NCBI GenBank assembly: GCA_000310025.1 | Contig: FN648563.1 | Location: 36,581 to 100,580, forward strand | Origin: Ectocarpus siliculosus | Lineage: Eukaryota > Sar > Phaeophyceae > Ectocarpales > Ectocarpaceae | Direction: 5' to 3' | DNA length: 64,000 bases | Part shown: positions 1 through 64,000 of the stretch, one piece after another | How positions within the stretch are numbered: the stretch's first letter is position 1 | Layout of the letters: the number at the start of each line of letters is the position of its first letter | Notes under the pieces: model-generated | The model's input: the letters and a program-made list of their open reading frames with translations, nothing else | Told to the model about the DNA's origin: nothing | Databases searched by the model: none | Translations under genes and position numbers: made by a program

Positions 1-772
1 GAGCAATCGATACTTCAAATGAAGGAATGAATGCACACAACAATATGTTGCATTGGCGAGCGAGACCCTTGTTCTTGAGATCCAGAAATATCTCTGCTGA
101 TGATGCAGGGTGATGTAGCTGCAAGGACCCTTGAGATTCCGTTCTTTCCGAATATCTACGAAAACAAAAGCCATGAAGGGCGTGCTTGAACGCACATAGT
201 CGCACACTGCTGGTCTATTGAGGATGCTTGCACATCGGCACACCATGCGCGCTTTGGTTGTATCATGACTTGTAGGCAATAGGTCGCGTTAACAACTTAC
301 TCAGCCCACACACATTTTCAAGGACTAAACCACCACTGCAATGAATAGACATGATGCCATTGTTTGCTGAAGCGGACACGGAGATTCGATTTTTTTTTCC
401 GAAATAGGTGGACAAAAAACAAGAGCGGTGACATGACGACGGCCAATAAATGAAGAGGAGAGAAACAGGGCACATCGTCGCACATTTTTGTGGTGTATGT
501 CACTGCGCTCGGAGAGTGATGAAATTTGGCGAGGGACAACGAATCACGATGGCTACCGAGGCACCCTCAGGATATCGGGAGACGAGCGCCGCGAGGCTGT
601 ATCGATCTGTTGGTCGTTGTCAAACAAACAGACTGTCTGAGATAAGGTTTTTTGTTTTCTTTCGAATTGCCTCGATTAAATGAAAGTTTGTTGTCGAAGA
701 ACGAATAAACTGTAGTTTGTTGTGCACGGAAGAATTCGGAATATCTCCCAGATCTACGGTTGTATTTGGGTT
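1..772. other. Intergenic DNA, no gene recognised
   Basis: Only short open frames on both strands, without recognisable domains. The right part (626-678) carries one copy of a short motif that recurs at three other places in the window, described separately. Confidence 0.5.
626..678 (+). repeat. Dispersed boundary motif, copy 1
   Basis: Contains AACAGACTGTCTGAGAT, then TTGTTTTCTTTCGAATTGCC. The same block, with few changes, is at 1784-1836 on this strand and, as its core only, on the minus strand at about 25128-25165 and 55318-55345. At 1784 and 55318 it lies directly next to units of the 121-bp satellite, so it looks like the edge of a mobile or satellite-carrying element. Confidence 0.7.
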
Positions 773-791
773 CTTGTTGTGCCGCCCCGGA

Positions 792-1028
792 GGCGTGTTG
801 GTTGGGTTGTCTTGGTTTGGTTTTCTGGGGTCTTACAAAAAGAAAGGTGTCACGGAGTTCTCATTCTGCTGCCTCGCTGCTCCTGCATCAAGAGTTTGAT
901 AGACGCGCGTCTACTGGACCGAGGGCCACGTGTCGAGGAATGCACAGTGTGTAACACGCAGCCCGCGTCGGAGCGTCACGCGGGAAGGAGGGCAGCAGCT
1001 AGCTACCCGTAGCTAGCAGAAATTCGTA
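792..1028 (+). repeat. Foldback left inverted arm
   Basis: Reverse complement of 1958-2194. It starts GGCGTGTTGGTTGGG and ends near GCTAGCAGAAATTCGTA, itself rich in GCTAGC/CTAGCT repeats. Confidence 0.85.
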
Positions 1029-1680
1029 CTGCGGGACGAGGGCAGGATGACGATGGAACACGCTCGGCTGGAGCGACCAGCCGTTGAACTACAAGGGGAC
1101 TTTGACCTACTCTGGTGGCTTGACAACCCGCGTGGTATGTGTCTTCGTGTCAAATTTCATCAAGGGCTGGCTAGTCACATCTCATCCACCGCCATCGCTA
1201 TCAATAGACAGCCGTGCCGTCACCGTGTCACCTTGCGCGCGGTGCAACTCCGTCGTGTGTCATGCTGGAGGTATGCATAGGACGCCGCCACATGAGATAA
1301 CGCAGTTCGCCCAGTCTGCTCGACAGCAGTCTGCTGTGTGCTCCCATTTGTACTTGTCGTCGGCCTCCGCCAACGTTCACTTTCTGCAACCGAGCGGCAC
1401 GCAAACAGCAATCGAGGGTTACTGCTGTGCCTATATACATACCGGTACATCCTCATCATGACGCCACCTGTACGTGGATGCTGGTATTCGGCTATCTATG
1501 AGCAACTATGCGTGACCGTCTCCACCACCCAACGCACTACACGTGATGGAACTCCCTTGTGGGAATGTAGGTACGCCATGAAAACGAGAAAATAGAAATG
1601 GAGTCGTGGGCGCGGCTGATGATGATGATACCACCCCCCATATCTCCCCCGCAATGCCATATAGCATGCAGGCGAAATAA

Positions 1681-1780
1681 TGTCGCTCGAACGGTGCCCT
1701 GCTGCTGAGCTCGTGGCTGGCTTCGACCATTGCCGCCAACTCAGTAGAAAGTCGGATCCAGGGTGGACAATGAATAACTG
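1681..1780 (+). repeat. Single unit of the 121-bp satellite inside the foldback element
   Basis: Begins TGTCGCTCGAACGGTGCCCT and ends at GGTGGACAATGAATAA, matching the units at 55365-58950 closely, in the same orientation. It stands alone here, 54 kb from the array, and is followed at once by the boundary motif. Confidence 0.9.
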
Positions 1781-1783
1781 TCT

Positions 1784-1836
1784 AACAGACTGTCTGAGAT
1801 ATGGTTGATTGTTTTCTTTCGAATTGCCTTGATTAA
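1784..1836 (+). repeat. Dispersed boundary motif, copy 2
   Basis: AACAGACTGTCTGAGATATGG followed by GTTTTCTTTCGAATTGCC. It abuts the satellite unit inside the foldback element. Confidence 0.7.
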
Positions 1837-1957
1837 TACTTGTGTGGCCTACGGAGGGAGACATCCCCCGTACCACACATTCCGACCGGCACAAAGCCTC
1901 GTAACATCTCCTATCCCCAACTTCGAAAGAAAAAGGGAAGGTGGGCGGGAGAAAAGC

Positions 1958-2194
1958 TACGAATTTCTGCTAGCTACGGGTAGCTAGCTGCTGCCCTCCT
2001 TCCCGCGTGAACCTCCGACGCGGGCTGCGTGTTACACACTGTGCATTCCTCGACACGTGGCCCTCGGTCCAGTAGACGCGCGTCTATCAAACTCTTGATG
2101 CAGGAGCAGCGAGGCAGCAGAATGAAAACTCCGTGAGACCTTTGTTTTTGGAAGACCCCAGAAAACCAAACCAAGACAACCCAACCAACACGCC
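1958..2194 (-). repeat. Foldback right inverted arm
   Basis: Inverted copy of 792-1028, about 97 percent identical by eye. Confidence 0.85.
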
Positions 2195-2236
2195 ACAACA
2201 AGCGTTAAGGGGTAGATGGCAGCACAAACTTAGTTG

Positions 2237-2923
2237 GGTAGTGAGGTTTGACAACTGGTCGTTCGTGTAACGGTGCGCATCTATCGCGACGGCAAGCGTA
2301 TTGAGAAAATAGTTCGTGCGTGGTGCTTCTCGTCATCATGTTCTTTTTCGTGGTCACTTCATACTTCGTGGTCACTTCATACTTACCGCAAATAAATGAT
2401 GAAAGAGAGTCTCCACAGTTCGGAAACGGCGACTATATTATGTTTGTTGTGTTTGTTGTTGCTGAGCGCACATCAGATGTCGCCGTTCGTTACAGCCTGC
2501 GGTGGGCCACAGGGACGAGAGTAAGTGTCTTCTCGAGAGTTAATTGATGCCTTCTCTAGGTTTTTTTCTGTTGGTATACTACAGTACCTGTCGCTCTCTC
2601 GCCTATCGCCGTTGGGGTCCCAACAACATCGAACGTCAACCGCAATCGCTTTTCTTCTTGCTGGGTAAGAGGCTACCCGTGTACCCGCCTGCTGATGTGA
2701 GGCGATGGGCGCTGCCTCTTTACTTGAAGCAACGGGGGCATGGCCCCTATACTGTTTGCTGCGTGCTGTGCTATGTGACAGTTTCCAGCGGTTCAGAGCG
2801 GCGACGATGGTTTTGTATGCTCTCTTTTTCCACCTCCCTGAAGTCTGTCGCGTCTGGCTCACTTGTCTTTGTTGTCCCTTCTTTCTTTTTTTATTTTCAG
2901 CTTGCTTTTTGGGGTCCGCCGGT
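2237..2923 (+). repeat. Direct duplication, copy 1
   Basis: Matches 3852-4523 over about 0.7 kb with scattered substitutions and small indels. Shared landmarks are CGGTGCGCATCTAT, CTGCGGTGGGCCA, GGGTCCCAACAACATCGAACG and TTTTTTGGGGTCC. No coding domain is recognised, and open frames in the two copies are not conserved. Confidence 0.75.
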
Positions 2924-2953
2924 CACCCACCCACCCATTAGTTCAGTTTTACA

Positions 2954-2991
2954 TGTTGTTGTCGTCGTCGTCGTTGTTGTTGTTGTTGTCT
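2954..2991 (+). repeat. GTT/GTC microsatellite
   Basis: Run of GTTGTT, then GTCGTCGTCGTC, then GTTGTTGTTGTT. A similar run precedes the matching repeat at 20453. Confidence 0.9.
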
Positions 2992-3166
2992 TCACATTAA
3001 AACCGTTCCGATCTCTCTCTAGCCAGTACCTTCATATGTCCGTACTGATCCAACACTTGGCGCTGTCGATTCCCGTGGTCACAGGCTAACTTACCCTAAA
3101 ACGGTACGCTAAACCAAACTGGCCCCCAAGAGGTCCGCAAGTCAATAGAACTCAACGACAGATACT
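2974..3166 (+). repeat. 190-bp dispersed repeat, copy 1
   Basis: Near-identical to 20453-20647. Shared landmarks are TCTTCACATTAAAA, CCGATCTCTCTCTA, GATTCCCGTGGTCACAGG and GGTCCGCAAGTCAATAGAA. A weaker fragment is at about 39048-39115. Both full copies begin in a GTT microsatellite. Confidence 0.85.
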
Positions 3167-3851
3167 CTTTGGAAGGGGGTGTTTACTTGCCATGTCTATG
3201 ACTGGGCCCTGCAAGTTTCACAATTCTGAAGCATTTCTGAAGGTAGTTGACACAACAGTGTCATCGTTCGATACCCGTTCGGTGGGGAATCAATCTCAAA
3301 TCATGACCCGTCCCCGAGTTTGAGCAGCTTCCGCCTCCTGGGGCCGGCAAGAATCGGCCTTCACTCCTGTACCTTGTCTGTTTCGCCATGGGAAAGAGGG
3401 TCCTGCGTGCTGCGCGCCACCTCTTTTTTTGTTTTTGCGTTTGTTGTTGTGATTTTCTTCCTGAGTGACCGTTGTACACAACGTGCGGCTGCTGCTGTAC
3501 ACATACTTGCGGTTGCTGCAGTATATGCTCGGAATGAATGAATGTGCTGAAAAGAAAGGTCGTAAGGTTATCGTCTCTGTTGTTTTGGGCTGCACGCGTT
3601 GCTCGCGTAGGCGATGCGCGTCTCCTACTTTTTTCCAGTGTCGTTGTCGGCAGCACAGTTAGTTATAGTTGAAGAGACAAAAATCAACAGACGGTCCGCC
3701 TTAGCTTTTTTTGTTTTGCTGCATGAATGGGTGGGTGGTATGCATCGGCACGCGTGCTGTTTCCTTACATGGTCTGCTGCGTAGTCGTTATTTCAGCGAT
3801 AAGTAAGGTAGACGAGAGCACAACAATCTTATTTACTACGTAGTGCAAGTT
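3167..3851. other. Intergenic DNA, nothing recognised
   Basis: Short ORFs occur on both strands without domain signatures or shared repeats. Confidence 0.4.
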
Positions 3852-4523
3852 GCGTAGTGAGGTATGATAACCAACAGCTCGTTCGTGCAGCGGTGCGCAT
3901 CTATTGCGGACGGCAAGCAAGCGTATTGAGATAATAGTTTGTCCGTGGTGCTATGTAGTCATGCTCTTTTTAGTTTTCATTTCCTACAACAAGATAGTCC
4001 ACAGCTCGCAAACGGCGACTACATTTGTTTGTTGTGCTTGTTTGCTGTTGCTGAGCCGACGTCGGATATCGCCGTTCGATACACGACGTGACATCATGTC
4101 TGACAGCCTGCGGTGGGCCAGAGGGACGAGAGTGAGTGTCTTCTCGAGAGGGTCAATGCCTTGTCTTCTCTCCGCTCTCTTCTTTTTGTCTACCTCTCTC
4201 TCTTTCTCTCGCCTTTCGCCGGTAGGGTCCCAACAACATCGAACGTCAACCAACCGCAGTCGTTTCGCTTTTTGCTGAGTAAGAGGCAACCCGTGCATCC
4301 GGCTGCTGCATGTGAAGCGATGGGCGTTATGCCAAGCAATGGACTTGGGCCCTACCTGATATTTGCTGCATATGTAGTGCTCTATGTGAGAGTTTCCAGC
4401 GGTCTGGAGCGAGCGGCGACGTTGCTTTTCTTCTATTCTCTCTTTTGCCTCCTCCCTGAAGCCTGTCGCGTCTGGCTCGTTTGTTGTCGCTTCTTTATGC
4501 TTTGTTTTTTGGGGTCCCCCGGT
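3852..4523 (+). repeat. Direct duplication, copy 2
   Basis: Second copy of 2237-2923, offset about 1.6 kb. It ends where the copia gag remnant's Gly/Gln-rich tail begins on the other strand. Confidence 0.75.
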
Positions 4524-4567
4524 TCCTGTGTGCTCATCGGGCGTCTTCTTGGTGTCTACCTTGATTG

Positions 4568-5345
4568 TTACCCGCAGCAAAAATCGAAAGCTTCAGAATT
4601 CCCTAGCGCGAAGAAGTACTGCATACATACGATGATCATTGTTGCTGCTGCCGCTGCGGCTGTTGCGGCTGTCGGCACTGCTGCACCTGCGCCTGCGGCT
4701 GTTGCTGTCGGACAACACCCCCCCCCCGGAGGACCAGTGTTGCCCGCGGCCGCCGCCGTTGTTGCCATTCCGCTGTTGGCCCCCGCCCCCCCCGTTGCCG
4801 CCGTGTCCAAAGCCACGGCCCACTACAAGGGCATGTCGGTTGGAAGAAACCGCCGGTGTCGCAGCTGCCGACCCTCGCTCCCTCATCTCGCTGGCCTTGA
4901 GCGTGCAAATCGACCGCGCACGACGTCCTGCAACTCAGCGCGGGATAAATGCCGCTTGTAAAGACTAGTGCGCTTCTCGACATCGTAGCGTGCGGGGAGT
5001 TGGCGAACAAGGACCTGCACAACTTCCTGCTCACTCTTAGCAATGCCCACAGCCCGCAACTTGGTATCCGGTTGTGCGACGCGCGAGAAGAACAGCTTGG
5101 GGTCCTCATCATCCTTCATGGTTACATTGTCTAGCTCGGCGACGAGAAGCAGACAATCAGCTGGGTGGTTCGGCAATAACCAATCCTCCATCATCCTTCA
5201 CGCTTCTGCCACGGAGTGGCAAGAGTACGGGTCGTTCTCAAATGGGGCCCCCACCGCTGCCTCCAAGAAAAAACTCCATGTCCTCTCGTGCTCAACGACC
5301 AGTTGTGCACCATGCTGGCGAGTCAAGCATCCTTCATCCTGACAA
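4568..5345 (-). pseudogene. gag: Copia-type gag remnant (UBN2-like) with Gly/Gln-rich tail
   Basis: The minus strand at 5345-4883 reads as a copia-family gag: an acidic stretch (ELDNVTMKDDEDPKLFF, about 5140-5090), then LRAVGIAKSEQEVV and a short Leu-Pro-x-x-Tyr step (LPARYDVEKR), the usual pattern of the UBN2/gag-polypeptide family. An in-frame interruption lies near 5195. Downstream, another frame continues as a Gly/Gln-rich linker (4886-4593) as in gag proteins before a zinc knuckle, but no CCHC knuckle, protease, integrase or RT follows. The element is therefore truncated on its 3' side at the 3852-4523 duplication. The upstream portion is separated from a possible gag N-terminus by the hairpin insertion at 5388-5760. 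The family call is fairly sure, the exact ends are not. Confidence 0.65.
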
Positions 5346-5387
5346 CTGACAACGGGAACCTCAGCACTGCCGGAGCTTGTGTGCTAC

Positions 5388-5453
5388 AGAAGCCGAAATC
5401 AAACCATTAGACTAGTCAGCTTTTACTAGTCTAATGGTTTCATTTCGGCTTCT
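5388..5453. repeat. Hairpin 1
   Basis: Arms of 29 nt (5388-5416 and 5425-5453) pair with one mismatch around an 8-nt loop. The inner end of each arm carries ACTAGT. Confidence 0.9.
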
Positions 5454-5702
5454 ATACAAGTTAGTCGTGGGGTTCGTGAGCCCCGTCACTTTCACTTCCG
5501 AGGAGGGTGACTCCCCTTGCCAGCGCTACTGTCCGTCCAATCTTTATTTCGCTTCATATCACTCGCCACCCACATCCTGCAGTATGTTCCAGGGTCCACG
5601 AGTCCTTCCGTCACCCATACTCTGGCCGAGAGTATCAAGGGTCTCAGGAAAAGAAACACTTAAGTGTTCAGCCAGGGTCTCCAACCCACGACTAAATTTT
5701 AC

Positions 5703-5760
5703 AGAAGCCGAAACCAAACCATTAGACGCTGACTAGTCTAATGGTTTGATTTCGGCTTCT
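5703..5760. repeat. Hairpin 2
   Basis: Arms of about 24 nt pair with one mismatch around a loop of about 10 nt. The sequence is the same as hairpin 1, with a slightly different centre. Confidence 0.9.
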
Positions 5761-5764
5761 ATAG

Positions 5765-6137
5765 TGCTGGAGATCATGGTTGTCCACGCAGACCAGAAAG
5801 CGTCTCCACCGACTGAGAAAGGTATCGGCGTTGCAATTTGCCGGGATTTTAGGCACAGGAGTTCTGACAATTGTACCTCCCAAAGGCAAACCCGGCACCC
5901 CAGTACAGTACCACCATCGTGACGCACCCCGCCTGGCCACATTGGCCTCACCGGTGCAGATGAAGCCCCTCCACGAGCAACTAGCCCGTCGCCTCCTGGG
6001 CTGCCGGCAGGTGCACCCGCCGCCTGCTGCTGTGCTGCCCGAACCTCCTTCGTCTCAGCCTTGGCAGCCTCCACAGCTAGCGCCTCATCCAACCTCGCGC
6101 GCAGAGCTGCAACACCTTCCTCCTCCGCTCCAGGCAT
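5765..6137 (-). pseudogene. Possible copia gag N-terminal part
   Basis: On the minus strand, one frame gives an Ala/Glu-rich helical start (AALRARLDEALAVEAAKAET). A second frame gives RTPVPKIPANCNADTF, then a Trp-Arg-Arg-Phe step (5880-5800), reminiscent of the first segment of copia gag proteins. Two frames are needed, so a frameshift lies near 5900-5940. It points the same way as the gag remnant at 5345-4568 and lies just upstream of it across the hairpin insertion. The assignment rests mainly on position. Confidence 0.35.
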
Positions 6138-6837
6138 ATCAAACTAAAACTCTAAAGCCTCCCTGCTGTCCCAGCCTCGAAGTGCTGTCCCAGCTATGAA
6201 ACCTGCTGTTCCGGTCCCCGCAATGGCCACCGCACCAGCTCTGCACTGCTGTCCTCGTCCCCTTTGGCCGCGATTCCAGCTATGAAAATATTGTCCGCTG
6301 CCCCGATGGCCTGGCTCCCACCGCTCAGACGCCAATACCCACTACCAACACCAGGCCTTACAATATGTTGTGTTTTATCTGTGACCTGGTACTGGCCGTT
6401 GATCTGATGTGTTGATGGTTTTTTCTGCTTTCGTGATGGATGGGATAGTTCTGCGCGAGAATCGTGGGGGGGTAAGTATTGAGTATTGTTCCATGATCCT
6501 AGTCGCGGGTGGAGTGATTGTTTTGGTTTTGGCTTCATGTTCAGGGTGGAGTGGATGCTACAGCCGGGGGGCTGCTGGACTGGTATATTTGTCAAAGTAT
6601 TGGATATCGAAGGAGGGGTTTGACATGTTCTCGTTACTTGAACTGGTCAATAGGTTGAAACATGAATTTGTTTGTTTTGGCGGCCTCCGGGGGGTACGCA
6701 GATGAAATGTGTTGATGGGCATGCTGCACAGCGATGGTGACGCCTACCACCTGTCCTTCACTCTCTAAGCTACCAAGGTCTTGAGTCAACCTTTCTCTTT
6801 CGGCCTCTGACGAGCTACCGCACCCAAACAGTCTGGC
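6138..6837. other. Region without a recognised gene
   Basis: A minus-strand open frame (6595-6194, 133 codons) has no motif I recognise. It could be 5' sequence of the gag-like remnant. Confidence 0.3.
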
Positions 6838-8330
6838 TGTCACGTGTTCGGAGTGACGGTCGGCATGATGTTGGACGTCGTGCGGGTCTCTGCTCGTTGT
6901 AATGTTGGCTCCGAGGGTGTCTGTCTCGCGTTCTTGCTCACATGGCCGCCTCCCCCCCCGGCACCGGACGCCCCTGAATCGTCTGCCGCATGGGTAGCCC
7001 GCGTGGGCCGGCGAGATACCCTCGCCCTACGTGTCGGCATGTCCAAGATCCCGTCGTTGGCGACCCCATCCTCCGACAGGATGAAGTTGTACAGGGTCAC
7101 ACCTGCTTGGACGACCGCCGGCACAGCCACAATGGTGAAGTGCATGCGGTTCTTCAAGCACATGAACTTCCACTGCATTGATTCAATATCGGACAAGGCC
7201 TTGGGAAAGGGACGCGGTAAGGCGAGTTGCAGGCTACCTGACGATCACGAAACAATTGTTTAGCCGCAATATCTCCGCCCTTGGCTTGCGAAGATGTATC
7301 CGGAAGAATCTCTACGGTGGCAAAGTCTGGATTAGCAGAAATCGCTCAGGTGTAAAGATCGTCACTCGCAGGCGCCAAAACGTGTGTTCGACGATGACGC
7401 GTGTTTGGGCATGTACATATTTGAAGAACGTCTGGGTCCGTAAAGACGCTAAGTCCCGAGGGGTAAGCAGCCAGGAGAGGTTCCCGAACGCCCAAGTCTC
7501 CGAGAATATAGCGCTCTGTAAACACTTGGGGCCTCTAGGACTCAGGCTTGAGTTTCTCAGCAGCGATGTGCTTACTTTATTTACACGAACGTGAAATCCC
7601 AGCGCCGCCAGCCGAACCGGCAGCCCCACAATTCATGAGGCTTAGCATGCCCGCGTGTCGACGGTATCTAGTAGGATGGCGGAGGGAAAACCCTTGTTAT
7701 TGTAGTAGGCGTCCATGTCACGTTTTGACGGTGGAGGTATTGGAATATGACTTCCATTCATCGCCGCCATGCAGGTCCGGGGAATATGAAGTCAGCCTTT
7801 TGGGTCATCAGGGTGCATTGGCATGGCGCGGGAATGTTATATGGAGGAATTTTGTGATCCATGTGTGAGAGAGAGGGTGTGGGGATAAGGGGGATGACTG
7901 CAGATTTATTGAGTCTCGCGCTACATGTCGAAGTCTTGACATGTAGCTGACATGTAGCACTACTAGTGGCTCGGGTGGGCCAGGCTGTAAACTGCAACAA
8001 CAAGAAAAATACATAACGAAGGAGAGCAGCTTCGCAGACCTAAATGAGGCCAGATGTCGAAACCTGAAGCTTGTGCGCGTTGCTCGAACGCGTCCGAGAT
8101 GCTCTCTAGCTCGTTCCTTCTTGGCCACCGCAAGAACTTCAGACAAAGTGCGTCACACGTTGATGAACTATTTCGTCCAGCTGGATACCCACCCATTAGA
8201 GACCACGGAACAGCACGGCCGTCGGACGTAAAGTCGTTCCGGGGCCAAGGCGATAGGGAACCATGGGGTTCTCTCACATGGGTTGAACGGAGGTCCACGA
8301 CCACCGTTGGCTGGGGTATGTCCGTCGTCC
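6838..8330 (-). pseudogene. PIF/Harbinger (HARBI1-like, DDE_Tnp_4) transposase pseudogene
   Basis: Four minus-strand blocks appear in the order expected for the DDE_Tnp_4 family. About 8180-8060 carries an N-terminal WPRRNELESISDAFEQRA step. About 7772-7640 reads AAMNGSHIPIPPPS, then AYYNNKGFPSAILLDTVDT, the region around the first catalytic Asp and the family's YYNxKG signature. About 7500-7330 has SWLLTP and then a VEHTFWRLR step like the conserved VExxFGxLK. About 7196-7060 holds MQWKFMCLKNRMHF, then a terminal LYNFIL, where the family usually has LHN. The first catalytic Asp appears as Asn (AMNGSH instead of AIDGTH). Frames differ between blocks and stops separate them, so it cannot make a transposase as it stands. 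Some gaps could be introns. I did not find its terminal inverted repeats. Confidence 0.72.
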
Positions 8331-9461
8331 CATAAAGCGCAGTGACGAGCTTGGCAAAGGTGGGTCTCTTGTCGTTGAGGATGATTTGTCGAGGTTGATA
8401 TCCGGCATCAATACAGGCACATGTGTTTTCGGCGCTTCATCAGCTATCCCGTTATGCATTTCAAGGTTGACCACCGTGCTGCCTCGAAAAGACATGATGA
8501 AGACTCCGGCAACTTTGACGCTTCGGTTCCTCACAATTCAACCTTAACCTTATAATATCAACGTTAGACGGGGGTGGCTGCTTTGCGTCCATTTGTTTGT
8601 ATTTTTTTATTTCTCGCAGCCCGTTCCTGACGTTGTTTGGTCCTTCTCGCGGGTTGTTACGTGTTCGGAGCGACGGTTGGTATGATGTTTGATAGAAATT
8701 GAACATGACTGTCTACCCCGTCAGAGAAAAAAGCAAACTATAATAATACCATCCCCCGAAAATACTAATGCACCGACTTCGGAGGCAAAACGCGATCCGG
8801 TTAGTACAGCATCACCAAAACAAGCAAAAGCCAAATACCCGACACAAGTCACATTAAAGCAGTAGCCCCTTGTGTGCCGACATGACAGTCGATAACCATC
8901 CCCGTCCCTTTTCCCATCGATTGCTTTCCACAATTATCTACCTGCAACGGCATTTCGTCCATACGTCACGGCCGCTACGTCGACTGTTATCACAAATTTC
9001 GGGTGGAAGGAGAAAATATTTCGTCGAAAGTGAGGCAATCACCGGTAACCCCCAAACCCCTGCAAACAATAATTCACAAACCCACCAGTAACAGCGCATG
9101 CATGAGTACCTCGTTCCCCGTAATAGGTCGTTCATCCTACCGCCGAGGTTAAATCGCAAAACATGCGCTACAGGTGGAGCACCAAAACAGAAGCATACAA
9201 AAGTAGGCATCCAACACATGGTCTACCAGCGTGCTCTTACTGAAAATACGGTTGAGTTGCTGCTCGACACAAGTGCATAGTGCGAGTACTCGGTTCTTAG
9301 AAACATTGCCTGTAACGTTCAACATCACCACCCAATTGGTAGCTCTGTGTACAGCGATGAATAGTGGCTGGGCGACAATTGTCTACCATCGCGACCACAC
9401 GGTTTATCTGTACGAAGGATGATTAGGCCTCTGCAACAAAACACGAATTGTCAACCAACAT
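8331..9461. other. Intergenic DNA
   Basis: No gene recognised. About 8650-8695 resembles 6840-6885 (CACGTGTTCGGAGTGACGG-like), so a small repeat brackets the transposase pseudogene. Confidence 0.4.
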
Positions 9462-9813
9462 TTGAAAGCTCAACCTATATTGAAAGCTCAACCTATAAAC
9501 CGCACACGATCGAAACCAAAACCTCGAAAGTTCACACCGCAGCAAGCCCGTCAACTTCTTCGCGTCGCGCCTCGGTTCAGATCTCGAACCTTCCGTCACC
9601 ATTTATCGGCGCCCCGCTCCCGTGACTACCAGATCCTCTCCCGCAGCTCCGCCCGCGAACGCATGCGCCCCGGCCGTCGCCGCCCCAACGCCTTTCCACG
9701 GTCGCAAATGGTGTCCACCCCCAGCACGCTCTCCCCAGCCCTCGCCCTCAGGTGGTTCCCCGGGCCTAAGGACTGCGACGATCATCCAAACCTGGCCACA
9801 CCTAGCCCTTCGC

Positions 9814-9845
<32 letters not shown>

Positions 9846-10263
9846 TCGCTAACCTCCTCGGCGTCCAATCCTCCATACTGCTGCTGCTACCGATGCCGGG
9901 TCGAACGGGCGCAGCGGTGCTACAAACCAGGCCACACCCGCCCCCCCGTCGTTGCCCCCGCTGTCGCCGACCGCCTCGGCGTGCCACCATTTCCTGCAAT
10001 GTCAAGCAGCGGCTAACCGGAAGAGTGTTGCTGCTGCGGGCGTTGTTGGCGAGGACCACCACTTCAGTGCTGATGGTACTGCTGACCGGGAGCACCACCC
10101 CACTGCTGCTTCTGGCTAGGACCACCCCACTCACTGCCGCTGCTGGTGCGTCTCTAATCATGGTTGCCTCCTCTCTGCTGACGCCCAGCACCACCCCCGA
10201 CGCCACACTAAAGACGTAGCGAGGTTTTCTTTGTTCATGTGGATCACCATCCTTTGCTGCCAT
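9462..10263. other. Low-complexity Pro/Gln/Gly-rich region
   Basis: Compositionally biased open frames run on both strands (9462-10016 plus; 10263-9802 minus). On the minus strand a third frame gives Gln/Gly-rich pieces (WGGPSQKQQWGG) broken by stops, like a decayed gag linker. I do not call a gene. Confidence 0.35.
9818..9845 (+). repeat. CTG microsatellite
   Basis: About nine uninterrupted CTG/GCT triplets. Confidence 0.95.
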
Positions 10264-10568
10264 GCGATTGTGTTTTTTGCTTTAGAGCCGCGCAGCAGAA
10301 ATGTCGGGGGTGGATAGTTGTTACATAATGCGACCCCGCGAAACAAGAAATCGTCGCGAACACCAACAACACCAAAAGTCACGTTGACCACGTCCTTGGA
10401 CCAGGGTCTCCCCCACCTCATACAGCCACAGCGGGGGGTGCAGATAAGTCCTCTGACGCCCTCCACCGACCCTCTCACCCTCTTATCTCAGTTTGTAACT
10501 CATGTTGTTGCAGTAGAATTCGCATTGCTTCATGTTGCTCCTGCAATTGCTGCTCGTCCGATTCGACC

Positions 10569-11571
10569 ATGCTTACGTGACGGGATCAATTTGGATTTTT
10601 TTCTTTTTTTCCCCACAACTGGCTCTCTGCGGTCAAAGATCTTCCAAGCGTGCGTGTGCACCCATAAATCACGGCGGCAAGGATGGTGCAGCAGTGGGTC
10701 CATGTGTGGGGCTCACAGGGATGGGGACGCGGTATATGTAAGGGTGACGAACAGGAGTAGTAGTACTAAGCAGTATTTTCTGAGCAGGTGTGCATGCCTG
10801 TCTCCGACAGCAACCGTCCGCACAGAGGATGTACCTGTGCAAGCAATACCTGTTGGCACACGTTCTCCACCTCATCCTTGGACAGAGCATACGGCAAGCG
10901 CATACGTGCGAAGACGCTTACGGGAAATCACCTCACAGAAGCGCCAGATCGACGAAATAAACGGCCCGCTCATCAGAGAATCGAGACCATCATCAACTAT
11001 CGCACAAAATGCATAAAAAACGTGATAAATTTTACTTTCCTCTACTACAAATAGAGAGCTGTGATCGGAGCTGTAGTCCCGAAAACCTTTGCCTTCGAGC
11101 GAAATGTTGCACACAGCAGACGAACCATCCTTCACTCCCAATACTGGGAACCACACACACCGCGATCACAACAACAAGCACCGAGGCAATACGTTAGCAT
11201 CGGCTCCGGTGTGCGCTTTCTCTATTCTCCCCCGCGAATGCTGCACCGGATTGATCACATGTTCCAGGGTACTGAGTGTACCCTCCGGTGGTATTTAGCG
11301 TTCGTATCATACAGTCCCGGTAGGCAGTAGATTGGATCTGGAAAGGATATCTGCCCCACGTCAGAGAGATTGGGCATGGGTGGATAGTATTGTACTCTGT
11401 GAGTCCTGTGCGCATTGCTGATAAGCGTGATTTGGGGGTGGGCTGCCTGTGTCTCGGTACTGGTCTCTATGTATTTTTTTTGCTCTTAGCCGAGGCACAA
11501 CGGCGATCTTTCGGCACGCAAAGTTATCGTAGCTGAGAACGGAGCTGAATCGGCCTGTAGTCACGTAAGGG
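10569..11571. mobile_element. Non-autonomous piggyBac-like element, copy 1 (degenerate ends)
   Basis: About 1 kb with strong similarity to 15820-16868. Shared blocks are CCCACAACTGGCTCTCTGCGG near the left end and GGAGCTGAATCGGCCTGT near the right. Inner terminal repeats CTTACGTGAC are present at both ends. The right edge reads GGGTTAC and the left ACCATGC, so the TTAA flanks and CCC start have mutated. No transposase is encoded. Confidence 0.65.
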
Positions 11572-13077
11572 TTACGAAGTTGCTGACGAGCACACACACC
11601 CATTACACACAAAACAAAACCCACACTGCCGTTCCGAACGCGGCACGGCTCCCCACAAGCCAGATTGTTGTTTTGGCACGTCAGATCGCTAATACCAGCC
11701 TGATCGATCTTGATCGATCGTGTTTGGAGGCGGGCACATTGTTGTCAGAAGCGAAAACAAGTAAGGTTGACTGAAGACCTTGGTATCGTTTACGATTGCC
11801 CCAGTTATGCTACCCAATGCACAGCAGAGGGGGGACGGCCCCTCCACCAACATACCACTTATTATACACGACCCCCCTAGATGTCCGTGGATCAGTACGG
11901 AGCTGAACATCGTCTTGTGGTCGTCGAATCAACCGGCGACGAAAAGAACAATAAGCGGAGGATGAGAGGCAGCCCTGCGGGAGCAGGGCAATTTGTCATT
12001 GACTAAACTCATGTGTACCTGGATGAACTCCGAATACATGATACCTGGGCAGCAGGTGTGGATGTATTCCTATGTCTACATGAAGTACACACACGTACAC
12101 ACAGCCATACTTAGCCTGGAAAAAGCTTACGATACTGCACTGGAACAGACGTCGGAGACGGTAGACGGTTTACCTTCGAGCTGGCTTAGTTCTGTCTCTA
12201 CGAACTCGTGATGGTTTCAACCGTCATGGACAACTGATCCACCAATTTCCACCACGGCCAATTGGTTGGGATTCCAGTAGTCTCGTAGCACGTAAAAAGC
12301 GATGAAGATGAAAGGACGGGGAATGAAAGGAGAATGAAAGCGAGGTAGGTGAGGAAAATACGGCGCGGAAGAGAGCAAAGGGTTTGAGCCAGAAGACCTT
12401 CCTCACAACTAACACCACAGGACTGGAGAGGACCTGCCAAGCGTTGTAGGAATACTGGCAACGAGAGTGGCGTAACTACAAAGCATGCAGGAAAGAAAAT
12501 GAAAACAGTGCGAACCGCCGGCACACACGTGCAGATTTCTTCTGTTGTTTACTCCGGTATATATCTTGAACCCGGCAAAAAAATAGACTCCCCCATGACG
12601 TTCGGTCACAGCGTCCCAGATCGTTGTGTTTTCACCCACACTGACACTGAGGTGTGTTTGTTCGTCAGCCGGTTAGCGCGGCCGATGCAAAAGTTAAAAA
12701 AACATCAACACGCACACCTAATTGTTGGGCGTCAATTGAACTTTATTTCATACGGTAAAGTCTATATATTACTGAATATCTGTCAGGCTTTATTTAGAAA
12801 ACTGTATTCAGCCGATAAAAAATAAGGGGGGGGTGTATACTAAAGGATGATTGTGTATGAATATTCTTTCTTGCTTCTATTGCTGGGATAAAAATTATGG
12901 AACACGTGAAGGTTACTCATGAATCTTGGTCACGCACGGGCGGCGAGGGTCTAATATATAGCTGTGGTGTACTTTAACCTATGCTACATTTTGTACAGGG
13001 TACAAGGCTCCCCTACGGGATGTAGATGTAGGTGCAACGGCCTCACGGGGGCGATGCAAGAGGAAATTAAAATGCTT
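11572..13077. other. Intergenic DNA
   Basis: Nothing recognised in 11572-12960. From 12995 to 13077 it matches the tail of the dispersed repeat at 17300-17375, downstream of the OTU stop codon in both places. Confidence 0.4.
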
Positions 13078-13674
13078 TTAGGGGTTGTATCGTAGCGTGC
13101 GGTAGTGCTGGTAGCCGTATAATAAATCGCACGTATCATCGGACGGTGGAGGCGGGTACGGTTGACCAACGAGTGCAATTTTGATGTTAATGTTGTGCAA
13201 CTGCTGTTGGGCAGCTCCAATCGCTATTCCCGTTCCGTAGGTGGTTGGGTATGCCATGAGTTGAAGGTAGTGTGCGACACTTTGACAGGTTTGCTGAGGA
13301 TGACCGCCTATTTGAACGTGTTCTGAATTTATTCCCGCTGAGATGCTCTGGAAGAAGGTATTTGAGCCTGGGATGGGGATATGAAGGTTGTCCGTTATGT
13401 GGTCGATGAGTTGCCCTCGGACCGAAGAGTGCATGCTAGGATCATGGAAAACGCGACGGGCAATACATCGCAGTAGTAGGCATTGACCATCACCAATTTC
13501 GTCGACAATATGCCAGGACCCGTTGCTGCCAGAGCCACTGGAAGGGTTATTGCCGTTGCTTTGGTCATCAGGGTTGCCTTGGTTATTGTTGTTGTGGCTG
13601 TCGTTGGTGCAACCGTGACCAGGTAGATGAATGTCGAATACTGGTGGACGTTGCGCACTCTTCTGAGCAGCCAC
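13078..13674 (-). CDS. OTU-type cysteine protease domain protein
   Basis: The 198-codon minus-strand ORF reads as an OTU (ovarian tumour) cysteine protease, the family that cleaves ubiquitin or similar modifiers from proteins. An Asn/Ser/Gly-rich N-terminus (residues 1-53) precedes the catalytic loop D62-G63-Q64-C65. An Arg-x-x-Leu-Ile-x-x-Ile helix follows (about 87-94, RGQLIDHI). The C-terminal His lies in QHYRTL (H190), the usual His-Tyr step. The segment YLQLMAYPTTYGTG (about 135-150) stands where OTU proteins have a Trp-Gly-Gly region, here with the Trp lost. It is short but spans the whole domain and has no stop. Its 3' end is repeated at 17376-17520 and its 5' end at about 15097-15168, so it belongs to a dispersed repeat, perhaps a transposon. 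OTU domains are known in some Helitrons and non-LTR elements. No replicase or RT is attached here. Start chosen as the first ATG. Confidence 0.7.
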   Translation of the reverse strand: MAAQKSAQRPPVFDIHLPGHGCTNDSHNNNNQGNPDDQSNGNNPSSGSGSNGSWHIVDEIGDGQCLLLRCIARRVFHDPSMHSSVRGQLIDHITDNLHIPIPGSNTFFQSISAGINSEHVQIGGHPQQTCQSVAHYLQLMAYPTTYGTGIAIGAAQQQLHNINIKIALVGQPYPPPPSDDTCDLLYGYQHYRTLRYNP

Positions 13675-13739
13675 CTGCTATATCCCGTCTGTTACCCAAG
13701 ACTGGCTGCATTAGCACTTGATTTCAGCCGCGGCCCTGG

Positions 13740-15096
13740 CGGCTAATCGGCAATAACGATTCAATCATTAGTTTGCACACGCAAAACAGAGCTAAAGATT
13801 CACCAATTCCAATAACAGGACTGTACAGCTCAAATGTGATTTTGGATATAGATTAATAACAAAATTTGGCTCGTAACGACCAGTTCGGGGTATCTTAAGT
13901 TCCTCCGTCGCGACTTCTGCCTAAATATGTCTTGAGATTTCGCCATTTAGAGAAATTTGCAAGCAAAATCTGCCGCCCAAACGACCACGCGCGCTGGTTG
14001 GTCCACGTCAGTTTGGGCCGCTTGCTGCGCCGTTGTGGCACGAGACGGCAGCGGGCTACGAGACGCGCAGCCAGTGCCCGCCCCATGCCCCCTTACACAA
14101 GCCATGGATAGAACCAGGAGGCCGATCCGGGATGTCAACCTTAAACGCCGCTACGGCGCCATGAGCATCGGAGAACTGATGCATGAGCAGCTTTGCCTCT
14201 TGTGCGCAGCTAGCTGTCCTGCTGTTGGTTGGCAGCGAGGAAGAAGATGAGCAAACGGAAGAGCTCGAGTTGTGCGCTGTGCTCATATAGCGCTGCAGGT
14301 GGAGACAGTACGGGTAGATCGCACGGTCATCAGGACAGTGAGGGGGAGGGATTTGTGCATCGCCGACATCTCGGAGGACAGGGCGTGGTGTGACTATCGC
14401 TTCAATTTTCAAATGTAGGTGCACATGTGCACATCTTTCCTGACCCCTTCGAACTCCACGGCTGCATGTATGTGCGCGGCGAGATTACACGGCCAAATGC
14501 GGATCATCTTTCGTCTTCCGTTTTTTTTTTTGCGCACAGTGGAAAGACTTTATTTTTAACAGAATTTACATGGCATCAGTGTAGCAAATTTCGTTGTATG
14601 CGCAAACACGTCAATGTACCTATACCCATTTCAAAAAAGGATCGTTGATGAAGAAAGATTCAATCTCATTTTTTTTTTCCGAGGAACCTAAGAGGAGGAA
14701 CGGTCGTGTTGTGATTTTGGACGATTTTTTTCAAATGATCCAGTCCAGCTAATGGGTGAGTTCAGAACGTACAGTACGTATACCTATCACCGGAGTCTTC
14801 GCAACATTTACCTATGCATACACCCTTCTGATACCTAAGGCTGACTGCATCAAGAAGTTCATTTGATCTACTCTGAAGTGTCTATCTATGTACATAGAAT
14901 CCGTATAACCGGAAGCATATTTTATATTTTGCGCGACCTGTAAAGATTCAACACAAGGGCGAAAGGTTCACCACTCAAAAAAACAATCAGGAGTAATACT
15001 CGGAGCAATGTAATAGACGATGTTGATTTTTTTGTCTTTCTTGCCATGATCCAGTACCTTCATGCTTCATAACGTGTGTACGCATACCCATCGGCG
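13740..15096. other. Gene-poor DNA with degenerate short repeats
   Basis: AAGATTCA-type blocks followed by GGGCGAAAGGTTCACC recur at about 13794, 14943, 15231 and 15548 with drift. No gene recognised. Confidence 0.4.
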
Positions 15097-15168
15097 CGCT
15101 CTTCTGAGCACCTACCTACTATACCTTCTGTTACCCGGGACTGGCTGCATTAGCACTTCATTTCAGCT
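15097..15168 (-). repeat. Fragment of the OTU gene 5' end and upstream sequence
   Basis: Matches 13660-13728 with a few changes: TCTTCTGAGCA, then ACTGGCTGCATTAGCACTT. It covers the OTU start region plus about 55 bp upstream. Confidence 0.75.
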
Positions 15169-15815
15169 ACATGTATATGTACGGGAGCGTCAATAGTTAC
15201 AAAGTGTTCCTCATTTTTCGTGAGCTTCGAAGATTCAACCGCAAGGAAGGGCGAAAGGTTCACCAACAATAATCTGGAAGTATTCAATCCAAATGAATAA
15301 TCGGAATGAAGAGCGAACGGTTCACACAACCAGTACTTCGAGCGGAACTCCACTTTGTTGAACGTACCAAACACATCGCTATGTATGTTGTGATGCCTTC
15401 CTGAATTCCTGACTGACTGCTAGTACTACCACCGCTGATTGCATCATCGGTGGTCGGACAAATGGGGACCAACCTCCTGCCTGCAAAGGAACGGCAGTAG
15501 ATCCTCGGCATTTAACAAATGGTGTCACGATCTATTTCTCTAGAACGTAAAGATTCAACGAATTCCAGGACTTGAAGCTCTCTTTAGGAAATCATTACAA
15601 ACGTGCAGAATTAGCGTGGAACTTGCTACGTGGGCGGTGTATTTTTTGGTTTCTCACAGACCGTTGTTCGCCTCTACGTGAGTTCGTGTGTGCTGCAGCG
15701 TCGTCTTTCTTGCAAGTCTTCCTGCTGTCGTCCTGCTGCTGATGCGACTGCTGTTCGCGTGTATGTGAGTGTGTATGTGCTTTAACGGCGTCTTTGTTGC
15801 AGGTCCTACGGCTGC
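15169..15815. other. Gene-poor DNA
   Basis: Contains further copies of the AAGATTCA/GGTTCACC motif and two related GTGT-rich segments at 15665-15800. No gene recognised. Confidence 0.35.
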
Positions 15816-15819
15816 TTAA

Positions 15820-16868
15820 CCCTTACGTAACTGTGTTAATTTGATTTTTTTTTTTTTCCCACAACTGGCTCTCTGCGGTCAAAGATCTTCCAAGCATGCG
15901 TGTACACCCGTAAATCACGGCGGCAAGGATGGTGCAGCAGTGAGCCCATGTGGGGGCTCACAGGGATGCGGACGCGGTGTATGTAAGGGTGACGAACACG
16001 AGTACAGTAGTACTACTGTTGTACAACAGTAGCAGCTATGCGTAGAGAAATATACTGCTGTACAGCAGCAGTAGTTTTTGAGCAGGTGTGCATGCCTGTC
16101 TCCGACAGCAACCATCCGCACAGAGGATGCAAGATGTACCTGTTGACACATCTTCTCCACCTCATCCTTGGACAGAGCATACGGCAAGGGCAATTCTAGC
16201 GGCGCTAGATGCGAAGACGCTGGCGGGAAACCGCCTCACAGAAGCGCCAGATCGACAAAGAAACGGCCCGCTCGTCAGAGAATCGAGACCATCATCCACT
16301 ATCGCACAAAATGCATAAAAATCGTGATAAAATTTAAATATTTCCTACTACAAATAGAGAGCTGTGATCGGAGCTGTAGTCCCAAAAACCCTTGCCCTTG
16401 AGCGAAATTTTGCACACAGCAGACGAACCACCCTCCACTCCCAATACTGGGAACCACACGCACCGCAATCACAACAACATCAAGCACCGAGGCAGTACGT
16501 TAGCATCGGCTCCGGTGTGCGCTTTCTCTGCTCTTCCACGCGGATGCGGCACCGGGTTGATCACATGTTCAGGGTGCTGTATGTACCCTCCAGTGGCGGT
16601 ATTCTGCGTTTGAATCTTGGACAGCCGGTAGGCAGTAGATTGGATCTGGAAAGGATATCTGCCCCACGTCAGAGAGATTAGGCATGGGTGAAAAGTATTG
16701 CACTGTGCGCATTGCTGATAAGCGTGCTTTGGGGGTGGGCTGCCTGTGTCTCCCTGCTGGTCTCAATGTATGTTTTTTGCTCTTAACCGAGGCACAACGG
16801 CGATCTTTCGGCACGCAAAGTGGTCGTAGCTGAGAACGGAGCTGAATCGGCCTGTGGTCACGTCAGGG
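15820..16868. mobile_element. Non-autonomous piggyBac-like element, copy 2
   Basis: Flanked on both sides by TTAA (15816-15819 and 16869-16872). It begins CCCTTACGTAAC and ends with the near-complement GTCACGTCAGGG. Exact TTAA target duplication and CCC/GGG termini are the hallmark of the piggyBac superfamily. The 1049-bp interior matches 10569-11571 and has no transposase. A perfect 20-bp palindrome (CTACTGTTGTACAACAGTAG) near 16014-16033 is absent from copy 1. Confidence 0.82.
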
Positions 16869-16872
16869 TTAA

Positions 16873-17084
16873 ATCCGATGCGTAGGACCACTCGCTCTTG
16901 TGTAGTCAAACGGTGTTGCTGTTCGCGTGTACGTTAGTTTGTGTGTGCCTTAATGACAGCTTTGCTGCGTTGAGCACTTGCTCCTAGGTATTACGGTAGT
17001 ACCGTGGTGCTGCCCATGCTCTGTGGGACTCGTGTGCTCTAATTCTTCTGTTTTTTCGAAAGAAGTGAATGTTTTTGTACTTTT
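16873..17084. other. Short intergenic stretch
   Basis: Nothing recognised between the piggyBac-like element and the dispersed repeat. Confidence 0.3.
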
Positions 17085-17345
17085 GGGAAGGCTTTCTTCC
17101 CGCGAAACGCGTCCCCGGGGTAAAGAGCCAGTTCTTTTAACCTTGGGCGTCGAGCACACGCGCCACGGGTAAGTCGCCGTCCTCGTGCGTGCGCGGTAAT
17201 GTACCAACGACCCTTATGCGTGCCCATGAGAAAGAACCGTGAGAAAAGATTGACTTCCGCCGGCGAAACATGTCCCGAAGCACAAAAACAAGCGAAATGA
17301 TACATATACATACAAGGCCCCCCTTCGGGACGTTGGTGTCAGGCC
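17085..17345 (-). repeat. Dispersed repeat, copy A (3' flank of an OTU fragment)
   Basis: Shares with 18955-19215 and 19685-19915 the blocks CGCGTCCCCGGGG, CACGCGCCACGG, TAATGTACC, GCGTGCCC-TGAGAA and GAGAAAAGA. Its right edge (ACAAGGCCCCCCTTCGGGA, then GGGGGTGACGCAAG) matches the sequence after the OTU stop at 13000-13077. Confidence 0.75.
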
Positions 17346-17375
17346 ACCCGGGGGTGACGCAAGCTGGAAAGGAAG

Positions 17376-17520
17376 TCATGGATTAAATTTCAAAGTTCGG
17401 TAGTAGTGCTCGCCCCCGTACAAAACATCGCATGTGTCACGGGACGGAGGTGGAAGGGGTTGGCCGACGTGGAAGGGCTGGGTGGAGTTGGCGATTAACT
17501 GGTCCGTATCCAGTGTGGTC
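17376..17520 (-). pseudogene. OTU-protein C-terminal fragment
   Basis: On the minus strand a frame ends GQPLPPPSRDTCDVLYGGEH, then YYRTL and a stop, clearly the same C-terminus as the ORF at 13674-13078 (GQPYPPPPSDDTCDLLYGYQ, then HYRTL). Codon-level similarity with base drift points to an old copy. The catalytic Asp-Gly-x-Cys part is not found upstream, so it is truncated or interrupted. Confidence 0.75.
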
Positions 17521-17807
17521 GGGTCGGCACGTTTGCAGTCACGAGAAAAATGTGGAAGGGAAAAAAGATGCGTCCGGCGTCAGCATTATGTCGTTGCGCA
17601 GCAAATATAGTGTTAAGAACAGAACACTGAAAATTTGCAAATGATGGTGTAGAAAAAACAGCTGCCCTGCGTGAGCATAATGGCGTTGACAGCAGAAAGA
17701 TCAAGAACCATACCGAAGAACATGTCCATATGCATATTTATTCACGGGCAGGAATAATACTGAAAAAAATGGCGTGGAATACGAAAAGAAAAGTACTACG
17801 AATGTAC

Positions 17808-17964
17808 AAAAGCCCCGGTAGGGAGCGATTCCCGTACCGGTCCCCACCATGATCACGTCCGCGTCCGGGGTTTCCTCCGGCAGGAGCATTATCTTGCCGC
17901 TGGGGCCGGTGAGGGTGACCTCCTGCCCCGCCCGCGCCCGACACAGGAAGTTGGAGCATACCCC
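17808..17964 (-). CDS. petH: Exon of plastid-type ferredoxin-NADP+ reductase (partial)
   Basis: A 157-nt minus-strand block reads GVCSNFLC, then [12 protein letters not shown] and [16 protein letters not shown]. These are the FAD/NADP linker and the NADP-pyrophosphate loop (GTGTGIAP) of plant-type ferredoxin-NADP reductase, the enzyme passing electrons from ferredoxin to NADP in the chloroplast. It is bounded by a plausible acceptor (CTGATTGGCCAG, ending at 17965) and a GTACAT donor after 17808. It begins in phase 0. I found neither the FAD-binding exons upstream nor the C-terminal exons downstream within several kb. It is either one exon of a gene with very long introns or a captured or relict exon between OTU-associated repeats. 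The family call is confident, functionality is not. Confidence 0.72.
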
Positions 17965-18509
17965 CTGGCCAATCAGCGAAGAGTAGGGGATAAGCAAAAG
18001 CGGCGGTAGCAGAAAAAGGCGAAGAGTTAGCACACAAGCACTGCTGGTTTTTTTTTGTTCTGGTGCCTGCGAACAAAAAGGGTGGACATGAGTGTGTACA
18101 TGCCATCTTCGAGTCAACCTGCGGTGAAAGCTTTAGTGTTTGCGCATCAGGAATGACAGGAACACATACATAACGAACACGAATATGCGCATATTCACGC
18201 TGAAAATAGTGGTGTCGAACACCAAAAAACAGGTGTGAACATGTAGGATGAAACAAACAAATGTCTTGCGGCAACACACGTTGTACCGAGCAAGTGCGTG
18301 CGGATATGTTCGGGCAGGATATCTGGTGTTGTGTTGGGCAGGAAAGGACAGTGGAACACATGCCTAACATGGCAGTGCGCATGTTAACGGGCAGGAACAT
18401 CCATAATGATTGGTGTTGTGTTGTGGTGGTCAGGCAGGCAGAAGGGGGTAGGGACTGGAAACATATATATAGATAGATAGTTTTGTGAAACGGGAATAGA
18501 AGGAGTGAC

Positions 18510-18610
18510 GTCGTCCTCGCCGGCAAGCCTAACGTTGACCGGAACGCCCTCCTCCTTGAGAATGATGCAGGCGTCCTCGTTGAGGCACCAGTTTATGTAA
18601 CACGCCGGGC
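18510..18610 (-). other. Exon-like block of unknown identity
   Basis: The minus strand reads YINWCLNEDACIILKEEG, then VPVNVRLAGEDD, with coding-like composition, a possible acceptor (GAATGGGTGCAG before 18610) and a possible GTCACT donor. It lies on the same strand as the FNR exon and 5' of it, but does not look like FNR. I do not recognise it. Confidence 0.35.
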
Positions 18611-18954
18611 CTGCACCCATTCGGAGAAAATGGGGTATTTGGCCTATGAAGAAAAGATCCGAAAAATTCTGGCATGACGTGTTCCAATCAACCATGGCAT
18701 ATGAATTACTGTAGGTCTGTGAACATGTTTCTTCCACAAAATACATTTGCAAACCGGAGGTGAGGGTTCAAAGCAGAGCCAGTCGCGGCCCCGAAGCTGT
18801 GGGGGAAGAACCACGATACTGCATAGAAACGTACGCATGGACGTACACAGTGTAAAGGCTGTTATGATGCTACACCGATTAGGAACCGTGTTCTCTTAAT
18901 TTGCGGCGGATACATCTTCTGGTATGCAACAGAAAAGTTTAAGGAATTGGTTCG

Positions 18955-19215
18955 GGAGGTATTGTCGTCGCGGAACGCGTCCCCTGGGTTTTGGCCAAAA
19001 ATTTCGCAACTTTGACGGTTAACTCCACGCGCCACGGAGGTCTGCCGAGCTCCAAACACGGGCGTTAATGTGCCGACGGGTCTCCTGCGTGCCCCTGAGA
19101 AGGAACCGCGAGAAAAGACTCGCTGGGGCGAGAGAAAGAAGTGCCGAGGCATGAAAAGTGACCAAATCTTATATGTACATACAAGGTCTCCCTTCGGGAA
19201 GTGAGTGTCTACCCT
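18955..19215 (-). repeat. Dispersed repeat, copy B
   Basis: Closest to copy C (19685-19915): both have GAGAAGGAA, GAAAAGTGACCAAATCTTAT and ATGTACATA. The right end keeps the TCTCCCTTCGGGA and GGTGACGCAAG pieces seen after both OTU stop codons, but the OTU coding part is missing. Confidence 0.75.
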
Positions 19216-19684
19216 CCCTCAGGTGACGCAAGACCACATTCGCATTGCCCGAAAGGGGACTGTGTGTCTTACAACGCTTGTATTTCCGCACAAAATATCG
19301 GGCACGTTGTTATTCTACATTGGAGCCAGCTCGAGCGGACAATATTTTTGCAGCGAAAACTCAGACTTGCATGTTGCCTATTGATTGATGATGGCAGATT
19401 TCCGATGGGAACCGCATTTCAACCCGAAACACACCACAAATGGGACATGTTCCAACACTGCGGCTGGATGCATGCTCTCAGACTTGTCTTCACTTGGCCC
19501 GCTGCGAAGTGTAGCAAACGTACCGGTACTGCTGTTAGACAAAATGCGAAGACACGAAGAGTCACAGCCATGAATCATCCAATGAATGAATAATGAATGA
19601 AAATGAATGTACGAATGAAAGTGGAGAAGCAAGAGGCAAATATTTCAAACCGTCGTACTTGATGGGTTTGATAGGTTTCAGAAT

Positions 19685-19915
19685 TGGTTCGCCAGGCTTC
19701 GTCAGCTCGGAACGCGTCCCCGGGGTTTTGAGCCAGTTTTCGCAACTTTGGCCGTCAACCACACGCGCCACGGAGGCCTACCGAGCTCCGGGCGCGGGCG
19801 TTAATGTACCGACGAGCCTTCTGCGTGCCCCTGAGAAGGAATTGCGGAAAAGGCTCGCTGCCGCGAGAGAAAGAAATGCCGAAGCATGAAAAGTGACCAA
19901 ATCTTATATGTACAT
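19685..19915 (-). repeat. Dispersed repeat, copy C
   Basis: Third copy of the family. It stops at ATGTACATA without the CTTCGGGA piece. Confidence 0.75.
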
Positions 19916-20452
19916 AGGTTAAACAATGCGATACTCAAGCCTGCAGGATACAGTATGGCCATACATTCACGCCAACTTACGCAAGGAGGTACAATATGGG
20001 TTTTACTTTGCGATACTTAAAAGCCTATACTTGTGGGGCAAATTAAGCCATGCTTGACCCTACAACCGACGTACAAATGGGTTTGAATGTACCAACATAG
20101 CTTTACATTGACCATTCTTCAATGGTATATGGGGTTAGTTATGCGACAATAGAGCCTGTAATCAAAGGAGAGCATATATATGTGTATTTTCTATAGGCAC
20201 ACTACATCCCATATGTAGCTTACTGATCCTGGGCGTGAATCAAGGCCGGGGGTCTGCGTGCTCCATATCATCCACCTCGAGGGTCCCTTGCAATGTACAA
20301 GGTACATGCCCGCTCAGATGATATGTCGGTCTATAACGGTCGGTGAAAATCCCACCACAGCAGCGGTAGGCATTTCAACCTTCTTGTTCCGAGGCCCTTT
20401 AGCGTCCCCAAACCTGGATAATATACATACCCAAATCAAAAATAAGCAACAG
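19916..20452. other. Intergenic DNA
   Basis: AT-richer DNA without a recognised gene or repeat. Confidence 0.35.
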
Positions 20453-20647
20453 TTGTTGTTGTTGTTGTCTTCACATTAAAAACCGTTCCGATCTCTCTCT
20501 ACCCAGTACCTTCGTATGTCCGTACTGATCCAATACTCGACGCGGTCGATTCCCGTGGTCACAGGTTAACTTACCCTAAAAAGGTACACTCAAATAAACT
20601 GGCCCCGAGGGGTCCGCAAGTCAATAGAAATCAACGACAGATATTCT
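20453..20647 (+). repeat. 190-bp dispersed repeat, copy 2
   Basis: Matches 2974-3166 in the same orientation, including the leading GTT run. Confidence 0.85.
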
Positions 20648-21075
20648 GGTATCCTCCGCTCCCTCTTCACGCTATGTGGGGTATCAACTGAGATTAGCAG
20701 TCACTATCTATCATGGGCCGGAGAGAAAGAGGCACACTCCCTTGGTTCAATCTTGGTACTTCACAACGCAAGCAGAGACAAGTCCATCTGGCACAGACAA
20801 AGAGAGAAAAAAGAAAGTGGAAACCGTAAGGAGAAGAGAAAATAAATGAAAATGAAATGAAAATGAAAAAGGGCGAGGGCAAAGAGGGACCAGGCCGAAA
20901 ATAACAGGAAATATGAGGCAGAACAAGGTACACGGTGGAGAGACCACTAACGAACAAGCAAACACGCAAACATGGCCACCAACCAGCGATACATTGTAGT
21001 GGTACGAAATCACTACTACTGGGGGGTTGGTGCAATGGTGCAGCGTTGGGGGGGGGGGAATTGGCGAAAAGAAAT

Positions 21076-21600
21076 TCAATCCGGCACGTGTCGTGCCACT
21101 CGGTCCGTCTCTTCTTGTTTGCTTTCTTCCCTCGCCGTCTCGTCCGTCTCCTGCCCCCCTCCCGCCCCAGTGGTTGTTGGCTTGTGGTTTCGTTTGAGCG
21201 CTCGTTGTCGGCTGGCCTCTTCTTCCTTCTCGTGCCAGGAGGTCATGAACCTCTCAGCTCCCTGCAGCACCGCCGCATGCCAGGGTACTCCCCCCTCCAC
21301 CTTCGCGGCTTCCGTCCACCTTGACTTCGGTGCCGTGTCTTTCGGTACGGGAATTCCGAGACAACTTGGGTCGGTTTTCGTAGATCCGTGGTCGGCCCCG
21401 AAGGCCTTCAGGTCGTCGAGCACACACTTCGGCCAGTTCTGTTCCTGTCCCCCCCTACGTGGCTTCTCCCCCCCCGCCAGCTCGCCGAGCATCAGTCGTT
21501 TCGGGAGTCGCCCGTCCGGCTGCCTTGCCAGTGCTCCCGCGAACAGTAGGCGTCGTTGTCGGATCGTGGCTTCAACGCTCTGGCATTCGACCCTCTTCAG
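21076..21600 (-). pseudogene. LINE C-terminal tail after frameshift
   Basis: In another minus-strand frame the sequence continues with an Arg-rich RQRRLLFAGALAR step, then LPKRLMLGELAGGEKPRRGG and WPKCVLDDLKAFG. This is the usual C-terminal region following RT in this LINE type, ending at a stop at 21076. Confidence 0.7.
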
Positions 21601-22768
21601 CGTCTGGGCGTACGAGAGCTGCCGGTAGGTGTCTTTTCTTGCGCTTGTACCCGATAACTCGAAGGAGCAGTCGGTGGTGTGTCGACCGCAGCGTCTGATA
21701 GTGGCCGCTGAGTGGTGACCATGTCATGCAGCCGTAGAGCAGTGCCTCCATCGCCTCCGCCTGGAGGAGGCGGATCTTGAGTCGGAATGGCGCTTTCGGT
21801 CTGTCGAAGAGCTCCTGGCCATATCGCCTGAGGCACGCCCACGCTCCTCTGCTCCTGTAGCTGATCTCCCGGGTGAGGTCGCCATGTTCGTTGACGAGGC
21901 CACCGAGGCACCGGAACTCGGTTGTCTGGGCGTATTTCTGTCCCGCGGCTTCGATGGTCAGTGGTGGAGGAGGCGGGGGGGGCTGTGATGTTGCAGTCGG
22001 CTTGTCCTTCGCGCGCATCAGTAGCGTCTCCGTCTTCTTCTCCGACACCGTTAGCCCGAACTCTCCGAACACCTCAACGATGATGGTCATCATTCTCGCC
22101 AGTCCTTCTGCAGACCTCGATACGACGCCGGCATCATCGGCATACAGCATCCCCCATACTGCCCTCCGTACTCGGTCAAGGGGTGTCTCCTCCCCCCCCC
22201 CCGTTTCCGTCTTCCCCTCCTCCAAGCACACCAGATTCCGCAGAACAACATCATCCTCGCTGAATCGGATAACGACGACCTCGAGGACCTTGGCGAAGAA
22301 GATGTTGAACAGCAGTGGGGATAGCACACATCCTTGTCGCACACCCAGTGTGACGAAGAACCAGTCCGATAGTTCTCCGTCGTCCATGCCCACCCGGGCC
22401 CGCATTCCATCGTGGAATTGGCGGATGACTTTGATTAGCTTCGCGGGAATCCCGGCCCTGGCCAGCACCTTCCATAGCATCTCTCGGTCCACCGAATCAT
22501 ACGCCTTCTTCAAGTCGACGAAGCACATGTAGAGCGGTATTTTTTTTCTCCGCCCCAGCTCCTGGAGGCGACGCACGACAAACAGCATGTCGACGGTGGA
22601 TCGCCCCGGTCGGAATCCGCACTGTTCCTCCGGGAGGATGTTGTTGGCTTCGCAGAAGGCGCTTAGACGGTTGGTGATGATCTTGATGGGAACCTTGCCT
22701 ACGTGAGATAGTAGCGAAATCCCTCTGTAGTTGTTACAGTTGGACCGGTCACCCTTCTTGTACAGCAC
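21572..22768 (-). pseudogene. LINE reverse transcriptase
   Basis: The 398-codon frame has the RT motifs in order: [10 protein letters not shown] (about 12-21), [14 protein letters not shown] (47-60), [12 protein letters not shown] with catalytic D85, [15 protein letters not shown] (144-158) and YADD at 209-212. All three catalytic aspartates are present. A Pro-run (about 238-245) and the insertion of about 25 residues before YADD are unusual. The frame shifts near 21600-21650 and the C-terminal part continues elsewhere. Confidence 0.88.
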
Positions 22769-24491
22769 CTTGATGGTTGCGTCCTTCCACTCTTGGGGGA
22801 TTCCACACCTTGACGAGGATGGTATGGAGGTGTCTCAGGACAACGGGTTCGTCGTCATCGATCTTGAGCAATTCGGCAGGAAGGGAGTCATGGCCGGGTG
22901 CCTTCCAGTTGTTGAGGCCTTTCGCTGCCCGTGCCACCTCCTCGAGATCTGGCACCTCTCCCAACCGTTGACTGTCAAGTGTCGCTGGCCGCTGCGTCAC
23001 TCGTTCGATGATGTCTGGGTTCAGGGTGGGGGATTTGGTGTTGAGTAGGGTGCTGAAGAATCTCGCCCACCGTTGGAGGATGTCGTCCCTGTTCCGGAGC
23101 AACACGCCGTTCTCATCCGCGACGAACTGCTGTCCCCCCGCGTGTCTCCCGCTGAGGCCCACTGATCTCTTGAGGTGTTGGTACAGTCCTCTCATGTCGC
23201 GATCTTTGTAGATTGCTTCGAGTTCAGTCACATAAATGCCCGTTTCGACTGCTGTAGCCACTCCCTTACACGCTGCTTTGAGAGTTCTCCACGTTGCTGA
23301 GTTCCAGTTGCCCCTCATCGCCCGGCGCGCTTCCCGCCGTGTGGTAAGGGCCTCCTCCAGCGCTGCTCTCGTCTCTGGGGTCTCACACCACCCCTGCGTG
23401 CGACGTCTCCGCGGTTCCTCCCCTAGGGTCGTCCGTGCTGCTTCGAGGAGAGCATTGGTAAAGTCGGTCACCAATTCCGCGGCGGTGGTTGTTCGTTCGT
23501 CCAGTCGTGTGTCGAGGTTGAGGAGGAACCGATCAGTCACCGCACCTCGAACGGTTTCGAACTGCAATTCCCGTCGGTTGAACTGCTGCTGTTTCGGTTT
23601 AGTCCGGACTGCACGGTTGTGGGCAAGCCTGCCACCGAGGTTGACGGTGGCTACTACCATGTTGTGGTCTGAGTCTGCTTTGACTGGGCGAACCGGCTGG
23701 GGGGTGACAACCACGTTAGAAACTCGGCCGTGATGTGCCTGCCTTGTCAGGATGTAGTCAAGTCGCTTGCAATCGTTTCCCGACACACCGTTGTATGTGT
23801 GCCATATTCCGCCTTTGCGTGTCTCGAAGAACGTGTTCGTGAGAGCTAGCCTGTTTTCCGTTGCGAAATTCAACAGTAGCATGCCATTGTCGTTGAGCTC
23901 ATCACGCCCGTACATTCCTATTACCCTTCCGTCCCCTCCGTCCAACCTATCTCCCGTCCGCGCGTTGGCATCCAATAGAACATATACACATTCTTTGGAA
24001 GGGATCCTCCGCACGAGACTGTCAAGTTTTCCCCAGAACGCGCGCTTGCTGTCGGCGGTTGAAGCTTCGGTTGGAGCATACGCGGCTACGAAGTTGACCG
24101 CTCCACGGTGGCCTGCCAACAGAAACTTCATGGCCATAAGGCGTTCGTCGATAAACTCCGTAGTGAACGTGGATGTCTTGCACAGTGACTCTTTGACGGC
24201 TATCCCCACACCATGGACTCCACCAGTCTCCGTGCCACAGCAGAACACCCGGAAACCCACTGCTGCAAATTCCGTTCGACCTGCCCTCCTTGTCTCCTGC
24301 ATTCCTACCACCGATACGTTTTGTCTCGCTGCCTCGTGTAGAATGCTGTAGGCTCGCCCGTATCCATTGGCCCCGTTTACAGCCAAAGTCCGCACATTCC
24401 AGGTTGCTACCCTAAGAAGTTGACCCTGCTGTCTCTTTCGCGCGGCGCGCGCTGCTCTCTTAGCTAGCCTGCGCGCCGCCCGACCCCTCAA
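22749..24491 (-). pseudogene. LINE endonuclease and N-terminal RT part
   Basis: The 580-codon frame starts the exonuclease-endonuclease-phosphatase fold at LLRVATWNVRTL (N32). It continues with GMQETRR (E66), VLLDANARTGD (DxN step) and SDHNMV (terminal Asp-His), the residues that nick target DNA in APE-type LINEs. It then runs through a linker to the RT entry, GLNNWKAPGHDSLPAELLK. The last about 15 codons are out of frame: the expected continuation [13 protein letters not shown] is in the next frame, so a base was gained or lost near the C-run at 22796-22802. The frame is open upstream to a TTG at 24491 with no in-frame ATG nearby, so the true start is uncertain. Confidence 0.85.
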
Positions 24492-24740
24492 TCTCCTCCA
24501 TCTCCCCCTCTTTTTTTGTTTTTTTGCAATTTTTTTGCGAACACTCGGGCTAATGTAATAGTTATCCCGGTTCTTCTTGTCCCGGAGCGGTGTGGCCTTC
24601 CATCTCTGGACTCTCTCCTTTCCTCTCTCTGGGGCATACCCCCACGGCGTGCAGTCACTCCGCCACCCTCACCGTGCTCTCTGCTGCTGCATAACCCCGG
24701 TGTCCAAGCCGGGGCGTTAGGATCCAGCCTCATTTTGCAG

Positions 24741-25853
24741 CTACCAAAGCTGGCGGTTCACGAGCTACCCCGATCTCACGACAGCAGTAACTCCCAACCG
24801 CCAAACTCAGGATCCCCCTCTCAACAGTGCTAGGGACCGTATATCCGTCTTTGCTGGGTGGTCTTTCGAGGTCTAGATCCACTTGCGGAACCTCGGCCTA
24901 CCCCAGGGACGGGGGGGGCAGGCCGGGGAGGAGACATGGCGTGTACCAGTTGGAAGATTGGTCAGTTTCGGGACTCCTACGTTCGCAGTCATAGCCCCCC
25001 GGCTAAATAGTATTGACTGGGAGAGAGATATGTAGTTATTCCTTACAGCCAAAATCGGCTCATTAGACAACAAGCGTTCCGTGCGTGTCTCTCCCCAACA
25101 CGTGGCCTACAAACCGAATAAATGATGCAGCAATTCGAAAGAAAACAACAATAAATTGCAGGTTGGCCGTAGTATCGTCAATATTTAACTTGTTTTTAAG
25201 TAGGAAGCACCTTAGTCGCGTTATTAATAGGTTGACAGAGGGGCGTTGAAAGCCAGTCAAACCATGGGCACTTCGCCGCGTGTCGGGATTGGGGGAAACT
25301 TGTCGCGCGGTATTGCCGTGAAGACTCGACCATACGCCAAAGAGCAGGGATGGTGGAAGTTGTAAGCATGGGAGGGAGAGAACGAACTGGCGCGAATGCT
25401 GGTACATTTTCACGAAGCATTTGCGAGGGAACTTCACTGCGGGTGGATTAGTGGTGGGGGTCGTGGGCGTGGAGAAATCGTTAGTTGCCAGAACAAAAGG
25501 TTTTCGGCGAGGGGGAACGTCAAGGCAAAAGTCGCGCTCAAGGTACATACGCGCTTCACAAAGGTGGCAGCAACAAAAGTAGCAGCGGAGGATCGTGTGG
25601 GGAGCAGCTGACAGCCTTTCTAGTTCTGGTAGTATTCTTTGCATCTCTTGGTTATGTCCGGGGACAACATCATCTCCATCTCGCATTCGTACACTTCGTC
25701 TCTAGCTTGGGCACTAGTTGGTGTGTTCTCTATTAGGGTATGCTCACGCCTATGTGTGGGGCTTAAAGCGAAGCCTGTACTCGGGCAGGCGGGACCCCTT
25801 GTACTCACTAGTAATGTTCTTGAGTACGCGCGTGGCAGTTCCCCTCGACAGAC
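24741..25853. other. Flank between LINE and LTR element
   Basis: Contains a minus-strand copy of the boundary motif at 25128-25165 (GCAATTCGAAAGAAAACAAC) but no satellite unit. The long minus-strand frame 25686-25063 runs through that repeat, so I do not call it a gene. Confidence 0.4.
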
Positions 25854-26275
25854 TGTCACGGTAGCATGAACGGGCGCTAAATACTGAGAATCATTCCATT
25901 TCACGATGGTTTGAGGAGGGCCAGGGTGTACCCCAGGGTGTACCTGAATCATTGGCGGAGCCCCTCTAGAGCTCCGCCTCAACACGTGTTTTGGGTGATC
26001 GCTCACTGTTAACACGGCCAATCTCGGAAGAGGAACTTTGACCCACATCGCTAAGCAGCAACCAGTTGTGAGTCAATGCAGGAGATAGACCCCCCTTGCT
26101 AGTCCCTCCTTGATTAGTCCCCCCTTGACTTAAATGGTAAGAGACCATGAACCTGACCATGAAATGGATGAACCTGACCATGAAATGGAAGAAACTAACT
26201 GAACCCTAGCCAGTGCTTGTTAGGCTAACACATGAGTGAGCTACCTTAAGCAATAGCGTTATAACCACTGTGACA
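25854..26275 (+). repeat. Element 1 left LTR
   Basis: 422 bp, TGTCAC to GTGACA. It contains a hairpin (GGCGGAGC 25954-25961 with GCTCCGCC 25971-25978) and a tandem 21-bp repeat (GAACCTGACCATGAAATGG twice, about 26150-26190). Confidence 0.97.
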
Positions 26276-26293
26276 TGGTGAAGGCGTAGAGAT
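26276..26293 (+). promoter_or_regulatory. Candidate primer-binding site
   Basis: Begins TGGTGAAGGCG directly after LTR1. TGG pairs with the tRNA 3' CCA end. The tRNA was not identified. Confidence 0.5.
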
Positions 26294-27956
26294 TACTTTA
26301 GTTTCGTTTACACGCAGGGGCGTTTGCTGTTGGTTCATAGTACTTTCCTCACCAAAACGCCGCATATTGAGCTTCGGACACAAAGTCTTTCCAGCCCATC
26401 GTACCATGCACACATGCGCTTCACCTTGTACAACCAGAAGAGGCTTTCATCTATCCATATGGCTGAGGGTTCCTGGAGGCAGTTTTCTCGGTAACCATGC
26501 TGTGTACCAGTCGGCTATCATCACATCCTGATTGATGCTCTATCACAGCGGTTCGTAGATTTCGTGCAAAAACAAATTCGAAAAAACAATTCGAAAAAAC
26601 ATTTTGTTTTACCCCGACCTTTCCGCTGTCTCCGCATATCGAGCATGTACAGGTTATCAACCTACTGCTACTGTGGTATGTCATGGGTAGTGATACGTCT
26701 CCCTATCTCCTTGTTGGTTTGAGTGTGGTCCAAACCAATTTATAGTGTCCTGGTTTTGATGCACGAGACGTTGTAATGTGAGAGTGTTGGAAAGGTTGTG
26801 CTGGTGTTCATAAATTCTCCGCACACACACGTATGTATGCTGCAATGATCCGCTGTACCCCTCTCTCTGAAATCGTCATGCAGCAGCCGTTTCACTCGCC
26901 CTGGCCGCAGCTGATGTACAGCTGCAGCAGCAGTCTTTCAAGTGCCTCACCCACAATTACAGAAATCTTTGGTATGTGACTGTGATTCGCTTGGAGAGCT
27001 ATGCTACATCTGGCAGATATGGCCATGCTGCTGATGAGTACTCTCCTCAATCATGCAAAAACAACATTGACGCGACGCTGTTATCGTTCAACCATACATG
27101 GGGAATCATATGCTGACACACACCGTCTGGAAATGGATCGATCATAATAATAGTGGAATGCTAAATAATTATGTAGGTTAATTTCCATGGTGCTTGTTGT
27201 TTGTAAAGTATATGGTATAGGAAGAGCGGAAAATATACTTGTGTAGCGATAAAGGTACCTAATGTACTGACGCGCTACAATAAAAATTAACAGTTGTATC
27301 TTTCTACCACTCGACGGCTGTCTGTCGCATATCTTCCCCATGCATCGGAGTCCATTAACCGTGTCGCATCGACAACAGGCACGTCGTCGTCAGTTCAGGC
27401 TGCTGCGGCTCATCGTTGTTTTTTTTTTTTTCGCATATACTAGGCATCCATCGGAAGACATGTATTTCATGAAATCTATGGAAAATATTACGCTAATGTC
27501 CGAACAGGGGATGGACCGATCGTGATTACAGCACCTTAAGTGTGTTGTGTAGCATATTCTAAACAGGTCGACTGCTACTACTGCATAATAGAGTGAAAGA
27601 GCTAAAAAGTCGACTGTCATTGACCAGGGGGACGATAAAAAGTAGAATATTGCTGCTGTGTCATTACACTGGGTGCTGCACTACGATCTTCTATGACTTG
27701 TCTCGACCACCAGTGGCATAATTTTCCACAAACGCGGTATCTTCAACCGTGTCTTCTGTTACTATCCGTGGTCCTTGGGAACGTATTCTGCGGATGTCCG
27801 AACAAGGGATGGATCGATGGTGATGACAGCACATTAGTGTGTTGTGTAGCGCAGTATAAAACGTCGACTACTGCATAATAGAGTGAGTAGTGAGAGCTAC
27901 AAGTCGACTGTTATTATCCAGGACGACATTAACCAGTATACCTAAATAGTACTACT
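26294..27956 (+). other. Element 1 leader with internal duplication
   Basis: No gag or pol similarity. An imperfect direct duplication, offset 298 bp, links 27497-27725 and 27795-28018 (TGTCCGAACA, GTGTGTTGTGTAGC, TGCATAATAGAGTGA, ACACTGGGTGCTGCACTACG). A T13 run is at about 27419. Confidence 0.6.
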
Positions 27957-28622
27957 ATGTCGTTACACTGGGTGCTGCACTACGATCTTCCATTACTTGC
28001 CTCGGCAATGGGTGGCATATTCTCATCACCACACCTGTGTCGTTACCATACTTCCCTGCCGATCCATTATTTCTGTGTCCGGTGCAAACACATGGATTCC
28101 ATCACCGAAACCTCGTACACCCGAACCATGACGACCGTAGAAGGCACGGTCGTTCGCAAGCATTATGACGGAAACCCGCAGCAAGACACAACGACCTTTA
28201 CCGTCACTTTCAACCACCTTCCACTGCAGCCGAAGATGCTTGCACCTTCTGATGGGGAGGGGAACACAGCGACCACGGATGATGATGATGAAGATAGAAG
28301 GATTTTTTTGACTGCTCTTAAAGGAGGGCGGAAATGCTTTGCTACTCGTGCGACAGACATTGCTATTGACGGTCCCGTAGCTTCCACGAGGTCACGCAAA
28401 TATGAGTATAACGACCCAGGGACAGGCAGCCTCGGAAGAAACAAAGGACTCGGTCGGTGTCGTGGGCTTCACATGCCTATCAAGTATACTTCGACGAGAG
28501 GGATGCCGCCCGTGTGGTTGGGGATGCTCTGCGGGGCTGGTGAAAGGAGCACCTATGAACAGCACGGTGTCCTAGTAAGCAGTAAGCCTGTCTTCAGCGT
28601 GGACGTCAAAGAAGAAAAATGA
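27957..28622 (+). CDS. Uncharacterised ORF in the element 1 leader
   Basis: 221 codons, ATG start, uninterrupted, upstream of gag on the same strand. It has a Cys pair (FCVRCKH, about residues 39-45), an acidic run (DDDDED, about 109-114) and a basic middle. Its first about 20 codons fall in the duplicated leader segment. I recognise no family. It could be an accessory protein of the element or a chance frame, but it is the longest intact leader frame while gag is broken. Confidence 0.4.
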   Translation: MSLHWVLHYDLPLLASAMGGIFSSPHLCRYHTSLPIHYFCVRCKHMDSITETSYTRTMTTVEGTVVRKHYDGNPQQDTTTFTVTFNHLPLQPKMLAPSDGEGNTATTDDDDEDRRIFLTALKGGRKCFATRATDIAIDGPVASTRSRKYEYNDPGTGSLGRNKGLGRCRGLHMPIKYTSTRGMPPVWLGMLCGAGERSTYEQHGVLVSSKPVFSVDVKEEK

Positions 28623-29057
28623 GACACGTTGGACTGGACTGTGTGGGAATGTTGTATAGTGTCCACAATGTTTGAGGGATGTGGTTTATATAGTTTTTGA
28701 GGATGCCGTGCTTATCACACTCATGAACGCCAACGTATCATAAACATCAACCGCCTATGGCATATTGCTGGTATGTATTTGAGGAATTTCTTGGAATAAC
28801 GTACGTCCTGGAAGGATCATCGGAGCACGATGTTGGCCGATACATGTTGTAGGATGGTTGTTCATGCCTCGGTCATGTTGTTGGTTACAACGGTCTTTAT
28901 CATGCCAGAGAATGCATAATGAATCATACCAAGCACCTTGGTTCTGCGATGGATATATATGACCTTGAGGGGATTTCCTTCACGCTTTAGGTTCTCTGTG
29001 ATATCACAAGGCACACGTACATGTCGGCACCGACCTTGTACCCGGTTTTAATGCTAG

Positions 29058-30121
29058 TGGTCATCACATGGTCATCTCCACCAGCAGGGAGGGCCGCCCC
29101 TTCCACTGCCGGGAGGGCCGCGCCCTTCGCCGCCTGGTGGACCGCCTCCTCAGCAACTTCAACAGCAGGGAGGGCCACCCCTTCCACTGCCGGGAGGGCC
29201 GCCCCCCCCGCCGCCTGGAGGACCGCCCCCTCAGCAACTTCAACAGCAGGGAGGGCCGCCCCTTCCACTGCCGGGAGGGCCGCCCCCCCCGCCGCCTGGA
29301 GGACCGCCTCCTCAGCAACTTCAACAGCAGGGAGGACAGCTTCCTCTACCGCCTGGAGGACCGCCTCCTCAGCAATCTCAACAACGGGGAGGACCGCCCC
29401 CTCCGTCGGCTGGAGGACCGCCTCCTCAGCCGCCTGGGGGACACTGCCTCAACAACCCCAACAGCAGGAAGGACTGCCTCCTTTGCCGTAGGGAGGACCG
29501 CCTCCTCCACCGGGAGGACCTCCGCCTTCGGAACTCCAACAGCAAGGAGGGCAGTTTCCTCAGAATGGTGGAGGACAAACACCTCAACATCTTCATCAGC
29601 CAGGAGAGCCACTTCTGCCGACACCTCCGCAACAGGGAGGACCATCCCCTCATCAGGGCGGATTTCCAGCACACTACCCACAGGCGGGAGGACCTCTTCA
29701 GCACCAAGGAGGATTCCACCATTCACGGGGCGTTCCTCATCAGCTGGCACCATCCCACGGACAGTTTTCGTCCCATGCGAACGTTGACGGAGGACGTCCC
29801 CACATGCCCTATAGCGGGGGAGGTTTCCCGTCGCCGGGAGGGTTTCATCAACAACCTCAGCCATTCCCCAACCGCGGAGTGGGGGGACAGCCGCATTCTG
29901 GAGGTCCAGGTCATGGCTTCTCGCCTCACGGATACGGATACAACGGAGGATACTATGGACCGTCACCCTTCTCCTCGGTGTATGCGGTCAACATGGCGGA
30001 CCCTAAACAGTGTCGCCAAGTGTGGGAAGGTATCAAGAAACGTATCGTCCAAGGTACGGGAGAAGGAGGTTTTGAAGGACCCCCGTTGCAGATCAACACG
30101 AAGGACACACGCTCGACATGA
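29058..30121 (+). pseudogene. gag: Gag-like Pro/Gln/Gly-rich protein, frameshifted
   Basis: From 29058 one frame reads HQQGGPPLPLPGGPRPSPPG and repeats a unit of about 30 residues (PPPQQLQQQGGPP) three times. The repeat units are about 87-90 bp. At the G-run near 29440 the frame changes, continues in the second frame with QQPQQQEGLPPLP, meets a TAG at 29489-29491 and remains Gln/Pro/Gly-rich to 30121. Its end (YAVNMADPKQCRQVWEGIKK) is no longer low-complexity. Low-complexity gag regions of this sort precede the capsid part in some Ty3 elements. No zinc knuckle was seen. Plus-strand frames rich in Arg or Ser/Ala here are shadows. Confidence 0.55.
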
Positions 30122-30378
30122 TCCGCTGGTCTTCCAAAACGTCGTCACAAAGGAGTACGCCATGGAGTCCGGTGCGGTAGCGAAGTTTCCGCCTGATCGC
30201 ATGGCTATTCATCCAGCTTCGGGACATCAGGTGGTTCATCCCGAGCCCGATGATTTCACTCCGGCGCGAGGGAAATTCTCCTTGGGTTGCTGCCACAGGA
30301 AATGGCAGTCGTCACAGAGTACCAGGCATCGCGGGGCCAAGAAATGCTAGTCCATGATGTGAGGGGTGGAAAACGGAG

Positions 30379-31160
30379 GTGACGGCACTGGATCTCCTGA
30401 GGCTCATGACAGAAGAAGAAGCACGGAAACATGCTACACGTCGTGCAGCCATCGTAGCATTCAACTGTATAGTGTTGGGACTCAAGGAGTCGTGGTTGGC
30501 GCGCAAGTGCGAATGGTGCAGTATTTCCGAGCCTCACAACCTTGACCCGGAGCCCCCGTACGCCACAGAAAAACGTTACTTCTGGCAACTACTCTCTATG
30601 CGTGATCTTCAGATCTTGGAGGAGAAAGCGTTGCAGTTGTGCTTTCCTCAATGGGGAGACAGGATGCCACGCGAGGCTCAATTGCTCACGATCAGAGAAC
30701 GCTACCGACAGCAGCTCGACAACATGCCAACCATCCGACATGAGCTGGGCCCGCCTCACATGGCCAGGAGGGGAGCACTCCCTTGATTGATGAGATTTTC
30801 GGTGTGAGCGTGAGAGTCGTGGAGGGACTTCCTGCGTTCATGCGTCAATACAACAGCACACTAGACTTTGGAGGCTCGGGGTCTGGGTGGTTTCGACCAT
30901 CACCCACATCTGATCGAACACCACTGCTGCCATACATGGAGCCTTCGAGAGTGAAAGCTAAGACACTACGTGGACTACACAGGAGACCAAAAGAGGAGAA
31001 CGAACCAACTCGAGCGTTCTACACGGTGGAAGATGAAGCAGAGGAAGACGTTCAACAATCACCGCCGTTTGAAGTGCTGGCAATGGAGGCTCTGGAATTA
31101 GAGTCAACAGCGTGGGAGGATGATGGAACGTTGACATGGCCCATCGATGTTGACCAAGAA
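30379..31160 (+). pseudogene. Gag/pre-pol segment
   Basis: 30379-30786 (136 codons) reads as a charged helical protein (LLRLMTEEEARKHATRRAA; a CEWC pair). The next frame, from about 30783, continues without a gap (EIFGVSVRVVEGLPAFMRQY). I see no clear aspartic-protease Asp-Ser/Thr-Gly motif. Position between gag and RT suggests a capsid/protease remainder with part deleted before 31160. Confidence 0.45.
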
Positions 31161-31560
31161 ATCAACGTACCTGGCAGCGCATATCATCAACTGGAACTTG
31201 AGGAGACGGACAAACATAAGACGGCCTTTCGGGACCCCACGGGACGTCTACTCGAGTCAAATCGAGGCGCCTTTGGTATCACCACAATCCCCGCCGTCTT
31301 CTCAGCCACGTTGGGTGATGATCTGCGAGAGTTATTGAGCAAGAGCTTGGAAGGAAAAATGGTTGGATGACATCGCACTCCACACAAAGACGTTGGAAGA
31401 ACACTTCGTACTGCTGGAGAAGGTCCTCACTATCCTGAAACGAAAAGGGTACACAGGTCACTTCGGGAAAAGAGAATTTCTATTGCCAGAGCTCGAGTTC
31501 TTAGGGGTCATGGTCGGAAGGGATGGAACTCGACCAGCACCATCGAAGCTTGATCGCGGC
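31160..31560 (+). pseudogene. pol: Ty3/gypsy reverse transcriptase remnant
   Basis: Starts abruptly at GSAYHQLELEETDKHKTAFR, the mid-palm of Ty3 RT. It continues with FGITTIPAVFSATLGDDLR and, after a one-base frameshift at about 31365, LDDIALHTKTLEEHFVLLEK (the YxDD box, here xLDD), then ELEFLGVMVGRDGTRPAPSK. The RT N-terminal fingers are missing and the thumb end is cut after 31555. It cannot work as it stands. Confidence 0.88.
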
Positions 31561-31561
31561 A

Positions 31562-31793
31562 GGGTCAGTTCTGACACAGCAGGTGGAGAACAGAGAGGCT
31601 CCGGTCGGATACGCCATTAAGACGTTGTCCAGGTCAGAGAAAAAACTGTCGTCAAACGATCGGGAGGTTCTGGGAGTGTTGTATGCACTATAATAGACCA
31701 TTCCAAGTTTTACCTTCAGCACCGTCAGTTCACTCTCATCACGGACTGTGCGCCCTGATGTGGCTCTTCACTAGCCACAACCTATTGTAAAAG
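31562..31793 (+). pseudogene. pol: RNase H remnant
   Basis: GSVLTQQVENREAPVGYAIK, then DREVLGVLYAL and two stops. The next frame reads FYLQHRQFTLITDC. Another frame shift leads to the LMWLFTSHNLL step just before a stop at 31788-31790. At least three frame changes occur within 230 bp. The order matches Ty3-type RNase H. Confidence 0.8.
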
Positions 31794-33020
31794 ATGCACC
31801 AGTGGGCGCTAAAGATGATGGCGTATGATATGGTCCTGAAGTGGAGAAGGGGAACAGACCATGTCGTTCCAGACGCTCTCTTTAGACTCCAGCGGAAAGG
31901 CTCTGGCGAACCCGATGTCGACACCACATTACCGGGTGATGGAGATGGCGAAGTAAGGGGGAACGGGCCGGCAGGACCAGTGTTGGAAGGGGTTCCTCTC
32001 CAAAGGATGGCACAATCACAACTTGCGGAAGAAGAGGAGAGAAGTGACTCACAACCGGAGTTAGTCATGCTCAACAAGGAAGACATCAAACTCGATGGAA
32101 TCTGCTTAGCTGACCTGGGGCCAACAGAGGTCGATGACAGAAAAGTGGAGAATCTCAGTGTGTTCTACGCATTGCAGATCACACCTGATGCGTTGACACC
32201 GAGGGACGAGGAGTACGTAGCGGCGTATCAACAAGCACAAGGTCTCTTTACACTAAGACAGCCGAGGCCGGCTGTTCTCGGTCGAGGGGCAGGTGGAGCA
32301 TTACAAGCCGTTGAGGGTATGCTGGACGCAACATGTGTGATTGACTCTGATTGGAAGACCATGGAATGCATCACAGTCAACGGAGGAGCCGGTGATACGA
32401 CATTGCTTCGTCAGCCTTTAGAGTCCGACACACGCCACACAATCCTCGAGTATAAACCCGAAATCCTCATTGGCAATGCGTGCGCCGTTGAGGATGGTCC
32501 AGACGAAGGAGCGAGGACAGGGCGATTTGCAGACAACATTGTGCAGATTTTCGTGTCGTCCCCCATCCAGATCCTTGTAATGGAGAGTCCAGTAGGCTTT
32601 GCAGGGTCAGAGAGATGGAAGAATATCCTTCACCCAGAACTGCACCTGGCAGGCTGTGAAACGGCGGCAGCGTCTCTGTCAGCGACAGCAGTCGGGATAC
32701 CCACAACAAAACGGAGAGTGTTTGTGGTAGCAGTCAACAAGAGCGGGGATCCCAATTTGACAGCTAAACTATCTCAGTGGAAGAAGAATGTGGAGAGAAC
32801 TGCACTGTCGACACCCACGGTCGATGGCTTTTTGAGAAGACAGGGATGCTTCTTCTTGAAACGAGTACATCAGAACAAGGAGATATTCTCGTTTGAGGAG
32901 CCGGTGGTGACGGATACAAGGGAACACATCATGGGCCGTAAACCCCTATCGACAGCTTTTACGGCACACCCCAACGACGCAGGGTCGTTGCAGGAAGCGC
33001 AACAGCTATCGTGGGAAGAT
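31794..33020 (+). CDS. RNase H tail plus cytosine-C5 DNA methyltransferase-like domain
   Basis: 409 open codons. Residues 1-32 are the RNase H end (HQWALKMMAYDMVLKWRRG; HVVPDALFRL). An acidic linker follows (about 33-155). Then come steps in the order of C5 cytosine methyltransferases: VLGRGAGG at 161-168 (motif I), VIDSDW at 182-187 (motif II), KPEILIGNACAVEDG from 221 with C230 where motif IV has Pro-Cys (here Ala-Cys, one residue shorter), MESPVGF at 263-269 with E264 (motif VI, usually Glu-Asn-Val), and GIPTTKRRVFVVA at 301-313 (motif VIII, usually Gln-x-Arg-x-Arg-Val). SLQEAQQLSWED near the end fits the region before motif X. A TAG at 33021-33023 cuts the frame, but the same frame reads on. 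Such enzymes methylate C5 of cytosine. Activity is doubtful because motif IV is altered. No close alternative family suggested itself. Confidence 0.68.
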
Positions 33021-33023
33021 TAG

Positions 33024-33430
33024 GTGAAACTAACCACCAACCGGGACAACTACGAGGTACCACCAACTCTGGGAAGATGTGATATAGCTCGAGTGATGCA
33101 AGAGCACACATTAGCGCCAATGCTGAGAGAAGTTCTGAATCTCCTACGACTGAAAGGAAGGCCGAAGCGTCTAATGGACGGTACAAAGACCGGGGAGACA
33201 GATCACAACAAACAAGTAGACGAAGATCTGCTCATCGACTTGGCCAGCTTGTATCAGGAAGATGCGGCGGTGGCGGTGGTGACTAGGGGAGTTACCGTCG
33301 ACCGTCACGTCGACCGCACACGTTTTAAGGTGACCCCGGCGGAGACTCGGAGTGCGGCTCGACGAGCTCGACAGCCGACACTCACTCCATCCACCATAGC
33401 GAAGCCAACGACCTCTTCAGAGAAGGAGAC
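33024..33430 (+). pseudogene. Methyltransferase C-terminal part and linker to integrase
   Basis: In the same frame as 31794-33020 after a single TAG. It starts VKLTTNRDNYEVPPTLGRCD, then IARVMQEHTLAPMLREVL, which fits the motif X region (Val-Pro-Pro, then a helix) of C5 methyltransferases. A charged linker then runs towards integrase. Near 33400-33430 the coding frame changes. The rest of this frame, to 33614, is not conserved in character. Confidence 0.55.
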
Positions 33431-33433
33431 CGG

Positions 33434-33928
33434 GTGCAACAACCAGAGAGACGATCAGTGTCGACAGAGAGCTCTTCTACAACACCATCGAGGTCCGACC
33501 CAGAAACATCGCAACCACGGTTGGAACGGCCAGACAACGACATTCCCCTCTGTCGACGGCATTCCGCACAGTTGGAACAAATGGAGCGTGTCTTGCGCGA
33601 CGGTGCCCAACTAAAAAGGATCCAACAGGAAGACTTGAGGTTGACACCCATCCGGGACAATATGGAGAACGGCGAAGGAGAGCAAGCTGATTACATCCTG
33701 GACGATCAAGGTCTACTTTGGTTTGCGCCGAGAGGGGCGGCACATGTTGTAGCCCTACCTCACAAGCTGGTGTCTGCAGTACTGGCCCTGGCACATGGCA
33801 CCTTTGGACATTCGGGGATAGCTCGCACCACTATCATTGTGGCGGACAAGTACCACTGGCCATCGCTGAAGAAAGATGTGCGAGACTACGTGTTATCATG
33901 TCGATGCCGTATGAGAAAACGACAGTGA
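33434..33928 (+). pseudogene. pol: Integrase zinc-binding (HHCC) part
   Basis: After a linker rich in Ser/Arg, residues 60-165 read as the Ty3 integrase N-terminus: ALPHKLVSAVLALAH, HGTFGHSG (His-x4-His), ADKYHWPSLKKDVRDYVLSC and a CxC pair ending MRKRQ. It meets a stop at 33926-33928, where the usual loop to the catalytic core should follow. Confidence 0.82.
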
Positions 33929-33961
33929 AGAAAACAAATTCACATTTTACCGGCACGATTC

Positions 33962-34544
33962 TTGCGTCCATGGGAAGTCTTGGAGATGACTTGCCATGAA
34001 GTTGACATCCAACAACGACAACAGGTACTTGCTGGTGATAATGGATCGAGCAACCAAGTTCCTCTTCGCTTACCCGCTTCCCACGAAGGAAACTTTGGGA
34101 GTCAGCAAGAAATTGTTGGAGCTCATCCTCACCTTCGGACTACCCATATCGGTTCGCTGTGATCCGGGGGCAGAAAACACCTCGGCGATCATGGAACACC
34201 TGTGCCGGTGGCTCAAAATATCCCTCGACTTTGGACCGACCAACCATCCCAGAGGAAAGGGAACAGTCGAGAGGATGGGAGCGGTGCTGCAAGAGATGCT
34301 GTCGGAGCTCTGCCAGGCATGGCCGAACAGGTGGGATGAGTATGTGGCAGTGGTCGCTTGGGCCCATCGTACGACGCCGGATGAGAGCCTTCCAAACAAA
34401 GAGTCAGCATACCACCTGCTCTTTGGACGGGCGCCAAGGACATCATTTGATCACATGTCGCCATCACTAGACAACTCGGGCCCAGCATTGCCGCTGGAAA
34501 GGACGGTGAAGGAAACGAGAAGGAAGACTGTGGAAGTAATGTAA
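33962..34544 (+). pseudogene. pol: Integrase catalytic core
   Basis: 33962-34010 gives RPWEVLEMTCHEVDIQ, the region of the first catalytic Asp, broken by a frameshift at about 33990. From 33996 the core is open: NDNRYLLVIMDRATKFLFAY, then VRCDPGAENTS with the second Asp and GKGTVERMGAVLQEML with the Glu. The Asp usual before HEV is not readable in this copy. The stop at 34542-34544 is in frame with the next part. Confidence 0.85.
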
Positions 34545-34904
34545 GTGCTAAAAGTGAGACAGAAAAATCGGAATAGACACCACAAACTCCAGAACGCGAG
34601 GATCAAACGTGCATCACCAGGCACCAAGGCCAAGGTGGGCGACAAGGTATTCGTCAAGGAGAGCGCCAGTACACTCTACAGGGATGGTGTCCACCCTAAA
34701 CTTGCCCATGACCACTTCACAGGACCGTTTCAAGTCGTGCACGTCGTGCGAGAGGGGTTGAGCTTCACTGTAGGACTGCATGGACGTCAAATCCGCCAGA
34801 GGACGGTGGCAGCCACGGACTTCAAGCCGTTTCATTCTCGACCACAAGACATCAGACATCCATTTGAAGATGAGTTTGGTCATTTGTATGGTCGCCGGAT
34901 TTAG
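34545..34904 (+). pseudogene. pol: Integrase C-terminal domain
   Basis: In the same frame as the core after one TAA. GTKAKVGDKVFVKES and HFTGPFQVVHVVREGLSFTV form the GPF/Y-type module of Ty3 integrases that follows the core. It is open for 120 codons. Confidence 0.78.
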
Positions 34905-35124
34905 GATTAGCTGAAGACTCCGTCGTCGCGGCACCTCTGTATACTTTGGTGAATAGACCGGTGGTCCAAGGTGCTGGAGGAATAGCGTCCGCATGGGCAT
35001 GGGAGTATAGGGGGAAGTACTAGGATGGAACCACTCTCCGTGGATCACCGAAGACACTGCCAGGGACAGTTTCTCGCCTCTGCAACTTGATGTTTTTCAT
35101 GCCCTGTGGGAAGACTTTCACGGG

Positions 35125-35421
35125 GTGAATATCGCACCACGACCCCCGGGACCGCCGTCACGAGGAGAACGCGAAGTAGCAACGCGGACCGAAGCTCTCG
35201 CGGAATTTCCCTGTGGAACCATGGTTGGACGGGAGCTCATGGAGCTCATGGATCAAGAGAACAATACTGTGCTCAGCAGAGGGAAGGTCTGCGATTTCTA
35301 TGATCCGTATTGGAGAGTGGAGTTCAGCGACGGAGATTGGGAAGAGCTCAATCGCAGGGAGCTAAGGCGTGGAATGGATCTTGCCACCAGACTCCCACCG
35401 CTGACCGCTCAAGAATCGTGA
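35125..35421 (+). pseudogene. Tudor-like tail of pol
   Basis: 98 open codons. After a Pro/Arg-rich start come VGRELMELMDQE, SRGKVCDFYDPYWRVEFSDG and DWEELNRRELRRG. The pattern of a beta-strand, Asp-Pro-Tyr-Trp-x-Val-x-Phe, Asp-Gly-Asp-Trp-Glu-Glu resembles Tudor/Agenet-type readers. By analogy with the chromodomains that end some Ty3 integrases it could steer insertion to marked chromatin; that role is inference. It is separated from the integrase part by about 220 bp in other frames. Element 2 ends with the same WEELSRREL. Confidence 0.55.
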
Positions 35422-35937
35422 AATCGTACACTGCCTGCCATCTTCCGTCCTCCATGCGGGAAGCTGGGGGGTGTGTGACGGCAGTGTCATGAATGAGGAG
35501 TTCCAAGATCGTCTTCTACAGCGGAAGATCGTCCTGAACAGTCGGTGATCGTCGGTCAAGATGCAAGATCGTCGTCATAGTCGTCGGTCTGTGGAGACTG
35601 TTGGTGGGAAAACGTCTTCAACAGTGGAATATCACCTTCTTCAGTGGACGATCGCCTTCTTCAGTTCAAGATCGTCATCGTCAAGGAGTCCGGTATACGG
35701 CGACCAAAGTACTAACGCCCGTCATTCGGGGTCGATGATTTCAGCAATGTAACATCGACGTCGAACACACCGGCATCAGTCCTCTCGAGGTTAAAATCCA
35801 TTTTTTGTGGTTTAACCTGGGGAGGGCGGCATCCTCCCTTTTCAGATCTATATTCCCGGCGTGGTTTGATCTGAGGAGGGAGAAGCGCACGTTCTGCTAC
35901 CTCCTTAGCATTTTGTGTTTTTCAACACATGTATGCT
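35422..35937 (+). other. Element 1 3' noncoding region
   Basis: Contains repeated short GATCGTC blocks (CAAGATCGTC, AGATCGTCGT, CGATCGCC; about 35507-35680) spaced about 20-25 bp. No gene. Confidence 0.6.
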
Positions 35938-35944
35938 GGGGGGG
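35938..35944 (+). promoter_or_regulatory. Polypurine tract
   Basis: Seven G directly before LTR2. Plus-strand priming site by position. Confidence 0.75.
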
Positions 35945-36366
35945 TGTCACGGTAGCATGAACGGGCGCTAAATACTGAGAATCATTCCATTTCACGATGG
36001 TTTGAGGAGGGCTAGGGTATACCCCAGGGTGTACCTGAATCATTGGCGGAGCCCCTCTAGAGCTCCGCCTCAACACGTGTTTTGGGTGATCGCTCACTGT
36101 TAACACGGCCAATCTCGGAAGAGGAACTTTGACCCACATCGCTAAGCAGCAACCAGTTGTGAGTCAATGCAGGAGATAGTCCCCCCTTGCTAGTCCCTCC
36201 TTGATTAGTCCCCCCTTGACTTAAATGGTAAGAGACCATGAACCTGACCATGAAATGGATGAACCTGACCATGAAATGGAAGAAACTAATTGAACCCTAG
36301 CCAGTGCTTGTTACGCTAACACATGAGTGAGCTACCTTAAGCAATAGCGTTATAACCACTGTGACA
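35945..36366 (+). repeat. Element 1 right LTR
   Basis: 422 bp, 417 matches to the left LTR by eye. Followed by AGAC, the target duplication. Confidence 0.97.
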
Positions 36367-36774
36367 AGACACAATTGGGGCGGGCGGCCACGCCGGGATG
36401 GATGACGGTGAGGGTTTGGGGGGAAGTTAGGAATAAGAAGAAGGAAGACGACACCTTAGAAGTAGCAAGAAGGGACGGTCCATGGAGACGCAAAGAAGAC
36501 AGACATGAAGACGTGAAGACGCTCGCGAAGAGCGAGAGGGCACAGGAGGGTGAAGGATCACCCCCCGCGCCCCCAGTGGGTGAGGGAGACGTTGGGTTGG
36601 TCGTCTGCGAGAACGGACGGCGTGTGCTGCGCGACTACGGTCGATGCTGTCCATCATTTAGCATGTAGTACAATAGTTCGGGACCACCTCTCGACAATTC
36701 CATTTCGTGGGCAGACTAACACAGATAGCGCCATTTTCTTGCGAAGCATTTTCTTTTTTGGATTGTCGCATCCT

Positions 36775-37055
36775 CCTCACTCGCATTTTCTCATTTTTGC
36801 CTTTGTCTCTGAGGACAATCCACGTCTTTTTGCCCTCAAGAGAGGCGGTGGCGAGCGTGCCATAAAGGCCGTACAGCGGACAGCATGTGGTTGTCTACGG
36901 TGTGTGTAACAAACATGCACTCTTCAGCTAGGTAGGACGTTTCTTACTGTACACGCTCCCCCAGCTACCCCTTGTTTCTTACGTTTTGGAGGTATCGCAC
37001 CATCATGTTTGTTATTGGGGTGTTTCTAATGTTGCCGAGATTGAGCTGTGTTTTT
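36775..37055 (+). repeat. Diverged inverted repeat, arm 1
   Basis: Matches the reverse complement of 40570-40920: CTCAAGAGAGGCGGTGGCGA, GCGGACAGCATGTGGTTGTC, CCCTTGTTTCTTACG, CGCACCATCATGTTT and GCCGAGATTGAGCTGT. Similarity is about 80 percent. The other arm has about 70 extra bases. Confidence 0.7.
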
Positions 37056-40000
37056 CCAATTTTTTTCTTATTGTTCTTTACAAGTTGAGCCTCAATTTCT
37101 AAACAGAATTTTTCTCAACGGCCGGCGCTATCTGTAGTCAAAACCATGAAATAAACTTCGTGTTCAAAGCACTTGTTGTCCCATACAACCAAGACGCGCG
37201 TCCCCAATCCACATCCGATCCTTCACTCTGTGCGGCAATAGTCGATCCATCTACTTATCATTTCGTGCAAGTTTCATCCAAGTTGTGGCGATAGCGACGA
37301 TCGCAACTTAATGAAGTACATACTACTGTGGAAAGAAGGAAAAAAAGAAGTACTAGAAGTACATACATACACAGTTGTCTACATACATTACAATATACTT
37401 CGAGCACATGGTAAGGAACCGAAAGAAGAGTAACATTTTGTGTGCATGAACTACAATACTAATCAGTGAAGACTGTTGGATATCTCTGATGGACATTACC
37501 AACGAAGGAAGGTCTGGACAAACGCTGTGGACACATGGACATACGGAAAAATAGGAAAAAGAAAAGGAGCCACCAGCTCGGGGCGGGTCGACCTCTGCGC
37601 GTGCCGTCCCGATACCTACTCCATACCAAGCACTTGCCTGTGGACGGCAAAGTGGTCACATATATATATATAAAGTGAGACGAAAACCTGAACAACATTG
37701 TAACGGCGGGTGCACAACGGGTTCCAAATTGGTGTGCTGGGCGCACGACAGCGACCGCAACTCCCTCTGCTTTCCTTGTGATGGATAGGGACACGCACCA
37801 GACTACAGCAGTAGAGTGCTCTGTCTCGTGTCATGCGGATAATTATTACGCGTAAAAGAAAACGTGCTGTCGTGTACTGCTGTGTGTGCTGTATCAAGCA
37901 AGCGTGGTGCCGCTGTCGATTCCGCATACACGTGGGTCCAAAGCTACGCTTAAACCTTATTTGGCTTACAGTAGGTCTGGAAGTACGGCCGACCCGTGCT
38001 GCTCGTCTATTCTATGCTGTCAATCAGTTGCGACGTGTGTCGGCATTTATCTGTGTGTGATTGAACGTGTGTAGTATCTGTTGCTGTGCGTGATCCGTGG
38101 TGTGCATACACATGCGTGCTACCAAAGCTGAGCTACCAGTACGGCTGACGCGTGCTGCGTGTCTATGCTCCGTGCTGTCAATCATGCGGTTGCGTGTGAC
38201 TGAACGTCAACTTTCTCCGGTGTCTGGTCCATACTGCTGTGTAGCCAAAAATAATTGCGAGCTGAGTTTTGTTTTTCCCGCATACTAGAAGCAAGGAATA
38301 TGTCACGGCACGTCGACCATCCTGCAAGTGTATATATATAGGATGATTTGATTTGCACTCGGAACTCACACCTTGCATGGCCCGCCTGTCGAGTCGGAGC
38401 ACAGTTTCTTCCCACTTCTTTGCATCCTGGTGCGCGTCGGACTGTTCCTCCTGCCGATCGTAACGATAGAAACGTTTGACAACCGTTGGGTGAGGGGATC
38501 GAGGCTGCTTTGCGTAGCAGTGGTGATGGTAGGATGGAAACAGGCGTGGAATAGATCAATCTCTGTTGAAGTATCCTTGAACAATATTGTCGGGTCGACT
38601 ATCATACTAAAAACAAACATTTCGCGAAATGTATGCAGGTAGCAACGCCAGCCGTCACCTGTCGATCAGGAACCCGTGCCCAACCTCTAGCGGACAAGCA
38701 GGAGGCCAACAGAAGCAGCCCCAGCGCTAACATCAGGGTCTTGTCCTTAGGCATGCCTTTTGTGACCCGTTATATAGCAGAATTCGACAGAGTGCCACGC
38801 TGCTGGTGCTTAGGTGCCAATCTTCGTATAATATTGGCACGAAGGACCTGATTGTGAGCCACACGAGATGAGAAACAACAGATAGCGGGCGATTTTTGCA
38901 GGTATTCCACGTTCCACCGGAAAGAGGCACGGTCACAACCTAGACCTTCCACAATATGCTGGAACTAATGGAACTAAATGTAATGTTCAAAGGATTTGTT
39001 TTGGATAGAGTCTACATAGCTTCGTAACAAAGACTGCTGTAGCCTGCTGTTGTCTTCACATCTCTCTACTGTGCCCAGTACCGTCACTAGTTCGTACGGA
39101 TCCAACACACACTCGATGTAGACTGCAAGTCGCAGCCTCGCAGCCGAACGTAGTCTCACGTGTATATGTATCTATGCTCTAGGCTAATATATATTGAGTT
39201 ATCTATTGAGCCATGAGTCACGCGACATGCCGTACATGAGTAAATGTGTGTGACTACTATGTGTGGCGAAATAGATGACGAAATAGACTCCAGTCAGTCT
39301 GTCTGGTGGGTTTTGGCCATCACGGACAGACAGGGAAGACAGACGGGCAGACAGCATGGGCCAGTGTTCCATGTAGACAGTAGCCAAATTATATCCCTTC
39401 TTTCTGTGTTCGCTGTTCTGGCAGTAATATTGCGTGAGCACGGTAGGTCTGTGACTGCTGTTACAATAGTAGAGTTCGGACGTGGACCAGTTCACAGCAG
39501 GTTGGCGCTCCTGTAGAACGCTTTGATGATTGCAGCGGGATACGAGGGATGTAATACTTCCCTGCCGGACATGGCCAGGTATTCGTATTGTTTCCCGGTA
39601 TGGTACAGTGGGTTGTTGGTGGTCGCTTAGCCCCGTGCGGTTTGATTGAGTGGATACCGTTTCGATCCTTTGACGGGGATCACGCAAGGTTGCACACAGA
39701 TATGTACACGCCAGGACGACGTGAGGGCTGCGATAAGAAAATACCGAAAATAGTGTGTCAATCACGCCCCCGGCAAGACCATGTCGTCAGAATGCTGTAT
39801 TATCTTATACATACTTCAGGATGATCGTCGTGCCGTGGCAGATTCTTACTTTTGGTATGGGGAAAACAAAATGGTACTACAGTACATGACTTGATGTTAT
39901 ACCTCATGCGACGACAAGGCCTGCTTCAATGCGATGCAAACAACCGTGCGCGTGTCGTGCACCTGTCACATACATGATGCTGCCGACCAACCGATGGACG

Positions 40001-40569
40001 TATAGTCTAGGTGTCCCCATATTGTTGTCGCTGCGCAGGGACTCTTAAGGCATATTGTTTTTCTCCTACATGGCACTATTACAAGGAAACCGAAACGTAA
40101 CGAATGACACGGCAATACCCACTCCATTACTGCACGCTGCGGCTGTGTTCACAAGCGTTTAGGTTAGACTATGTCTTACACCTTGGTAGGGTGCCGCTTT
40201 GGATTGTGCAGAACGTCGCGACACCTCTTTGTGTGATCTTTGTGGTTAGGGTATGCAAGTACGTGAGTGCCCATGCGTATAGCTCCACATATGTGTGCTT
40301 CATGGTTTCTCCATCCATATCGCTGGACATGAACGTTTCTCGGTGCTGCCGCACACCTCGCCCCACCAACGCACGCCCGCGGTCGGTCATTGATCGTACT
40401 GCCAGCAGTGGGAGGACTACTGATTCGGCGCTGACGAAACAAAAAGGTTCGGATGTGTCAAATTGATGTCCGGCCACAGCTCGCTCTGACACCTACTGCG
40501 GATGGCGCCCGCAGTTGAGAAACATTATGATAAGAAAATGACGTAACTTAAAAAAATATATATAAATAA

Positions 40570-40920
40570 GGTCTAAGAAGTACAGCTCAATCTCGGCAAC
40601 AACATAAGAAACGCCCCAATAAGAAACATGATGGTGCGAAACCCCCAAGACGCAAGAAACAAGGGGTATAGCTGGGGGATCGTGTCCAGTAAAAAACGTC
40701 CTGTTGCTCCTTCTGTGCTCCCACCCCCCTGCCTAACTGAATGAATGTTTTATGTAGGAGGGAGAGTGGTACTGCCACACATCGTGGACAACCACATGCT
40801 GTCCGCAGTACGTAAAATTTTTTATGGCAGTCGCCACCGCCCCTCTTGAGGACTTGAAGACGCGAATGGTCCACAGAGAGCAATAGGCAGAAATATATGA
40901 GAAAAATGCGAAGTACTTCT
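40570..40920 (-). repeat. Diverged inverted repeat, arm 2
   Basis: Inverted counterpart of 36775-37055, about 3.5 kb away. Further fragments next to both arms (GGCCGGCGCTATCTGTA / GGCCGCTATCTGTA) suggest the repeat extends beyond them. Confidence 0.7.
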
Positions 40921-41389
40921 AACAAATACGAGAATCGGGAGGATTCGACAGTCCAAAGGAAGGAAAAATATTTTGGAAGAAAATGGACGACTTAGGCTGG
41001 TCCTTCGACCCGATTTGGACGTTTCTTAACTACGGCCGCTATCTGTACACTCTGGATCGATCGCCCAACTTAATGTAGTGCAGCATGATCCACAACAAAT
41101 CCTAGGGCAACCTATTGCCCTATGCGTTGCTGGCTTTGGGTTGAAGATTAGCCAGGGATGCGTTCCGAGAGAGTGACGAACGTTTGGGTGTGCTGCGTGC
41201 ACACCCTGTCTGGGTGCGTGCGTACATATGCATACAAGCTCAAAAACGTCGCGTCGCCTCATGGTGACATCGTGACATCACATCGTTAAACGTAAAAGCC
41301 TCCGGAAAAAACGGGGCTGGTCCCAGGAACGGTGCTCTCAATAGCAAAAGTGAACTTTTAAAAAAAATACTTCCGAATCCGTCTAGCTT

Positions 41390-42068
41390 GTGTTTTTTTT
41401 TGGAACAGTCGCTGGTTGGCTGGGCGCCCCCTTAGATACCCCGTGGGCTTCATGCGCGGACGACCAGACGTACACCGAGACAGATCTGCCTCTTTTTGGT
41501 GGAAGATTCAAAATTCTCGGAACTATATTCTCGGAACGAATGTTCGGATCAAGGCAGACCATGCCACCAAAGCCTGCGGAACGGAGGGGAGATAAACCAC
41601 TAGACACAACAATGGTGACGAGACAGGAGGCTGCAGCAATGGAACGCAGCATGGAGAGGTCGGAGCATTCCACTGACGACAAGTTTATCGAGCATGAGAG
41701 ACGCGGACGTTCGACGTCTGAATCGTACGTCAGCACGCGCGCGTGAAGTAGTCGTCAGCGAGGAAGTAGAAATCTCGGGGTGCTCTCGAGGCCAGACACC
41801 GTCATGGACTTGGCGTACGCGCCTCAGAACCGCGCACCAAGAGGGTGATTTTCGGAAGCACTCTGTCGAAGATGGGATTTAGCGATCTATGCGAGTTATA
41901 AGAACACACTTCGCTTTTGTCGTTTCTCAAGGGACTCGTGAACATCAGCGACGTGGCCTTCGTGCTGCAAAGCAGCTCCTGGAAATTCCGCATGGCGAGC
42001 TGGATGAAGGACAGCAAGGGCGACGGAGGGTATGACTTCGAGCTCATTTCCATCGGACGGAGAATATC
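41390..42068 (+). other. Coding-like sequence interrupted by element 2
   Basis: 41390-41746 is a 118-codon frame with a charged C-terminal half (MPPKPAERRGDKPLD; EAAAMERSMERSEHS). 41937-42068 reads NISDVAFVLQSSSWKFRMAS, then YDFELISIGRRI up to the LTR. Composition looks coding, but I recognise neither. It could be gag of an older element or a host exon. Element 2 inserted at its right end. Confidence 0.35.
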
Positions 42069-42540
42069 TGTTACGGTTACATAGTTTACGGTACAGGGAG
42101 TTGCACCCTTCGGGATTAGCGTTGTTCCCATAGCGTGGTGTTGACAGTTCTGTACAATAATTGCGGAACCCCTTTTGTCTCGGGCTTCGTGCTGCCGCAC
42201 GAAGCCCACTTACTTACTTGCTTACTTCCTGTCGGCATCCAGTGCTCAGCAATAATCAAAGTGCATACCGTATCCACGACGGGAGACCTTCTCCACGCTC
42301 CACAAGCCTACATCTAGGCTTTCTCTACCGCTGTTCAAGCGCACATCTTCGAACTCGGTACTGATCGAGAGGCTGCTACCATCAGGTCGGCAGCTTTTGG
42401 TAATCATTCCGGAAAGCGTGACTTCCTTCCTATACACACAACCCTGGACTTGTGGCCATGAATGGCCACAAGCACATGCCTAGATAGACCCACTCAAGTC
42501 ACGAGATCCATCCCAAATCAGAGCCTCTCTTTCCGTCACA
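42069..42540 (+). repeat. Element 2 left LTR
   Basis: Contains two perfect hairpins: GGGCTTCGTGC/GCACGAAGCCC (42182-42192 with 42197-42207) and CTTGTGGCCA/TGGCCACAAG (42449-42458 with 42463-42472). Both are conserved in the right LTR. Confidence 0.97.
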
Positions 42541-42558
42541 TGGTGTCCGATCCGAGCA
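42541..42558 (+). promoter_or_regulatory. Candidate primer-binding site
   Basis: TGGTGTCCGATCCGAGCA directly after the LTR. The length and TGG start suit pairing with a tRNA 3' end; the tRNA was not identified. Confidence 0.6.
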
Positions 42559-45500
42559 CTGTAGTACATGTGCTGTTGTGGTACTGTTGTTGTGTAGACG
42601 TGAGGTACGTGCAGTAGCTCACGCTCACGCTGGGAAATGCGGCGAAATTTTTGTTTCTGCCGCGACCCTGGATGCATGTTGTTTTGTCGCACTTTCCATC
42701 TCAGCGGCTCGTGCTTCGAGCCGAACTGTTCATCGCGAAGGCACACACACCTGGAAGCCTACATGCTCTTGGGCGTCTGTCCCTTTGCTTGCAGCCTGTT
42801 GTGGCCCTAGTTTCCTTGCTTGCTATAGCGTGTTGTGGGTACAGGTTACCTAGAAATACTGCTGCAGGAAACCCTGTGGCTCACACTTTTTCACTGCCGT
42901 GGGGAGAAGGAGGACCCTGTGGCTCACACTTCTTTACTGCCGTGGGAAGAAGGAAGACCTGGCCGCACACGCTGACGACGGAGGCTGGCTGTTTCCTGAT
43001 GGGCGAGTTGCATGCAAGCTTGAGCCACACACACCGTGTTGACCCCTGTTGCCGTCTTTCCCTTTCGGCGGCCGATAATGATGATGTTTATGAGAAATTG
43101 ATTGGATAAGTCCGAGCTTGAGTTGCAGATCCAGGCCTTGCGGAAACCGGTGTGTGTGTGTCTCGCTTTCGCAACCTCTTCCTGGACTTGGAATACATGC
43201 GTCTGGTCTTAGCTGCTGGATGCAAGTCCACGTCCAAGACCCAGGCCCAAGCGTCGCTAACATTTACGCGCAAATTCTTGCTACCACGTACGTACCACGC
43301 CCACCGATGGGCGCTGGACCCCAATTTTCCATTTCCTCGGCTGCTTTCGAGCGTTTGCTCACCTACCTGCTGTCATATATTATGCGCTATGCTACATATT
43401 ATGCATCGTCGCTTCATTCCGTCACCGGATCATTATTTGGCGTTTCGTCATTCGACCATGGTTCGGCTATGATTTTCTATTACTTTTGTTTTTTTTTGCC
43501 GCCTGCCTACAGTACACTTTTTTTTATTACATTCACGCTGCCCTTTTGCGTTTTATCCTCATAGCCATCTGCTTGATCTGCTCACTTATTGTATTCTAGT
43601 GCAATTTTTGTTTTACCCTTCACCCAATTTTCGTTTTTTCATCAGCAGCCTTAACCTGCTGGCCCTTACTCCCCTGGCTGGCTTCTTGTCTGTCGCACGT
43701 GCGCACGCCCATCCATCTGAATGCATGTGCGTGTGAACTGCCTACTGCATGTAGTTCTATCTGCTGTATATCATATTTGCTGACGGTGACCAGCATGTGA
43801 GCACGTTCCGCTGCATGCATCGATTTCGCATCACTGGGGACGCTGGTTCCCAGGATGCTACCGTTTGTTTCTAACTCGACCCCAGATGATTGCTTGCTCC
43901 GCACGGGAAGGCCATGGGTGGGATGTACGCGAACACACACACTGCTCGATTCCCCGTTCTCGACCGTTGCCGCCTAAATCGAGAGCGTGATAGCATGGCG
44001 AGAATTGGTGTGGAACCAGCAGTTGCGTTCTGTGTCGCAGTCCCCCAGGCCGGGAGGTTGCGCCCCTTCTGCTCTCTCGTGCACTGCTTATTTTATGTTG
44101 CCTGCCCTTTTGCTTCTCGTTTGCCGCGCGTTGCTTGTTGCTTGCTTACTCGCTCCTCGTCTGCCGTGGGTTTTGCGTTGCCTGCTTTTCGCTCGTTTTG
44201 CTGTGCGCTTCGCACGTACATGGATTGCCTCCTTCATTATTATTATTATTATTTATTTTTACATGCTCGTTTTTTGCGACGTTCTTTTCTTTATCCTTCT
44301 GTTTCCTGTTTGGGGACATTTCTTTTTTTCCAATAATCATTCCCATTTCTGAGTGTTCATGCTGACGTTGTCTCATAATCCTTTGTTTGCAACCACGCGG
44401 CTTGCACACTGGTGCATGTTCAGGCGTGCAACCCCATGCCTAACTCTCAGCTAACTAACCCTAACATGTGCTGGTATTTTGATTTCTTTTTTCAAGGCTC
44501 ACATGCTTTCCTCATGCGATGCGTGGGTCATCACGCATGGCATAAATTCCGTGCACGGTTGCTATCAGCTCACTCGTCTCCCGACCAGATTTTTTTTCGG
44601 CGGTGTGGTTGGCGGGTTGAGGGAACATGTGCAGCGGCTGACCCGGGTGACTACACCCATGGCCGCCCCCCCGGAGGGGGGAGGTGCCGCTGGGTGGCTC
44701 CACCGACGTCTGATATTGGTGTAGCTGCCATTCCTGGCGGCTGCATGATGTTTGGTATTAGGTGTAGCTGCCACTCCTGGCGGCTGCACCGGTGTCTGGT
44801 ATTGGTGTAGCTGCCGCTCCTAGCGGCTGCACCTGTACCACTGCTCGTCTTGTTGAGAGCGATGAAACGTGTGTAGCGACCACTCTGGTTGCTGCACGTA
44901 ATACATGCGATACGTTTTCCCCGAAAAGTGCTCATGCATGCTGTCACGTAGGGGTGAGGTTGAGTTTTGCTCTTGGCAACACACGCTGCGCTGCCGGTAG
45001 AAACCGCTTTCGATGCCGAGATAGGACGTCGAAGAGAGCACCCTCGCACCTTTGGAAACGACCGCGGATGGATGCTTTGACTTCAGCAAGGAGGGATGTC
45101 GCGCGGCCGTCATAACACAGCTCCCCAGGGACCGCGGGATATTGCTTTCTGCAAGGGGGGAGACGCCGCGGTCACCGGAGCACGGCTGCCTGAAAGCAGG
45201 GCGGAATACCCAGGCAGGATTGGAGGCCATCGGAATGTCGTCGGCACGTCTCCCAGAACAACAGCAACGAGGCGACGCGCACAGGGGGCAGGTTTTCACA
45301 AGAGTCGTGACAGCAGTTGAAGGCTTGGGGGGACGTAAAGAGGCAAGACGTTGAGTACGCTAATGCGAACAAAGGGAACGAGTTGCCAGCCACCGCAGAG
45401 TCCCTGTTAGCCGACATAGTCGTGCTGCCCCACACACGTACGACCACGCAGGGATGGAATTGACCTGGTCTTTGATATTCTACAGTTGTCACTGGCGCAC

Positions 45501-45680
45501 CTTGGCGATATGCATTGGCAGTTTGTGGTGGCCATGTTGCACTACGGATGTCGAAAGAATAAGAGATCGTTACCCTTTCTCCTAACACAACCCCCTTCGA
45601 GTACGGGTAGTTTGCACGTCCCTTGCACGTCCATAAAGGCTCTTTGTGGCGCCGCGCGTTGAGACATCGCCAGCGTCGTA
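42559..45680 (+). other. Element 2 noncoding interior
   Basis: No gag or RT recognised. It holds a 40-bp duplication at about 42866-42950 (GGCTCACACTTTTTCACTGCC and GGCTCACACTTCTTTACTGCC), C/T-rich stretches at 43480-43560 and 44080-44340, and an ATT microsatellite at 44236-44253. Confidence 0.55.
44708..44835 (+). repeat. Minisatellite, three units of about 46 bp
   Basis: Unit pattern GGTATTGGTGTAGCTGCCAC, TCCTGGCGGCTGCACC, repeated about three times with small changes. Confidence 0.85.
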
Positions 45681-46384
45681 GAGCACGTTGTGCCCGACGC
45701 GCGCTCGCGGCTCCCGGTTGCAGGGCCCGCTGAGGAGAACGTCGATGAATCTTTTCGGGACGATTTGTCGCCCGCGGTAGAGGACGCGTCAGTCGAGGCT
45801 CTGGGCCCAGAGTTGAACGGTGTGAGATTGGCCGATCTAGACCCTGCACAGGCAGACCTAAAGGAGAATGCGGTAGCTCACGTCCCTTCCCCACCCTTGG
45901 TCCATGGGGCCGTTAACGCTAACCCCTCCGCCCTTGGAGCGCTGCCCTTTGCGATGAGCGTTCGATGCCGAGTCCCAGGGACTACGCCGTAGCGGCAGGA
46001 CTCGCACGCCATCCGTACGCCTGCGGCCCATCGGCGACGTGCAGTTGCCCCCGGTGGGAGCGACGGGGCTTCTCCAGGACGAGCAGGAGGCTGGACCCAC
46101 ACCTGTCGAAGCCGTGCCACCCGCACCCCCGCTTCCAGGGCTACCGCCCTCGCCCGTCCATCGAAGCCGCGACGACATCGGTGAAGTGCTCGCGGCACGG
46201 GGGGAGGTACCGAGGTCGTCGTCGGGACCAGATGTTCGTGGGACGTCAGCCGTTGACCAGGCGGCGCAGGTTCTCACCAAGCCATCCATCCTCGCACAAC
46301 GGCAACGGGACGACACCCTTTTGGGCCAGTGACCAGAACTGGGAGGAACTCTCCCGTCGAGAGCTTGAGCGGCTTTCGAGATAA
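45681..46384 (+). pseudogene. pol: Pol remnant: RNase H end fused to the pol tail
   Basis: 45681-45992 reads EHVVPDARSRLPVAGPAEEN, then LNGVRLADLDPAQADLKENA. This parallels the RNase H end and linker of element 1 (DHVVPDALFRL; LDGICLADLGPTEVDDRKVE). In the next frames a Pro-rich segment (46100-46160) and SDQNWEELSRRELERLSR, stop at 46384, correspond to the Tudor-like tail of element 1 (SDGDWEELNRRELRRG). Methyltransferase and integrase, which lie between these parts in element 1, are missing. At least two frame changes occur. The segment shows common descent of the two elements. Confidence 0.72.
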
Positions 46385-47341
46385 CGGCTGCATTACGGCA
46401 TGCACAAATCCGAGGCGTCGCTGTGCGTGCATGATGTTGGATCAGGGCTGTGTCTGCAGGTGGCCTAACATCACCCGTACACGAATCGGCAACCCCCGGA
46501 TGTATTGGCTGAGGCGTTCGATTATTTATAATCATTGTGTAGGTAGCCTGGGACAACCGTACATGTTGGAGGTGTTTGTTTATTTTATCGTCGTTTTCTA
46601 GGTAGCTTCAAGACACACGTACATTCCTTGGGTATCGTATATGGGTTGACAGATGGTCGCGGCCGTTTGCCGGTAGTTTTACCACGCCTGCACAAGAGTC
46701 GGTACGCTTCTAACTTTAGTTAAAACGGATGGGGTATCGCTGTATAAGTCCTTAAAGTGTGTTTCGTGGAGCGTGTTTCGTGCAATAAGTGACGCGTCCG
46801 TTGGGGGTGAGATCGTTGTGTTCTGGATGTTTATTTCGTATAGGGAATAGCGTTTTCCCGTAGCTTGCGCACGTTGCTCTGCTCCGTCTGGGCGTCGTTA
46901 TTCGTGTGATCGAGTTTCGTTTTGGGTGGTATTCATAGAGTTGGATTTTCCGAGTTGTTGCAAGAGTGCTAAGTACCGTGGGGAATAGAGTACCGTACCG
47001 TACCCATTTCGGGAACGCAGCATCGTTGTGCTGTGCGTCTTGGTGTGCCGTGCGACCTAGTGTTGTAGGTGCTTGCATAGTACCCTTGCTCGGGATGGGG
47101 GCGAAGGGTTTCTCCCGGACACCGGGTTTTTCCTTCGCACAAGTCGATGTCGGGCTTGTTCAACGCGCAGTGAGAATGTCGAGACGAGCGGTTTTTATGT
47201 AGGTTTTTTCGCTGTCACCTCTCGATATTTTCGGTCGAACTTTCGGTCCAACTTATAGGCATCGCATGGTAGTTTTCAAGAGGAAGTGCGCCACTTTGCG
47301 GTGTCCGCAATTCCCGCTACCGTTTAGCATGTGACAGTGCT
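46385..47341 (+). other. Element 2 3' noncoding region
   Basis: No gene recognised. Repeated GTGTTTCGTG and CGTACA-type blocks occur without clear periodicity. Confidence 0.4.
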
Positions 47342-47348
47342 GGGGGGA
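47342..47348 (+). promoter_or_regulatory. Polypurine tract
   Basis: GGGGGGA directly before LTR2. Confidence 0.7.
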
Positions 47349-47812
47349 TGTTACGGTTACATAGTTTACGGTACAGGGAGTTGCACCCTTCGGGATTAGC
47401 GTTGTCCCCATAGGGTGGTGTTGACAGTTCTGTACAATAATTGCGGAACCCCTTTTGTCTCGGGCTTCGTGCTGCCGCACGAAGCCCACTTACTTACTTC
47501 CTGTTGGCATCCAGTGCTCAGCAATAATCAAAGTGCATATCGTATCCACGACGGGAGACCTTCTCCACGCTCCACAAGCCTACATCTAGGCTTTCTCTAC
47601 CGCTGTTCAAGCGCGCATCTTCGAACTCGGTACTGATCGAGAGGCTGCTACCATCAGGTCGGTAGCTTTTGGTAATTATTCCGGAAAGCGTGACTTCCTT
47701 CCTATACAGACAACCCTGGACTTGTGGCCATGAATGGCCACAAGCACATGCCTAGATAGACCCACTCAAGTCACGAGATCCATCCCAAATCAGAGCCTCT
47801 CTTTCCGTCACA
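47349..47812 (+). repeat. Element 2 right LTR
   Basis: 464 bp. It lacks 8 bp of an ACTT/GCTT run found in the left LTR. Followed by TATC. Confidence 0.97.
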
Positions 47813-50800
47813 TATCCACGAACGGAGGACTGCCCTGAGCTCCGAGGGAGCTAGCACGAAGCATGTGTGCGGGAATGGGCGTCAACTCCTGCCTGGTTGA
47901 TTATCTCCGGGCTTAAGATCAGGAGTTATTCCGTCCGAGTTACGAGTTGTTCGCCTTTCCTTTGTGCCGTAGATTGCCAGAAGGATGGCGAACTATATTG
48001 TAAGTGCATGTAGTCTGATTGAGTGACCGCTGGCAGTCAGAGTGGGATTGTAGTCGCTTTTAGATATTTGAGTATACCCTGTCCGCGATGAGTAGAGCAG
48101 TCGTTGCGTGTTGCAACTCGCACAGAGCACGACAGTCGGCTGTATGGTTTGACGAAAGAAAAATTGGAATTATCTTTTTGGTCATGGATATTCCTCTGTA
48201 AGATATGCATGGTACGATGCTCAGCAGTGGACAAGAACACGACTCAGATACAGTTGATGTCAGATATGCAGCAGTAGTAAACTATTGGGTACAGCAACAT
48301 CTAGACCTGTGCAGACAGCTAGGCTTTGCAGGCAACAGTAGGTTGACTGCCACATCCAGCTAGTCATTGCAGCAAGTAAGCTGGTGGTAGTACCAAGAAT
48401 CTACAAGGGCATGGATGCATGGATGTCTGGGTGCAACACACGGGACTGTCAGGAGACTGTCAGGTGTAGACCCTTTGAGACTTTTCATTTCGTGCCTTGT
48501 AGACCCCAAACGTTCAGCCGAGATGGAGATAGATCTGGGGGTCATGTGTTCAAATGTTTATTAATGTTGAATTGCTTTGAGCTGAGCACAACGCGCACTC
48601 GCCCTTCGTGCTCACCATCATCCAAGCAAACCTGACCCCGAAGTCAGTCAGTAATGACAACATCTTTCATACCTCTTCGCTCTGAGACACACCGAGCAGC
48701 AGCGGCACTCCAGTGCACCTCTACCTATAGGCTACACATCAGCGTACGGATATACCATACTAGGGTTGTACGGATATACCATACTAGGGTTTTAAGGATT
48801 GGCCCCCCGCCCCCCAATGGGGCTGTGGGCCAACATCCAGGGCGGCTGGTGGTGAGTGTCCGGGAGGACGGGAAGAAGAAGAAGAAGAAGGGGAGAGGAT
48901 TTGTAGGGACGGCAAGAAGGGACGGTGTTCGGAGAGGCAAGGAAGTGGTGAAGAATTTCGGCACTCGACGAGCGCGCGATCCCGTCGGGGGTGAAAGGGA
49001 CATGCCAGTCCGTAGTCTTGTCTATCGGAATCCAAAAGCCGAAAAATGGAGGTATACATTATGTACACAACGATGGAGAAGGCCGACGAGGAAGGTACGA
49101 AGAGAGGAAATTGCACCCCACGTTCGAAGTCGGTGTGAAAAACGCCGCAAGGAAGGAGTGCGAAGTAAACAATAAAACAAACGGAGACGTCGACGTTTGC
49201 GTCGTGGAACGATCCTTCCTTATAACGCAGATACTCACCAATGCAAGACGGGGAGGTAAAATACCCATCGTGAAAGTCAAAGCGCTGGTCATAACTGCAT
49301 ATGACTCATGCGCGGAGAACTTACCACGGAGACTTATCAGGAAGAAGTTTGAAGGCCGGCTAAGAAGGTTTTTAAGACATAAACGCTTACGCGACCATGG
49401 CAATCGCAACGGCAGGAAGCTGCCGTGACAACACAAGTACCTCGACACTCCCATCACGACTTCTATGTCCAGTAGTACCGCACTAGTATATACGATGTGG
49501 AAGATCCCCGAGGAGAGCCTTTGCGCGGCAACAACTACAGAGAGAGCGGGAGCTCTGCGTGTACCTGTTGGTGTACATGTGGCAGGCGCACGACACGCCA
49601 AGGGCAGGTTTGTGTAAGGCGTAGACAAAGGCGTAGACAAAACAAACCGAGGTTTATTGAAACAACTCGAATTGCCATACTGTTTATATTGGGGTACCCG
49701 GAACGCATTGCGTACTGCGGGGCCCCCTCGGTCGAGAGGAGGAGTCGCATGTGTTACCATTCTGTTCAAGCCTTGTGTCCACAGAGTCTTGGCGTGCCAG
49801 AGAGAGTATCACAGAGACAACTAGCGAGGTGATCACATAGAAGGCTGGAGCTGACAGGAAGTGGAGTCTTTTCTTGCCTCCTCTTCCAGTTGGGAAATCG
49901 GGCTACTCGAGCTACACAGCAGTCGTAACTGAGAACTCGGGGTCCCGAGATGTGACGAGAGCGGAGAGGAGAGCAAGGACGCCAGGCGCCGGCAGGCGTG
50001 GCATCTAGGGCGCAACACTGAGCGGTACGTGTGGTGACGTGATGACAATGTGGGATGATGTGGGAAGAGAGCAAAACCCACAATGTGTTTTGGTATGTCA
50101 AAAAAGGAGAGACACAACCCCAACGGAGTGTTCTGCCACGTTTGCATGGGGAGAGAGATCCCGCTGCTGCTGGGTTGATTCGGTGGCGTACTCAGTCACC
50201 CATGTCGCACGTGATTCAATGACTAAACACATCAACCGGGTTAGGTGGCCGAGGTTGGTGGGCCTGCTTCGACAGCGCTGGCTGTCACGGCTGTTGCCAC
50301 CGTGTACGAAGAGTACGCAGTCATGTGGATGATATACGTACACTCGCAAATACAGCAGTTGTTCCGCATCGATGCGGGAGAGAAAACTAACTGTGGGTTC
50401 TGTGGCGTTACGTTCACCATGTTGAACGTGGTTTCAATACCGGCTCCGCATCTACCGAGTGTGTGGTGGCCACAGCCAAGCAAGACAATACCCACAAACT
50501 ATTATTGTTTGGTGTCGATACGCGATGGAAGTACATACACGAATGCTGGGTCACATGGTGCGCTGTAGACGAGTGTATCATATGGACTAATCTGGCCTCA
50601 GATATGCGTTGCAGTCGTTTTGAATAACATGGTGTCCTGTACACGAGTGTGTATCACATAATCTGGATTCAGATTTACGCTGCAGTCGATAAAAGCCAGA
50701 GATTGTGCAATTGCCAGCTGTGGACACTACTTACAAGGTTACAATAAATTGTTGGAGACTTGCCGTGAGAATCGAGGCCCGATTCGACGGACTCCGTTGA

Positions 50801-50879
50801 AGTCCTCCCAGAGTACATACAATTGTACTGAGAAAGTTGCTGGACAGCACCAAGCATTCCTTGTTTTCGCAACAGCGCT
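47813..50879. other. Gene-poor region
   Basis: 48744-48791 is a 24-bp sequence twice in tandem (GTACGGATATACCATACTAG). An AGA microsatellite is at about 48872-48890. A 145-codon plus-strand frame (48991-49428) is basic at its end (RRLIRKKFEGRLRRFLRH) but is overlapped by a 236-codon frame on the other strand. I recognise neither. Confidence 0.35.
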
Positions 50880-51460
50880 ACTCACCAGGGTTGTTGCCTG
50901 TGTGGCGACTCACGCATGAATACATAGAGTATGAATGCCGGAACCACAGACATAAATAGTGTGTGGCGGCCGTGGTTGGTGGGCTTGTTTCTCGCAACAG
51001 CGCTATTTACCGGGGTTGTTGCCTGTGGGCGATTCACGCATGAATATAGGGAGTGTAAATGCCGACACCATACACGTGAACAGTGTGTGGCGGCCGTGGT
51101 TGGTGTACTTGTTTTGTTTTCAACAAGCGCTAACTACGAGAGTTGTCGCCGGGGGTGATTCACGTACAGACATAGAGAGTGTAACAGCCGGAACCACACG
51201 CATGAGTAGAGAGTGGCGGCCGGAGTTGATGGACTTGTTGTCGCAACAGCGCTACATACCTCCTCGAGCTGTCGCCTTGGGCGATTCACGCAGTCTGTTT
51301 ATGCCAGAACCAAACACACCAATCGTGTTTGGCGGCCGTGGTTGTTGAGCTTGGTTTTGAACAGTGCTACCTGCCGGGGTTGTCGCATGGGGCGATTCAC
51401 GCAGATTTATTTTTTATGCTGGTACCGATCGTGTGTGAAGGCCGTGGTTGGTGAGCTTCT
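50880..51460 (+). repeat. Old degenerate satellite, block 1
   Basis: About five diverged units of 108-127 bp, each with GGCGGCCGTGGTTGGTG, CAACAGCGCTA, GGTTGTCGC and GGCGATTCACGCA. Confidence 0.85.
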
Positions 51461-52139
51461 TCCACCTACCACACCACGAAATAGACCGTGTACCAGGTAG
51501 GCTTCTATTTCTGCTGCTACATAGACGAGTATATGGCCGTCGGTAAGGGTAATCGGTCGCTGGATTTCTCGCACTGTTGCCAAAGACCGAGCCTATTGAC
51601 AGATGACGTGTGCAATCTATTGCAAATTGAAATGCCTGTCGAATTTCACGATAGACATCTTTGGCAGCAACAGACTTCGACGGCTTCCTTCCGGTAGACA
51701 TTGCGGGCAGGATTAGAAGAAGCCTTCGAACATGTTCTCGTGCAAGTGGATATCCTTGACGACCTTGAGGACAGATTGCTCGAGATAACGACTATCGATG
51801 TTGCGTTTCGATATATATCTGTAGCCCGCTCAAGAATCTACTGCAGTAAACGATGTATATCGATGACATGTCATGAACCCAGTGGCAATGGCTTCCGAGA
51901 AAACCGTTGAACGTCTGTTGCTATGCACAATTCATATCAATAGGCACCATCGAAATCTGTTACGGTTGACAACAGATATCGACAGAACCTTTTGAAAAAT
52001 TTGTTGTCCTTGACAAGGGAGGTCGAAAGGAACTTTCAAAATCTACTGTTTTGACAATGGATATCGGGACAAACCTCTCAAAATCTATGGTCCCCGACAA
52101 GGGATGTCGATATTTGATGTTGTCACTCGTGGTCCATTG
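51461..52139. other. Non-satellite spacer
   Basis: Separates two satellite blocks. A short internal repeat (GACAACAGATATCGACAG; GACAATGGATATCGGGACA; GACAAGGGATGTCGATAT) occurs at 51967-52110. Confidence 0.5.
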
Positions 52140-53910
52140 TAGCAACCTACCAGGGTTGTCGCATGAGGCGGTTCTTCAGATCAGTTTATGCCGGGACCAA
52201 ACACATCAATCGTGTTTGGCGGCCGTAGCTGGTGAGCTTCACTTTGTACAGTATTTCCTACCAAGGTTGTGGCATGGGGAGATTTTGCCAGGGTTGCCGC
52301 ATGGGGCGATTCTCGCCGGTTTGTGTATGCCGGGACCAAACACACCAATCGTATTTGGCGGCGGTGGCTGGCGAACTTCATTTTGGAACAGTGCTACTTG
52401 TCGGGATTGTCGCATCGGGCGATTCACACACATGTGTTCATGCCGGAACCAAGAACATAAATCGTGTTTGGCGACTGTGGTTGGTAGCTTCTTTTTTCTG
52501 AACATGGATATCTACCAGGGTCGTCGCATTGGGCGATTCACGCAGATCAGTTTATGCCGGGACCCGACACATGACTCGTGTCTAGCGGCCGTGGTCGGTG
52601 ACCTTGACCGGAACAGTGCTACGTACGAGAATTGTCGCAGATTGACGCAGACTTGTGTATGCCGGCACCGGACGCATCAATCGTGTTTGACGGTCCAGGT
52701 CGGTGCTTCGTATTGACCAGTACTAACTAGCAGGGGTTCCGCAGTGAGGGACTCAAGCAGATATATTTCTGCCGGGATCGTGATTGGCAACCGTGGTTGG
52801 TAGGCTTGTTTTCGCAACAGTACATACCAGAGTGTCGCATCGTGCGGTCTACGCAGCCCATTCTTTTGCGGGGATCACAAATATCACTTGTGCTTGGCGG
52901 TCATGAAGTTTGCGGCATATCACAGGTGTCGCTTTGCACGGTTCACGCAGCCATGAATGCATCACGAGGAAAAAAATCTAAGTAGGCGACGGAACTAAAC
53001 ACGTCTACAACGTTTTGCAGATAGGTTGGGAGCGTTAGGTTTTCGAAGCGATGCCAACTGCGATGGTCGCGCTTTGACGATTCACGCAGTCTTACCATCC
53101 ATTCACATTGTGCTCGGTCCGTGTCTACCGGAACAAGACACATCAATCGTGGCTGGCGGTGGTGTGGTAGTTGTTGCAACGATGTTGCCTACCGAGGCCG
53201 TCGCATTCGTGTGATTCCTGCAGACGTGTCGATCAGAACTTGGTTGCCAGTATCTGCTTAGACCACCCAATCTAACGTGTCCCAGTTATATCATGGTGAT
53301 TTCTGCGAGTGGTGATGGAGCTACGGTTGCTAAACGCTGTCTAATGCGGCCAGCGCATTCGCAAAAATCCGGCAATCATGGCAATCAAAATATGTTTTCA
53401 ACATTGCCACTGCGAATCACATGAATTTGTGATTGGCGACCATGATTTGTAGGCTTGGTTTCGAACAGTGCTGACAGGGTTTTCGCAGTGGGCGATTCAC
53501 GCGGATATATTTTGCCGACAACCAAACACATGAGTCGTGAATGGCGGCCGTGCGTGTGGGCGTGTTCCTAGCAACAACAGTGCTTCCCGCGGTTGTCGCA
53601 TTCGAGCGATTCTCACTATCCAGTAGAATCATGAACATGGTGTGGATTTGTCAGTATCCGCCAGGACCAAACAACCAACATTCGTTGTTGGTTCTGTGGT
53701 AGGGCCGCCTGTTTCATACAGTAGTGCCGTTCCTGCGGCCGCCGAGTTTGTGCGATTACGCGGTTGGTCATGTATATTGTGCAGATGATATGCAATCGGT
53801 ATGTGCCGGGGCGAAACACATCAATCGTGTTTTGGTGGCCTGGTTTGGGGGAGCTTATTTCAACAGCACTACCCACATTTACAGAGTCGGCATTCGTGCA
53901 TGTACGCATG
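52140..53910 (+). repeat. Old degenerate satellite, block 2
   Basis: A dozen or so units of about 98-140 bp, increasingly diverged to the right, with the same landmarks: TATGCCGGGACC, CACATCAATCGTG, TTTGGCGGCCGTGG and GGCGATTCACGCAG. No continuous coding frame. Confidence 0.8.
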
Positions 53911-55317
53911 AAATATTTTAATGCCAGTTTTTCCGCTGTTCGCGTGGACGAAACGCATCAACTCGGTTTCGTATTGCTCTGTTGCTTGTTGTGAAAGGGA
54001 GCGCTTGCACACTCGCAGATGGCGATTGAATCGAGGTCACGCCTGGGCAGGGCGGCAGGACGCGGGCGGACCGGTGCGTGGGGATCGTGGCCGGCAACGC
54101 CAGGTGTTTTCTTTCAGAAGCCATGACGGTGGATATGTCCGCCGGGTGCCCCACGCCGCGACCACACCGCGACCGTCTTCATGGGAGCCAGGGCTTACGC
54201 CCGCTCGGGGAGCAGCAAGGCGCCGTGCCGTGCACGGTCTTCTCCGCGGACCGCAGACCGCGGCCCAGGGGCGGCGGTGGAATCAAAAGGATGTTATTGA
54301 AGGGGTCGCCGAGAGCTGAGTGAAGTAAAAAACACGGCCGAATGAGGGCGGCCCGACGGCATGGCAACAAGGGCTGCAGCGAGATTTAAGGCACAAGCCA
54401 ACTCAGACCTGATGGACGACCTCATCGGGTCCTCAACCGCGGAGCGGGGCAGCTGGTCGATGCGGCGGTGGTGTGTAGGAAGCCACCCGTATCACCGCCG
54501 GGTACCGATTGTTCCTGCCATCGTCACGCCGGAGTGGTCGGGGTTCTCCTCGTACATCGCATCAGACGATCCAAGAATCGGGATGATTTTAACGACCCAT
54601 GATCGGGATACAGAGCAGACGGCGGAGCAGTTGCTCTGGTGGTGGCGTCGTTGTCATGTTGTGCAACGTTGCCCGATGACGCGCCGTTAACATCCTGTCT
54701 TAGTTAAAGGTTGCGCAGTGGAAGTTCTGAAGTATGCCCAAGCCCGCGGAGCTTCGAGGCAAATAGTTACGAAATAGGGGTGAATCCCAGAAACTAACAT
54801 GCGCTGCACCATTTAGCTAAGGATTTGGGAATTTGCTGTATATGGCTGTTGGGGGCAACACATTGAAACGAGTATCCCGAAGGGCGGGAAGATGAAGTCA
54901 GAGGAATGTATAGGAGCCGCCCACAGTAGAGGACTCGCAAGGGGTGTCCCGTTCGGTACGACATAGCGAGTCGGGAGGCAATCGGGGGAAAGCACTGTGT
55001 GCGGTAGGTAGGCAGTAACAGGAGCTAATCACACTGCACGAGTAGTGTCATGATGACCTCGATGTTGGGGAAGAAAATGGTAGGGTACCATTTTAGGGAC
55101 TTGGTCATCTGAGACTACTGTGTGCAGTAAGATTGGTTCCCTTCACCGCAGGAGAGAGCACCCTCAGTTGCTGTTTGGAGGGAAGAGAGAGACAGTCTTT
55201 ATTGGGAGAGAGGCGGAGGCACGATAGAAAGGCCGCAGAAACGTGTCTGCGGGAAACGTGCTCTCTTCCAGTTTGGTATCTCTCTCTTCCCTCGGGCGGT
55301 AGAAAATATTAATAAAT
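53911..55317. other. Region between satellites
   Basis: Two plus-strand frames are visible: 53921-54319 (Arg-rich) and 54361-54690 (109 codons, starts MATRAAARFKAQANSDLMDD). Neither is recognised. GC-rich 54050-54310 contrasts with its surroundings. Confidence 0.3.
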
Positions 55318-55345
55318 GCAATTCGGAAGAAAACAATAAATAAGG
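55318..55345 (-). repeat. Dispersed boundary motif at the left edge of the satellite array
   Basis: GCAATTCGGAAGAAAACAATAA, the reverse complement of the motif at 646-675 and 1807-1828. It sits about 20 bp before the first satellite unit. Confidence 0.7.
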
Positions 55346-55364
55346 AATTGTTGAACAACACTGA

Positions 55365-58300
55365 CTTGTCGCTCGAACGGTGCCCTGCTCCTTAGCTCGG
55401 GGCTGGCTTTGACCATTGCCGCCAACTCAGTAGGTAGTCGGATCCGGGGTGGACAATGAATAAAAGCAATGATAAACAACAATTAACTGTCACTCGAACG
55501 GTGCCCTGCTGCTGAGCTCGGGGCTGGCCTCGACCATTGACGCCAACTCAGTAGGTAGTCGGATCTGGGTTGGACGATCAATATCATGCAATGCTCAGTA
55601 TCCCTAATTTGTTGCTCGAACGGTGCCCTGCTGCTGAGCTCGGGGCTGGTCTCGACCATTGCCGCGAACTCAGTAGGTAGTCGGATCCGGTGTGGATAAC
55701 GAATACAAAGCAATGTCGAACAAAATCATACTATTGCTCGGAAGGTCCCCCGCTGCTGAGGTCGGGGCTGGCATCTCAGCAGGTAGTCAGATCCGGGGTC
55801 GACAACGAATATCATGCAATGATGCTGAACGCGGGGGTGGCTTCGGCGGTTGCCGCCACCTGAGTAGGTAGTCGGATCCAGGGTGGACATTATACAAAGC
55901 AATGTTGAACAACAATTATTTGTCGCTCGAACGGTGCCCTGCTGCTGAGCTCGGGGCTGGCCTCGACCATTGCCGCGAACTCAGTAGGTAGTCGGATCCG
56001 GGGTGGATAACGAATACACAGCAATGATAAACAACAATTTACTGTCGCTCGAACGGTGCCCTGCTGCTGAGCTCGGGGCTGGCCTCGACCATTGCCGCGA
56101 ACTCAGTAGGTAGTCGGATCCGGGGTGGATAACGAATACGAAGCAATGTCGAACAAAAACATACTATTGCTCGGACGGTGCCCCGCTGCTGAGCTCGGGG
56201 TTGCCATCTCAGCAGGTAGTCGGATCCGGGGTGGATAACGAATACGAAGCAATGTCGAACAAAAACATACTATTGCTCGGACGGTGCCCCGCTGCTGAGC
56301 TCGGGGTTGCCATCTCAGCAGGTAGTCGGATCCGGGGTGGATAACGAATACGAAGCAATGTCGAACAAAAACATACTATTGCTCGGACGGTGCCCCGCTG
56401 CTGAGCTCGGGGTTGCCATCTCAGCAGGTAGTCGGATCCGGGGTGGACATTATGAAAAAAAGCAATGATAAACAACAATTAACTGTCACTCGAACGGTGC
56501 CCTGCTGCTGAGCTCGGGGCTGGCCTCGACGATTGCCGCGAACTCAGTAGGTAGTCGGATCCGGGGTGGATAACGAATACAAAGCAATGATAAACAACAA
56601 TTAACTGTCACTCGAACGGTGCCCTGCTGCTGAGCTCGGGGCTGGCCTCGACGATTGCCGCGAACTCAGTAGGTAGTCGGATCCGGGGTGGATAACGAAT
56701 ACAAAGCAATGATAAAACAACAATTAACTGTCACTCGAACGGTGCCCTGCTGCTGAGCTCGGGGCTGGCTTCGACCATTGACGCGAACTCAGTAGGTAGT
56801 CGGATCCGGGGTGGGTAACGAATACAAAGCAATGTCACACAAGAACATGCAGTCGCTCCGATGTGACCCGCTGCTGAGGTTGGGGCTGGCTTCGGCCGTT
56901 GCCGGCATCTCAGCAGGTAGTCGGATCCGGGGTGGACAATGAATAAAGGCATTGTTCAACAACACTAAATCGTCGCTCGAACGGTTCCCTGCTGCTGAGC
57001 TCGGGGCTGGCTTCGACCATTGCCGCCGACTCAGTAGGTAGTCTGATCCGGGGTGTATAACGAATTCAAAGCAATGTCAAACAAAACCATACTGTCGCTC
57101 GGACGGTGCCCCGCTGCTGAGGTCGGGGCTGGCTTCGGCCGTTGTCGGCATGTTAGTAGGTAGTCGGATCCGGGGTGGACAATGAATTAGAGCATTGTTA
57201 AACAACACTGAATTGTCGCTCGAACGGTGCCCTGCTGCTGAGCTGGGGGCTGGCTTCGACCATTGCCGCGAACTCAGTAGGTAGTCGGATCCGGGGTTGA
57301 TAACGAATTCAAAGCAATGTCAAACAAAAAGATACTGTCGCTCGGACCGTGCCCCGCTGCTGAGGTCGGGGCTGGCTTCGGCCGTTGCCGGCATCTCAGC
57401 AGGTAGTCGGATCCGGGGTGGACAATGAATAAATGCAATGACAAACAACAATTAACGGTCACTCGAACGGTGCCCTGCTGCTGAGCTCGGTGCTGGCTTC
57501 GACCATTGACGCGAACCCAGTAGGTAGTCGGATCCGGGGTAGACAATGAACAACATGCAATGTTAAACAACACTTACTTGTCGCTCGGACGGTGCCCTGC
57601 TGATGAGCTCGGGGCTGGCTTCGACCATTGCCGCGAACTCAGTAGGTAGTCGGATCCGGGGTTGATAACGAATTCAAAGCAATGTCAAACAAAAAGATAC
57701 TGTCGCTCGGACCGTGCCCCGCTGCTGAGCTCGGGGCTGGCTTCGGCCGTTGCCGGCATCTCAGCAGGTAGTCGGGTCCGGGGTGGACAATGAATAAATG
57801 CAATGACAAACAACAATTAACGGTCACTCGAACGGTGCCCTGCTGCTGAGCTCGGGGCTGGCTTCGACCATTGACGCGAACCCAGTAGGTAGTCGGATCC
57901 GGGGTGGACAATGAATATCACCCAATGCTAAGTATCCCTAAATTATTGCTCGAACGGTGCACTGATGCTGAACGCGGGGCTGGCTTCGGCCGTAGCCGGC
58001 ATCTCAGCACGTAGTCGGATCCGGGGTGGACAACAAATAAAAGCAATGATAAACAACAATTAACTGTCACTCGAACGGTTCCCTGCTGCTGAGCTCGGGG
58101 CTGGCTTCGACCATTGACGCGAACTCAGTAGGTAGTCGGATCCGGGGTGGACAATGAATATCATCCAATGCTAAGTATCCCTAAATTATTGCTCGAACGG
58201 TGCACTGATGCTGAACGCGGGGGTGGGTTTGGGCGTTGCCGGCACCTCAGAAGATAGTCGGATCCGGGGTGGGCAACGAATACAAAGCAATGTCACACAA

Positions 58301-58950
58301 GAACATGCAGTCGCTCCGATGTGACGCGCTGCTGAGGTTGGGGCTGGCTTCGGCCGTTGCCGGCATCTCAGCAGGTAGTCGGATCCGGGGTGGACAATGA
58401 ATAAAAGCATTGTTCAACAATAAATCGTCGCTCGAACGGTGCCCTGCTGCTGAGCTCGGGGCTGGCTTCGACCATTGCCGCCGACTCAGTAGGTAGTCTG
58501 ATCCGGGGTGTATAACGAATTCAAAGCAATGTCAAACAAAACCATACTGTCGCTCGGACGGTGCCCCGCTGCTGAGGTCGGGGCTGGCTTCGGCCGTTGT
58601 CGGCATGTTAGTAGGTAGTCGGATCCGGGGTGGACAATGAATTAGAGCATTGTTAAACAACACTGAATTGTCGCTCGAACGGTGCCCTGCTGCTGAGCTG
58701 GGGGCTGGCTTCGACCGTTGCCGCCGACTCAGTAGGTAGTCTGATCTGGGGTGTATAACGAGTTCAAAGCAATGTCAAACAAAAAGATACTGTCGCTCGG
58801 ACGGTGCCCCGCTGCTGAGGTCGGGGCTGGCTTCGGCCGTTGTCTGCATGTTAGTAGGTAGTCGGATCCGGGGTGGACAATAAATTAAAGCATTGTTAAA
58901 CATCACTGAATTGTCGCTCGAACGGTGCCCTGCTGCTGAGGTCGGATCCG
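55365..58950 (+). repeat. 121-bp satellite array, about 30 units
   Basis: Each unit has CTCGAACGGTGCCCTGCTGC, TGAGCTCGGGGCTGG, then GGTAGTCGGATCCGGGGTGG, with an AT-rich spacer. Spacing between GGATCC-type sites is about 121 bp, with shorter 105-bp units at 56160-56430. From about 56850 two unit types alternate (CGAACGG...CGACCATT and CGGACGG...CGGCCGTTG), giving a dimer of about 242 bp. 121 is not a multiple of three, so the open frames inside are not genes. Confidence 0.97.
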
Positions 58951-59300
58951 GCCGTGAATGTTTGAAAACGGACATGACGTGCGCGCTTACACGACAACGT
59001 TGGGTGCAGGAACAGCAATATTATTCCAAACACCACATCGTGTCTAAGGGGTGGAAACGGAGATGATGTGCAAGCTTACCCGACACATGTTCATTACCAA
59101 AAAAGACTTTAATTACAAGATAGATTATCCCTGCAACCATGATCTTTTGGGGGTGGAAACGGAGATGGCATGCAAGATTACTCGACAAACGCTGATTGCC
59201 AAACACGGCTATTTTTTTAAATAGACTGTTCCCACAACCAAAGATTGTTCCTTCAACCATATTCCAAGGTTTGAGCAGGTATATTTGACACCCATTCGTA
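58951..59300 (+). repeat. Third tandem repeat, about 118-bp units
   Basis: Two to three diverged units: GGGGTGGAAACGGAGATG, then CAAGCTTACCCGACA or CAAGATTACTCGACA, ATTGCCAAA or ATTACCAAA, and CAACCATGATC or CAACCATATTC. Confidence 0.7.
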
Positions 59301-61424
59301 TTATCGAAACGTTCGGTCAGGGTATAGCTGGTTGGCAACAACGCTGTCGGTTGTTGGAAGCCGTGTTTTCGGTTGCGTGGGCATGCTTCACGACAAATAT
59401 GATTGCCAGAAACGGCGTTCTTGTCGAAAATAGGTTTGCCATCGGTGGTTTGAGCAGGCATATTCGACACCCGTTGGGTGTTTGTTTTGGGGAAGTTCGA
59501 AGGCGCAGCCGTGCTCGCCACGGCAGCCCACAACCCCCCCCCCTCAACACTAGCCGTTCTGCAGAAAACATGCACAAGTGCCATTTCCAGATATTCTCCT
59601 GCTAAACGCCAATCGTCCGCAGCAGCAGCCCAGGCTCCCAACCCTAGATCCCTCCAGCAGGAGGGCAACCGCGCCTGGCCTTGCCCGGCCAAGGGCTGCC
59701 GATTCGCTCACCATTTGAACGTGAACACAACATTATACAGCAACGCATGAATGCATGCATGCGATACGTATATTATGTACACTACACGCATTGTTTGTCT
59801 CTAAGTTGTTGTGTACACATCCGATCCACACGACGCATCTCACGGCAGCCAAGTGCGTGCGTGCACAGCATCCACGAAGACAGAGAACATTCAACCAATT
59901 ACTGGAAATCTAGTGGTCTATAACCATGAACGATGAAATATTTACTGAACTTTGGTAGTCTCCCAGGAAAGTCGATGTCCGCAGCAGCAGTGCTTCATCT
60001 TCGTTGGTTGAAAACGGATATATGTATATTCGTTCGTTGGGGGTGGACATCGATGTTTGCACCGAACGCGCACCCATTTCCCTCATCACAACAACCTGTC
60101 TTGACCCCACCTCCCCCTCCACTGATGCCCTAAACACCGATTCCACCGAGCACTCCACCACCCCCGCCCAACTATGAACGATGAACGGCTCCTGCCATCA
60201 TCGCAAGGCATCATCGTGCGACACAACTTTGTTTGGTCTAAGGATGACGCGGGTATGGACTAACGGCTGTTGCCATCATGCCTTGAATTGCGGCGTACGG
60301 TGACAACGGCCCCTTACCTTTTCTCGCTTTCATACGGCGTCGTCTTTATTCCCCCCATTCCCTTCTCAAAATAAATATTTCCCACCCCCGTTCCATCCGT
60401 CACGTTTTGTAATCGGGCATCGACCATTCCACGAAAATCCCTTTCGTTTCCATTATATTCTGCGGACTGACGGACGTATCGACCTCACATCGTCTACCTA
60501 AGCCGACTTCGAGTACCCTTTCTCCGTAGCAATGTCATCATCGCGTCGACATCCTCGGCCCATCCAACCGCCGCAGCCATCCCACGCATGCTGGCCGCCC
60601 GCCCAGTGGGGGGCGGGGGGCAGTCGTTCACCCTAGTACAGTCTACCGCTGTAAAGGCTCGGCAGCATGCTCGCCGAGAACTACCTGAAAAGTAGTAATA
60701 AGGTTTTTGGGACTTACCTGTGTTCAATCTTGCTGCTGTTGCTGAGCGAGAGGAAGAATGTGGGGAGAGGTGCGATGGTGGGTGTACTGCAATTTGTTGT
60801 TTGGCAATTCGTCGTCACATGACTTACGTATTCATCGTCACTATGACATTTCATGGTCACCAATGAATCGTTCAGGGGTGAAGAAACAGACAGACAGGTT
60901 GATTGCATTGTGTTGCTTGCAATATTCAATCGTATCATAACGAATTCATCTGTTCGGTCTTGTGACGAAGTTTCGGAGTTTTTCCCGGTCCTCAATCATG
61001 CTTGCCGTCGTTGGCATGACGTACACGGACTGGCCGAATCCACTGCTCCATGTTGTTCGATTATTCCCCCGCCCAATCGACATGCGCCTCCGCTCATGAG
61101 TCTCGATTTTTGAGGCAATCTCCACTTCCTGACCCTTCGCGATGTATTCCTTCGCCACGGATTTTGTGTACTCTGCGCGCTTGGGATTTCTTTGAGGCTG
61201 GCCAGACATGATACTGTACCGTTGACAATGTCCAATTTTCCTATCGCGGTAGAAATATTTCCTATCTTCATGACGACCTTGTTAATCTAGCGAGTACGCT
61301 TTCGAAAAAAATCCCCCAAGTTCCGTCTTTCGTTGCAGATTTCCATTTTTTCCGAAAATGTTTAGGCCCGTTCCACGGATTGGAAACACAGAAGCAATGC
61401 TGACAATCGTTCACATCATTTGTC
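59301..61424. other. Gene-poor region
   Basis: Only short frames on both strands. 60494-60727 (minus, 77 codons) and 60946-61209 (minus) have no recognised domain. Confidence 0.35.
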
Positions 61425-61683
61425 AATCCCATGGAACTTGATGGAACTCCGTGGAGTATTCTATGGAGTTCCATGCAGCGCCGCGGAGTGTCACGGAACA
61501 TTTCATGGAACTCCATGGAGTTCCACGGAGTTCCGTGGGATATATATTCCACGGAGATCCATGGATGCCATGGATTCCATGGACTCCATAGATTTTCCAT
61601 GGGATATTTCACGTCGTATTCAACGGAAAGTTCCATGGACAATTCCATGGCATTCCATGGATATTTTCCATGGCTTCCATAGC
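61425..61683. repeat. CCATGG-based palindromic array
   Basis: About 260 bp made almost wholly of TTCCATGGA-like blocks (GGAACTCCATGGAGTTCCA), with intervals of about 8-25 bp. Because the motif is self-complementary, both strands give similar open frames (MELDGTPW-type plus; SMEFHEM-type minus). Confidence 0.9.
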
Positions 61684-61937
61684 AAAACTTCGTGCCGAGT
61701 GCCATCTCGTGGAAAATCAACAAACCAACATTAGTCTAGAGTTGCGAACAGAGAAAAGACAGGACGGACGTTCGCTCAGTTGCTACTGCTGCAACACACG
61801 TAGGAGTATATACGCACGTACAATTGTAAGCACGCAGCCTATGTCAATTCTGTCGTGGATGTCCGTGATGATGCGTGTACACCGCCTCACGCAGCGGCAT
61901 CACAGGTAGACAAATGGCTACCCACCCATATTCCTCT

Positions 61938-62335
61938 GAGGAAAAATAATCCTCCAGAGGGTGCGAAATCCTCTGGAGGATAATTACCCCTCTAGACGAT
62001 TTGTGCACGACACACTACGAGGGAAAAACCCAAACAAAGCTCGGAGGGGAGACAATCGGCCCCTTCAGAGGATATATAAAATAAATCTTCCCGAGGGAAG
62101 GACATAAAGCATCCTCCAGAGCATTGCCTGAGAAACGTTACCCTGGGGGGTACATATCTCACGTATTCCTCGAGGGGTAGGCAATTGGTGTCTTCCGAGG
62201 GTTTGAAAGCACGATTTCCTCAGAGGGAGCAGATTCGGCATCCTCCAGAGCACTACATCAAGAACGGGTTGCCCTAGAGGGAAAAAGTCGAACGTATCCT
62301 CGGAGGGCAACACTTAACAATCCTCCAGGGGGAAT
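61938..62335. repeat. Array of spaced CCTC-GAGG palindromes
   Basis: About 16 imperfect 10-bp palindromes (CCTCTGAGG, CCTCCAGAGG, CCTCTGGAGG, TCCCGAGGGA, CCTCGAGGGG, CCTCAGAGG) separated by about 13-25 bp of mostly different sequence. Within it, 62108-62235 and 62238-62330 are related at a period of about 131 bp (GCATCCTCCAGAGCA starts both). Confidence 0.85.
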
Positions 62336-62342
62336 CTGAAAT

Positions 62343-63962
62343 TTGAATCAGCTGGAGTTGACTGGGTTAGAGGAGAGGAGTTCAGCTGGGGACGCTACTA
62401 GAGATAGGGTGGATGGCGCCGGGTATGCGTCTGGATACTATAGGGATGGAGCCGGGGGATCGGCTAGTTTCTTTCAGGATTATGGGAGGAACGGACCGGC
62501 AGTGCAGCATCTATCTGCCCGTTTCGGTGTCTCTTCAGCTCAACAGCGAGGAGCAGGAGTTCTTGGACAGCTTCGTGGAACGTCTGGATGTCTCGAATTT
62601 GGAGCTATTGGCTAGCTGGGGGATCGGTTTGGTAGTGCAGCACCCGCCCGTTCCTGCGTCTCTTCGCAGCACCAACTCAACGAGGTGCAGTGGGAGTACG
62701 GAGCCGGCGATGGACTCGGAGTACAACAGCAGCATCGCCAACAGCAGTCCTGCAGAGGTTTTCCCGTACAGCAGTCGTTCCAGCAGCAGTGGAGGCACTG
62801 CGGGTTTGGCAGAGGGTCTGCTTTCCACCAGCAGCAGCCAGGCGTGGTGTACGGCAGCGATCGTGGTGGATTTCAGCAGTCGCAGCAGCAGCGATCGCCA
62901 CAGCCGCAGCGGAACGGAGGATTTGCCACATTTTCTTCGTTGCATCAGCAGCAGCGTGGCGGTGAGTTTGCCGGTGAGAACGAGGGATATTCTCCTCGCG
63001 GGTCGTTTGGCGCCACGCAGCAAGAGTGCCGGTATGTCATGAGTGCACACCTTCAGCAGTCGCAGCAGCGGCGATCGCCACAGCCGCAGCGGAACGGAGG
63101 ATTTGCCACCTTTTCTTCGCTGCATCAGCAGCAGCGTGGCGGTGAGTTTGCCGGTGAGAACGAGGGATATTCTCCTTGCGGGTCGTTTGGCGCCACGCAG
63201 AAAGAGTGCCGGTATGTTATGAGTGCACACCACCAGTCGCCGAATCAGCAGCCAGCAGCGTCACCTGTGCCTTCATCAACAGTGACAGCAACGGCGGCGG
63301 TGGGGACAGCAGCAGCGGCGGCGTCCCTGGTGGCCGCATTGACGCCGGGCATCGAGACGGTCGCAGCGGCGGCAGCGACCACGGCGGCTGAGGAGACAGC
63401 AGCAGCATCGACGTCCCCGGTGGCCGCGTTGGCGCCGGACATCGAGACGGCCGCAGCGGCAGCGGCGAGAACAGCGTCGGTGGGGACAGCGGCAGCGGCG
63501 TCCCCGGTGTCCGCGATGGCGCCGGGGATCGAGACGGCCAAGGCGGTGGTAGCGGCAACGGGGACGGTGGGCACGGCAGCCGCAGCGGCGTCCCCGGTGG
63601 CCGCGATGGCGCCGGGCAGTTAAGATGCGCGCGCCGGCAGCGGCAGCCTGACCTGCAGCAACGGCGGAGACGACGGCATCTGCGGTCTCGAGAGGGGCGC
63701 GTCGTACCCTTTTGACCCTGGAGGATTTTCTACGCAGGAGGTGCGTGTGGACGGAGAGAAGAAGTATGGTGGAGAGACGGATAACCGGAGCAGCGACGGC
63801 CGCAGCAGCAGCGGCAGTGGCGTCGGTGGCGGAGACGGCGCGGTCTGGGGTGGAGTGGCGACGCATCCCTTCGACCGTGGGAAACTGTCCCGGGGAAGAC
63901 GGGCGACCAGAGGAGAGGTACTGGGAGTAGACCTCCCTTTCGATCGAGGTAGAGGTGCATGA
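62343..63962 (+). CDS. Gln/Gly/Ala-rich repeat-built protein frame (broken or spliced)
   Basis: One frame is open from 62343 to 63962 except for TAG at 62613-62615 and TAA at 63621-63623. The main part, 62685-63623 (313 codons), is rich in Gln/Gly/Ser. It holds two tandem 60-residue units (QQSQQQRSPQPQRNGG, then GGEFAGENEGYSP; 62872-63231), followed by Ala-rich units of about 30 residues (SPVAALAP-x-IETAAAA; 63290-63620). The last part has SYPFDPGG, THPFDRGK and LPFDRGR. A C/T-rich acceptor-like stretch ends at CTTCGCAG near 62668, so an intron could remove the first stop. I recognise no fold. It could be a gag-like linker, a matrix or RNA-binding low-complexity protein, or noncoding repeats. 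The start is uncertain and the gene may continue past the window. Confidence 0.4.
62872..63231 (+). repeat. Two tandem 180-bp units
   Basis: Units 62872-63051 and 63052-63231 differ at only a few bases, some silent. 180 bp keeps the reading frame. Confidence 0.95.
63290..63620 (+). repeat. Four GC-rich units of about 87-90 bp
   Basis: Each unit has GGGGACAGC, CGTCCCCGGTGGCCGC, GCGCCGG and ATCGAGACGG. Unit lengths are multiples of three, so all frames, including minus-strand ones, stay open. Confidence 0.85.
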
Positions 63963-64000
63963 GGACCTACCGGGGGGGGATGATTTGACCAGAGCTCCGT

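Follow-up and report, generated by a model that had tools for sequence, protein, structure and literature searches.

A pol domain of probable C5-methyltransferase origin, set between RNase H and integrase, in a Ty3/gypsy lineage of Ectocarpus siliculosus

The locus described here raises the question of what use a methyltransferase domain can be to a retroelement when methylation may not be the point. Within the window, i.e. the whole stretch of 64,000 nucleotides of Ectocarpus siliculosus DNA that was analyzed, a preliminary description had placed a C5-cytosine-methyltransferase-like segment with an altered motif IV between the RNase H and the integrase of a Ty3/gypsy pol, and had interpreted it as a captured gene. 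Retrotransposon capture of C5 methyltransferases is known, in the account of PMC5890265, from dinoflagellates and one charophyte, with the key residues conserved and in hosts with 5-methylcytosine (5mC). What appears to be new here is a further capture, missed by standard profile scans and selected despite its altered motif IV, in a lineage from which 5mC is reported to have disappeared (PMC13076208).

The element in the window is an LTR retrotransposon at 25854-36366, with its LTRs, coding remains and motifs on the + strand. The 5′ LTR (25854-26275), which starts with TGTCACGG and ends with GTGACA, and the 3′ LTR (35945-36366), recognized by its repeat pairing with the former, are both 422 bp long and coincide at 417 of 422 positions (5 of 422 sites differ; 98.8% identity; K2P 0.012). 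Both are flanked by the 4-bp target-site duplication AGAC (25850-25853 and 36367-36370), so that two characters required of a Ty3/gypsy element, the LTRs and the target-site duplication, are present. Upstream of pol there is a Pro/Gly-rich repetitive stretch (29067-29585; direct and tandem repeats with periods of 57 and 81) that is possibly gag-like. The pol itself is broken by frameshifts and a deletion, and its pieces were located in changing frames by tblastn, with the related unbroken frame of another genomic copy (L019, 1807 aa) as the query. They comprise the remains of reverse transcriptase in two frames (31173-31551; L019 residues 297-421, 90-95% identity; RVT_1, E 0.00061) and those of RNase H in changing frames (31547-31889; L019 pieces 518-565, 565-584 and 584 onwards). 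Downstream come a linker (31890-32255) containing GPVLEGVPL (31974-32000) and KLDGICLADLGPTE (32088-32129), the domain under study (32256-33176, about 305 aa, delimited with profile comparisons), the zinc-binding H2C2 domain of integrase (33758-33919; PF17921, E 2.9e-13), a partial integrase core (34014-34250; PF00665, E 1.9e-7, 31.7 bits vs a cut-off of 32.6) and a Tudor-like C-terminal motif (35281-35367; PF21743, E 0.00034, 20.8 bits, below the cut-off of 27.2). No counterpart of L019 residues 1-296 and 422-517 was found in the window element by tblastn, the latter being missing before the RNase H remains. The low divergence of the LTRs beside the heavy coding damage suggests that this copy was already damaged at the time of transposition. 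The near-identity of LTRs around so damaged a pol looks as if another element had mobilized the copy in trans.

Other repeats were recorded in the window: a tandem array whose units measure about 122 bp (region 55333-58945; about 26 copies at 55823-58945 and three more at 55367-55772); direct repeats at 42069-42541 and 47349-47813 (96.6% identity, about 5.3 kb apart), perhaps the LTRs of another element, with no stop-to-stop frame of at least 250 aa between them in 42000-48000; and a second pair at 10572-11574 and 15822-16871 (87-90% identity, also about 5.3 kb apart).

The motif strings quoted in the preliminary description were found in the frame 31791-33023 and, past the in-frame TAG by which the domain of the window copy is interrupted (33021-33023), in the open stretch 33024-33614; the frames of two related copies (L019 and L004) are open at the position of this stop. 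Before the TAG lie VLGRGAGG (motif I, 32274-32297), CVIDSDW (motif II, 32334-32354), EILIGNAC (motif IV, as GNAC, 32460-32483), LVMESPVGF (motif VI, 32574-32600) and AVGIPTTKRRVFVVA (motif VIII, 32688-32732), while VPPTLGRCDIARVM (33057-33098), taken at first for motif X, lies beyond it. Since the part from 31791 to about 32255 corresponds to the end of RNase H and the linker, the domain proper was set at about 32256-33176.

The genome (189 Mb, 492 contigs) was searched with the 410-aa window frame, which matched 108 pieces, its own among them. Seven others are close copies (83-93% identity over at least 325 of the 410 residues), and the more diverged ones mostly show 30-45% identity. Copies elsewhere in the genome, which the preliminary description had proposed to look for, carry the domain in unbroken frames of three deeply split families: A (L019), B (L009, 1649 aa) and C (L012, 1943 aa). 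The Pfam order in the open frame of L019, namely RVT_1, RNase H, an unassigned stretch, Integrase_H2C2 and rve, bears out the position claimed for the domain; another character required of Ty3/gypsy elements, the order of reverse transcriptase, RNase H and integrase, is present in the frames of L019, L012 and L028. In the frames of the three families, the parts flanking the domain were recognized by Pfam as RVT_1, RNase H, Integrase_H2C2 and rve, and the domain itself was assigned to no family except for a match of family C to seadornavirus VP8 (Pfam E 0.016, NCBIfam E 0.0074). This is probably a chance match, because the scanned members of A and B are without it; it covers, in L012:2495-3394, the stretch that aligns with motifs VI-VIII of the other families. 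A 2963-aa open frame around one copy was discarded as due to a run of N.

Five fetched relatives, which form families D (L028, L135 and L136) and E (L133 and L134), resemble the others in their pol but have a shorter linker and no such domain. No remnants of the domain were detected in the four D/E linkers tested (P 0.13-0.30), and the GPxLxG motif located 3′ of RNase H occurs in families A-E. An unrooted tree of reverse transcriptase-RNase H plus integrase contained two splits with a value of 100, one between A/B and C/D/E, the other between D/E and all other families. One event is enough to explain the distribution of the insert, either a gain on the branch to A/B/C or a loss before D/E. PF21743 was listed for the window, L019, L012 and L028 (14.9-20.8 bits, cut-off 27.2) and, in the Pfam scan, not for L009; the lineage in which the capture would have taken place is probably the Tudor-bearing gypsy lineage.

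Concerning the ancestry of the domain, single-sequence searches of the libraries gave no methyltransferase above the curated cut-offs. The significant PF00145 match by which the preliminary description had proposed to check the idea is absent, the window piece alone having no methyltransferase match in the Pfam scan. Sub-threshold PF00145 matches were obtained in three of nine scanned members (best E 0.033). L019 gave E 0.033 with PF00145 (14.1 bits vs a cut-off of 22) and E 0.18 with TIGR00675 (11.4 bits vs 100.65), and L018 gave E 0.33 with PF00145. Searches of the PDB by sequence and by profile found no methyltransferase: the window frame, A1 and A2 matched nothing, and the A3 profile matched four weak unrelated chains (E 0.45-0.79). 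A single-sequence structure model had a mean pLDDT of 32.7, uninformative on the fold, and tblastn with one peptide pattern as the query found no relatives in viral contigs.

Because the library scans were weak, profiles were compared with profiles. The domain profile contained 47 genomic segments, duplicates and segments below 60 bits being left out, and the C5 reference contained 65 rows, i.e. the 64 of 80 viral C5 loci that passed a length and motif filter, plus M.HhaI. The two aligned with P 1.6e-4, and motif I, GNAC with GFPC, motif VI and motif VIII were paired in order. The observed score of 38.8 was reached by none of 300 column shuffles (maximum 32.9), and the reversed profile scored 15.2. 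Taken singly, families A (P 5.3e-4) and B (P 1.0e-4; here all rows outside A and C, intermediate types included) aligned with C5 in the same register, and family C gave a weak P of 0.07; the controls, i.e. Dam and the element's own reverse transcriptase-RNase H and integrase, gave P 0.19-0.23. By parts, the motif I-IV stretch aligned with C5 motifs I-II (P 0.015) and the VI-VIII stretch with C5 motifs VI-VIII (P 2.9e-6, probability 88%). The C-terminal stretch, where the target-recognition region and motifs IX-X would lie, gave P 0.16 with the match at the wrong place, so the reading of VPPTLGRCDIARVM as motif X finds no support.

The profile was also used to rank 423 panel proteins, 154 of them from E. 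coli and 269 from viral loci; 88 carried the label C5, given by a motif pattern that overlooked at least one genuine C5 enzyme (L108, which stands among the decoys). Ranks 1-46 were filled exclusively by C5 enzymes, which form 16 clusters at 60% identity, with an AUC of 0.947, a figure to be read knowing that the panel C5 loci, having been fetched with M.HhaI, are mutually related. On the same panel the reversed profile gave an AUC of 0.567 with 10 C5 enzymes in the top 46, and E. coli Dcm ranked 154 of 423. As a candidate source, an adenine methyltransferase (Dam, P 0.23) was rejected. The host DNMT2 would be a doubtful source; of its four exon pieces only the motif VIII exon aligned clearly (P 0.0026; the others P 0.06, 0.11 and 0.39). 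Taking the profile, shuffle, family, part and panel results together, it was concluded from these alignments that the domain is homologous to C5 methyltransferases over motifs I-VIII, and the ancestry proposed beforehand holds against both shuffled and real controls. Two observations that the preliminary description had named as telling against it do occur in part, the lack of a significant family match and the existence of copies without the segment, the latter in the five related elements of D and E. They would be explained by divergence, to which the profile evidence points, and by gain or loss within the lineage.

The residues retained by the domain were counted in rows that represent copies rather than independent events. 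The alteration of motif IV noticed in the window copy proved general: Pro-Cys occurs in 0 of 28 rows. The Cys persists in 20 of the 28, from families A and B, most rows of which retain it (GNAC), the remainder being four rows with CNVEKGC or CNVGKGC (family C), one GNAY, one GNAD and two out of register. Motif I closes with GAGG or GGGG in 21 of 23 rows. Motif VI keeps its Glu in 25 of 26 rows and the full ENV triad in none of the 26. In motif VIII (GIPQxRxR), Pro and Arg are invariant in A1 (a nine-row alignment) and A2, and Gln is lost. In known C5 enzymes, the motif I glycines bind SAM, and the Glu of motif VI and the Arg of motif VIII hold the target cytosine.

The dN/dS of the insert was 0.18-0.59, below 1 in 15 of 15 comparisons, the two lowest values being based on near-saturated dS. 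It was 0.11-0.40 in reverse transcriptase-RNase H (n = 7), 0.09-0.56 in the first linker (n = 9), 0.66-0.90 in the linker behind the insert (n = 5) and 0.35-0.71 in integrase (n = 3), while the values for the L021 insert and the L016 integrase look inflated by frameshifted ends. The domain is therefore maintained by purifying selection, and the motif positions are conserved between families that share about 35-45% of it.

The suggestion that the methyltransferase could mark the cDNA or the target of the element finds little in the mutation record. The ratio of observed to expected CpG was 0.95 in the window, 0.83 in L019 and 0.91-1.01 in eight other fetched loci. In the window LTR (25854-26275), which is short, it was 0.47, vs 0.98 in the window outside the element. 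The ratio of CpG to non-CpG transitions was 1.6 in A, 1.4 in B, 1.1 in C, 1.26 in the insert-less D and 0.8 in E. Maximal trinucleotide enrichments, from few and related copies, were 1.7 (A), 1.6 (B), 1.6 (D/E) and, in C, 2.2 (ACA) and 2.1 (ACG). Hence no strong CpG footprint was found in the element copies, and no context exceeded about 2.2-fold. Dense 5mC would leave a stronger mutation footprint than this.

The gene content of the host genome, with 87 light-harvesting matches and no fewer than 150 EsV-1-7 domains (150 of 880 candidates scored), suggests a brown alga. A search of it with PF00145 (E up to 10) gave two matches, both in one spaced gene, for pieces of which the best structural matches are DNMT2 (E 5.4e-15 and 2e-7). 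No other C5-methyltransferase gene was detected by this search, which a heavily intron-split gene could escape. Brown algae have been reported to lack DNMT1, DNMT3 and DNMT5, to have DNMT2 and to have lost 5mC, and the outgroup Schizocladia ischiensis to keep DNMT1 and high 5mCG (PMC13076208); Ectocarpus in particular has been reported to be without cytosine methylation (PMC12477816). Some 5mC has been reported in the kelp Saccharina japonica (PMC6916402, PMC8472486), which disfavours a clean absence of 5mC across brown algae.

The reading that we prefer, with a probability of about 0.6, is that the domain derives from a C5 methyltransferase captured once in a Ty3/gypsy lineage and is a working part of pol, most likely an atypical or non-catalytic module binding SAM and nucleic acid. 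An ancient single capture would have placed the enzyme between RNase H and integrase, selection keeps it as a pol component in three families, and the presumed SAM-site glycines, Glu and Arg would have been retained while the nucleophile motif was lost, a combination that makes an atypical or non-catalytic module most likely. The putative binding module would act on cDNA, RNA or the integration complex rather than as a canonical maker of 5-methylcytosine. A shared function seems more likely to be binding than canonical methylation, because family C lacks the Cys and is nevertheless constrained, and because ordinary 5mC is disfavoured by what is known of the host and by the footprint. Some atypical activity may persist in families A and B, given that 20 of 28 rows have retained the Cys. 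DNMT3L of mammals, a C5-methyltransferase homologue without catalysis that is kept for another role, offers a parallel as a non-catalytic homologue, although, unlike here, it is a host gene outside retroelements.

A possible but considerably less probable explanation is that the methyltransferase of A and B is active, using Ala-Cys instead of Pro-Cys, and would methylate element cDNA, target or RNA in a host without DNA methylation of its own. It would account for the conserved Cys, for the motif VI Glu and the invariant motif VIII Arg of A1, and for the transition ratios of A and B and the low CpG values of L019 and the window LTR; however, Pro is lost in every one of the 28 rows, family C has no Cys, the other eight loci show CpG near expectation, insert-less D has a ratio of 1.26 and the context enrichments stay at or below about 2.2-fold. 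It is improbable that the domain is a passive relic of an old capture that by now does little more than separate RNase H from integrase. Families D and E manage without it, its C-terminal part has no detectable counterpart and motif IV is lost, but the insert is more constrained than the linker behind it, for which there were five comparisons, and the motif positions have persisted between distant families. That the domain has no kinship at all with C5 methyltransferases, being unrelated or another Rossmann-type domain with look-alike motifs, would fit the failure of library and PDB searches and the lack of a confident fold, but is very unlikely in view of the panel ranking, the shuffles, the in-register agreement of families and parts and the absence of similarity to Dam.

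Compared to known systems, the domain of A-C resembles KnitGypsy-Dnmt3 of Klebsormidium nitens, a gypsy LTR element with a Dnmt3 having conserved key residues, in that a C5 methyltransferase lies within the gypsy pol frame and is under purifying selection; it differs in that KnitGypsy-Dnmt3 is a recognisable Dnmt3 whose host has 5mC and DNMTs of its own (PMC5890265), while here motif IV is altered, the domain is invisible to Pfam and the host search detected DNMT2 alone. SymbioLINE-Dnmt and SymbioDIRS-Dnmt3 of Symbiodinium are likewise C5 methyltransferases encoded by retrotransposons, but of the LINE and DIRS types, with conserved key residues and in a heavily CG-methylated host (PMC5890265). 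Compared with the retrotransposon DNMTs of de Mendoza et al., which are reported with conserved key residues, the present domain also lies in a pol frame but lacks Pro-Cys in 28 of 28 rows. Among brown-algal elements, Gypsy-10_Ec32 of Ectocarpus has a C-terminal Tudor domain, as the window element has a Tudor-like motif below the cut-off, and the two are presumably related; no methyltransferase domain is mentioned for Gypsy-10_Ec32, nor for gypsy elements in general, in the relevant parts of the Ectocarpus transposon paper (PMC12477816). The accessory protein of Sola1-1_Ec32 also puts a DNA methyltransferase domain on a brown-algal transposon; unlike here, this is a DNA transposon with ParB and an N4-cytosine or N6-adenine, not C5, methyltransferase (PMC12477816). 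In the open PMC literature, subscription papers and preprints being outside the scope, no report was found of such a domain in gypsy elements of brown algae or other stramenopiles.

The domain may be a remnant of machinery that disappeared when brown algae arose. Tentatively, and as a conjecture that we consider less probable than its opposite, brown-algal retroelements could be the surviving carriers of a DNA-methyltransferase lineage in a clade from which DNA methylation has gone. In them the captured enzyme, though altered in its catalytic motif, would still recognize SAM and nucleic acid in the integration complex and would form, with the Tudor reader, a private writer-like and reader-like pair for the cDNA or the target.
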